IMG/VR virus record: IMGVR_UViG_3300017746_004916
Location: 1-31,400 of that record
DNA: 31,400 bases
Reading direction: 5' to 3' (one strand)
From: a virus
Shown one piece after another: positions 1 through 31,400 of this stretch. Positions within the stretch are counted from its first letter, which is position 1, and every line of letters starts with the position of its first letter. The position numbers and the translations under genes were made by a program. The notes under the pieces were generated by a model. It had not been told where the DNA came from, did not search any database, and was given only the letters and a program-made list of their open reading frames with translations.

Positions 1-2937
1 TCAGGCGTAAACTTTAGAGGAACATATGGTTCAGCTGGAACAGTATATGCTCCTGACGATTTGATTTCAACTGCAACATCAGTTTATATTGCTAATAAAA
101 CGTTTACTGCATCTGGAAACTTTGCTGCTGATTTAGCAAATGCAGATTCACTAATGACTCTATTCATTGCAGGTGGAGCAAGTTCTCTTCCTACAATCGA
201 TTCAAATGCTATCGGTAAAGTTGTTACGGTAAACCCAGGTGCATCAGGTTATACACTATCTTATGCAGATGATGATGTAAATACATACTATGTTTCAGCA
301 GATTCAGATGTTGGTAGAGATGATTCCAATTATGGTAGATCTAAAAACTCACCATTTAGAACAATTAACTTTGCATCTAAATTCATTCATAAGAATAAAA
401 CTCAAGACTCAGCTGCGGTTATCCTATTAGGACAAGGCGAGTTTTATGAAAATTTACCAATTCATGTTCCACATAACACATCAGTTCTTGGAGCAGGACT
501 AAGAAATACAAAAGTTCTAGCAAAAACAGGTTATGATTCTGCTGATGCTATGTTCTATCTTAGAGATGCCAACTTGATTGAAGGTATTACTATGTCAGGT
601 ATGACAGGCTTTGTGGCAGATTCTGCTGGCGGAGATCCTGTTAATATTGAGAAAGCTACATATAAAGGTGCATTCTTTAAACTAGATCCAAATTATCCGA
701 TTGTCAATAAATCACCATATATTAAAGATTGTTCTGCATTCTCAACTGGTGGTATTGGAGCGATTGTTGATGCTGGTCACTGGGACGCAGCTAAAGCAGC
801 TGCTGGTTCATCTGTGGTCTCAATTGGTTCAATGGTATTCCATGCATTTACAAATATTCATTCAGATGGTGTAGGCTTCTGGATTAGAAATAATGGTAAA
901 GCTGAAATCGTATCTTGTTTCACATATTACTGTAAGTTTGGTTATGCTGCTTCTTCAGGTGGTCAAATCAGAGCACTTAACGGCAATAACTCTTATGGAA
1001 CATATGGTGCAGTAGGAGTTGGATTCGATTCAAACGAAACATCAAATGATGGTAAAGTTAGAGGATTCAATGTTGATTATAAAGATGGAACATTATCACT
1101 TGGCGAATTTGAAGATGGCGATGTAATCTTCCAGCCTAATAAACTTAAAAATGCTAAAAATATATCTCGTGGTACAACTATGAGAGTTACAACTGCTACT
1201 CCTCACTTGATGAATACAAAAGATAGAATTAAGTTTGATTCTGCTGGTATTTCTTCATGGGATTCGGATCTTACAGTTGGTAGAACAAGACCTATTAGAC
1301 ATATTCAAAAAGTAGATTCATTTAATTTTGATGTGTTTACAGATTCTGGTTTTGGTTCTCCAGTTAACTCATCTGTATTCGGTGCTAAGTCAGTAACTTC
1401 TGCTCAAATTACAGATATTACAAGATCTAATCCAATTTCAGTAACAGTATCATCTCACAACTTAGATAGTTATAATCTAATTCAAATCAAAAATGTAATT
1501 GGTATGACGCAAGTTAATAACCAGTTCTACATAGTTGATTCGCATGATGCAAATATTCTAAAACTAAAAGACGCTGATAATGAATATTTAACAATCACCG
1601 GCGATTCTTCTGGATTTGATGTAGCAGGTACAACTAAAGGTTCTGCGGTTTCTATCACAGGAACTGGAGCAATTGGCGGACACGGTTCAATAGACTTATA
1701 CAAAGGTTCAAGATATTACTTTGTTTTCGATAGTGCATTAGGAATTAAACACAATCCTTATCTATCAACTCTTGATTCTACACAGTGGGGTGCTAATTTA
1801 TTTAGTGGAGAATATTTAACAAACGTTAGAAATTCTAGAAGCAAAACAGGATTAAAAGTAACATTTGATTCTGCAGCTCCTGATACGCTATATCTTAACT
1901 CATCAAAAGTTAAGCAGCCAATTACATTAAATCTAACATCTCCTAATAGAGTGGATGCAACAGGATTTAGCGCATATACAACTGGCGGTACAGCAACTTT
2001 CACTGACTCAGGGTTTGACTTTGATTCTTCAGCCTTTAGTTACATAGGAACAAGAGCAACAATTGTTAATTCACAAACAGCAATTAATAGACTAATTGTT
2101 GAAAATCAAATCGACGGTTCTGGTTTCATTGCAGGCGATTCAATTCAAGAATCAGGAGGAGATACTTTTGCTATCCTTAAAGATTCAGCCGCTACACACG
2201 GTCAGGTTGGATTTACAATGGCATTTGAAGGATTCTCTGTAGAACCAAAAGAAGGTGGTTCTGTATCATTTGCAACAGATTCAGGATTAACCTCTGATTC
2301 AGGTTATGATTCATTCAGTTATGTTATTCAATCAACAACCGGTTGGGACTCAGCAACAGGTAAAGTAGTCTTAGTATTCTCTTCTCAGAAGTTAGAAACA
2401 AGTCCAGCTTACCATGGGCAAGTTGCTCGAATTAGATATAGATATAGTCAAGCAAGACTAACTGGTCATGATTTCTTGAACATTGGACAAGGTAATAAAA
2501 CCCAAACTAATTATCCGGGTACTCCTAATTTGCCAGCTGCTCAAGGAAATGAAGTTGAAGAAAGAGATACGGGGCGAGTTTATTTCGTCTCTACTGACCA
2601 AGACGGTAACTTTAGAGTAGGTAACTACTTCCGGATTGATCAGGCAACGGGTAGAGCAACACTAGATGCATCTGCCTTCGACCTTGCAGGTCTTACATCA
2701 TTGAGACTTGGTTCAATTGGAGCTAAGCTAGGTGAACAAATTAATGAGTTCTCTTCTGATGGTACATTGGCAGGTGGCTCAAATAAGGCAGTTCCAACGG
2801 AGCAAGCAGTGAAAACTTATGTAGACACTCAAATTCAGGTACATGCCGCCAGAACTTATGGATCGACAACGACCGGCGGAATGGCATTTGAACAATATAT
2901 AGATTTTGATGGACTAGATCTATCAGGTGATAAATAA
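1..2937 (+). CDS. Beta-helical tail fibre/spike structural protein, 5'-partial
   Basis: The reading frame is already open at base 1, so this is the C-terminal 978 residues of a longer protein; the TTG at 61 is not a convincing start. Residues about 90-320 read like a pectin-lyase-type right-handed beta-helix (patterns such as SPFRTINFA, GEFYENLPIHVP, SVLGAGLRNTKV). This fold is usual in phage tailspikes and large fibre proteins of marine T4-like phages. The C-terminus carries a fibre-type segment (RVYFVSTDQDGNF, then VPTEQAVKTYV) like the ends of other long-tail-fibre subunits. It heads a run of putative adhesin genes, so a role in host contact on the virion is inferred. Asp-Ser dipeptides are very frequent (26, against about 6 Ser-Asp), mostly written GATTC. 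Exact fibre position and receptor are unknown. Confidence 0.75.
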   Translation, partial: SGVNFRGTYGSAGTVYAPDDLISTATSVYIANKTFTASGNFAADLANADSLMTLFIAGGASSLPTIDSNAIGKVVTVNPGASGYTLSYADDDVNTYYVSADSDVGRDDSNYGRSKNSPFRTINFASKFIHKNKTQDSAAVILLGQGEFYENLPIHVPHNTSVLGAGLRNTKVLAKTGYDSADAMFYLRDANLIEGITMSGMTGFVADSAGGDPVNIEKATYKGAFFKLDPNYPIVNKSPYIKDCSAFSTGGIGAIVDAGHWDAAKAAAGSSVVSIGSMVFHAFTNIHSDGVGFWIRNNGKAEIVSCFTYYCKFGYAASSGGQIRALNGNNSYGTYGAVGVGFDSNETSNDGKVRGFNVDYKDGTLSLGEFEDGDVIFQPNKLKNAKNISRGTTMRVTTATPHLMNTKDRIKFDSAGISSWDSDLTVGRTRPIRHIQKVDSFNFDVFTDSGFGSPVNSSVFGAKSVTSAQITDITRSNPISVTVSSHNLDSYNLIQIKNVIGMTQVNNQFYIVDSHDANILKLKDADNEYLTITGDSSGFDVAGTTKGSAVSITGTGAIGGHGSIDLYKGSRYYFVFDSALGIKHNPYLSTLDSTQWGANLFSGEYLTNVRNSRSKTGLKVTFDSAAPDTLYLNSSKVKQPITLNLTSPNRVDATGFSAYTTGGTATFTDSGFDFDSSAFSYIGTRATIVNSQTAINRLIVENQIDGSGFIAGDSIQESGGDTFAILKDSAATHGQVGFTMAFEGFSVEPKEGGSVSFATDSGLTSDSGYDSFSYVIQSTTGWDSATGKVVLVFSSQKLETSPAYHGQVARIRYRYSQARLTGHDFLNIGQGNKTQTNYPGTPNLPAAQGNEVEERDTGRVYFVSTDQDGNFRVGNYFRIDQATGRATLDASAFDLAGLTSLRLGSIGAKLGEQINEFSSDGTLAGGSNKAVPTEQAVKTYVDTQIQVHAARTYGSTTTGGMAFEQYIDFDGLDLSGDK
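2929..2936 (+). promoter_or_regulatory. Possible weak late promoter (GATAAATA)
   Basis: One mismatch (first base) to the T4 late-promoter box TATAAATA, lying over the stop of the fibre gene and 57 nt before the next start. It could equally be chance in AT-rich sequence around a stop codon. Confidence 0.3.
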
Positions 2938-2941
2938 TAAC

Positions 2942-2956
2942 TGGCTGGAACAGCCA
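2942..2956 (+). other. Short hairpin after the fibre gene
   Basis: TGGCTG and CAGCCA form a perfect 6-bp stem around a GAA loop in the 55-nt gap between two fibre-related genes. No T-run follows, so it is not a typical intrinsic terminator. It may be an mRNA processing or stability element. A 10-bp palindrome AAACGCGTTT lies just downstream at 2961-2970. Confidence 0.4.
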
Positions 2957-2992
2957 AAATAAACGCGTTTAACTTTTTAGAGGAATAAAAAA

Positions 2993-3418
2993 ATGGCAAC
3001 AGTTGATACAGTAAAAACTGCACTAGTCAACAAACTTGAAACTTCTATTACTTCTGCAAGCCCGGAGCAGCTAGCTTATATTGCTAAGGCAGTAAATTCT
3101 ATTGAGCCTCCAATCGCTTGGTCAAGTAAAGATAGTGACTTTTCAGGTGACAACTATGCAGGATATTTCGTTAACACTACAAATGGAGAAGTAAAAATCA
3201 CTCTTCCGAATGTAGGTGGTAACACAGTAGGCGACGGTAGAATTAATATCGTTGATGTAAAACAGAACTTTCAAACAAATAACCTTGTTATTGCTGGATA
3301 TGGCACAGACAAAATCCTAGGTCAAGACAGTGATATTCTTGTGGATACTATGGGTATTGGTTTGCAACTAGTATGGTCAGGCGACACAAATGGCTGGCAG
3401 TTCTTGGTGCAGGGCTAA
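2993..3418 (+). CDS. Small tail-fibre-associated beta-rich protein
   Basis: 141 aa with no signal peptide. The second half (YAGYFVNTTNGEVKITLPN, then NNLVIAGYGTDKILG and a terminal W-rich strand) matches the pattern of a small beta-structured domain found repeatedly in tail fibres and structural proteins of marine T4-like phages, from memory of that family. A good Shine-Dalgarno (AGAGGAA) precedes the ATG. It sits between the large fibre gene and the Cys-rich family, so it is probably a fibre tip, adaptor or fibre-bound subunit. Two Asp-Ser-Asp motifs are present (KDSD, QDSD). The function is inferred from position and pattern only. Confidence 0.6.
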   Translation: MATVDTVKTALVNKLETSITSASPEQLAYIAKAVNSIEPPIAWSSKDSDFSGDNYAGYFVNTTNGEVKITLPNVGGNTVGDGRINIVDVKQNFQTNNLVIAGYGTDKILGQDSDILVDTMGIGLQLVWSGDTNGWQFLVQG

Positions 3419-3424
3419 TAAATA
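3417..3424 (+). promoter_or_regulatory. Possible weak late promoter (AATAAATA)
   Basis: One mismatch to TATAAATA, beginning in the stop codon of the upstream gene and 28 nt before the next start, which heads the Cys/Gly-rich gene run. Position is right for a late promoter but the match is not exact. Confidence 0.3.
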
Positions 3425-3451
3425 GTAACTAATAGATGGAGCTAATATAAA

Positions 3452-4366
3452 ATGGCAAAATACTTATCACAGAAAATTAGAGCTGGCGCTCCAGATATTA
3501 CTAAATGGGACGGCTGGTGCTCTTGGACTTTTGTGCCGAATAATATCAATACTTATGATAATTCGCCATGCGAGTACTTAAGACATAGAACACATTGGTG
3601 TGTTCCAGCTGGAATCACTTGTGCCTTTATAGAAATATGGGGCGGCGGTGGAGAAGGTGCAGGAGGATGTTGTTGTTCTGTATCTACACCATCTGGTGCA
3701 GGAGCTTACGCTTATAAAACAGTAAAAGTTATGGAAGGCGACTGTTACTTTGTTCACGCAGGGTGGCAGTTTTGTTGTAGATCTTCAGCAGGAGGAAATA
3801 TTACAGCAGGACCAAGAACGGCTGATAGAAAAACTTATGTAATTGGCCCAGGTCTTACTAACTTCTGTGCTGAAGTTGGATATCCGGGAATGTCAGTATG
3901 TTGTCCTAGACAATATCTAGATTCTTCAGATTCAGCAACTAGATTTAGAGCTAAATCTTTTCAACCGGGCGATTCAGGTTGTGCAAGATACTATGGTGGA
4001 GACGGCGGTGCAGTTGGTCTTCCAGGGATGATGCAATTACCTTCATATGATTCAGCAGCAGATTCTGCAAGATCAGTGACATTTGGTAATCAGCCTAAGA
4101 CATGGAAAGCACTTGTTCCTTACCCAGGCGGCTGGTTTGATTGTAAAGGTGGTCATATTGTAGTAAGATATTGTGGAACACAAGCAGCAGGATTAGGTGG
4201 TCAAGAACTTTCTAACAAAACTGGTGAGGCAATGGGCCGAAGTTGTACATGTCATCCACATTATATCGAATCAGGGTTTGGTGTTATGGGAGGTTGGACA
4301 ACAGCAGATGCAATTTGTTGTGGTGCTCCTTCAAGACCAGGGCGTGTAAGAATCACATATCGTTAA
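3452..4366 (+). CDS. Gly/Cys-rich putative adhesin, paralog 1 (type A)
   Basis: 304 aa with 20 cysteines. The N-terminus starts MAKYLSQKIRAGAP. A central block (IEIWGGGGEGAGGCCC, then GAGAYAYKTVKV and GPGLTNFCAE) and a C-terminal block (CCGAPSRPGRVRITYR) are shared with three following genes. Closest in the window is the protein at 6767-7684, which shares AYAYKT and GPGLTNFCAE. No signal peptide or membrane segment is seen. Glycine-rich blocks recall the polyglycine-helix adhesin tips (gp38 type) of T-even phages, but no homology to gp38 can be claimed. The fibre-gene neighbourhood suggests a receptor-binding or fibre-tip protein. The Cys content is remarkable for a protein assembled in the cytoplasm. 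Several DS motifs occur at residues about 157-210. Confidence 0.6.
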   Translation: MAKYLSQKIRAGAPDITKWDGWCSWTFVPNNINTYDNSPCEYLRHRTHWCVPAGITCAFIEIWGGGGEGAGGCCCSVSTPSGAGAYAYKTVKVMEGDCYFVHAGWQFCCRSSAGGNITAGPRTADRKTYVIGPGLTNFCAEVGYPGMSVCCPRQYLDSSDSATRFRAKSFQPGDSGCARYYGGDGGAVGLPGMMQLPSYDSAADSARSVTFGNQPKTWKALVPYPGGWFDCKGGHIVVRYCGTQAAGLGGQELSNKTGEAMGRSCTCHPHYIESGFGVMGGWTTADAICCGAPSRPGRVRITYR

Positions 4367-4383
4367 ACGTTAGGTAGGCTTAA

Positions 4384-5541
4384 ATGGCAAAAAATTTACG
4401 AAAATTCGCTCCGGGCTATTCGGATGTTACGCCAGCCGATGACGTTTGCGAACTTATATTTTTAGAAAATAGACAAAACAGTCAAACTGAGCAAAGCGCA
4501 ATTTACGGCGCTCAGTGTGGAAGATGGTGTGTTCACGCTGGCGCTGGTACAGTACCAAGAAATGACTCTGATTGGGCTAGGCCTAAAACACTAATGTGGG
4601 ACATATTTGCTCCTGGGTCTGGTGGCTGGGGTGGTTGTTGCTGTATGGGTGGAACATTAGGTGGTGGTGGACTTCATCTTCGAGAACGTCATTGCGCAAT
4701 CCCAGGCGATACATATTGTATGGTAATTGGATCCGCTGGATGTTGTATGCCATCATCGCGAGACAGAGGTTGTAATAGTTGTGTAAGATCAGCCGCAACA
4801 TGTTGTCATTCGTTTGTATCAGCAGGTCACTGTGGTTGGGGTGCTTGTTATTTTGATTACTGCTGTTATGATTGTTCAAATGGATCTCCAAATACTGCAA
4901 GAGACAAATACGGAATAAGTTTGGCTTTTAAAACGACAGCAAAAGCTCATTGTAGTTGTTATAGCTTAGGTGGTTATTCAACACAAACAGGTTGTGCTTG
5001 GGCAAGTGGTCAAAATATTGGTAGAGAACCTTGGTCAGCATCAAGACAATATTGTGGTGGTAAAAACTGTATTCCAAAAACTGATAAAAAAGGATTAGCT
5101 CCTTACCCAGGCGGCGGTGTTACATCAGGTTGTAAAATGTGGGAATTTGGTGACAACTGTATGGCCTCTGGCGAATGTCTTAAGAGAATGAAAAACGAAG
5201 TTCATAAATTTGGTATGTCTTTTGATATTAATGAATGTTATAATGGATGTGCAGTTTGGTCATGTGGAACTAAGAAATTTGCTAGAGTACAATATAACGA
5301 TCCTTTACATCATACATCAGGTGCAGCATATATTAATTACACTCAAGTTAACACTAATGCATGGGGTGGATGGAATTGGAGTGCGTGGATGCATTGTAAA
5401 TTAGGTGCAGGTGGAAAAAACAATTGTCAGCAAAACTTAAGAACTATTGGAATGCCGGGTGCACCAGCACAAGTTTGTGGTGGCGGTTGTTGCTGTGGTG
5501 GACAAGGCGCTAACGGTGCCATTATACTTAGATATAGATAG
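4384..5541 (+). CDS. Gly/Cys-rich putative adhesin, paralog 2 (type B)
   Basis: 385 aa with 36 cysteines (about 9%). It begins MAKNLRKFAPG, has NDSDWARPK near residue 60, GGWGGCCCMGG near 80, an aromatic Cys cluster (CYFDYCCYDC) near 155, and ends GGGCCCGGQGANGAIILRYR. It is the near twin of the next gene, sharing the N-terminus, QCGRWC/SCGRWC, the NDSDW motif and the CCCGG end. No catalytic motif was recognised. It is probably a virion surface or fibre-tip protein from its context. The start is ATG at 4384, only 17 nt after the previous stop, with a weak Shine-Dalgarno (TAGG). Confidence 0.6.
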   Translation: MAKNLRKFAPGYSDVTPADDVCELIFLENRQNSQTEQSAIYGAQCGRWCVHAGAGTVPRNDSDWARPKTLMWDIFAPGSGGWGGCCCMGGTLGGGGLHLRERHCAIPGDTYCMVIGSAGCCMPSSRDRGCNSCVRSAATCCHSFVSAGHCGWGACYFDYCCYDCSNGSPNTARDKYGISLAFKTTAKAHCSCYSLGGYSTQTGCAWASGQNIGREPWSASRQYCGGKNCIPKTDKKGLAPYPGGGVTSGCKMWEFGDNCMASGECLKRMKNEVHKFGMSFDINECYNGCAVWSCGTKKFARVQYNDPLHHTSGAAYINYTQVNTNAWGGWNWSAWMHCKLGAGGKNNCQQNLRTIGMPGAPAQVCGGGCCCGGQGANGAIILRYR

Positions 5542-5549
5542 GATATAGA

Positions 5550-6755
5550 ATGGCAAAAAATCTTAGAAAATTCGCTCCCGGCTTAAGTGATCAATTACCA
5601 AAAAATCATGATTATTGTGAATTTATTGTTCTAGATGCTAGAGTAAATGATGCAAGTAATAGTCGATCAGTGATCTACGGGAACTCATGTGGAAGATGGT
5701 GTGCACCAGCTGGGCAAGGAATGGTTCCTCGCAATGATTCAGATTGGGGTAGAGCTACAAATCTAAAATTACACGCGTGGTCAGCCGGTGGAGGTGGTGC
5801 TGGATCATGCTGTTGTATGTATGGTCACCCCGGCGGTGGCGGTTATTATATGCAGTCATGTAGAAAAATAAAAGAAGGCGAAACATATTGTTATGTCATG
5901 GGTCATGGCGGTTGCTGTTTTCCAGCATTAGGTGTAAGTGGTTGTTTCACATTAATTAGAGAAGCATCAAATTGTATAAGTAATTGTAACCAAGGCGGTT
6001 GGTGTGGTTATAGTAGTTGTTATTATGATTACTGTTGCTGGGATAGAACTGGCCAAGCTAGTGGTTGTCAAGCTGCATCCAATGCAGCAATGCCAAGAGC
6101 GTGTTATGATCCAATCGGTGCAACAGTACCATATAGATCGCATTGGATGGTTAAGAGTTCATGCGCATCTGGTTGGTTAAACTACATTCAGCCAACGTCT
6201 CTTCATGAGAAACAGTCTACTATGTTAGGCGGTCATGGTAGAAGACCATGGGATGCAGGAACTAATGTTACTAATAAAAACTCTATTCCGGGCGGAAACG
6301 ATAAAGCAAATGCTTATGAAAGACATCTACCTACAGTAGGACAAAGATACTGTCTTGCCGACAATTGTATGCACTCAGCTGAATGTTCAAATAAGCCTTA
6401 TACTCCAGCTGTTAGAGGTCATGGTTATGGTGGTCATGGTTACACGTCTATGAATTGCTTCACTGGTTGTGCAGCTTGGGTATGTGGAAATCATGATTGG
6501 ACTTGGGGTAATATGGATTATGACAGAACTTCAGGACCATCTTGGTTAAATACTCCACAACAAAATGCAAATATGACATGTGGTGGATGGAATTCAAGTC
6601 GCTGGTTATTGTGTATGTTAGGTGGTAACAACAATTTATGTTGGACAAATATTAGAACAGTCGGATATGGCGGTCAAGCCGCTAGAGTCTGTGCCGGACC
6701 ATGCTGTTGTGGCGGTTGGGGAATGCACGGATATATTAATTTTCAATACAGGTAA
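5550..6755 (+). CDS. Gly/Cys-rich putative adhesin, paralog 3 (type B)
   Basis: 401 aa with 33 cysteines. Same architecture as the preceding gene: MAKNLRKFAPG, CGRWC, RNDSDWGR, GGGGAGSCCCMYG, YYDYCCWD, and the terminal PCCCGGWGMHGYINFQYR. The middle (residues about 190-300) differs strongly from paralog 2, while both ends and the Cys frame are kept. That is what one expects of a duplicated receptor-binding protein with a variable centre. Only 8 nt separate it from the upstream gene, so they are probably co-translated. No enzyme signature was seen. Confidence 0.6.
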   Translation: MAKNLRKFAPGLSDQLPKNHDYCEFIVLDARVNDASNSRSVIYGNSCGRWCAPAGQGMVPRNDSDWGRATNLKLHAWSAGGGGAGSCCCMYGHPGGGGYYMQSCRKIKEGETYCYVMGHGGCCFPALGVSGCFTLIREASNCISNCNQGGWCGYSSCYYDYCCWDRTGQASGCQAASNAAMPRACYDPIGATVPYRSHWMVKSSCASGWLNYIQPTSLHEKQSTMLGGHGRRPWDAGTNVTNKNSIPGGNDKANAYERHLPTVGQRYCLADNCMHSAECSNKPYTPAVRGHGYGGHGYTSMNCFTGCAAWVCGNHDWTWGNMDYDRTSGPSWLNTPQQNANMTCGGWNSSRWLLCMLGGNNNLCWTNIRTVGYGGQAARVCAGPCCCGGWGMHGYINFQYR

Positions 6756-6766
6756 AGGTATAAAAA

Positions 6767-7684
6767 ATGGCTAAAAAATTATCGACTATCCTGCCAGTGA
6801 CGGATATGGCATCCGGCCGATTTAAGGGTCAAAGCATATTCTGGAAACCTGGTGTTGAGGGATATGAATCAGGTCTAACTATGAGAGCAGCCGAAATTGG
6901 TGCTGGTGTTCATAGTTGGAAAGTTCCAAGCGGTGCAAGTCTTGCTACATTCGAAGTCTGGGGAGGAGGCGGAGGCGGCGCAGCTGCTTTCTGTTGTCAA
7001 CAAGGAATCCCTGGTGGTTCAGGAGCATACGCTTATAAAACTATTAAAGTTACTCCCGGAAACTGTTATGTATTTTGTACTGACATACAAGTACACTGTT
7101 GTAATAATGGTCCTCAAGATGCTAGAGTCTATGGTAAAAGAGGTGGAACAACATCGATTACTGGCCCAGGTCTTACTAACTTCTGTGCTGAAGGTGGTAA
7201 CCCAGGCGTAACATGTTGTTGGTTCTTTGAAGCATATAGACATAATGAATATATGTACATGTGTGATCTTTTAGGAAGACAAATCGAAGATTCTGATTCA
7301 GATGTTATGAGAAGAGCTAGATTCTTTGGTACAAATACTGGAGCACGAGGAAACGTAGGATTTGTACAAACGGGTTGTTGTGGTTCTGCTTGGACAGCAG
7401 CAAACTTCTGTGGAATGAAAACTGCAACTCCTTTCCCTGGTGGCTTAGCTATGTGGGGTAGAAGTGGTAAAGGTGGTGTGAACCATAAAGGTCTTAACTA
7501 TTATTGCCAATGTTATATGGATATTCACGATGGTGCCTCAGGTAGAGCGGCGCACTCAGTTATTGGAGCGTCTTGGCATTCTAGGGTCCCAGGTGAAGGT
7601 GGATTATCAGCGGCGACTATGGCAGGTCCTTGTTGTTGTGGAGGCCAAGGTGCTTTTGGTGCCGTAAGAGTTAATTGGGAGTAA
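6767..7684 (+). CDS. Gly/Cys-rich putative adhesin, paralog 4 (type A)
   Basis: 305 aa with 18 cysteines. It shares with paralog 1 the central GGGGGGAAAFCC, GAYAYKTIKV and GPGLTNFCAE blocks, and with the whole family the AGPCCCGGQGAFGAVRV ending. The four genes are thus arranged type A-B-B-A. IEDSDSDVM lies in a probable surface loop. It is followed after 3 nt by the possible chaperone gene. The role is inferred as fibre tip or decoration; the Cys-triplet blocks could be disulphide- or metal-stabilised, which cannot be decided from sequence. Confidence 0.6.
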   Translation: MAKKLSTILPVTDMASGRFKGQSIFWKPGVEGYESGLTMRAAEIGAGVHSWKVPSGASLATFEVWGGGGGGAAAFCCQQGIPGGSGAYAYKTIKVTPGNCYVFCTDIQVHCCNNGPQDARVYGKRGGTTSITGPGLTNFCAEGGNPGVTCCWFFEAYRHNEYMYMCDLLGRQIEDSDSDVMRRARFFGTNTGARGNVGFVQTGCCGSAWTAANFCGMKTATPFPGGLAMWGRSGKGGVNHKGLNYYCQCYMDIHDGASGRAAHSVIGASWHSRVPGEGGLSAATMAGPCCCGGQGAFGAVRVNWE

Positions 7685-7687
7685 AAA

Positions 7688-8380
7688 ATGGAAAAAATTA
7701 CAAAAACTTTTAAGTACGCACTTCCTGATGAATATACAGGACAAACTAGTACTCAAAAATTAGAAGGCACTTGGACATATAAAGGCCCAAGATATCTAAA
7801 CTTAGAACTTTCAAACTCTGGTATTAATACAGCAGTTCCTTTGACGAGCTGGGAAGACTTTATGAATCTAACCGAAGATAATGAAACTGATGAAGAAAAT
7901 ATTCTTCTTGATTGCATAGATTCAGAACATGCTTTACTTGCTACAATATTTTATGGAAATAAAGATTCTGACCTTAGTGACTCAGACGTGTTTCCACATT
8001 TAGCAGTAACTTTACCAAATGGTCAGGTTTATAAACGACCTAATCCTACTGCGCCAGATCATACATATGACGCACAAAGAATGAAGTGGGATCGCGCAAA
8101 TGAAACATTTAAAAAGCCATACCCTTGGTTTAAACCATTTATAAACTGGGAAAGTCAGGATATTGCAATAGCTAATGAAAGAATTTTATATGAAGAAACA
8201 AAAGCTAAATCTAGTTGGAATGATCTAAGTGCAGATGAAAAAGCTGCCTGGGATACATGGGATTCTGATCTAGGTTCTATTTCGGCTAGAATGAAAGCAC
8301 AAGGACTAAGATCATATCAATATGTACCAACACCATGGCCGGGAATGCCAGCTGCGTATGTAGAAGACTCTGACGGCTAA
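7688..8380 (+). CDS. Possible tail-fibre assembly chaperone-like protein
   Basis: 230 aa, acidic. The last 70 residues (WNDLSADEKAAWDTW, then YVPTPWPGMP) resemble the 'LSxEEKAAWxxYRxxLRDLP...WP' tail typical of phage tail-fibre assembly chaperones; I see this as a pattern, not a proven homology. The N-terminal half (TWTYKGPRYLNLEL, VFPHLAVTLPNG) looks beta-rich and may bind or form part of a fibre. Its position immediately after the four adhesin-like genes fits a chaperone or last fibre component. Five Asp-Ser motifs, four of them Asp-Ser-Asp, occur in a small protein, including the C-terminal EDSDG. Confidence 0.45.
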   Translation: MEKITKTFKYALPDEYTGQTSTQKLEGTWTYKGPRYLNLELSNSGINTAVPLTSWEDFMNLTEDNETDEENILLDCIDSEHALLATIFYGNKDSDLSDSDVFPHLAVTLPNGQVYKRPNPTAPDHTYDAQRMKWDRANETFKKPYPWFKPFINWESQDIAIANERILYEETKAKSSWNDLSADEKAAWDTWDSDLGSISARMKAQGLRSYQYVPTPWPGMPAAYVEDSDG

Positions 8381-8389
8381 TTAATACTA

Positions 8390-8409
8390 TTATACATATT
8401 ACTGTATAA
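8390..8409. repeat. Inverted repeat TTATAC-8nt-GTATAA
   Basis: A perfect 6-bp inverted repeat with an 8-nt spacer in the 81-nt gap between the structural genes and the glycosyltransferase gene. No T-run follows. It could be an operator or a weak RNA hairpin. A TATAAT string at 8427-8432 might be a -10 box but lacks a convincing -35. Confidence 0.25.
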
Positions 8410-8461
8410 CCGATAAAGACAAGTTATATAATTTTTTAGAATTTACACGTGAGGTGATTAA

Positions 8462-9418
8462 GTGGAAAAAAGAAACACGGCGTTTTTCGTCAATGGCGGA
8501 GCTGGTAGAGTACTTAGCTCCGTCCCTGCTTTTGAAAGATATGAAGAAGAAAATCCTACAGATGATTTTATTATTGTCTGTGAAGGTGGTATGGAAATGT
8601 TTGCAGGACATCCTACTCTACATGCTAGATGCTTTGACAACTGGCATAAAGGTTTATTTAAAGACAAAATTAAAGATCGTAACTGTGTAAGTCTTGAGCC
8701 TTATAGAGTATGGGAATATTATAATCAAAAAGCAAATTTAAGTCAAGCTTTCGATATTGAAATGTCTGGTAAAGGCGTTAGAGATATGAAACCTCCTAGA
8801 GTGCATTTGGCTTCAGGTGAAGTTGCTGAAGGCCGCGCTATGGTTAAAGAAGTAAAAGAGCACACAGCTAAACAAAGAGTTGTTGTATTTCAGCCTTATG
8901 GAAGAAGTACTCAGCCAATTGGTGATAATTTAGTTGACTCTGGTGGAAGAAGCTTTCATCCAGATGATGTAGTTAAAATTGTTAAAAAATTGCAAGCAAA
9001 ATATGGCGTTATTGTTATGTCAGAATTTCCTGCAGACTTTCAAGCAATGGGTTGTCCTGATAAAGTAGCTCAACCTGAAAATGCTCCACTAAGAATGTGG
9101 TCATCAATTATTCAAGCAGCTGATGTATTTTTAGGATGTGATAGTGTAGGACAACATATGGCATATGCATTAGAAACACCAGCGGTTGTTTGTGTAGGCG
9201 CAACTTATCCAGAAAATGTTAGTTATCAAGACAACAATAAATTTCAAGTATTAGATGTTGCTCCTGATAGACGCATGTATGATCCAATTAGAATCTCAAT
9301 GGAAGATGAAATAGGAAGGCAAAACGACGGAATCATGAAATTAGATGATAAAGCAATAAGTGAAATTATTAAAGAGATTGATAAAAAGATTGCTACAGCT
9401 AATGGGAGAACTTCATAA
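8462..9418 (+). CDS. GT9-like glycosyltransferase (heptosyltransferase type)
   Basis: 318 aa, GTG start chosen because GAGGTG lies 5 nt upstream. The C-terminal half has the GT-B/GT9 pattern of ADP-heptose:LPS heptosyltransferases: VVVFQPYGRS near residue 140 for the donor-binding loop, then ADVFLGCDSVGQHMAYAL around 220-236 and TPAVVCVGATYPENV. Family knowledge says such enzymes move heptose from ADP-heptose to LPS core or, in some relatives, to protein. Here four ADP-heptose biosynthesis genes lie 3-8 kb away, which supports heptose as donor (inference). It overlaps the carbamoyltransferase gene by 1 nt (TAATG), so the two are translationally coupled. The acceptor is unknown: host LPS, virion protein or DNA are all possible. 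Confidence 0.7.
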   Translation: MEKRNTAFFVNGGAGRVLSSVPAFERYEEENPTDDFIIVCEGGMEMFAGHPTLHARCFDNWHKGLFKDKIKDRNCVSLEPYRVWEYYNQKANLSQAFDIEMSGKGVRDMKPPRVHLASGEVAEGRAMVKEVKEHTAKQRVVVFQPYGRSTQPIGDNLVDSGGRSFHPDDVVKIVKKLQAKYGVIVMSEFPADFQAMGCPDKVAQPENAPLRMWSSIIQAADVFLGCDSVGQHMAYALETPAVVCVGATYPENVSYQDNNKFQVLDVAPDRRMYDPIRISMEDEIGRQNDGIMKLDDKAISEIIKEIDKKIATANGRTS

Positions 9419-11229
9419 TGAGTGATTTGTGGATTGCAGGAATTTCAAGAGGACATAACGGAGCAGTTTGTTTACTTAAGAATGGAGAAATCGTTTTCTC
9501 TATTGAAGAAGAAAGATTAAGTCGCCGTAAATATGATGGTGCACCTTTAGCTGCTTTTTTGAAAATCAGAGAATATACTGAAAAACTAGATTATCTAGTG
9601 TTAGTGCATACTCAAGGTTTAGAAGTTGGAGGAAAATTAGAATTCTCTGGTGATGATGTTTATTCTGGAATAGCAAGAAAATTAGGAATGATTGAAGATC
9701 GTCAATGCACTGCAGATGAGCATCCTCAAGTTGTAGAGATTAGTGATCAACATCATAAGATGCATGCAGCAGCTGCGTTTTATAGATCACCATTTACAAG
9801 CGCGAGTGTAGTTGTTGCTGATGGTGCTGGTTCTAGTTTACCATATCAAGACGGAGTTACTGGAAGACCTACAGCTATTTGGGAATATGAAAGTATTTTC
9901 GAAGCAGCTTATCCTGCTATCTTTAAAACTAGATATAAACACGTAGGCACAGCAGATACTATTATGCCGCATTATTCTAAAGAAGTTGATGCTGAATTTT
10001 TAGGTGAACCGGGAAATCTAATTGAAGTTATGACTGACGATAGATGTGGAATTACTAAAGTCTATGAAGCTATTACTACATTTTTACAGTGGCAGCCAAT
10101 TGAAGCTGGAAAAACAATGGGGCTATTTCCTTATGGAGTAGAAAGTAATCTACCACCATTCTTTGATGAGCATGCACCAGCTCCTGGGTCATTTAATAGA
10201 AATCTGTTTATGCCAAATACTCCAAATGGAGCATTCTTAAATGTAAATTATTATGAGCAATTTGCTACAACACCAGAAGATTTTGAATCTGTTGGTGGAG
10301 ATATTACTAAATTATCAATTGCAAGAGACATTGCATATAAATGTCAAAAAGAAACACAGGCAGAATTAATTAAACTTATTCGTAAAGCTGTAGATAAAAC
10401 AGGAAACACTAATGTCATTGTGACAGGCGGATTTGGTTTAAACTGTGTTGCTAACTATGAGTACTTAGATGTCTTAAAGGATGAAGGTATTACTCTTTAT
10501 GTAGAACCTATTTCTAATGATGCAGGTACAGCAATTGGAGGCGCATTATATCATCACTATATGATGACTAATGATGATGAAGTTAGAGATTATGGTGCAA
10601 CATTATATCTTGGTCCAGAACAAGACTGGAATGAAGATGATGTAGAAGCTGTAATGGATGAGAATATGGAACTAACTGATGCAACATATGAAGATATTGT
10701 TGATTTGTTAGTCGATAAAAATATCGTTACTATCTTTCAAGGACGTTCAGAAAACGGCCCGAGAGCATTAGGTAATAGATCAATCTTATTTGATCCAACC
10801 TTTGAAGATGGTAAGGACTACGTGAATAGTGTGAAGAATCGAGAATATTTCCGGCCGTTTGCTGGAACAATTCTGGAAGAAGACGTACATAATTGGTTCG
10901 ATCTTCGTGGTATGGACAAATCACCTCACATGATGTATGCCGTAAATTGCCAACCCGGAGTTGAAGAAAAGATTCCAAGTATTATTCACGTAGACGGTTC
11001 ATGTAGAATTCAAACTGTAAGTAAAGAAGAAAATCTTCATTATCATAATTTGATTTCTGCATTTAAGAATAGAAAAGATGTTCCTATTCTATTTAATACT
11101 AGTTTTAATTTAGGTGGAGATCCATTAGTTGAAACTATTGCAGATGCTGTTGACACATTGAAACGATGTGATATTCAATATCTGTATCTTCCTGAAATCG
11201 AAAAACTATTAAAGGTACCAAACTCATGA
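9418..11229 (+). CDS. Carbamoyltransferase, NodU/CmcH/TobZ family, two-domain
   Basis: 603 aa, normal length for the family. The N-terminal Kae1-like domain begins WIAGISRGHNGAVCL with EEERLSRRK, has the metal/substrate histidines in DQHHKMHAAAAFY near residue 115, and VTGGFGLN and PISNDAGTAIGGALY near 335-380. The C-terminal YrdC-like domain has GRSENGPRALGNRS from residue 442, the family's hallmark. These enzymes make carbamoyl-adenylate from carbamoyl phosphate and ATP and transfer the carbamoyl group to a sugar hydroxyl. The gene is coupled to the upstream glycosyltransferase (1-nt overlap) and the downstream 2OG oxygenase (ATGA overlap). A sugar-decorating operon is therefore likely; the substrate is not known. 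Confidence 0.9.
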   Translation: MSDLWIAGISRGHNGAVCLLKNGEIVFSIEEERLSRRKYDGAPLAAFLKIREYTEKLDYLVLVHTQGLEVGGKLEFSGDDVYSGIARKLGMIEDRQCTADEHPQVVEISDQHHKMHAAAAFYRSPFTSASVVVADGAGSSLPYQDGVTGRPTAIWEYESIFEAAYPAIFKTRYKHVGTADTIMPHYSKEVDAEFLGEPGNLIEVMTDDRCGITKVYEAITTFLQWQPIEAGKTMGLFPYGVESNLPPFFDEHAPAPGSFNRNLFMPNTPNGAFLNVNYYEQFATTPEDFESVGGDITKLSIARDIAYKCQKETQAELIKLIRKAVDKTGNTNVIVTGGFGLNCVANYEYLDVLKDEGITLYVEPISNDAGTAIGGALYHHYMMTNDDEVRDYGATLYLGPEQDWNEDDVEAVMDENMELTDATYEDIVDLLVDKNIVTIFQGRSENGPRALGNRSILFDPTFEDGKDYVNSVKNREYFRPFAGTILEEDVHNWFDLRGMDKSPHMMYAVNCQPGVEEKIPSIIHVDGSCRIQTVSKEENLHYHNLISAFKNRKDVPILFNTSFNLGGDPLVETIADAVDTLKRCDIQYLYLPEIEKLLKVPNS

Positions 11230-11822
11230 TATGGCTAACAAACCCACAACCAGTAAATACATACTGGGAAAAAGCAAGAAATAAACTTTCTGAAGAAAGT
11301 CAACAAATTCTAACTGATTATGTTGAAGCTAATAAAGATCAATTAATGGCTGGTGAAACTAAATCAGAAGATGACGATGGAGCTAAAGATCTACTAACAC
11401 GCAATAGTAAAATTATGTGGATTGAAAATAATGAAGCCACTGGACAACTTTATTGGGAAATCGGTCAAATGATTATCGCACTAAATAATGATAAGTGGAA
11501 TTTTAATATTGATATGCTTGAAAGTCTGCAATATGCAGAATACGAAGAAGGCGGTCATTACGCTCAGCATTCTGATGATAGTATGGTATGTGATGCAGGA
11601 GAAAACGTTAGAAAACTTTCTTTCAGTATTCTTATAAGTGAACATGATGATTTTGAGGGTGGTGCTTTAGATCTAAGTATGTTTGCACCTGAATGGGATG
11701 GAAATATTGAGCAAGGTGAAATGATTTCATTTCCATCAATGATGCCACATATAGTTCAACCTGTAACTAAAGGTAAAAGAAAAGTGTTGGTTGGCTGGGC
11801 AAGAGGACCTCGTTGGGTCTAA
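11226..11822 (+). CDS. 2OG-Fe(II) oxygenase (prolyl-4-hydroxylase/PKHD-like)
   Basis: 198 aa. The jelly-roll signature is complete: iron ligands His115-x-Asp117 (YAQHSDDS) and His175 (MMPHIVQPV), with Arg185 (KGKRKVLVGW) to bind 2-oxoglutarate. DFEGGALDL and ISFPS motifs match the PKHD-type hydroxylases common in marine T4-like phages. It would hydroxylate an unknown substrate (protein side chain, sugar or nucleobase) using O2 and 2-oxoglutarate. Its start overlaps the carbamoyltransferase stop (ATGA), so the two are co-expressed. It meets the GmhB-like gene head-on with a 4-nt overlap and no terminator between them. Confidence 0.85.
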   Translation: MIWLTNPQPVNTYWEKARNKLSEESQQILTDYVEANKDQLMAGETKSEDDDGAKDLLTRNSKIMWIENNEATGQLYWEIGQMIIALNNDKWNFNIDMLESLQYAEYEEGGHYAQHSDDSMVCDAGENVRKLSFSILISEHDDFEGGALDLSMFAPEWDGNIEQGEMISFPSMMPHIVQPVTKGKRKVLVGWARGPRWV

Positions 11823-12469
11823 AATAAAGTATCAGCGAAATCTAAAAATGTGTCGTATACTAATGTTCTGTTCTTTAATGCTTTGTTTGCAAAGCTGTCT
11901 AATTTCGAAAGATCTGATACTTCAGAACGTACCAGAACAGGCAACAGTCCGGCTTTCATGGCCATTTTAGCGTCCATTACTTGGTCGCCAATATAATAAC
12001 CATTTTTATACGGCACATTAAATTCGTCACGTAATCTTCTAAACATTCCTACTTTAGGTTTACCAAACATATCTGATTTGTGATTTGATTCATTATATAA
12101 AATACCGTCAATGCTAGGGCAATTATATTGTCCTAGTAATTCAATAACATAATTGTTTATATCATCTACCTGTGCATGCGTAACTAATCCAGCACTAATC
12201 CCAGGTTGGTCATGAATCATAGCAATTTTAAATCCTCTATGTCTAAGCTTTGCTACAGCAATGAAAGATTCTTTTATTGGTCTTGCTGATTCACGTGAAA
12301 GAATAGGATTACCATCAGTTTCAAACATAACACCATCTCGATCAAATGCTACTAGAGGTCTAGGATATTTTGCGTTTAGTTGTTCTCTATTAAGTTGGAA
12401 ATCTTCATTTACTTTTTCACCATTAGGATTCGATGTTGTTGGTTGATCACCCCACATATTATAAGTCAT
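11819..12469 (-). CDS. gmhB: HAD phosphatase, GmhB-like (D,D-heptose 1,7-bisphosphate phosphatase)
   Basis: 216 aa. HAD motif I is FDRDG (Asp43, Asp45), motif II is in IHDQPGISAG (cf. TNQSGIxRG of GmhB), then Lys137-Pro138, and motif IV is GDQVMD (Asp162, Asp166). In the ADP-heptose pathway this enzyme removes the 7-phosphate from heptose-1,7-bisphosphate. It differs from textbook GmhB: an N-terminal polar extension of about 36 residues, and only one Cys where the zinc loop usually has three or four. Histidinol-phosphatase or another HAD sugar phosphatase is the alternative. It is the last gene of a left-going operon, overlapping hldD by 11 nt, and that context favours the heptose role. Confidence 0.65.
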   Translation of the reverse strand: MTYNMWGDQPTTSNPNGEKVNEDFQLNREQLNAKYPRPLVAFDRDGVMFETDGNPILSRESARPIKESFIAVAKLRHRGFKIAMIHDQPGISAGLVTHAQVDDINNYVIELLGQYNCPSIDGILYNESNHKSDMFGKPKVGMFRRLRDEFNVPYKNGYYIGDQVMDAKMAMKAGLLPVLVRSEVSDLSKLDSFANKALKNRTLVYDTFLDFADTLF

Positions 12470-13274
12470 TGTTAATATAATCCTCTACTTTAGTAAACTC
12501 ATAATGGCCACAAGTACTTAATAGCTTGTCTGTATTTGCACATGTATACTTTTGATATTGGCTTTTTAGATTATCAGGCATCTTAATGTATTTTACTTCT
12601 TTCTCATATTTATCTGCAATAGCTAATCCAATTGTTTCAAAACTAACAGCACGGCCTGTTCCAATATTATAGATTCCTGATATTTTTCGATTCATCATTC
12701 TTTCATGTATTTCACAAATATCATTTACACAAATAAAGTCTCTATAATATAGATGTGAGTCTTCGAATAAAGAAATAGTTTTTTGTTTTTTAAATTTAGT
12801 TACAGGAGATGCTTGGTTTCCTTTATGATCTTCATAATCTCCATAAACATTAAAATATCTAAAACCTTGAATTTGTTGTTTATGGATAATAGTATTAACG
12901 TGCCTGTCTAAATAATATTTAGACCAAGCATAGCCGTTCATAGGAGATTTTTTAGCACCTTCTTTGAAATCTTCTGGAGTTTCTCCAATACCATACACAC
13001 TGGCAGAAGAAGCATACTGGATTGGAATATTATGCTCAGCACAACGCTCAAACAGTTTAACCGAAAACTTATAATTTTTTTCGTATAATAAATCTGCATT
13101 AGTTTCAGTAGTAGATGATATTGCACCTAGATGTATACAATAATCTATTCCATCCCAATCTAATCCCCAATCAAAAGGCGTATCTCTTTTAACGATATCA
13201 TGACCAAGAGATTCAAAATGTTTTATCATATTTTTACCGATAAATCCTTTAGATCCGGTTATTAGTAACTTCAT
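12459..13274 (-). CDS. hldD: ADP-L-glycero-D-manno-heptose 6-epimerase (HldD/RfaD-like)
   Basis: 271 aa (about 310 in E. coli). An extended SDR: Rossmann GSKGFIG at residues 7-13, HLGAISSTTE at 48-57, Tyr115-x3-Lys119, then GFRYFNVYG, DFICVNDICE and SGIYNIGTGRA. The SSTTE, GFRYFNVYGD.E.HKG and NIGTGRA.SF strings match HldD specifically as I remember it, rather than GalE or RmlB. It converts ADP-D-glycero- to ADP-L-glycero-manno-heptose using NADP. The gene overlaps the kinase gene by 26 nt and gmhB by 11 nt, so the three form one translational unit. Confidence 0.85.
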   Translation of the reverse strand: MKLLITGSKGFIGKNMIKHFESLGHDIVKRDTPFDWGLDWDGIDYCIHLGAISSTTETNADLLYEKNYKFSVKLFERCAEHNIPIQYASSASVYGIGETPEDFKEGAKKSPMNGYAWSKYYLDRHVNTIIHKQQIQGFRYFNVYGDYEDHKGNQASPVTKFKKQKTISLFEDSHLYYRDFICVNDICEIHERMMNRKISGIYNIGTGRAVSFETIGLAIADKYEKEVKYIKMPDNLKSQYQKYTCANTDKLLSTCGHYEFTKVEDYINNDL

Positions 13275-14127
13275 TAATTGCCTCCGCTAGTTTGTTAGGG
13301 TTTATTGAGTATGTTCCAATATGTTTAACTGCTTCACCTGACATTATATTTGCTATAATAACAGATTTAAATATTTCAATATTCATATCGCAACATATTG
13401 CTAATGTTGCTGTAAAAGTATCACCTGCACCTGTAACATCAAAAACTTCAGTTTCAACAGCTGGATAATGTTCAATAACATCTCCAACGTATAATACTCC
13501 TTCAGATCCTAATGTAACCATAAAGTGTTCAATATCTAAGTCGTCTCTAACTCTTCTAGCGTGTACTAAAAGTTGTTTTGCTGTAAGGTTTTCTTCGCCA
13601 ATATATTCTTCAAATTCTTTTCTATTTGGCTTTAGAATATAAGCACCTTTATATTCAACCAAAGGTTTCTTAGGATCTACAATACATCTCTTACTTTTTT
13701 CAATAATGTTTTTAGCATACTTGATTGTTCCTTTATTATAATCAGATAATACAACAATGTCCATATCATTAAATATTTTAAAATTATCTTCTATCTCTTG
13801 ACTTTCAATAAATTCTTCAACATCAACTCGAGATAACATAAAATTATCACTCAACACACGAACTTTGTGTGGCATTATTTTTGTTTTTACTATATTTCCA
13901 TGTGCATTTATTTTCTTTAATATATAATAATGTATATCATCACAGTAACCATGTAATGAAACTTTATTAGTTGCTGCTCTGATATTCATATAAGTATTAC
14001 CAGCGCCTCCTAAAGATATCTTTTTCTTTTTTAAATTGACAATTGGAATCGGCGCTTCAGGTGATAATCTTGTCGATGTACCATACCAATATTCGTCGAT
14101 TATGATGTCGCCTATAACATGAATCAT
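13249..14127 (-). CDS. hldE1: HldE kinase domain as stand-alone gene (heptose-7-phosphate 1-kinase)
   Basis: 292 aa, equal to the N-terminal PfkB/ribokinase half of bifunctional HldE (RfaE1). Motifs: VIGDIIIDEYWYG and LSPEAPIPIV at the start, LGGAGNTYMNI, VLSDYNKGTI, LKPNRKEFEEYIG, and the catalytic DVTGAGDTF with GAGD at 233-236. It phosphorylates D-glycero-D-manno-heptose-7-phosphate at C1. The nucleotidyltransferase half is a separate gene 2.5 kb away, upstream on the same strand. A Shine-Dalgarno GGAG precedes the ATG. The divergent gap to the heme oxygenase start is only 22 nt, so there is almost no room for a normal promoter. Confidence 0.88.
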   Translation of the reverse strand: MIHVIGDIIIDEYWYGTSTRLSPEAPIPIVNLKKKKISLGGAGNTYMNIRAATNKVSLHGYCDDIHYYILKKINAHGNIVKTKIMPHKVRVLSDNFMLSRVDVEEFIESQEIEDNFKIFNDMDIVVLSDYNKGTIKYAKNIIEKSKRCIVDPKKPLVEYKGAYILKPNRKEFEEYIGEENLTAKQLLVHARRVRDDLDIEHFMVTLGSEGVLYVGDVIEHYPAVETEVFDVTGAGDTFTATLAICCDMNIEIFKSVIIANIMSGEAVKHIGTYSINPNKLAEAINEVTNNRI

Positions 14128-14144
14128 TAACTACTCCATGAGGT

Positions 14145-14152
14145 TATTTATG
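14145..14152 (-). promoter_or_regulatory. Possible late-promoter-like box (CATAAATA) for the heptose genes
   Basis: Read on the minus strand this is CATAAATA, one mismatch to TATAAATA, 17 nt upstream of the HldE-kinase start and overlapping the heme oxygenase start codon. The leader would be very short. It is listed because it is the only candidate promoter in the 22-nt divergent gap. Confidence 0.25.
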
Positions 14153-14770
14153 GCATTACGTGAATTACTAAAAGACATCCACACTGAAGCAGAGGAAGAA
14201 GAGTTTGCCAAACTCCTAATGTCAGGTGAGATGAATCCCGCATTATACGGGTTATATTTGAATCAACAATTTCATATATATTCGGCTTTAGAAAATAGAG
14301 CATATAAGTTTCCTTTTTATCAGAAAAAATTGAGAAAAATGGGAAGAATGATGGCTCTTGAAATTGATAGGAATGGGTATTACTATCCTAAAGTACTTTT
14401 GCCAACTACTAAAAAATATATTAAGTATTGTGAAACGTTGGATAAAGACCAAGTGATTGCACATTTGTATGTTAGACACTTTGGTGATATGTATGGTGGA
14501 CAAATGATTAAAAAGAAAATTCCAGCTTGTAATGGAGAAAACGTTGCTATGCACAGCGATGGGATTTATTATGAATTTGAAGATGCTGGTAAACATATAC
14601 AATATGTAAGAACTTTGCTTGAAGATAATATGTATGAAGAATGTAAAGTAGTTTTCCAATATGCAATCGATCTATTTAAGGAACTAATGGCCTATGATAT
14701 TCCCTCAACTTATCTCGACTTCTGCCCACCTGTCAGCGATATTAGAAGAATCGACAGAGACAGTAACTAG
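14150..14770 (+). CDS. ho1: Heme oxygenase (biliverdin-forming)
   Basis: 206 aa from the ATG at 14150, preferred to the ATG at 14138 because GAGG lies 6 nt before it. The proximal heme ligand is His11 in DIHTEAEEEEF (cf. HTxAE of heme oxygenases). The distal helix motif is YVRHFGDMYGGQM at residues 107-119 (cf. RYLGDLSGGQ). It would cleave heme to biliverdin IXa, CO and iron with reduced ferredoxin. The downstream bilin reductase gene overlaps its 3' end by 77 nt, a pairing known from cyanophages and uncultured marine phages. It points right while all its flanking heptose and carbamoyl genes point left, as an inserted cassette would. Confidence 0.88.
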   Translation: MALRELLKDIHTEAEEEEFAKLLMSGEMNPALYGLYLNQQFHIYSALENRAYKFPFYQKKLRKMGRMMALEIDRNGYYYPKVLLPTTKKYIKYCETLDKDQVIAHLYVRHFGDMYGGQMIKKKIPACNGENVAMHSDGIYYEFEDAGKHIQYVRTLLEDNMYEECKVVFQYAIDLFKELMAYDIPSTYLDFCPPVSDIRRIDRDSN

Positions 14771-15395
14771 ACATAAATTTCCATGGCCTGCATTATCTTA
14801 CGGGCCGTGTGAAAAATTTAGAAGAGCTGATTTAGATATAATAGACGCCAGAGAAAAGAAAAATCTCTGGATGCTACATTTAGTTGTTTACCCTCATTTC
14901 TATGATGGTGCTCCTATTTACGGATTTGATATAATAGCTGGTCCTAAGAAAGTCACTGGAGCTTTTCATGACTTTTCTCCTATGGACCATAATAGTAGTA
15001 TTATAACACAGTTTGGAAAGAATGTAAAGGACTTTATTCCAAAAAAACAAAGAGAATTACCAGAATGGGCAAAAAATATATTTAGTCCTTACATGATTGC
15101 TGCAGGTAATGTAAAAATAGGACAAGAACTAGATGACTTATTAGATTTAGCAGTTTCTAATTTAGAAATGCATATAAACTCTATTGGGATATCTAGAGAT
15201 AAAGCATGGGTAGACGAAAATTATTACGCTAAAAATCAGTCATGGTATGTTTATAATCAAAGACAAAATCCTCATACAGCTCGTGTGATGGAATCATTAG
15301 GTATTGAAAAAGATCAAGTAAGGAAATATATCGATGAAGCATTATGGCCGCTTGAAGAAGCTTGGCAAGATAGCAAGCCTGTTCTTTCTGATTAA
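14694..15395 (+). CDS. pcyX: Ferredoxin-dependent bilin reductase (PcyX/PebS-like)
   Basis: 233 aa, the size of phage PebS/PcyX. FDBR landmarks: FPWPALSYGP at 29-38, PIYGFDIIAG at 74-83, GAFHDFSPMD with His92-Asp93 at the proton-donor position, LPEWAKNIFS and the C-terminal NQRQNPHTARVMES. It reduces biliverdin to a phycobilin; whether the product is phycoerythrobilin or phycocyanobilin cannot be read with certainty. The PcyX family was described from uncultured marine phages thought to infect heterotrophic alphaproteobacteria. The LPEW and Q-RQN-TRRVLE-like patterns lean to the PcyA/PcyX side. The ATG at 14694 has AAGGA 11 nt upstream, inside ho1. The pcyX symbol is tentative; pebS is the alternative. 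Confidence 0.82.
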   Translation: MIFPQLISTSAHLSAILEESTETVTRHKFPWPALSYGPCEKFRRADLDIIDAREKKNLWMLHLVVYPHFYDGAPIYGFDIIAGPKKVTGAFHDFSPMDHNSSIITQFGKNVKDFIPKKQRELPEWAKNIFSPYMIAAGNVKIGQELDDLLDLAVSNLEMHINSIGISRDKAWVDENYYAKNQSWYVYNQRQNPHTARVMESLGIEKDQVRKYIDEALWPLEEAWQDSKPVLSD

Positions 15396-15399
15396 AGGA

Positions 15400-16329
15400 T
15401 TAATTTGGCTTATTGTTTTTTATTTTGGAGTGGAGATAATAAAGTACAGCTCCGGATGAAGAACCACCATCTCCGGGATTAAGCGGCACATATAAATCCC
15501 GCCAAGGAAATTCTTTAGTTATTCTATTTCTAACACCTTGGTTAAACGCGCATCCTCCTGTTAAAATAAAATTAGTAAAATTGCCTGACCAATGTTTAAA
15601 GATTTTTATAATTAGATCTTCGAAAACAATTTGCGTTGCATATGCAATGTCTTCAGGCGAATATTTTTTAAACTTATCTCCTATACCTCTATGAAAATTT
15701 TCAGTAAACATTGGTGCCCATGGATGAGCAATAATCATTCTTTCCACATCTCTTAAACAATTTTTAGTTGATAACTTAAGTGGTCCTGTTTTTGTTTTTA
15801 TTGAATTTGCCAGTTCTTCAAATTTCTTTTCTTCTTTATTAGGAATAAATCCAGCTGCTTTTGTCATAGCGCTATAAAATAAACCTAAACTATCTGGGTA
15901 ATTCACTTTGCCTATCATCTTCATTTTTAATCCATAAGCAGCCCAAACCGTTGTACAATTAAATTCACCAATAGAATCAATTGATACAATAATTGCTTTA
16001 TCAAATCCACTGTTATAATATGCAGCAGCATGACTTGCATGGTGTGGGACATAATCCCATTTATAATTAAGATCTAGTTCTTTTAATATTTTTGAAACAT
16101 TATTACGACTTATAAAGTTAGATTGACCAGCCATCATTTGTCTTAATCCTTTTAAATAAGGATTCTCATACCATATAATTTTATCAGGTTTAGCTACAGC
16201 TTTACACAAATTTATCATATCTTCATCATGATATTTTTTATCTGAATTAATTGAATATAATTTGTTTGCATCATCATACACTGAGATTGACGCATCATGG
16301 CCGTGACCAGACATTCCCCAATAAATCAT
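15400..16329 (-). CDS. Carbamoyltransferase-like, N-terminal (Kae1-like) domain only
   Basis: 309 aa against about 600 for the family. It has the N-domain marks: MSGHGHDASISV, PHHASHAAAYYNSGF (His96, His97, His100), ILTGGCAFNQGVRN and VPLNPGDGGSSSGAVLYY. The reading frame stops just after that last block. The YrdC-like C-domain, which in TobZ forms carbamoyl-adenylate, is absent and there is no remnant: the next gene (pcyX) converges 4 nt away. Either it borrows carbamoyl-adenylate from the full-length enzyme at 9418-11229, or it has another activity. It overlaps the cupin gene by 4 nt (ATGA) and has a good Shine-Dalgarno (AAAGGTGA). Confidence 0.8.
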   Translation of the reverse strand: MIYWGMSGHGHDASISVYDDANKLYSINSDKKYHDEDMINLCKAVAKPDKIIWYENPYLKGLRQMMAGQSNFISRNNVSKILKELDLNYKWDYVPHHASHAAAYYNSGFDKAIIVSIDSIGEFNCTTVWAAYGLKMKMIGKVNYPDSLGLFYSAMTKAAGFIPNKEEKKFEELANSIKTKTGPLKLSTKNCLRDVERMIIAHPWAPMFTENFHRGIGDKFKKYSPEDIAYATQIVFEDLIIKIFKHWSGNFTNFILTGGCAFNQGVRNRITKEFPWRDLYVPLNPGDGGSSSGAVLYYLHSKIKNNKPN

Positions 16330-16685
16330 TTTTGACTATCACCTTTCATAATTCTATAATTATCTTCTACAGAATCTGGAGTTGATACTTCTACTAATAT
16401 ACCAGCTTTTTTACAAAAGACTTGATGAGGTTCACACGGATCATTATGATAGACATCACCTTCTTTTAATACAGTTCTTTGTACTTCAGCATTCTCTGTC
16501 ATAATTTTTGTAACTAAGAATTCACCATTTAAGCATAACCAAGTTTCCATTTTTTCTTTATGAAAATGCATTGAAAACTTAGAACCTTCTTTAAAAGATA
16601 ATAGTTTACCACAATACTTATCATTTGTAGCAAAGATAAGCTCGTGACCCCAGCCTTTCTCTACAAAGCCTTTAAGTTTTGTCAT
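16326..16685 (-). CDS. Small cupin protein (sugar isomerase/epimerase-like)
   Basis: 119 aa single cupin. It starts with KGWGHELIFATNDKYCGK, like the C-terminal half of type II phosphomannose isomerases and capsule-gene cupins. It then has the metal-binding MHFHKEKMETW motif (residues about 39-49) and a second strand motif GDVYHNDPCEPHQVF. It is a likely metal-binding sugar or sugar-phosphate modifying protein. It lies between the HldE nucleotidyltransferase domain (14-nt overlap) and the short carbamoyltransferase (4-nt overlap), so it is probably part of the same glycan pathway. The true substrate is unknown; a regulator or binding role is possible. Confidence 0.7.
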   Translation of the reverse strand: MTKLKGFVEKGWGHELIFATNDKYCGKLLSFKEGSKFSMHFHKEKMETWLCLNGEFLVTKIMTENAEVQRTVLKEGDVYHNDPCEPHQVFCKKAGILVEVSTPDSVEDNYRIMKGDSQK

Positions 16686-17061
16686 TAATCCACTCCAAAA
16701 TTTTTGTAGAAGATTGATCTGGCACTGTTTCGAAAATCTTAATTAGTGCTAATCCATTACCTACAACCCAACTTGGTTCATAGTCTCCGCCTTTAGTAAT
16801 CATCCACGGTCTCACTTTTTTGATTAACTCTAAAGGAGTATCCTCTTCAAATATAATAACTTCATCAACATACCTAATTGCTTCTAGTACAATCTTTCTA
16901 TCTTTTTCGTTATGAAAGGATTCTCTTTTTATTCTTTTCATACTTTCATCAGAATTAAGACCAACTACAAGCTTATCTCCTAGTTCACGAGATTTTTTTA
17001 GATAATCTATATGACCAGGGTGTATGATGTCAAAACATCCATTAGTAAAAATTACGTTCAA
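16672..17061 (-). CDS. hldE2: HldE nucleotidyltransferase domain as stand-alone gene (ADP-heptose synthase)
   Basis: 129 aa, equal to the C-terminal half of HldE (RfaE2). Nucleotidyltransferase signature: VIFTNGCFDIIHPGHIDYL with His14-x-x-His17, then VGLNSDESMKRIK, DTPLELIKKVRPWMITKGGDY, and the closing SSTKILEWI. It joins heptose-1-phosphate to ATP to give ADP-heptose. The start is TTG, preceded by GGAG at good distance. It is the first gene of the left-going block, separated from its partner kinase gene by the cupin, the short carbamoyltransferase and the bilin cassette. Confidence 0.87.
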   Translation of the reverse strand: MNVIFTNGCFDIIHPGHIDYLKKSRELGDKLVVGLNSDESMKRIKRESFHNEKDRKIVLEAIRYVDEVIIFEEDTPLELIKKVRPWMITKGGDYEPSWVVGNGLALIKIFETVPDQSSTKILEWINDKT

Positions 17062-17085
17062 TCAACTTCTCCACATTTGTTTTTA

Positions 17086-17093
17086 TATAAATA
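17086..17093 (+). promoter_or_regulatory. T4-type late promoter box TATAAATA
   Basis: Exact match to the T4 late-promoter -10 box, 56 nt upstream of the gp13 start, in the divergent gap between the accessory genes and the morphogenesis module. It would use the sliding-clamp-dependent late sigma system (gp55/gp33 type), whose genes are not in this window. Confidence 0.75.
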
Positions 17094-17110
17094 GAATCAA
17101 TAATAGATAT

Positions 17111-17116
17111 ATTATA
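17111..17116 (-). promoter_or_regulatory. Possible -10 box (TATAAT) for the leftward accessory operon
   Basis: On the minus strand this reads TGGTATAATAT, an exact TATAAT hexamer about 50 nt upstream of the HldE nucleotidyltransferase start. No clear TTGACA lies at the proper distance, so it is a weak host-type or early/middle promoter candidate. Confidence 0.35.
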
Positions 17117-17148
17117 CCACAGTTTTCGGCAAAAGTACAGGAAAAAAT

Positions 17149-17904
17149 ATGGCAGCTCCAAATTCACGATCTACGTTACTTGATTATTGCCTCAGAAAAC
17201 TCGGTGCACCTGTCCTCGAGATAAATGTCGATGCAGATCAACTTGAAGATAGGTTAGACGAAGCTCTTCAAGTGTACCAAGAGTTTCACTCTGACGCTAC
17301 AGTAAAAACGTATTTAAAGCATTTAGTTACTTCAACAGATGTGACAAATAAATATATTCCTATATCATCTAATATTATATATGTAAGTCGTTTGTTACCC
17401 TTTTCGGATTCAACAAGCTCAAGTTCAAATATGTTTGGTATCAAATATCAAATGATGTTGAACGATATATCTGACTTACAAAATTTCTCAGGTGATCTAG
17501 CATACTATACACAGATGCAACAATATTTATCTCTTCTAGATTCTACTTTACATGGTAGTCCTACTGTTCAATTTTCTCGACATCAAGATCGCTTAAATAT
17601 TTTTGGTGATTTTGAAGATGGAGACATTAAAGCTGGAGATTATGTTTTAGCGGAAGTTTATCAAATTCTTGATCCAAGTCAGCATACTTCAGTGTTTAAC
17701 GATATGTGGTTAAAGGATTATACTACTCAGCTTATCAAACTACAGTGGGGCGCAAACCTTATTAAATTTGAAGGCATGCAATTACCCGGTGGTGTTACAC
17801 TTAATGGTCGTCAGCTTTATGATGATGCTCAAGCTGAACTCGAAAAACTAATGGAAAAAATTAGATTAGAACACGAGCTTCCTGCTGATTTCTTTATAGG
17901 ATAA
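17149..17904 (+). CDS. 13: Neck protein gp13
   Basis: 251 aa (T4 gp13 is 309). The N-terminus is diagnostic for T4-like neck gp13: LLDYCLRKLGAP, then EINVDADQLEDRLDEALQ and YQEFH. gp13 with gp14 closes the filled head and forms the site where the tail docks. It is the first gene of the rightward late module, behind an exact late-promoter box and with AGGAAAA as ribosome site. The gp14 gene follows after 4 nt. Confidence 0.9.
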   Translation: MAAPNSRSTLLDYCLRKLGAPVLEINVDADQLEDRLDEALQVYQEFHSDATVKTYLKHLVTSTDVTNKYIPISSNIIYVSRLLPFSDSTSSSSNMFGIKYQMMLNDISDLQNFSGDLAYYTQMQQYLSLLDSTLHGSPTVQFSRHQDRLNIFGDFEDGDIKAGDYVLAEVYQILDPSQHTSVFNDMWLKDYTTQLIKLQWGANLIKFEGMQLPGGVTLNGRQLYDDAQAELEKLMEKIRLEHELPADFFIG

Positions 17905-17908
17905 AATA

Positions 17909-19027
17909 ATGGCAACTAACGCTTACTTCAGTGACAGGGTCACATCAGAACAAAGACTATATGAAGACATCATTATTGAGTCTCTAAAAATGTATGGCCA
18001 AGATGTGTACTATCTACCTCGAACACTCGTAAACGTTAACACTATTTTAAATGAAGATATTCCATCTACATTTAGTAATGCATATAAAATAGAAATGTAT
18101 ATTGAAAATGTCGAAGGTTTTGAAGGTGAAGGAGATATATTTACTAAATTCGGTGTAGAGATAAGAGATGAAGCTACGTTTGTTGTTTCTAGGAAAAGAT
18201 TTGGTAATGCTGTAGTACAATATGATAATCAAATTGAAACCGACAGACCTCAAGAAGGAGACTTAATATATCTTCCATTGAGTCAATCTTTATTTGAAAT
18301 AGGACATGTTGAAAAAGAACAACCATTTTATCAATTAGCACAGTTACCTACATTCAAAATGAGATGTAATCTATTTGAATATTCAGGTGAGCAACTTAAT
18401 ACTGGAGTAGGACAGATAGATGATACAGAAGTTTATTCAACATTTCAATATGTTCTCGGATATACTAAACCAAAAATTGCTACTGGCACAACCACAATAT
18501 CAGGCGGATCAATTGACGCAGTCTCAATTGCTGATAGTGGCGACGGTTATCGCGGAACAGCACCTAGCGTTTCGGTAAGTGCACCAGATTCTGGAGGAAC
18601 AAGAGCAATTCTAGGAACAGTTCTAACTGGAGGTAAAATTTCAGGTATTACTATTTCTAATGCAGGTGCAGGTTACTCATCAGCTCCTACAATAACAATT
18701 GGTGGTCCAACTGATGTAGAATTTGTAAGAGGTGAGACAATTACACAAACATTTGCAAGTGGTGTAAAAATGTCTGGCGAAGTAATTAAACAAAACGATT
18801 CAGATGCACTTCTTTATATCGCACATGCAGGAGCAGATGATGGTCTTTACCATGAGTTTGCAACAGGCCTAGATATAACAGGTGCACAATCTTTTGCGGC
18901 TTCTACAATTAAATCTGTAACCGAATTAGATAATAGTTCAGACACTGAAGACAATACGGACTTTGATAATGATATGACAGGATTCTTAGACTTTAGCGAA
19001 AATAATCCGTTTGGAGATCCTGAATAA
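17909..19027 (+). CDS. 14: Neck protein gp14, with inserted Gly-rich repeat domain
   Basis: 372 aa, longer than T4 gp14 (256). Residues 1-170 match the family (TSEQRLYEDIIIESLKMYG, YYLPRTLVNVN, GDIFTKFGVEIRDEATFVVS). Residues about 195-270 look inserted: two copies of a GGxI-x-V/I-x-GxGYxxAPxVxV pattern often seen in fibre and decoration domains of marine phages. The end is acidic (SSDTEDNTDFDNDMTGF). It works with gp13 at the head-tail junction. The extra domain probably projects from the collar (inference). The next gene overlaps by 1 nt. Confidence 0.88.
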   Translation: MATNAYFSDRVTSEQRLYEDIIIESLKMYGQDVYYLPRTLVNVNTILNEDIPSTFSNAYKIEMYIENVEGFEGEGDIFTKFGVEIRDEATFVVSRKRFGNAVVQYDNQIETDRPQEGDLIYLPLSQSLFEIGHVEKEQPFYQLAQLPTFKMRCNLFEYSGEQLNTGVGQIDDTEVYSTFQYVLGYTKPKIATGTTTISGGSIDAVSIADSGDGYRGTAPSVSVSAPDSGGTRAILGTVLTGGKISGITISNAGAGYSSAPTITIGGPTDVEFVRGETITQTFASGVKMSGEVIKQNDSDALLYIAHAGADDGLYHEFATGLDITGAQSFAASTIKSVTELDNSSDTEDNTDFDNDMTGFLDFSENNPFGDPE

Positions 19028-19293
19028 TGAACGATGATATGTTTGATTTCGGTTTTACTGCAGTTAATGAAGATGAACTGACTGCGGTACAAGATGCACA
19101 AAAAGCTGTAGGTGATACTGCAGTTGAAGCTAGAACTTCTCAAGACAAACTTGATAGATTATATAACGCTATCACGCCATTATTAAATAATCTTAAAGCG
19201 AATCCAGAAAAAGATTATATTCTTTGGCCGAATAGATTAGCTAAAGTTGAACAGTTCGAAGATAAATTACAAGAAATCTATAAGGGTTCATAA
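19027..19293 (+). CDS. Small conserved phage protein between gp14 and gp15
   Basis: 88 aa with 1-nt overlaps (TAATG) at both ends, so it is translated as part of the neck operon. The acidic N-terminus is followed by an alpha-helical middle and the motif ILWPNRLAKVEQFEDKLQEIY, a pattern I associate with small hypothetical proteins at this place in other marine T4-likes. No enzyme motif is seen. The function is unknown; the position suggests a minor neck or tail-completion factor. Confidence 0.75.
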   Translation: MNDDMFDFGFTAVNEDELTAVQDAQKAVGDTAVEARTSQDKLDRLYNAITPLLNNLKANPEKDYILWPNRLAKVEQFEDKLQEIYKGS

Positions 19294-20120
19294 TGTTTGG
19301 AAATTATTTTTATCACCAAAGAGTTGTAAAAGGCGTATCGACATTCGGTAAAGTCTTTAACGACATATTTGTTATACGTAAAGATGCATCAGGTAAAGTT
19401 GTAAGTCAAATAAAAGTTCCTTTGTCATATGCACCTAAACAAAAATTCTTAGAAAGAATTAGATCAGTTCCTCAAGAAGGACAAAATCATATTGCAATGA
19501 AGTTGCCAAGAATGTCATTTGAAATTAGTGGTATTTCTTATGATACTGCTCGGCAGCTGCCAAAAGGTAATTTTGAAAGTAAGCCTGGGTCAACAACCAG
19601 CCGAAGACAAAAATTTAGACAGTCAGTTCCTTATATAATGAACTATGATTTAAATGTTTATGCTAAAAACCAAGATGATGCATTACAAATAGTTGAGCAA
19701 ATAATTCCATATTTTAATCCTCAATATACATTGACTATTAAACCGTTTGGAACATCATATGATGTTTCAGAAGATGTACCTATTATTTTAACTGGTGTTT
19801 CACTTTCAGATGATTTCGAAGGAGATGTTGCAAGTAGACGAACTATAATTTATACATTATCTTTTGATATGCATGTTAACTTCTACGGTCCAATTAATGA
19901 AGGTGGAATCATTAGAAAGTCAATTGGTGCTCTTGATATTCTTGGTGGAGTAACAACAGTTGATTCAAATGGTGGAAGTAAAATTACAACTACACAAGTA
20001 ACTACCCCATTAGAAAAAATTACCGTAACACCGAATCCAATTGGTGTATCACCTGATAGTGATTTTGGATTCACTGAAACTATTATATTAGCAAGCGATT
20101 CAGATGCTGCTGTGAATTAA
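19293..20120 (+). CDS. 15: Tail sheath terminator/completion protein gp15
   Basis: 275 aa, as in T4 (272). The start MFGNYFYHQRVVKGVSTFGKVFNDIFVIR and PLSYAPKQKFLERI match gp15, which caps the tail tube and sheath and joins the tail to the head neck. The C-terminal tail (PDSDFGFTETIILASDSDAAVN) is rich in Asp-Ser. It lies between the small 88-aa gene and gp16 in the canonical T4 order. Confidence 0.9.
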   Translation: MFGNYFYHQRVVKGVSTFGKVFNDIFVIRKDASGKVVSQIKVPLSYAPKQKFLERIRSVPQEGQNHIAMKLPRMSFEISGISYDTARQLPKGNFESKPGSTTSRRQKFRQSVPYIMNYDLNVYAKNQDDALQIVEQIIPYFNPQYTLTIKPFGTSYDVSEDVPIILTGVSLSDDFEGDVASRRTIIYTLSFDMHVNFYGPINEGGIIRKSIGALDILGGVTTVDSNGGSKITTTQVTTPLEKITVTPNPIGVSPDSDFGFTETIILASDSDAAVN

Positions 20121-20130
20121 GGAGACCAAA

Positions 20131-20493
20131 TTGATTGATTCTGATAATGTTAAAGGTGACTATGATTATTCAAGAGAAACCTATTATCAACTTATTGAAA
20201 AAGGTAAAGAAAGTCTTGAACTAGCAATTAGAATTGCTGAAGAAACAGAACATCCTAGAGCGATTGAAGTTTTAGCCGGGATGATTAAAAATGTTTCAGA
20301 CGTAAATGATAAATTGATGGACCTTAATCGTAAGTTAAAAAATATAGATAATGAAGAAATTAAAAAAGTTCAAAATAACACGACTAATAATGTAATGATT
20401 GCATCAACTGCTGACTTACAAAAATTATTGAAACAAGACGCGAAAGAGAGTATTATTGATGTCACACCAAGAGAGCTACCTAGGGAATCCTAA
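20131..20493 (+). CDS. 16: Terminase small subunit gp16
   Basis: 120 aa (T4 164). The start is TTG, supported by AAGGAGA 5 nt upstream; no ATG suits the conserved N-terminus. Residues 10-70 (YDYSRETYYQLIEKGKESLELAI, EHPRAIEVLAGMIKNVSDVN) match the gp16 helical core that oligomerises and stimulates the gp17 ATPase. It overlaps gp17 by 35 nt, giving coupled translation of the two terminase subunits. Confidence 0.87.
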   Translation: MIDSDNVKGDYDYSRETYYQLIEKGKESLELAIRIAEETEHPRAIEVLAGMIKNVSDVNDKLMDLNRKLKNIDNEEIKKVQNNTTNNVMIASTADLQKLLKQDAKESIIDVTPRELPRES

Positions 20494-22060
20494 TGTTAAG
20501 CGCGATGGTGTTGATCAAGAATGGACTACTGAACTTGTAGAAGAATACATGCGGTGTTCAAAAGATCCTCAATACTTCGCTGCTAAATATATAAAAGTTA
20601 TTTCACTCGATGAAGGTCTAGTTGAATTCAACCTGTACCCTTATCAAATAGACATGTTTAGGCATTTTAATGACAATCGCTTTAGTATTGTTTTGGCATG
20701 TAGGCAATCAGGAAAATCAATATCGGCCTGTGCCTATTTGCTATGGTACACCCTCTTTACGCCAGAGAAAACGGTCGCGGTACTTGCGAATAAAGGGGCA
20801 ACAGCTAGGGAAATGCTCTCACGCATTACGCTCATGCTGGAAAACATTCCTTTCTTTTTACAAGCTGGGGCAAAAGCTCTTAACAAAGGTAATATTGAGT
20901 TTAGTAATAACTCTAGGATTATTGCTACTGCTACTACTGGGTCTTCAATTCGTGGTCTTTCTGTCAACCTTCTATACCTTGATGAGTTCGCTTTTGTAGA
21001 AAGAGCAACTGAATTTTATACTTCAACTTATCCGGTTGTATCTGCAGGTAAAGACACAAAGGTTATTATTACATCAACTGCAAATGGAATTGGTAATCAG
21101 TTTCATAAGATCTGGGAAGGAGCGGTACAAAAAACAAATGAATATTCAAGTTTTAGAGTTGATTGGTGGGATGTACCGGGGCGTGATGAGAAGTGGAAAG
21201 AAGAAACAATATCCAACACTTCACAATTGCAGTTCGATCAAGAATTCGGAAATACATTCTTCGGTACTGGCAATACTCTTATCAATGCAGAAACACTCTT
21301 AAAGTTAAGAGCTAAAAGACATACTAAAGTATTAGAAGGTGGAGATCTTTTAATATACGAAGAACCGCTCACTGGTCATGAATATATCATGACTGTAGAT
21401 GTAGCAAGGGGAAGAGGTCAGGATTACTCTACATTCAATTTGATCGATATTAGCGTTCGCCCATTTAAACAGGTTGCTGTATATCGCAATAACACTATCT
21501 CTCCATTACTCTTCCCTAATATTATTTATAAGTATGGAAAATTATATAATGATGCATATGTTATTGTAGAATCAAATGATCAAGGATCTTTGGTAACCAA
21601 TGGTCTTTATCAGGATTTAGAATATGAAAATATGCATGTTTCAAGTATGGTGAAAGCTGATTCTGTAGGAATCGAGATGACAAGAAAAACAAAAAGACTC
21701 GGTTGTTCTGGAATTAAAGATTTATTAGAACATGACAAAATTGATATTTCTGATGAAAATACTATTATGGAAATATCAACATTTGTATCAAAAGGAATAT
21801 CTTACGAAGCACAAGACGGAAACCATGATGATCTCATGATGAATCTAGTAATGTTTGGTTATTTTTGTTCTACTCAATATTTTACTGATATGACTGACAT
21901 TAATCTAAAAGAAATGATGTTTAAGCAAAGAATGAAAGAAATTGAAGATGATTTACCTGGGTTTGGTTATCAAAGTACTGGAATGGAAAATATAGTAACC
22001 ATGACAGAAGATCAAATGATGGGTAGGGAATGGGCAGTGGAAGAAAGTGAAGATTTTTAA
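20459..22060 (+). CDS. 17: Terminase large subunit gp17 (packaging ATPase/nuclease)
   Basis: 533 aa from the ATG at 20459; a TTG one codon upstream is less likely. Walker A CRQSGKS at 81-87, Walker B LLYLDE at 171-176, coupling motif TSTANG at 205-210. The C-terminal RNase-H-like nuclease has its first Asp at 314 in TVDVARGRGQDY (cf. T4 DVSEGRGQDY) and a last acidic pair in GNHDDLMMNLVMF. It pumps DNA into the prohead through the gp20 portal and cuts the concatemer. All key residues are intact. Confidence 0.95.
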   Translation: MSHQESYLGNPNVKRDGVDQEWTTELVEEYMRCSKDPQYFAAKYIKVISLDEGLVEFNLYPYQIDMFRHFNDNRFSIVLACRQSGKSISACAYLLWYTLFTPEKTVAVLANKGATAREMLSRITLMLENIPFFLQAGAKALNKGNIEFSNNSRIIATATTGSSIRGLSVNLLYLDEFAFVERATEFYTSTYPVVSAGKDTKVIITSTANGIGNQFHKIWEGAVQKTNEYSSFRVDWWDVPGRDEKWKEETISNTSQLQFDQEFGNTFFGTGNTLINAETLLKLRAKRHTKVLEGGDLLIYEEPLTGHEYIMTVDVARGRGQDYSTFNLIDISVRPFKQVAVYRNNTISPLLFPNIIYKYGKLYNDAYVIVESNDQGSLVTNGLYQDLEYENMHVSSMVKADSVGIEMTRKTKRLGCSGIKDLLEHDKIDISDENTIMEISTFVSKGISYEAQDGNHDDLMMNLVMFGYFCSTQYFTDMTDINLKEMMFKQRMKEIEDDLPGFGYQSTGMENIVTMTEDQMMGREWAVEESEDF

Positions 22061-22072
22061 GATTCATTTTAT

Positions 22073-22080
22073 TATAAATA
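22073..22080 (+). promoter_or_regulatory. T4-type late promoter box TATAAATA
   Basis: Exact match, 67 nt upstream of the tail sheath gene, in the 86-nt gap after gp17. It would boost sheath and tube expression relative to terminase. Confidence 0.78.
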
Positions 22081-22146
22081 GTTACAGGTGAAAAAATTAA
22101 CTAGCGTATTATGTGGAACTTATAATTTAACTGAGAGGAAAATAGC

Positions 22147-23880
22147 ATGGCTTTTTCAGAATCTCCATCAATTGTAGTTAGAGAAATCGATCTTTCTGGG
22201 GTAGTCCCTTCAGTTTCGAGTTCTACTGGTGCATTTGCTGGTAACTTCGAATGGGGCCCAGTTCTCACACCAAAGAAAATCAATAATGAAATTAAACTGG
22301 TAGAGACATTTGGCGCACCTACAGAAACTACAACTCGTAACTTTCATGAAGCATCATACTTCTTGAAATATACTTCAGATCTTCGAGTAGTACGTGTGAT
22401 CGACTCAGATGCTAAGAATGCATTTGTTGGCGGTGCCGCTACAGGCGACGCAACACACGTCATTAAAGAAGAAAATGATTGGGACCTACAAAAAGGAACT
22501 CAAGAAACTAATAAAAGACAATGGTTTGCAAAATACCCAGGTGACCTAGGTAATTCATTGCAAATTCAAGTTTGCCCATACGATTCAGCTGATGATGCTG
22601 CATTTACAACATGGGCTTTAGAAGATAACTTCGATGCAGCTCCAAACACTTCAGCATATGCCACTGGCAAAAATGCTTTGAGAGATGAGGCTCACGTTGC
22701 TATCGTCGACAGAAACGGTAAATTTACTGGAACTAGAGGAGCAGTCCTCGAAACTTTCCCATTTGTATCTTTTGCAAGTGATGCAAAAACTGCTGATGGA
22801 ACTTCAAACTATATTAAAGATGTTATTAATAACAGATCAGAATATGTTTGGATGGGTTTCCATGACAGTGACCATGCAAATGCTGGAACTGATGCTGACA
22901 GCGGTGATAACTATAAAATGGCTGTTGAAGCAGTAAAAACTTACAACCTAGCGAATGGCGCGGCGTCTGCATTTAGCTCAGCTGGTGCACTCGGCAAGTT
23001 CTTACTAGGTTATGACAAATTCGCGGATAAAGATAATATCCAAGTTGATCTACTTATCGCTCCCGGATTGAATACCAGACTTTCAACTACTACTATGGCT
23101 AATAAACTGGTAACAGTTGCTCAGTCAACTAGAAAAGATTGTGTGGCAATTACATCTCCTTCTAAAGCTGATGTTATTGATACAACTACTCCAGTTACAA
23201 ATACTGTAGCAGGAACTGGTACATTCACTAAGTCTTCTTATCTCTTTGTAGATAATAACTGGCTTAAAGTATACGATAAGTATAACGATAAATATATCAA
23301 TATCTCTGGTGCATCTTCTACAGCAGGTATCATGGCAGCAACCGATTATGTTGCAGCTCCGTGGTTCTCGCCAGCTGGACCAAGACGTGGCCAATATCTT
23401 GGAATTACAGGACTAGCTTATACTCCTAATAAATCTGAGAGAGATACACTATATAAAGTCGGCGTCAACCCAATCGCCAATATCCCAGGTCAGGGTGTAT
23501 TACTCTTCGGTGATAAGACAATGCTTGCAAGACCTTCTGCTTTTGACAGAATCAATGTAAGAAGATTGTTCCTTACAATCGAAAGAGCAATAGCATTAGC
23601 TGCTCGGAACGTAATGTTCGAATTCAACGATGAATTCACAAGAGCAGAATTTGTTGGTATTGTAGAACCATTCCTAAGAGAAATCAAAGGAAGAAGAGGT
23701 ATCACAGACTTTAGAGTAATATGTGATGAAACCAATAACACGGCCGCTGTAATTGACCGCAATGAATTTATTGCCAACATTCTAGTTAAGCCTGCAAGAA
23801 GCATCAACTTCGTAACGTTGAACTTCGTAGCAGTCAGAACTGGCGTTGACTTTGAAGAAATTGCTGGCAACATAGCTTAA
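22147..23880 (+). CDS. 18: Tail sheath protein gp18
   Basis: 577 aa (T4 659). The N-terminus SPSIVVREIDLSGVVPSVSSSTGAFAG and the last 110 residues (VRRLFLTIERAIALAARNVMFE, GRRGITDFRVICD, NFVTLNFVAVRTGVDFEEI) are hallmark sheath sequence. It polymerises round the gp19 tube and contracts on infection. The variable outer domain (residues about 90-280) contains Asp-Ser-rich loops (IDSDAKN, YDSADD, HDSDHANAGTDADSGD). The Shine-Dalgarno is GAGAGGA. Confidence 0.95.
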   Translation: MAFSESPSIVVREIDLSGVVPSVSSSTGAFAGNFEWGPVLTPKKINNEIKLVETFGAPTETTTRNFHEASYFLKYTSDLRVVRVIDSDAKNAFVGGAATGDATHVIKEENDWDLQKGTQETNKRQWFAKYPGDLGNSLQIQVCPYDSADDAAFTTWALEDNFDAAPNTSAYATGKNALRDEAHVAIVDRNGKFTGTRGAVLETFPFVSFASDAKTADGTSNYIKDVINNRSEYVWMGFHDSDHANAGTDADSGDNYKMAVEAVKTYNLANGAASAFSSAGALGKFLLGYDKFADKDNIQVDLLIAPGLNTRLSTTTMANKLVTVAQSTRKDCVAITSPSKADVIDTTTPVTNTVAGTGTFTKSSYLFVDNNWLKVYDKYNDKYINISGASSTAGIMAATDYVAAPWFSPAGPRRGQYLGITGLAYTPNKSERDTLYKVGVNPIANIPGQGVLLFGDKTMLARPSAFDRINVRRLFLTIERAIALAARNVMFEFNDEFTRAEFVGIVEPFLREIKGRRGITDFRVICDETNNTAAVIDRNEFIANILVKPARSINFVTLNFVAVRTGVDFEEIAGNIA

Positions 23881-23893
23881 AGGAGATATGTAA

Positions 23894-24421
23894 ATGGCAA
23901 TTTTAGGAGTAGACGATTTTAAATCGAAAATCCGAGGTGGTGGTGCTCGTCCTAACTTATTTAAGACGACTTTAAACTTCCCTGGATATGCTGGTGGCGA
24001 TGTTGAGTTAACATCATTCATGTGTAAAACTGCACAACTTCCTGCATCAACCATTGCGCCAATTGTAGTTCCTTTTAGAGGACGACAGTTGCAAATGGCT
24101 GGTGATCGTACATTCGAACCTTGGACTGTTACTATCATTAATGATACTGACTTCCAAATTAGAGATGCAATGGAAAGATGGATGAATGGTATTTCAGCAC
24201 ATACTCAAAACACTGGCTTAGTCAATGTTAATGAATATGTAGCTGATATGATTGTTGAACAACTGAATAAAAACGGTGATACAATTAAGACGTATAACTT
24301 TACTGGAGCATTCCCAACTAATGTTTCTGCGATTGATTTGGCATATGATGCTAATGATGCAATCGAAGAATTCACTGTTGAGTTCCAGATTCAGTACTGG
24401 ACAAGTAACACTACATCTTAG
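23894..24421 (+). CDS. 19: Tail tube protein gp19
   Basis: 175 aa (T4 163). Strings such as RPNLFKTTLNFPGYA, TAQLPASTIAPIVVPFRGRQLQMAGDRTFEPWTVTIIND and the WMNGISAH loop match the T4-like tube protein, a two-sheet ring that stacks into the inner tube. AAAGGAGATATG gives a strong ribosome site. Unlike the sheath and fibre proteins it contains no Asp-Ser dipeptide, fitting its buried position. Confidence 0.93.
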   Translation: MAILGVDDFKSKIRGGGARPNLFKTTLNFPGYAGGDVELTSFMCKTAQLPASTIAPIVVPFRGRQLQMAGDRTFEPWTVTIINDTDFQIRDAMERWMNGISAHTQNTGLVNVNEYVADMIVEQLNKNGDTIKTYNFTGAFPTNVSAIDLAYDANDAIEEFTVEFQIQYWTSNTTS

Positions 24422-24428
24422 ATAAATA
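24421..24428 (+). promoter_or_regulatory. Possible weak late promoter (GATAAATA)
   Basis: One mismatch to TATAAATA, adjoining the gp19 stop and 58 nt before the gp20 start. The hairpin described below would fall in the leader RNA. Confidence 0.35.
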
Positions 24429-24433
24429 GAAGT

Positions 24434-24459
24434 ATGGGCGGGGTTTAGTCTCCGCCCAT
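24434..24459 (+). terminator. GC-rich hairpin between tube and portal genes
   Basis: ATGGGCGG and CCGCCCAT form an 8-bp perfect stem, extendable by one G-T and one G-C pair, around a TTTAGT loop. It is strikingly GC-rich for this genome. It is followed only by CTTAAATT, not a full T-run, so it may be a leaky terminator or an mRNA 3'-end stabiliser that keeps tube mRNA more abundant than portal mRNA. Confidence 0.6.
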
Positions 24460-24486
24460 CTTAAATTACTAGTAAAAGGTGAAATA

Positions 24487-26085
24487 ATGGCAGAAGACGG
24501 AAATGGTTTCAAGCTCTTTGGGTTTGAAATTAAAAGATCAAAAGAGGAAAAGAAGGAAAAATTACCTTCTATCGTCCCGCCAATTGATGATGACGGTGCA
24601 GGATACGTAACTGCGGCCGGGTCCCACTTTGGGCAATACTTAAATTTAGATGGAGATGAAAGTTCTGATAACCATCACCTGATTGCAAAATATCGTGGAG
24701 TTGCGCAACATCCGGAAACAGATGCAGCAATTGAAGATATTATTAATGAAGCAATTAGTGCAGGTGAAGATAAACATCCTATCGAAGTAAACCTTGATAA
24801 TGTTGAAAAGCTTTCAGCAAGTATTAAGAAATCTATTATTACAGAATTTAATAACATTACATCCATGTTGAAGTTCCATGATAATGCTCATGAGATTTTT
24901 AGACGTTGGTATGTAGATGGAAGACTATATCATCACTTAGTTGTTGATGAAAGCAGATTGGCAGATGGAATACAAGAAATCCGTCCGATTGATGCAGCAA
25001 AAATCCGTAAAGTAAAACAAGTTAAAAAGGCTAAAGATCAACAAACTGGTGCGGCTGTCATCAAAAGTGTTGATGAGTTTTACATTTACCAAGAAAAACC
25101 AGGGTCACAAACAGGTGGTGTAAAGCTAAGTCCTGACTCAGTGAGTTATGTAACATCTGGTATTATGGACCAACAAAGAAAGAAAATATACAGTCACCTT
25201 CATAAAGCACTGAAGCCGATTAACCAACTAAGAATGATGGAAGATTCTTTAGTTATTTACAGATTAGCTCGTGCTCCCGAACGCAGAATTTTTTATATTG
25301 ACGTAGGTAACTTACCTAGAGGTAAATCTGAGCAATATCTAAAAGACATTATGGCTCGTTATAGAAACAAATTAGTATATGACGCAGACACTGGACAATT
25401 AAAAGATGATCGAAAGCATATGTCTATGCTGGAAGATTTTTGGTTGCCTAGGCGTGAGGGTGGTAGAGGTACACAAATCGAAACTCTCCCAGGCGGAGAG
25501 AACCTAGGGCAAATTGATGATATAATTTATTTCCAAAAGAAGTTATATCGATCTCTAAACGTTCCCCTCTCACGTCTAGAGCAGGAGCAAGCATTTTCGC
25601 TTGGTCGTGCTACTGAAATTACAAGAGAAGAATTAAAGTTCCATAAGTTTATTGAAAGGTTGCGTCGTAAGTTTGCAACATTATTCCTTGAAATACTTAA
25701 GAAGCAATTGATTCTAAAAGGGGTAATTACTGCTGATGATTGGGAGTTGTGGAAAAATGATATTAATATTAATTTTATTAGGGATAATCATTTCACTGAA
25801 CTTCGTGATGCAGAAATATTTAAAGAGAGAATTGGTACTCTTGACGGCCTTGCGAACTATATTGGACCAGAAGGATTCTTTTCAAAGGAATACATATATA
25901 AGAATGTCTTAATGTTATCTGACGATGAAATCGCAGAAATGAAAAAACAAATTGAGGCGGAAGCTGCAGCTGGTGAAGAAATGCCAGATACAGATAATGA
26001 AACGGATGAACCAGAAGAGGAACAGCCAAGTGACGACGAACCAGATGCTGACGAGCAACCAGAAGAAGAACCGGAAGAATCTTAA
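24487..26085 (+). CDS. 20: Portal vertex protein gp20
   Basis: 532 aa (T4 524). Clear gp20 strings: AKYRGVAQHPETDAAIEDII, IDAAKIRKVK, RAPERRIFYIDVGNLPRGK, RYRNKLVYDADTG, MLEDFWLPRREGGRGTQIET and LPGGENLGQIDDI. The dodecameric portal nucleates prohead assembly and is the DNA channel. The last 55 residues are an acidic, Pro/Glu/Asp-rich tail (DEPEEEQPSDDEPD) that is probably disordered. The small downstream gene may begin inside this tail. Confidence 0.95.
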   Translation: MAEDGNGFKLFGFEIKRSKEEKKEKLPSIVPPIDDDGAGYVTAAGSHFGQYLNLDGDESSDNHHLIAKYRGVAQHPETDAAIEDIINEAISAGEDKHPIEVNLDNVEKLSASIKKSIITEFNNITSMLKFHDNAHEIFRRWYVDGRLYHHLVVDESRLADGIQEIRPIDAAKIRKVKQVKKAKDQQTGAAVIKSVDEFYIYQEKPGSQTGGVKLSPDSVSYVTSGIMDQQRKKIYSHLHKALKPINQLRMMEDSLVIYRLARAPERRIFYIDVGNLPRGKSEQYLKDIMARYRNKLVYDADTGQLKDDRKHMSMLEDFWLPRREGGRGTQIETLPGGENLGQIDDIIYFQKKLYRSLNVPLSRLEQEQAFSLGRATEITREELKFHKFIERLRRKFATLFLEILKKQLILKGVITADDWELWKNDININFIRDNHFTELRDAEIFKERIGTLDGLANYIGPEGFFSKEYIYKNVLMLSDDEIAEMKKQIEAEAAAGEEMPDTDNETDEPEEEQPSDDEPDADEQPEEEPEES

Positions 26086-26272
26086 TTGGGATTTTATTAG
26101 AGCCGGATATCATACGACTCTAATGAATTTATCCAAAAATGCTGAAATAGCCGATAAACAATGGGCAATAACCGGGGATATTAGTTGGCATGCATCATAT
26201 AATATGTATGTTAAAAAGATAGTCGAATTAAAAGAAAAAATTAAAAGAGAAGAGAAACTTTTATTCGGTTAG
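26045..26272 (+). CDS. Small conserved-looking protein after portal; start uncertain
   Basis: The convincing part is the 60 residues from NWDFIRAGYHTTLMNLS to KIVELKEKIKREEKLLFG: aromatic-rich, then a charged helix, unlike a shadow frame. The first ATG after the portal stop (26123) would cut off WDFIRAGYHTTL. The ATG at 26045 keeps it but overlaps gp20 by 41 nt and has no clear ribosome site, so translation may be coupled to gp20. T4 has no gene exactly here, though small genes in this place are known in marine T4-likes. The function is unknown; a prohead core role is possible from context. Confidence 0.5.
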   Translation: MLTSNQKKNRKNLNWDFIRAGYHTTLMNLSKNAEIADKQWAITGDISWHASYNMYVKKIVELKEKIKREEKLLFG

Positions 26273-26285
26273 AAAACTAAATTTA

Positions 26286-26293
26286 TATAAATA
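26286..26293 (+). promoter_or_regulatory. T4-type late promoter box TATAAATA
   Basis: Exact match, 18 nt upstream of the acidic core-protein gene. The leader would be very short but contains AAAGGTAAGTG as ribosome site. It would drive the prohead core, protease, scaffold and capsid genes. Confidence 0.72.
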
Positions 26294-26311
26294 ATACAAA
26301 AGGTAAGTGAT

Positions 26312-26647
26312 ATGGAACAAATTGTTAATTTTATTAAGAATGTAAAAGATCAAGACTTTAATGCCGCTAACTCTATTTTTAATGAGTTAATGTCATCTAA
26401 GGTAAATGGTCTGATGGATGCCGAGAAAGTCAAGCTGGCAGATCAAGTATTCAATGGCGCAGATCCGGATGAAGATCCAGAGATTGAAGATGTTGACGTT
26501 GAAGAAGAAGATTTAGACGAAGTTGAAGCTGACGAAGAAATTGAAGACGAGGAAGATGAAGTCGTAGAAGACGATATTCCTGAAGTCGAAGAAGACGAAG
26601 GCGAAGACGAAGGCGAAGAAGATGAAGACGTTTCTACAACTGCGTGA
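26312..26647 (+). CDS. 67: Acidic prohead core protein (gp67/PIP-like)
   Basis: 111 aa. The first 45 residues form a short helical domain (MEQIVNFIKNVKDQDFNAANSIFNELMS); the rest is nearly all Asp/Glu/Val. In T4, gp67 (PIP) is a small, highly acidic internal core protein in the same place between gp20 and gp21. Assignment rests on position, size and charge, not on residue identity. The DNA is low-complexity GAA/GAC repeat, so length may vary between relatives. The next gene starts inside it (26-nt overlap). Confidence 0.6.
   Translation: MEQIVNFIKNVKDQDFNAANSIFNELMSSKVNGLMDAEKVKLADQVFNGADPDEDPEIEDVDVEEEDLDEVEADEEIEDEEDEVVEDDIPEVEEDEGEDEGEEDEDVSTTA
26591..26614 (+). repeat. 2 x 12-bp tandem repeat in acidic gene
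   Basis: GAAGACGAAGGC occurs twice in direct succession within a larger purine-rich GAA/GAC stretch coding for the acidic tail. It is a likely slippage product. Confidence 0.7.
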
Positions 26648-26834
26648 AGCAAAATCTAAAATGCCTCCGGGTCAACACGTCTTTGACACGAAGTTAAAAG
26701 GTACAGAAATAATGATTCACAAACATAGAGGTAAGTTTCAACTCTATATTGATGGTGAAAAATTAGATGACTTTAGCAAAATGGATGCAGCTAAGAAAGC
26801 TGGTGAAGAATTTGTTAAAGCTGCAAAGGAATAA
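26622..26834 (+). CDS. Small basic protein before protease (gp68-position)
   Basis: 70 aa, Lys-rich: MKTFLQLREAKSKMPPGQHVFDTKLKG is followed by IMIHKHRGKFQLYIDGEKLDDFSK and a short helix. It starts inside the acidic core gene and ends 3 nt before gp21. In T4, gp68 (a prohead core protein) sits here, but this protein is half its length and I cannot show homology. A basic partner for the acidic core protein is a reasonable guess. Confidence 0.6.
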   Translation: MKTFLQLREAKSKMPPGQHVFDTKLKGTEIMIHKHRGKFQLYIDGEKLDDFSKMDAAKKAGEEFVKAAKE

Positions 26835-26837
26835 TAA

Positions 26838-27491
26838 ATGAAGTTAATCAGCGAATATAACGAACACAATATCGAATGTCTCGTTGAAAAAAACGAAGAT
26901 GGTGGCAAGAGCTATACTATCCAAGGTGTTTTCGCTGAGACTGAAAAGAAAAATCGTAACGGAAGAATTTATCCAAAACAGATTATGGAATCTGCGGTTA
27001 ATAAGTACGTTAACGAACAAGTTAAAACTAAGAGAGCAGTTGGTGAACTCAATCATCCTGAGGGACCAACAGTTAACTTAGATAAAGTTTCACATCTCAT
27101 TACAGACCTTAACTTTGAGGGAAATAATGTGATTGGAAAGGCAACTATACTGCCAACTCCTATGGGTAAGATTGTCGAAGGTCTTCTTGATGGTGGTGTT
27201 CAGTTAGGTGTCTCAACTCGTGGTATGGGTAGTCTCGTGCAACAGGGTGGCGCAAACGTCGTAAAAGACGATTTTATTCTTAATACGGTTGACATCGTAC
27301 AAGACCCATCAGCTCCCGGAGCTTTTGTTAATGGAATCATGGAAGGGATTGAATGGGTTTGGAATAACGGTATCATTGAAGCACAAGAAATTGAAAAAAT
27401 GGAGACTGAAATTAAAAAAGCTTCACGAAGCGATCTATATGAAGTTCAAACTCGTGAATTTAAAAATTTCCTCTCGTTACTCAAATCTTAA
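26838..27491 (+). CDS. 21: Prohead core protease gp21
   Basis: 217 aa (T4 212). The T4-type prohead serine protease marks are present: KNRNGRIYPKQIM, GELNHPEGPTV with probable catalytic His73, and VQLGVSTRGMGS with probable nucleophile Ser126; the 53-residue spacing is close to that in T4. It cleaves scaffold, core and capsid proteins after Glu during head maturation. The N-terminus MKLISEYNEHNIECLVEK fits the family. The start follows 3 nt after the upstream stop. Confidence 0.92.
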   Translation: MKLISEYNEHNIECLVEKNEDGGKSYTIQGVFAETEKKNRNGRIYPKQIMESAVNKYVNEQVKTKRAVGELNHPEGPTVNLDKVSHLITDLNFEGNNVIGKATILPTPMGKIVEGLLDGGVQLGVSTRGMGSLVQQGGANVVKDDFILNTVDIVQDPSAPGAFVNGIMEGIEWVWNNGIIEAQEIEKMETEIKKASRSDLYEVQTREFKNFLSLLKS

Positions 27492-27509
27492 AAAAAGGAG
27501 TACGCAAGT

Positions 27510-28562
27510 ATGTCTGAAGATATTAAACAGGATGCTGAAGTAGAACTCCAGACTGACGAGAGCGAAGTCGTGGAAGAAGCTATGGATCCAAAGAACGCAG
27601 AAGCTGATGCGGTTAAATCAGTAAAAGATGCAGAAGGTAAAAGCCCGAAGGCCACAGCGCCGGGTGGACCAGGAGCCGCTGCAGAGCCAATGCCTAAAAC
27701 TAAAGCAGGTATTATTAACGCAATGTATGGCAAAATGAATGCAATGAAGAAAACTGAATTGCAGCAGTCATATGATAAAATGATGGGTAAAGCAGAATCC
27801 GTTGAAGATGGTGATACACCAACACTTGTTGAGTATGACTACAACGGTGAGCTAGATGCGTTAGTCGAGTCTGAAGCTACTCTTTCAGAAGAGTTTAAAG
27901 CTAAAACTGCTATTATTTTTGAAGCAGCTCTAAAATCTAAGCTATCAGAAGAAATTGATAGACTAGAAGAAAACTATAAGACTGAAGTCGAAGAAGCTAT
28001 TACAGAGCAAAATGCTGCAATGGTCGATAAAGTCGATAGCTACCTTAACTATGTTGTTGAGAATTGGATGGATGAAAACAAGCTTGCAGTGCAGGCTGGT
28101 CTTCGTACAGAAATTGCTGAGAACTTTATGTCAAGTCTTAAAGACTTGTTCACAGAGTCTTACATTACTGTTCCAGACACAAAGGTCGATCTGGTTGACG
28201 AACAGTCAGAGTTGATTGCTGAGCTTGAAGAAAAGCTTAATGATCAGACTGGTAAATCAATTGCAATGTCAGAAGAAATCGAAAACTTCAAAAGAGCATC
28301 TATTGTAGCTGAAGCTGCAAAAGGCTTGGCTGATACTCAAATCGAAAAGCTTCATTCATTGACAGACGATGTCACCTTCGAAGACGAAGCATCTTTCAGT
28401 CAGAAAGTTGCAACAATCAAAGAAACTTACTTCAAAACGAATACAGCTAAAACTACTGAGTCAATCATCGAATCTGAAGAAGACATCCATGAGGGTGTTG
28501 TTACTGAAGAAACCGGTGCCATGGCACAATATTTGTCAGCTATTCGCAAATCTGCTAAATAA
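27510..28562 (+). CDS. 22: Prohead scaffold protein gp22
   Basis: 350 aa, strongly helical and acidic, with Ala/Glu/Lys-rich coiled-coil stretches (residues about 120-300). It lies between protease and major capsid genes, as gp22 does in T4. Internal short motifs of the type x-T/S-E-E could serve as gp21 cleavage sites. The N-terminal 60 residues are low-complexity acidic, followed by a Gly/Pro/Ala linker (TAPGGPGAAAEP). AAAAAAGGAG is the ribosome site. Confidence 0.88.
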   Translation: MSEDIKQDAEVELQTDESEVVEEAMDPKNAEADAVKSVKDAEGKSPKATAPGGPGAAAEPMPKTKAGIINAMYGKMNAMKKTELQQSYDKMMGKAESVEDGDTPTLVEYDYNGELDALVESEATLSEEFKAKTAIIFEAALKSKLSEEIDRLEENYKTEVEEAITEQNAAMVDKVDSYLNYVVENWMDENKLAVQAGLRTEIAENFMSSLKDLFTESYITVPDTKVDLVDEQSELIAELEEKLNDQTGKSIAMSEEIENFKRASIVAEAAKGLADTQIEKLHSLTDDVTFEDEASFSQKVATIKETYFKTNTAKTTESIIESEEDIHEGVVTEETGAMAQYLSAIRKSAK

Positions 28563-28574
28563 GGAGTTCCCATT

Positions 28575-29903
28575 ATGCAGTCATACGATACACTTGTAGA
28601 AAAATGGGCACCGGTACTGAATGAAGAATCAGCTGGCGCCATTAAAGATAAGCATAGAAAAGCAGTAACTGCTGCTATTCTTGAAAACCAAGAAAAAGCT
28701 CTTTCAGAAGAGCGCGCACAACAGAATGGTTTCTTGACAGAAGCTGCTCCTGTTGGTGCAAACACTGGTTCTATTGGAACTTGGGACCCTGTCCTAATTT
28801 CTCTAGTAAGACGTGCAATGCCTAACCTAATGGCATACGACGTTGCTGGTGTTCAGCCAATGACTGGTCCAACTGGACTAATCTTTGCAATGAAGTCTCG
28901 TTACGATGCTGGTACAACTGGCTCAACCGAAGCTCTTCATAACGAAGCTGATACTTCGCACGCTGGTACTCAGACTGGTGGCGGTAATGGTTCAAACGGT
29001 CCATCTGGATTGTCTGGTATTACTAACGCTAACTCACCGAATACTATCGATTCAGATAGAGCAACTGCACTTACAGGAACCGGTATGACTACTGATTCTG
29101 CAGAAGCACTCGGTACTGACGATGCATTCCAACAGATGGGTTTCACCATTGAGAAAGCTACTGTGACTGCAAAGTCCAGAGCTCTTAAAGCTGAATACTC
29201 ATTGGAATTGGCACAGGATCTTAAAGCTATCCATGGTTTGGATGCAGAAACAGAATTGGCTAATATCCTTTCTTCTGAGATTCTTGCTGAAATCAACCGT
29301 GAAGTTATCAGAACTATTAACTCACAAGCTAAGACAGGTGCTCAGCAGGCTAATACAGCCATCAACGGTATCTTCAATCTTTCATCTGATGCAGATGGTA
29401 GATGGTCAGTTGAGAAGTTCAAAGGTCTAATCATGCAGATCGAAAGAGAAGCTAACGTAATTGCTAAAGAGACACGTAGAGGAAAAGGTAATTTCATTAT
29501 CACTTCTTCAGATGTTGCTTCTGCACTTGCTGCTTCTGGTATGCTTGACTATACACCTGCTATCTCTGCAAATCTTAATGTAGACGATACTGGTTCAACT
29601 TTTGCTGGTGTACTTAACGGACGTACAAAGGTCTATATCGACCCGTATGCATCTGTTGATTACGTAACTGTTGGTTATAAGGGTACAAACCCATATGACG
29701 CAGGTCTCTTCTATTGCCCATACGTACCGCTAACTATGGTTCGTGCAATTGGCGAGAATACATTCCAGCCTAAGATTGGTTTCAAGACTCGTTACGGTAT
29801 GGCTTCAAACCCATTCGTAGGAGCGACTCCATCTTCTGGTCTAGCTGCAGTAAAAACTAACCAGTACTACAGAATCTTTAGAGTTGACAATATCTTAACT
29901 TAA
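28575..29903 (+). CDS. 23: Major capsid protein gp23
   Basis: 442 aa (T4 521). Diagnostic strings: GTWDPVLISLVRRAMPNLMAYDVAGVQPMTGPTGLIFAM, AKSRALKAEYSLELAQDLKAIHGLDAE, SEILAEINREVIRTI, VYIDPYAS and QPKIGFKTRYGM, wording typical of marine T4-likes. The likely gp21 processing site is after Glu56 in GFLTEAAPVG, removing a helical propeptide. A Gly/Asn/Ser-rich surface insertion lies at residues about 130-160, with IDSDR and TDSAE nearby. AAGGAG precedes the ATG. A strong terminator follows. Confidence 0.97.
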   Translation: MQSYDTLVEKWAPVLNEESAGAIKDKHRKAVTAAILENQEKALSEERAQQNGFLTEAAPVGANTGSIGTWDPVLISLVRRAMPNLMAYDVAGVQPMTGPTGLIFAMKSRYDAGTTGSTEALHNEADTSHAGTQTGGGNGSNGPSGLSGITNANSPNTIDSDRATALTGTGMTTDSAEALGTDDAFQQMGFTIEKATVTAKSRALKAEYSLELAQDLKAIHGLDAETELANILSSEILAEINREVIRTINSQAKTGAQQANTAINGIFNLSSDADGRWSVEKFKGLIMQIEREANVIAKETRRGKGNFIITSSDVASALAASGMLDYTPAISANLNVDDTGSTFAGVLNGRTKVYIDPYASVDYVTVGYKGTNPYDAGLFYCPYVPLTMVRAIGENTFQPKIGFKTRYGMASNPFVGATPSSGLAAVKTNQYYRIFRVDNILT

Positions 29904-29925
29904 TAAGAAACTGGAATACAAACTT

Positions 29926-29953
29926 AGAGGGGCCTTCGGGTCCCTCTTTTTTT
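29926..29953 (+). terminator. Intrinsic terminator with UUCG tetraloop after gp23
   Basis: AGAGGGGCC-TTCG-GGTCCCTCT: a 9-bp stem (one G-T pair) closed by the very stable C(UUCG)G loop and followed by seven T. It ends the head-gene transcription unit. Confidence 0.93.
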
Positions 29954-29967
29954 ACCTTTACTTTTCA

Positions 29968-29975
29968 TATAAATA
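29968..29975 (+). promoter_or_regulatory. T4-type late promoter box TATAAATA
   Basis: Exact match just after the gp23 terminator and 29 nt before the next start; TTTAAGGAAATG gives the ribosome site. It starts a new late unit. Confidence 0.8.
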
Positions 29976-30004
29976 GTGGTATAATATAACTTTAAGGAAA
30001 TGTT

Positions 30005-30553
30005 ATGGCTATATCAACTACAGAAACTACCGTTGGTGTTGGGCAATCAACACAAACTACAAATACAAATTATCTTCAGCCTAACGGATTTAAAATTTCT
30101 ATTGATCGGAAGTACTTTCCGAACTTGCAATTCTTTGCGCAAAACATAATGCATCCATCAATGAATGCTGCAGTCGTACCTGTTGCAATACCTCGATTGG
30201 CTCAAGGTATAAAAATGACTCCTGATAATATTGATTTTGGCGAATTGAGCATGATGATTATTATGGACGAAGAGTTAGCAACATATCAAGAAATATATAA
30301 TTGGATGGAAAGTTTTGTTAATAAACAAGATGCTACTCCTTTAGATGTTGCAAGTGGAGCAGGACCTAGCTTTGCTGATATCACTGTTTCTATTACAAAT
30401 TCTCATAATAATGTAGTAAAACAAATAGTATATAAAAATGCTATTCCTGTATCACTCGGAGATATTATGTTTGAAGCAGCCACTGGAGATGTTCAATATA
30501 TAATCATGCCGGTTAATTTTGCCTTTGACACATTTGAGATAAGAAATCCATAA
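30005..30553 (+). CDS. Tail-tube-like structural protein (gp19/tube-fold family)
   Basis: 182 aa. The pattern YLQPNGFKISIDRKYFPNLQFFAQ, then IDFGELSMMIIMDEELATYQEIYNWMESF, is the tube-fold wording seen in T4-like tube and baseplate tube-initiator proteins (gp19, gp54, gp48 group), though it is clearly different from the gp19 at 23894. It is probably a second tube-fold virion protein, such as a tail terminator or baseplate hub component. It has its own late promoter and ends 1 nt before the SGNH gene. The exact T4 counterpart is not assigned. Confidence 0.6.
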   Translation: MAISTTETTVGVGQSTQTTNTNYLQPNGFKISIDRKYFPNLQFFAQNIMHPSMNAAVVPVAIPRLAQGIKMTPDNIDFGELSMMIIMDEELATYQEIYNWMESFVNKQDATPLDVASGAGPSFADITVSITNSHNNVVKQIVYKNAIPVSLGDIMFEAATGDVQYIIMPVNFAFDTFEIRNP

Positions 30554-31165
30554 ATGAAACTATATGTGAGCGGCGATTCATTTGTAGATCGCCATCTTTA
30601 TGATATTAAATATGGAAATTATCCACTTTGGCCAGAGCTAGTTGCTGAATGGGCTAGTTTAGATTTAACTTTGGTTGGTCATAGTGGTTGTTGTAATAAT
30701 GTAATATTTGCAAAAATGACTGAAATGCTTTTCGAAGATAAAGATGCAATTGCTATTTGCTCTTGGACATCTTTTGATAGAATATCATTAAATCAAAATA
30801 ATATGGTAAATTGCAATTTATCTGAATTAGATACTAATAGTCTTTTATATACAGAATTATGTAACAAAGGATTTTTTAGTCGCGATGAAGCAGATAACCG
30901 CAATGTAATTTTAATGAAATCTTTCGAGCTCATGTGTGAAAAATCATTTCACATTACAGGTCCTTATCCTTGGGTGAGGAGAAAAGATGGGCCTCACGAA
31001 TCATTCTTAAAAGAAGACTTAAATAGACCACAAATTGATGGTTTCTATTCTATAGCAGAACCTCATCATATGATCGGAAATGGTGACGGTCATCCAAATG
31101 AAGCTGGACATCTGATGCTAGCAAATAAGATATATAATTTATTGGAGAAACATAATGCAATTTAA
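30554..31165 (+). CDS. SGNH/GDSL-family hydrolase-like protein
   Basis: 203 aa. Block I is YVSGDSFVD with the candidate nucleophile Ser9. A Gly/Asn block follows (GHSGCCNNV), and the last block is DGHPNEAGHLMLANKIYNLL with His180. The usual Asp-x-x-His spacing is altered: Asp178 is two, not three, residues before His180, so the catalytic pair may be rearranged. The family includes esterases and acetyl-removing enzymes acting on cell-surface sugars. Late expression with a virion protein hints at a particle- or tail-linked sugar esterase (inference). There is no signal peptide. Confidence 0.7.
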   Translation: MKLYVSGDSFVDRHLYDIKYGNYPLWPELVAEWASLDLTLVGHSGCCNNVIFAKMTEMLFEDKDAIAICSWTSFDRISLNQNNMVNCNLSELDTNSLLYTELCNKGFFSRDEADNRNVILMKSFELMCEKSFHITGPYPWVRRKDGPHESFLKEDLNRPQIDGFYSIAEPHHMIGNGDGHPNEAGHLMLANKIYNLLEKHNAI

Positions 31166-31400
31166 ACCTACTAAATATAACCTTGATATGAAAAATCCAG
31201 AGCACTGGAAAGAACTAGCTTATGCATTACCCGATGACGTATTGCAGCTTATTCCAAATGCTAATTTATCAGAAGAGCATTTAATGGAAGGAGCAGGTGC
31301 TATTGGTAATATATACGATCCTGCAAAAGCTGGATACGATGTTTACTTTATGCATAAAGAACATACTGGTATTGCAAGAGTTACTAATGAAAAAGACGAA
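31155..31400 (+). CDS. Unrecognised protein, 3'-partial at window end
   Basis: ATG at 31155 with GGAG upstream, overlapping the SGNH gene by 11 nt; the frame is open to the last base (82 codons). It begins MQFKPTKYNLDMKNPEHW and continues KELAYALPDDVLQLIP, then GAIGNIYDPAKAGYDVYFM. I do not recognise the family. The coupled start suggests it works with the SGNH protein or belongs to the same late unit. Confidence 0.7.
   Translation, partial: MQFKPTKYNLDMKNPEHWKELAYALPDDVLQLIPNANLSEEHLMEGAGAIGNIYDPAKAGYDVYFMHKEHTGIARVTNEKDE

Follow-up and report, generated by a model that had tools for sequence, protein, structure and literature searches.

A glycosyltransferase-like gene (GT) is associated, in a near one-to-one fashion, with cysteine-rich tail proteins of several folds, among them the products of four tandem genes in the DNA analyzed here. 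This window, the 31,400 nucleotides at positions 1 to 31,400 of IMG/VR record IMGVR_UViG_3300017746_004916, is a fragment of a T4-like marine phage in which the four genes are flanked by a tail-fibre gene on one side and a sugar-modification cassette on the other. Many marine phages have Cys-rich tail-tip proteins, and these occur almost exclusively next to this one GT; the association suggests that the cysteines serve as sites of sugar coating. A more specific proposal, that Cys-loaded tail-tip adhesins of the Gly_rich_2/TNF-like-polyglycine (TG) type are sugar-modified by a dedicated phage GT, most likely on Cys thiols and from ADP-heptose, is given about an even chance of being right. The all-or-none coupling of one enzyme to the Cys content of different tail proteins would be strange even if this chemistry were wrong, and it is accessible in the cultured phages S-CAM1, S-CAM3, S-SSM7 and P-SSM2.

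Composition, fold and neighborhood of the four genes

The four genes are encoded on the + strand and yield the predicted Cys/Gly-rich adhesins A (3452..4366; 304 aa, 20 Cys, 6.6%; phrog_4205, E 1.2e-38), B1 (4384..5541; 385 aa, 36 Cys, 9.4%; homologues in loci L010 and L009), B2 (5550..6755; 401 aa, 33 Cys, 8.2%; phrog_4205, E 2.6e-9) and A' (6767..7684; 305 aa, 18 Cys, 5.9%). The open reading frames and Cys counts agree with those of an earlier, sequence-only reading, and the A-B-B-A pattern it described holds in outline, although A-B-B-A' is the better notation, as the outer paralogs are only 35% identical. Glycine makes up 14-18% of all four proteins, local GC content at these genes is slightly raised (0.40-0.44), and Cys amounts to 0-3.4% across the 29 remaining predicted genes, the predicted structural ones lying mostly at 0-1%. 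As that reading described, CCC triplets adjoin Gly; they stand in the first third of the proteins and again at the C-terminus. The claim that ends are conserved and centers diverge is borne out by B1 and B2, which share 48-58% identity in their first 120 residues and 50-56% in the final 65, versus 28-38% in the middle. Cys is conserved as well: across 21 homologous pairs (20 between phages and one within-window paralog pair, with the C-C match score reduced to 5 to guard against bias), conservation is highest for this residue (1072 of 1258 positions, 0.85), followed by Gly (0.81), with every other residue at or below 0.66. The Cys-rich pattern is therefore not a product of chance.

An adhesin-like nature is supported for A', which scores 34.5 bits on PF21722 (Gly_rich_2; gathering cut-off 24.3) and lies in a gene cluster behind a tail-fibre gene. 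Its AlphaFold model (pLDDT 73.5, pTM 0.77) predicts a TNF-like/polyglycine fold, and the structure-prediction check, run on this protein, returned a phage tail-fibre fold as best match, that of cyanophage Pam3 (7ypx, 7yfw; Z 15.9, 3.6 Å, 196 residues aligned). Searching the PDB by sequence gave no match for A' or for alignments A4 and A5. Neither A, B1 nor B2 alone matched any Pfam family, PF21722 included, at E-values up to 1, and these proteins are tied to A' only through alignments and phrog_4205; at the E-values used, PF21722 was matched by 23 of the 66 members of A4 and five of the 24 members of A5. For the B proteins the adhesin-like label draws on homology to A, and the model of B1 is poor (pLDDT 49.6, pTM 0.61).

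The trait is not unique to the window phage. At least two Cys-rich genes of this kind were present in all 37 loci found with A or A', and such genes also recur in isolates. The arrangement is A-B-B-A' in the window and L010 and A-B-B-B-B-A' in L009 and L001, amounting to two or four B genes per locus, and most other loci carry three to six paralogs. This copy-number variation fits the suggestion of a receptor-binding repertoire; the swapping between types that was part of the same suggestion is not borne out between the window and L010, where gene order and orthology are kept (76, 53, 53 and 76% identity, in order).

Upstream of the cluster lie a long tail-fibre-like gene, truncated at its 5' end by the window edge and with relatives in 55 phage records (61..2937, +; phrog_9851 tail fiber protein, E 4.5e-148), and a gene for a 141-aa tail-associated protein (2993..3418, +) that matches tail/baseplate PHROGs and occupies the same place in L009 and L010. 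Downstream, an accessory gene for a 230-aa protein matching phrog_9740 (7688..8380, +) is followed by the GT (8462..9418, +), a NodU-type carbamoyltransferase (9418..11229, +; PF16861, 191 bits; PF02543, 75 bits) and a 2OG-Fe(II) oxygenase (11226..11822, +; PF13640, E 1e-12). On the opposite strand are genes resembling those for ADP-heptose synthesis, each scoring under its curated cut-off: a GmhB-like HAD phosphatase (11819..12469, -; NF006506, E 1e-21, under the equivalog cut-off), an HldD-like ADP-heptose 6-epimerase (12459..13274, -; TIGR02197, 233 bits, cut-off 274.6), a heptose-7-phosphate kinase-like protein (HldE domain I; 13249..14127, -; TIGR02198, 224 bits, cut-off 345) and a heptose-1-phosphate adenylyltransferase-like protein (HldE domain II; 16672..17061, -; TIGR02199, 137 bits, cut-off 181.5), together with a small, sugar-isomerase-like cupin (16326..16685, -; PF07883, PF07385). 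The GT is a GT-B/GT9-like protein with weak matches to GT9 and heptosyltransferase profiles, and its candidate role as adhesin (S-)glycosyltransferase is proposed from its linkage to Cys-rich proteins. It scores 15.7 bits on the GT9 profile PF01075 (cut-off 22), and thus falls outside formal membership, and lies far under the curated cut-offs of RfaQ and heptosyltransferase III; a PDB sequence search with it returned no match. Because the GT scores under every curated cut-off, its donor and acceptor are guesses.

Linkage of the glycosyltransferase to cysteine content

The association was analyzed from three directions. In a scan of 80 loci keyed on the upstream fibre, and hence on neither GT nor Cys, 28 loci had both GT and Cys-rich genes, none had the GT without them, 46 had neither and six had Cys-rich genes only. 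All six of the latter lie on contigs that end within 1.4 kb past the last Cys-rich gene, short of the GT position, and none of the 27 GT-less loci that extend 5 kb or more past the fibre contains a Cys-rich ORF. In scans keyed on the GT, Cys-rich proteins were found, among the matches listed, in 133 of 159 loci and in 102 of the 106 that have 6.5 kb or more upstream; GT-bearing loci L091, L143, L156 and L207, with long flanks, contain no protein reaching 8% Cys, and a TG-profile search of these four records came back empty. The scan keyed on Cys-rich genes (37 loci) located the GT in the fetched stretch for 31 of the 33 loci with at least 2.6 kb downstream, and farther along the same record for the other two, in one of which the gene is broken up across reading frames. 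A Cys-rich tail-region protein was also present in each of the 11 GT neighborhoods read, out of 55 phage records with the GT.

Conversely, PF21722 tips located behind the fibre in GT-less phages contain 0-0.8% Cys (8 of 8); by PF21722 alone, they would be of the same family as the Cys-rich ones. In unrelated phages the GT also adjoins tail proteins that are Cys-rich but differ in fold, including S74 fibres, Phage_Tail_Tip proteins and others without a family name. Cysteine is enriched 16-fold in the TG proteins and 15-fold in the other partners (10 of 10), and no other residue exceeds 2.5-fold in GT partners, Trp and Met being mildly up. Other cassette genes follow the GT in the fibre-keyed loci, comparing GT-bearing with GT-less ones: the phrog_9740 gene (28/28 versus 5/52), the carbamoyltransferase (25/28 versus 0/52) and a nearby HldE kinase (14/28 versus 0/52). 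Within T4-like phages, the first two are hence almost as tightly linked as the GT itself. On the GT tree, partner type (TG or other) changes only a few times (parsimony 3), so the loci outnumber the independent events, and Fisher p-values for the association take no account of relatedness. Relatives of the GT were matched in at least 548 and at least 529 stretches in two IMG/VR scans.

Proposed sugar capping of cysteines and competing explanations

According to the proposal, the four genes would encode tail-tip adhesins of the Gly_rich_2/TG type loaded with cysteine, and the GT, made alongside them, would transfer a sugar onto them. The acceptor would most likely be Cys thiols (S-glycosylation, probably S-heptosylation) and the donor ADP-heptose, for which the phage may supply its own kinase, adenylyltransferase, phosphatase and epimerase, with the neighboring carbamoyltransferase then decorating the added sugar. 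Once capped, the thiols could neither cross-link nor cause misfolding in the reducing cytoplasm, and the host surface would meet a tip densely coated with sugar. CCC runs, which would be hard to cap completely, count against the proposal. Residue-context analysis found no sequon around Cys; His and Trp are favored after Cys. An excess of DS dipeptides, considered as a glycosylation sequon, was rejected, as it occurs in pelagiphage-like loci, mostly in fibre genes, and is absent from cyanophage loci with the same GT.

The sequence-only reading had instead suggested disulphide locking after release or metal binding. Disulphides formed within or between chains after lysis might stabilize the tip or bond it to the fibre, with the GT glycosylating other residues of the adhesins, or the fibre. 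The strong conservation of Cys is compatible with this, as is precedent: Pam3 fibres, the closest fold to A', are described as disulphide-bonded to the baseplate, so that Cys is used in the virion (PMC10329688, PMC11821841), and a disulphide network is reported in the virion of phage Milano (PMC10811340). Yet just 112 of 234 proteins have an even Cys count (a set mixing Cys-selected and GT-selected loci, used for parity only), giving no even bias, Cys occurs in CC and CCC runs, and Cys-richness appears on several architectures but only with the GT, which disulphides alone do not need; we consider this account rather unlikely. Still less probable, by a wide measure, are tips whose Cys ladders bind Zn, Fe or Cu, either to make the tip rigid or to lure host receptors for metal uptake. 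Cys density, CC/CCC spacing and the His and Trp preference would suit such ladders, but most Cys positions are not common to the paralogs as one conserved metal site and the GT link, which points to another role, is left unexplained.

Heptose and carbamoyl genes in phages are usually taken to modify LPS, and the adjacency of sugar and adhesin genes would also be expected if GT and carbamoyltransferase modified the host surface, excluding superinfecting phages, and were merely co-inherited with an adhesin binding that surface. This we regard as improbable, if marginally less so than metal binding, since it explains neither why different partners in unrelated phages have high Cys and little else in common nor the near-absence of Cys from the PF21722 tips of GT-less phages. 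Compositional drift or mis-called ORFs, to which the raised GC might point, are scarcely credible given that homologues conserve Cys above all other residues and that such genes occur in all 37 A-keyed loci and in isolates.

If the GT does cap cysteines, dense S-linked protein glycosylation would exist on virus particles, and commonly so, right where the particle makes contact with the host, and the ADP-heptose and carbamoyltransferase genes of some marine T4-like phages would have a reason. A broader version, in which several unrelated phage folds evolve ladders of tens of Cys capped by a GT9-like enzyme with (carbamoylated) heptose, and in which the virion, rather than host LPS, is what the ADP-heptose genes found in many marine T4-like phages are for, is put at somewhat short of an even chance. 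A search of the open-access literature found nothing on Cys-rich cyanophage tail fibres or S-glycosylated phage tail proteins.

Comparison with known systems

The tip of pelagiphage Mosig belongs to the same PF21722 family and its locus likewise lies behind the fibre, but it contains 0.8% Cys and the genome has no GT homologue. The predicted A' fold is shared with the Bxb1 tail tip (Z 12.2) and, as a TNF-like core with polyglycine, with the glycine-rich (TG) domains of ALK/LTK receptors (Z 7.1-7.8); the latter are animal receptors, and their Z scores are within the range of common arrangements. Adhesins of the S16/T2 gp38 type have a Gly-rich (polyglycine) tip, and they were not among the fold matches listed for A'. 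The autotransporter heptosyltransferases AAH/TibC are dedicated enzymes encoded next to the adhesins they modify, AIDA-I/TibA. This logic matches that of the proposal, but these enzymes (BAHT) act on Ser, and BAHT identity was discarded for the GT, which scores 12.6 bits on TIGR04414 against a cut-off of 200. The S-glycosyltransferases of glycocins (SunS type) attach an S-linked sugar to Cys, as proposed here, and belong to another GT family. The Pam3 tail fibre shares the predicted fold of A' over 196 residues, but PDB searches gave no sequence match between them, and we know of no GT link for it. The virion of phage Milano is also Cys-enriched: 2.1% Cys is reported in its structural proteins, a value thought remarkable, and the Cys network involves the fibres but also sheath and baseplate (PMC10811340). 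The predicted adhesins of the window far exceed that value, and the description of their Cys content as exceptional for virion proteins is, by this measure, right in degree.

Cysteine-rich genes behind the tail fibre

Four tandem genes on the plus strand (A, B1, B2 and A'; 3452-7684) encode proteins of 304, 385, 401 and 305 residues with 20, 36, 33 and 18 cysteines, as the sequence-only reading had stated, and the other genes of the window contain 0-3.4% Cys each. The A-B-B-A pattern proposed there holds for the inner pair, which is 42% identical, but the outer genes are distinct paralogs (35%), and A-B-B-A' is hence the more exact label. Cys is the residue best kept among homologues (0.85). 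The order A-B-B-A' is also found in the IMG/VR contig L010 (identities of 76, 53, 53 and 76%), L001 and L009 are arranged A-B-B-B-B-A', L012 and L014 harbor six Cys-rich genes each, and at least two were identified in 37/37 loci of a scan keyed on A. The cyanophages S-CAM1, S-CAM3, P-SSM2, S-SSM7 and Sf-FS3 present two or three at the same locus position, annotated as hypothetical throughout. Certain Cys-rich gene starts were apparently annotated late in L004 and other deposited cyanophage genomes, as in the S-CAM1 locus (7962 versus an open frame from 7866).

The earlier proposal that these proteins are adhesin-like is supported for A' by structure prediction. A model of A' built with 66 homologues (pLDDT 73.5, pTM 0.77) was closest to the Pam3 cyanophage fibre (best solved match; Foldseek E 2.8e-5, Z 15.9), with further top solved matches to the tail tip of Bxb1 (Z 12.2) and to ALK/LTK TNF-like/polyglycine (TG) domains (Z 7.1-7.8). 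Based on these matches, the predicted A' fold is a TNF-like core with polyglycine. The B structure model was of poor quality.

Asp-Ser dipeptides are over-represented in the window fibre (61-2937, plus strand; 26 vs 7.9 expected), where they are mostly encoded by GATTCA/GATTCT, and in the L009, L012 and L014 fibres (33 vs 11.3, 16 vs 7.6 and 16 vs 5.9); no excess was found in the cyanophage loci examined.

Linkage of cysteine content with a putative glycosyltransferase

Two genes beyond A' lies a GT-B-like putative glycosyltransferase gene (GT; 8462-9418, plus strand) with weak heptosyltransferase matches, followed downstream by a carbamoyltransferase and, further along, by relatives of heptose kinase, adenylyltransferase, phosphatase and 6-epimerase. 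By domain match, a second protein (15400-16329, minus strand) has the N-terminal carbamoyltransferase domain only. The phrog_9740 protein (7688-8380, plus strand) is present in 28/28 GT+ fibre loci; might it be a chaperone or attachment protein? A tblastn search identified GT homologues in 55/50,697 phage records, comprising 23 marine T4-like or marine single-cell and 32 Vibrio/Aeromonas phages. All 11 GT neighbourhoods examined (S-CAM1, S-CAM3, P-SSM2, S-SSM7, Sf-FS3, AG-345-F15, -P14, -O18, HJ05, K479 and SBP1) contain a Cys-rich tail-region protein, encoded immediately upstream of GT in HJ05 and immediately downstream in SBP1 and K479; the TG profile did not match those of P14, O18, HJ05, K479 and SBP1.

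Loci were considered Cys+ when an ORF of at least 120 residues reached at least 8% Cys within some 120-residue stretch. Among the matches listed, GT-keyed scans yielded 133/159 Cys+ loci, and 102/106 among those with at least 6.5 kb upstream, the exceptions being L091, L143, L156 (7.5%) and L207; in L156 and L207, where GT lacks a nearby 8% Cys protein, another use of GT is possible. A scan keyed on the fibre, in which locus choice was blind to GT and Cys, returned 28 GT+Cys+, 0 GT+Cys-, 6 GT-Cys+ and 46 GT-Cys- loci (Fisher p 4.6e-16, ignoring relatedness of loci). In the six GT-Cys+ loci the contig ends at most 1.4 kb past the last Cys-rich gene, and 0/27 GT- loci with at least 5 kb behind the fibre were Cys+. 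From the Cys side (A-keyed), GT was nearby in 31/33 long-enough loci and elsewhere in the same record in the other two, frame-broken in one. In the latter, the record of L044 (G002:C1:5470-6395), GT is split across frames, through sequencing error or decay, with Cys-rich genes still present.

At genome scale, GT is absent from both Mosig and P-SSM4, and none of their ORFs with 120 or more residues (138 and 117, respectively) reaches 6% local Cys. In S-CAM1, where GT is present, the tip genes rank as the three most Cys-rich of 131 ORFs examined, with four mechanical ORFs weaker at 6.7-9.2% local Cys. Among 84,980 genomes of bacteria and archaea, each representing a single species, 10 GT matches were found: eight long, all on marine MAG contigs and with Cys-rich ORFs in 8/8, and two partial (0/2).

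Cys content tracks the enzyme, not the fold, since tips of the Gly_rich_2 family matched by A' (PF21722) behind the fibre of GT- phages contain 0-0.8% Cys (8/8 family matches), and GT-linked Cys-rich proteins are of several kinds: S74-chaperone fibres in which a NIAIG-type motif recurs, Phage_Tail_Tip proteins containing ACxCGINCGN-type repeats (both repeats read by eye), and unnamed ones. A ninth GT- Gly-rich protein behind the fibre, outside PF21722, has 1.7% Cys. Across GT-linked proteins, Cys is enriched 15- to 16-fold, followed by Met and Trp (1.6- to 2.5-fold).

Proposed thiol capping and its alternatives

The simplest reading is that Cys would be the sugar acceptor, its thiols capped by GT. 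Capping fits the CC/CCC runs, the survival of many thiols in a reducing cytoplasm and the absence of a bias towards even Cys numbers (even in 112/234). The disulphide locking or metal binding initially suggested is not supported, and either use, alone or besides the sugar, is possible. Against capping count the absence of any sequon found around Cys, GT profile scores below thresholds, the four GT+ loci without a Cys+ protein, the few independent switches in the GT tree (3 by parsimony), and the linkage, almost as tight as that of GT within T4-like phages, of the carbamoyltransferase and phrog_9740 genes.

Under capping, the donor would likely be ADP-heptose, given that the faint relatives of GT are heptosyltransferases and that heptose-kinase genes lie near 14/28 GT+ vs 0/52 GT- fibre loci; the carbamoyltransferase (25/28 vs 0/52) would decorate the transferred sugar. 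Vibrio and Aeromonas have heptose in their LPS, whereas marine picocyanobacteria are not known to, which would explain why marine T4-like phages carry a heptose pathway. The findings lead to an enzyme-adhesin system of which no published account was found in the open-access literature.

Source phage and its relatives

The window, a 31.4-kb IMG/VR fragment, has T4-like tail genes, and the tail sheath finds comparably close matches (~45%) among phages of Pelagibacter, Methylophilales and others. A heme oxygenase gene, with a bilin reductase gene following it, lies at 14138-15395. Among the matches listed, the bilin reductase is 44.8% identical to its homologue in the pelagiphage Mosig vs 26-32% for cyanophage homologues, and is possibly PcyX-like rather than of the cyanophage PcyA type; with the closest homologue in Mosig, the host is likely non-cyanobacterial. 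Mosig likewise carries heme oxygenase and bilin reductase before its neck genes, in the same position as in the window.

Follow-up and report, generated by a model that had tools for sequence, protein, structure and literature searches.

Why would a marine phage encode a heptosyltransferase-like protein, a carbamoyltransferase and an oxygenase directly behind its tail-adhesin genes, and which molecule would these enzymes decorate? The window that we analysed is a 31.4-kb fragment from a T4-like marine phage, and its relevant genes are the following.

61..2937, + strand: tail fibre protein (phrog_9851 tail fiber, E=4.5e-148), whose 5' end may fall outside the fragment
3452-4366, 4384-5541, 5550-6755 and 6767-7684, + strand: four Gly/Cys-rich tail-adhesin-like proteins (phrog_4205, weak tail-protein matches), the proposed sugar acceptors
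7688..8380, + strand: phrog_9740 protein (phrog_9740 match), kept upstream of the ORF1+ORF2 pair in synteny
8462..9418, + strand: ORF1, GT-B / GT9-like glycosyltransferase, proposed heptosyltransferase (phrog_8954; AlphaFold2 fold; GCDSxGxH motif)
9418..11229, + strand: ORF2, predicted NodU/TobZ-type O-carbamoyltransferase (Pfam; PDB matches; invariant site residues)
11226..11822, + strand: ORF3, predicted PKHD-like 2OG-Fe(II) oxygenase, accessory (2OG-FeII_Oxy_3, PF13640, E=1e-12; alignment to PiuC)
11819..12469, - strand: GmhB-like HAD phosphatase (NF006506, E=1e-21, below the curated cut-off)
12459..13274, - strand: HldD-like ADP-heptose epimerase (TIGR02197, E=3.9e-69, 233 bits against a cut-off of 274.6)
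13249..14127, - strand: HldA-like heptose-7-phosphate kinase (TIGR02198, E=2.7e-66, below cut-off)
15400..16329, - strand: second carbamoyltransferase, Kae1-like half only (PF02543, E=4.2e-25; metal ligands kept), with no Pfam match to the YrdC-like domain PF16861
16326..16685, - strand: cupin of the heptose cassette (invariant HxH...E...H; cupin fold)
16672..17061, - strand: HldC-like heptose-1-phosphate adenylyltransferase (TIGR02199, E=3.2e-40, below cut-off)

ORF1 (318 aa) starts with GTG behind a Shine-Dalgarno sequence, GAGGTG, at 8451-8456, and it overlaps ORF2 (603 aa) by 1 nt, which in turn overlaps ORF3 (198 aa) by 4 nt; all three frames are intact. An earlier sequence-only reading had described these overlaps and had placed the operon behind tail-adhesin genes, and the coordinates confirm both, the upstream genes being the tail fibre gene, the Gly-rich ORFs and the gene for the phrog_9740 protein.

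When 80 viral loci were fetched with ORF2 alone as query, ORF1 was found just upstream of ORF2 in 74 (within 40 nt in 50), and ORF2 was present in 7/7 full-length loci fetched with ORF1 alone. This association is not due to chance, and the conserved unit is ORF1+ORF2, in near-obligate pairing. The oxygenase had been counted as a third member of that unit, a view that we abandon as ORF3 lies outside it: an oxygenase occupies the ORF3 position only in the nearest relatives of the window, and only 19 loci have any 2OG oxygenase close to the pair, so that an obligate third partner is rejected. Across loci, the pair stands behind tail-fibre and Gly-rich adhesin genes, and the order tail fibre, small ORFs, Gly-rich proteins, ORF1, ORF2 is kept in divergent phages. 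Gly-rich ORFs lie upstream of the pair in 55/62 evaluable loci, compared with 362/600 in a random-ORF control that is weak because the pair had served to select the loci. The pair and the heptose cassette are also present, annotated piecemeal, in P-SSM2, S-SSM7, S-CAM1 and Sf-FS3, and our literature search, which did not reach Sullivan 2005, returned no publication describing the ORF1+ORF2 pair in a phage.

ORF2 matches Carbam_trans_N (E=1.2e-20) and Carbam_trans_C (E=1.4e-56), has both Kae1-like (PF02543) and YrdC-like (PF16861) domains, and matches 7xb6 (E=2.3e-50) and TobZ (E=2.6e-38) in the PDB. Its residues H112, H116, D135, D368, R449 and R479, aligned to TobZ, are invariant in 88/88 sequences, and the metal and carbamoyl-adenylate site residues are all kept. 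Judged from its sequence, ORF2 is an intact NodU/TobZ-type O-carbamoyltransferase. ORF3, whose iron/2OG site HxD...H...R reads as complete (H115, D117, H175, R185) when aligned to PiuC, is a predicted intact PKHD-like 2OG oxygenase, but an accessory one.

ORF1 is more divergent. It scores 15.7 bits against the Pfam GT9 profile PF01075, under the curated cut-off of 22, and hhalign of its profile against WaaC/WaaF gave weak matches (best Prob 46%). A search of PDB sequences with this profile returned no glycosyltransferase, so that a fold search was needed. The AlphaFold2 model (pLDDT 94.9) has a GT9-type GT-B fold: the Foldseek matches ranked 1 to 30 in the PDB are all WaaC, WaaF, TibC or a GT9 protein (E 7e-10 to 1.4e-7), placing ADP-heptosyltransferases first, among them the adhesin-heptosylating TibC. 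The donor-side motif, DTGLSH in WaaC, is present in ORF1 as GCDSVGQH with its Asp and His kept, and GCDSxGxH is found in 86/89 homologues. In contrast, the catalytic base D13 of WaaC aligns with Arg16 of ORF1, and the GGxGR motif carrying this Arg is found in 88/89 homologues. Some 30 residues are invariant across 46 diverged ORF1 sequences, the donor-side D-S-x-G-x-H being kept, and C226 is the sole near-invariant Cys. Since the N-terminal catalytic Asp is missing, ORF1 would at most work like a GT9 and is no classical member of that family; we propose that this GT9-fold protein is a heptosyltransferase, its catalysis being presumed. The label 'heptosyltransferase-like' that it had been given is upheld by the fold and its PDB matches, but not by the residue at the catalytic Asp position. 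ORF1 has relatives, with the same motifs conserved, in Vibrio K479 and Aeromonas HJ05. At least the one in Vibrio K479, an unrelated phage, adjoins a tail gene and is placed directly before it; neither ORF2 nor HldC was found in these two genomes.

Where would the heptose come from? HldC-, HldA-, GmhB- and HldD-like genes lie nearby, on the strand opposite to ORF1-ORF3; they are the best matches to these functions in the window, and all score under NCBIfam equivalog cut-offs, so that their orthology is putative only. HldC, HldD and the cupin are co-present, as strong matches, in the same 18 of the 26 long records with the pair, with HldC within 13 kb of ORF2 in 16/18, while the other eight, which may be fragments or draw on host ADP-heptose, have no strong heptose genes. 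Co-occurrence across relatives of the heptosyltransferase-like enzyme, the carbamoyltransferase and the ADP-heptose pathway, which the sequence-only reading had proposed as its own check, is therefore observed. GmhA, searched for through SIS_2, was found in 0/26 related records with the pair and was not among the matches in the window. The cupin is present in 22/22 untruncated phage-collection records with the pair and in 13 records otherwise, compared with a T4-type portal in more than 440 Synechococcus/Cyanophage records. Its fold search returned sugar isomerases among many matches, a result with which an isomerase role is compatible rather than specific, and the cupin is perhaps a candidate for the missing isomerase step. 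There is reason to doubt the name 'phosphoheptose isomerase', which the PHROG of the small GC306 protein carries, since this protein has only sub-threshold HAD-type Pfam matches and no SIS_2 domain. The sugar is not exclusive to the pair, since S-T4 and P-TIM68 carry heptose genes without it, clustered with other glycosyltransferases. Heptose is absent from cyanobacterial LPS (PMC4390846), and heptose made by cyanophages themselves is therefore unlikely to serve the LPS core.

With the gene anatomy, the predicted ORF1 fold, the ORF2 and ORF3 catalytic sites, the pairing and the linkage to adhesin and heptose genes computed, we infer heptose as the donor, an adhesin as the acceptor, carbamoylation of that heptose and the order of the steps. 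Our model, in which we have middling confidence, is a tail-adhesin sugar-decoration module, with phage-made ADP-heptose from which the pair attaches heptose to tail adhesins and carbamoylates it. A pentose-phosphate-pathway sugar would be isomerised, either by the GmhA of the host or, perhaps, by the cupin encoded in the cassette, and the HldA, GmhB, HldC and HldD analogues would then yield ADP-heptose. ORF1, encoded with the adhesins, would take heptose from ADP-heptose and attach it to the Gly-rich tail proteins whose genes lie just upstream, and ORF2 would add a carbamoyl group (from carbamoyl phosphate/ATP) to a sugar hydroxyl. In the clade of the window, ORF3 may first make a hydroxylated acceptor residue or may hydroxylate the product. 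Several observations sit against this model: the Arg at the WaaC D13 position, the 8/26 records without strong heptose genes, the heptose genes of cyanophages that lack the pair and the action on LPS of the analogous function pair in P. aeruginosa.

Several known systems resemble this arrangement in part. The BAHT enzymes (TibC/AAH; PMC4358343) share the GT-B fold near ADP-heptosyltransferases, a gene beside the presumed target adhesin and ADP-heptose as presumed donor. ORF1 differs in having no conserved four-Cys iron-finger, which was looked for in the 46 sequences, and in having Arg where TibC has its catalytic D110, the counterpart of the WaaC base (PMC4358343); the phage module also has a hypothetical tail-protein acceptor and an extra carbamoylation. 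In Pseudomonas, heptose is carbamoylated, as the sequence-only reading had stated, and the carbamoyltransferase gene wapO (PA5005) lies in the LPS core cluster (PMC8005017). The core heptosyltransferases and WapO combine the same two functions, with the carbamoyl group on heptose, but they are bacterial and act on LPS, and in sequence comparison the phage ORF1 family stays below the GT9 threshold. In mycobacteriophages, proteins of the capsid and of the tail tube bear glycans (Freeman 2023, cited in PMC12619734); these phages infect other hosts, and the passages of PMC12619734 on this work mention neither a heptose pathway nor a carbamoyl group. Linked 'LPS genes' were reported by Sullivan 2010 in cyanophages including P-SSM2, S-SSM7 and S-SM2 (PMC3037559): T4-GC 304, 305, 307 and 308 correspond to the heptose cassette and GC 302/303 to ORF1/ORF2 homologues, but the sections of that paper cited here do not call GC302 heptosyltransferase-like and describe neither the pair nor an adhesin target. 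Since some of the cassette had been recorded as early as 2010, the earlier statement that no such phage system is known holds for the idea but not for the genes, known piecemeal in the four phages named above. Of that interpretation as a whole, the co-occurrence and the Pseudomonas precedent survive, but not the oxygenase unit or the novelty wording; it had not chosen between virion proteins, phage DNA and host LPS as the target.

The pair and the heptose genes might instead remodel the host surface (O-antigen or another glycan), for example to block superinfection or to keep progeny from being lost on debris. The S-T4 and P-TIM68 cassettes among other glycosyltransferases would fit this, as would the Pseudomonas carbamoyl-heptose (PMC8005017), and LPS roles are favoured by the authors of cyanophage and pelagimyophage surveys (PMC3037559; PMC7029224). 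However, the pair is located within an adhesin locus and apart from such clusters, heptose is missing from cyanobacterial LPS (PMC4390846), the Vibrio relative directly precedes a tail gene, and among the genes of the window we recognised none for a lipid carrier, a flippase or a ligase, so that we consider this rather unlikely. We give very little credence to DNA hypermodification of the 5-carbamoyloxymethyl-cytosine type, although a related phage carbamoyltransferase, also NodU/TobZ-type, yields 5cmC in vitro (PMC8670742). That enzyme is linked to a thymidylate synthase and acts on hydroxymethylcytosine, whereas a ThyA-type thymidylate synthase/dCMP hydroxymethylase (PF00303) is found in 0/26 pair records; at aligned specificity positions it has C and T where ORF2 has G452 and R454, and it does not group with the pair-linked carbamoyltransferases, whose clade is well supported. 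This route is largely rejected.

It is improbable that ORF1 is a GT9-fold chaperone or assembly factor for adhesins that transfers no sugar, with ORF2 carbamoylating something else: the Asp-to-Arg replacement does persist in remote relatives, including those that have no sugar genes, but the invariant residues and donor-side motif, together with the close coupling of ORF1 to ADP-heptose genes and a metabolic enzyme, argue otherwise. Another nucleotide sugar as donor, with the heptose genes feeding different enzymes, would suit the eight records lacking strong heptose genes, but heptosyltransferases rank first in the fold matches and heptose genes are present, mostly linked, in 18/26 records, making this quite improbable. 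Altogether, tail adhesins are a better-supported target than DNA or the host LPS core: the phage probably coats its own attachment proteins with an unusual sugar, the host surface being less likely.

The adhesins of phages are usually thought of as undecorated proteins. We suggest only tentatively that the module is widespread, with self-made ADP-heptose, carbamoyl-heptose on receptor-binding adhesins, an Arg-site GT9-fold enzyme and a cupin replacing GmhA. If abundant marine phages do modify their tail tips in this conserved way, this would have consequences for host range and defence evasion, and for the question of why cyanophages of hosts with heptose-free LPS carry a heptose pathway. Orphan cyanophage 'LPS genes' would thereby become a testable prediction on cultured S-SSM7, S-CAM1 and P-SSM2.

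This 31,400-base viral fragment from IMG/VR carries T4-like structural genes, and its portal protein gives matches of 64.5% to phage C48C1 and 52.6% to Pelagibacter phage HTVC008M. A tail fibre (phrog_9851), Gly-rich, tail-adhesin-like proteins (phrog_4205) and a phrog_9740 protein are encoded 5' of ORF1, and the three ORFs have exactly the positions and overlaps that the sequence-only reading had given:

8462-9418, ORF1, glycosyltransferase-like; GTG start, ribosome site GAGGTG at 8451-8456
9418-11229, ORF2, carbamoyltransferase; 1-nt overlap with ORF1
11226-11822, ORF3, 2OG oxygenase; 4-nt overlap with ORF2

A protein starting MKLYVSGDSFVDRH (30554-31165, + strand), SGNH/GDSL-hydrolase-like by eye, is encoded 3' of tail genes.

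When 80 loci were taken from viral contigs using ORF2 alone as query, ORF1 was found upstream of ORF2 within 3.5 kb in 74 of them (within 40 nt in 50, commonly with a 1- or 4-nt overlap) and immediately 3' of it in L037 and L082; where no ORF1 was seen (L013, L016, L050 and L077), the contig ends close to ORF2. ORF2 also adjoins ORF1 in all 7 full-length loci retrieved from genome collections by ORF1 alignment, several of which are phage-like loci in MAG contigs. Carbamoyltransferases of the pair group together in a single clade with strong support (SH-aLRT 99), and distant phages keep the order tail fibre, two small ORFs, Gly-rich proteins, an ORF of ~210-230 aa, ORF1 and ORF2, with a Gly-rich ORF within 7 kb 5' of the pair in 55 of 62 evaluable loci and an ORF of at least 800 aa within 9 kb 5' in 51 of the 62. 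Of the proposed three-gene operon, ORF1 and ORF2 are the conserved unit. ORF3, a PKHD-like oxygenase with an intact HxD...H...R site, is accessory: its orthologues occupy the same spot in L002, L005-L008 and L011 only, and any 2OG oxygenase near the pair, including non-orthologous ones, occurs in 19 loci in all. In one clade (L075, L078, L079, L081, L083 and L084), ORF2 lies between two ORF1 homologues. The phage adhesin locus also occurs in MAG contigs labelled Euryarchaeota or Neomarinimicrobiota (L096-L100), which are probably phage sequences that binning has placed in MAGs.

By sequence, ORF1 falls short of the GT9 cut-off, but its AlphaFold2 model (46 homologues; pLDDT 94.9, pTM 0.92) has a Veillonella GT9 protein, TibC, WaaF and WaaC as its only matches among the top 30 in the PDB. 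Since this fold and the conserved donor-side motif GCDSVGQH fit, whereas in the alignment an invariant Arg16 stands where WaaC has its N-terminal catalytic Asp, we call ORF1 GT9-like and a putative glycosyltransferase. The adhesin heptosyltransferase TibC (PMC4358343) is a functional analogue, but its family's four-Cys iron-finger is not conserved in ORF1, which thus does not belong to that family.

ORF2 is a complete two-domain O-carbamoyltransferase, with Pfam domains Carbam_trans_N and _C and PDB matches to 7xb6 (E=2.3e-50) and TobZ (E=2.6e-38). Across 88 aligned homologues, H112, H116, D135 and D368, which we take from TobZ to be metal ligands, are invariant, as are arginines R449, R475, R479 and R530. 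A half-size carbamoyltransferase (15400-16329, - strand) has a Kae1-like domain with metal ligands and no YrdC-like domain, and might use carbamoyl-adenylate made by the full-length one; S-SSM7 and Sf-FS3 have comparable copies. In S-RIM44, a two-ORF split carbamoyltransferase (L092, 3364-5619) directly follows a ThyX gene, a context different from that of the pair.

On the opposite strand of the window lie HldC, HldA, GmhB and HldD analogues and a cupin gene, interleaved with the half-size carbamoyltransferase and a heme oxygenase-like/bilin reductase pair. All four analogues score below the NCBIfam equivalog cut-offs, so that we base their heptose assignment on their being the best matches and on their occurring together. 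The expected co-occurrence across relatives was borne out: strong matches to HldC (>100 bits), HldD (>180 bits) and cupin (>150 bits) were found in the same 18 of 26 long pair-bearing records, with HldC within 13 kb of ORF2 in 16 of the 18 (30 kb in G004, far off in G002). None of the 26 has the GmhA domain SIS_2. The cupin retains a metal-binding HxH...E...H set and has the fold of lyxose, phosphoglucose and phosphomannose isomerases; because many other cupins share this fold, the cupin can only be suggested as a stand-in for GmhA. In the named phage collection, where many of the records counted are near-duplicates, cupin occurs in 22/22 untruncated pair-bearing records and in 13 records lacking the pair, against a background of >440 Synechococcus/Cyanophage records with a T4-type portal. 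In G001 (C1:190219-190944), and likewise in G002, G003, G011 and G020, HldC-like and cupin matches share one open frame of 257-281 aa that looks like an adenylyltransferase-cupin fusion. The bilin genes (14138-15395, + strand) comprise a heme oxygenase-like gene, a weak phrog match assigned by eye, and a PcyA/PcyX-type reductase; many relatives have homologues of both genes close to the pair. A transketolase-like gene adjoins the heptose genes of P-TIM68 (L094, 5320-6465) and could provide sedoheptulose-7-phosphate.

Carbamoylated heptose is, as the sequence-only reading held, a genuine structure, known from Pseudomonas wapO (PMC8005017). Its statement that no such phage system is known stands in part: a literature search, mostly outside subscription papers, found no description of the pair in phage, but Sullivan 2010 (PMC3037559) already notes T4-GC 304, 305, 307 and 308 as LPS genes co-occurring in P-SSM2, S-SM2 and S-SSM7 and lists GC303 as a carbamoyltransferase. 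GC302, annotated as hypothetical, is the ORF1 homologue.

Phage DNA is an unlikely target of the pair, because a ThyA-type hydroxymethylase was found in 0/26 pair-bearing records and ORF2 and the 5hmC enzyme do not agree at the positions listed in PMC8670742, where ORF2 has the residue of TobZ in two cases out of three. Modification of the host surface by the pair and the heptose genes stays the main rival, since the heptose genes of S-T4 and P-TIM68 sit in clusters of other glycosyltransferases. A virion target is favored because the pair is part of the adhesin locus and because pair-bearing cyanophages encode their own heptose pathway although cyanobacterial LPS is without heptose (PMC4390846). 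Distant ORF1 relatives with the same motifs (24-28% identity) occur in Vibrio phage K479, directly 5' of a tail gene, and in Aeromonas phage HJ05, amid unnamed genes. The hosts of both would supply ADP-heptose for LPS. That these relatives keep the motifs in genomes lacking the carbamoyltransferase C-domain and HldC also favors the virion.

The anatomy of the locus and its co-occurrence are solid, while the chemistry and target are what we infer from them: with about even chances in our estimate, the pair would belong to a module that decorates phage adhesins with carbamoyl-heptose.
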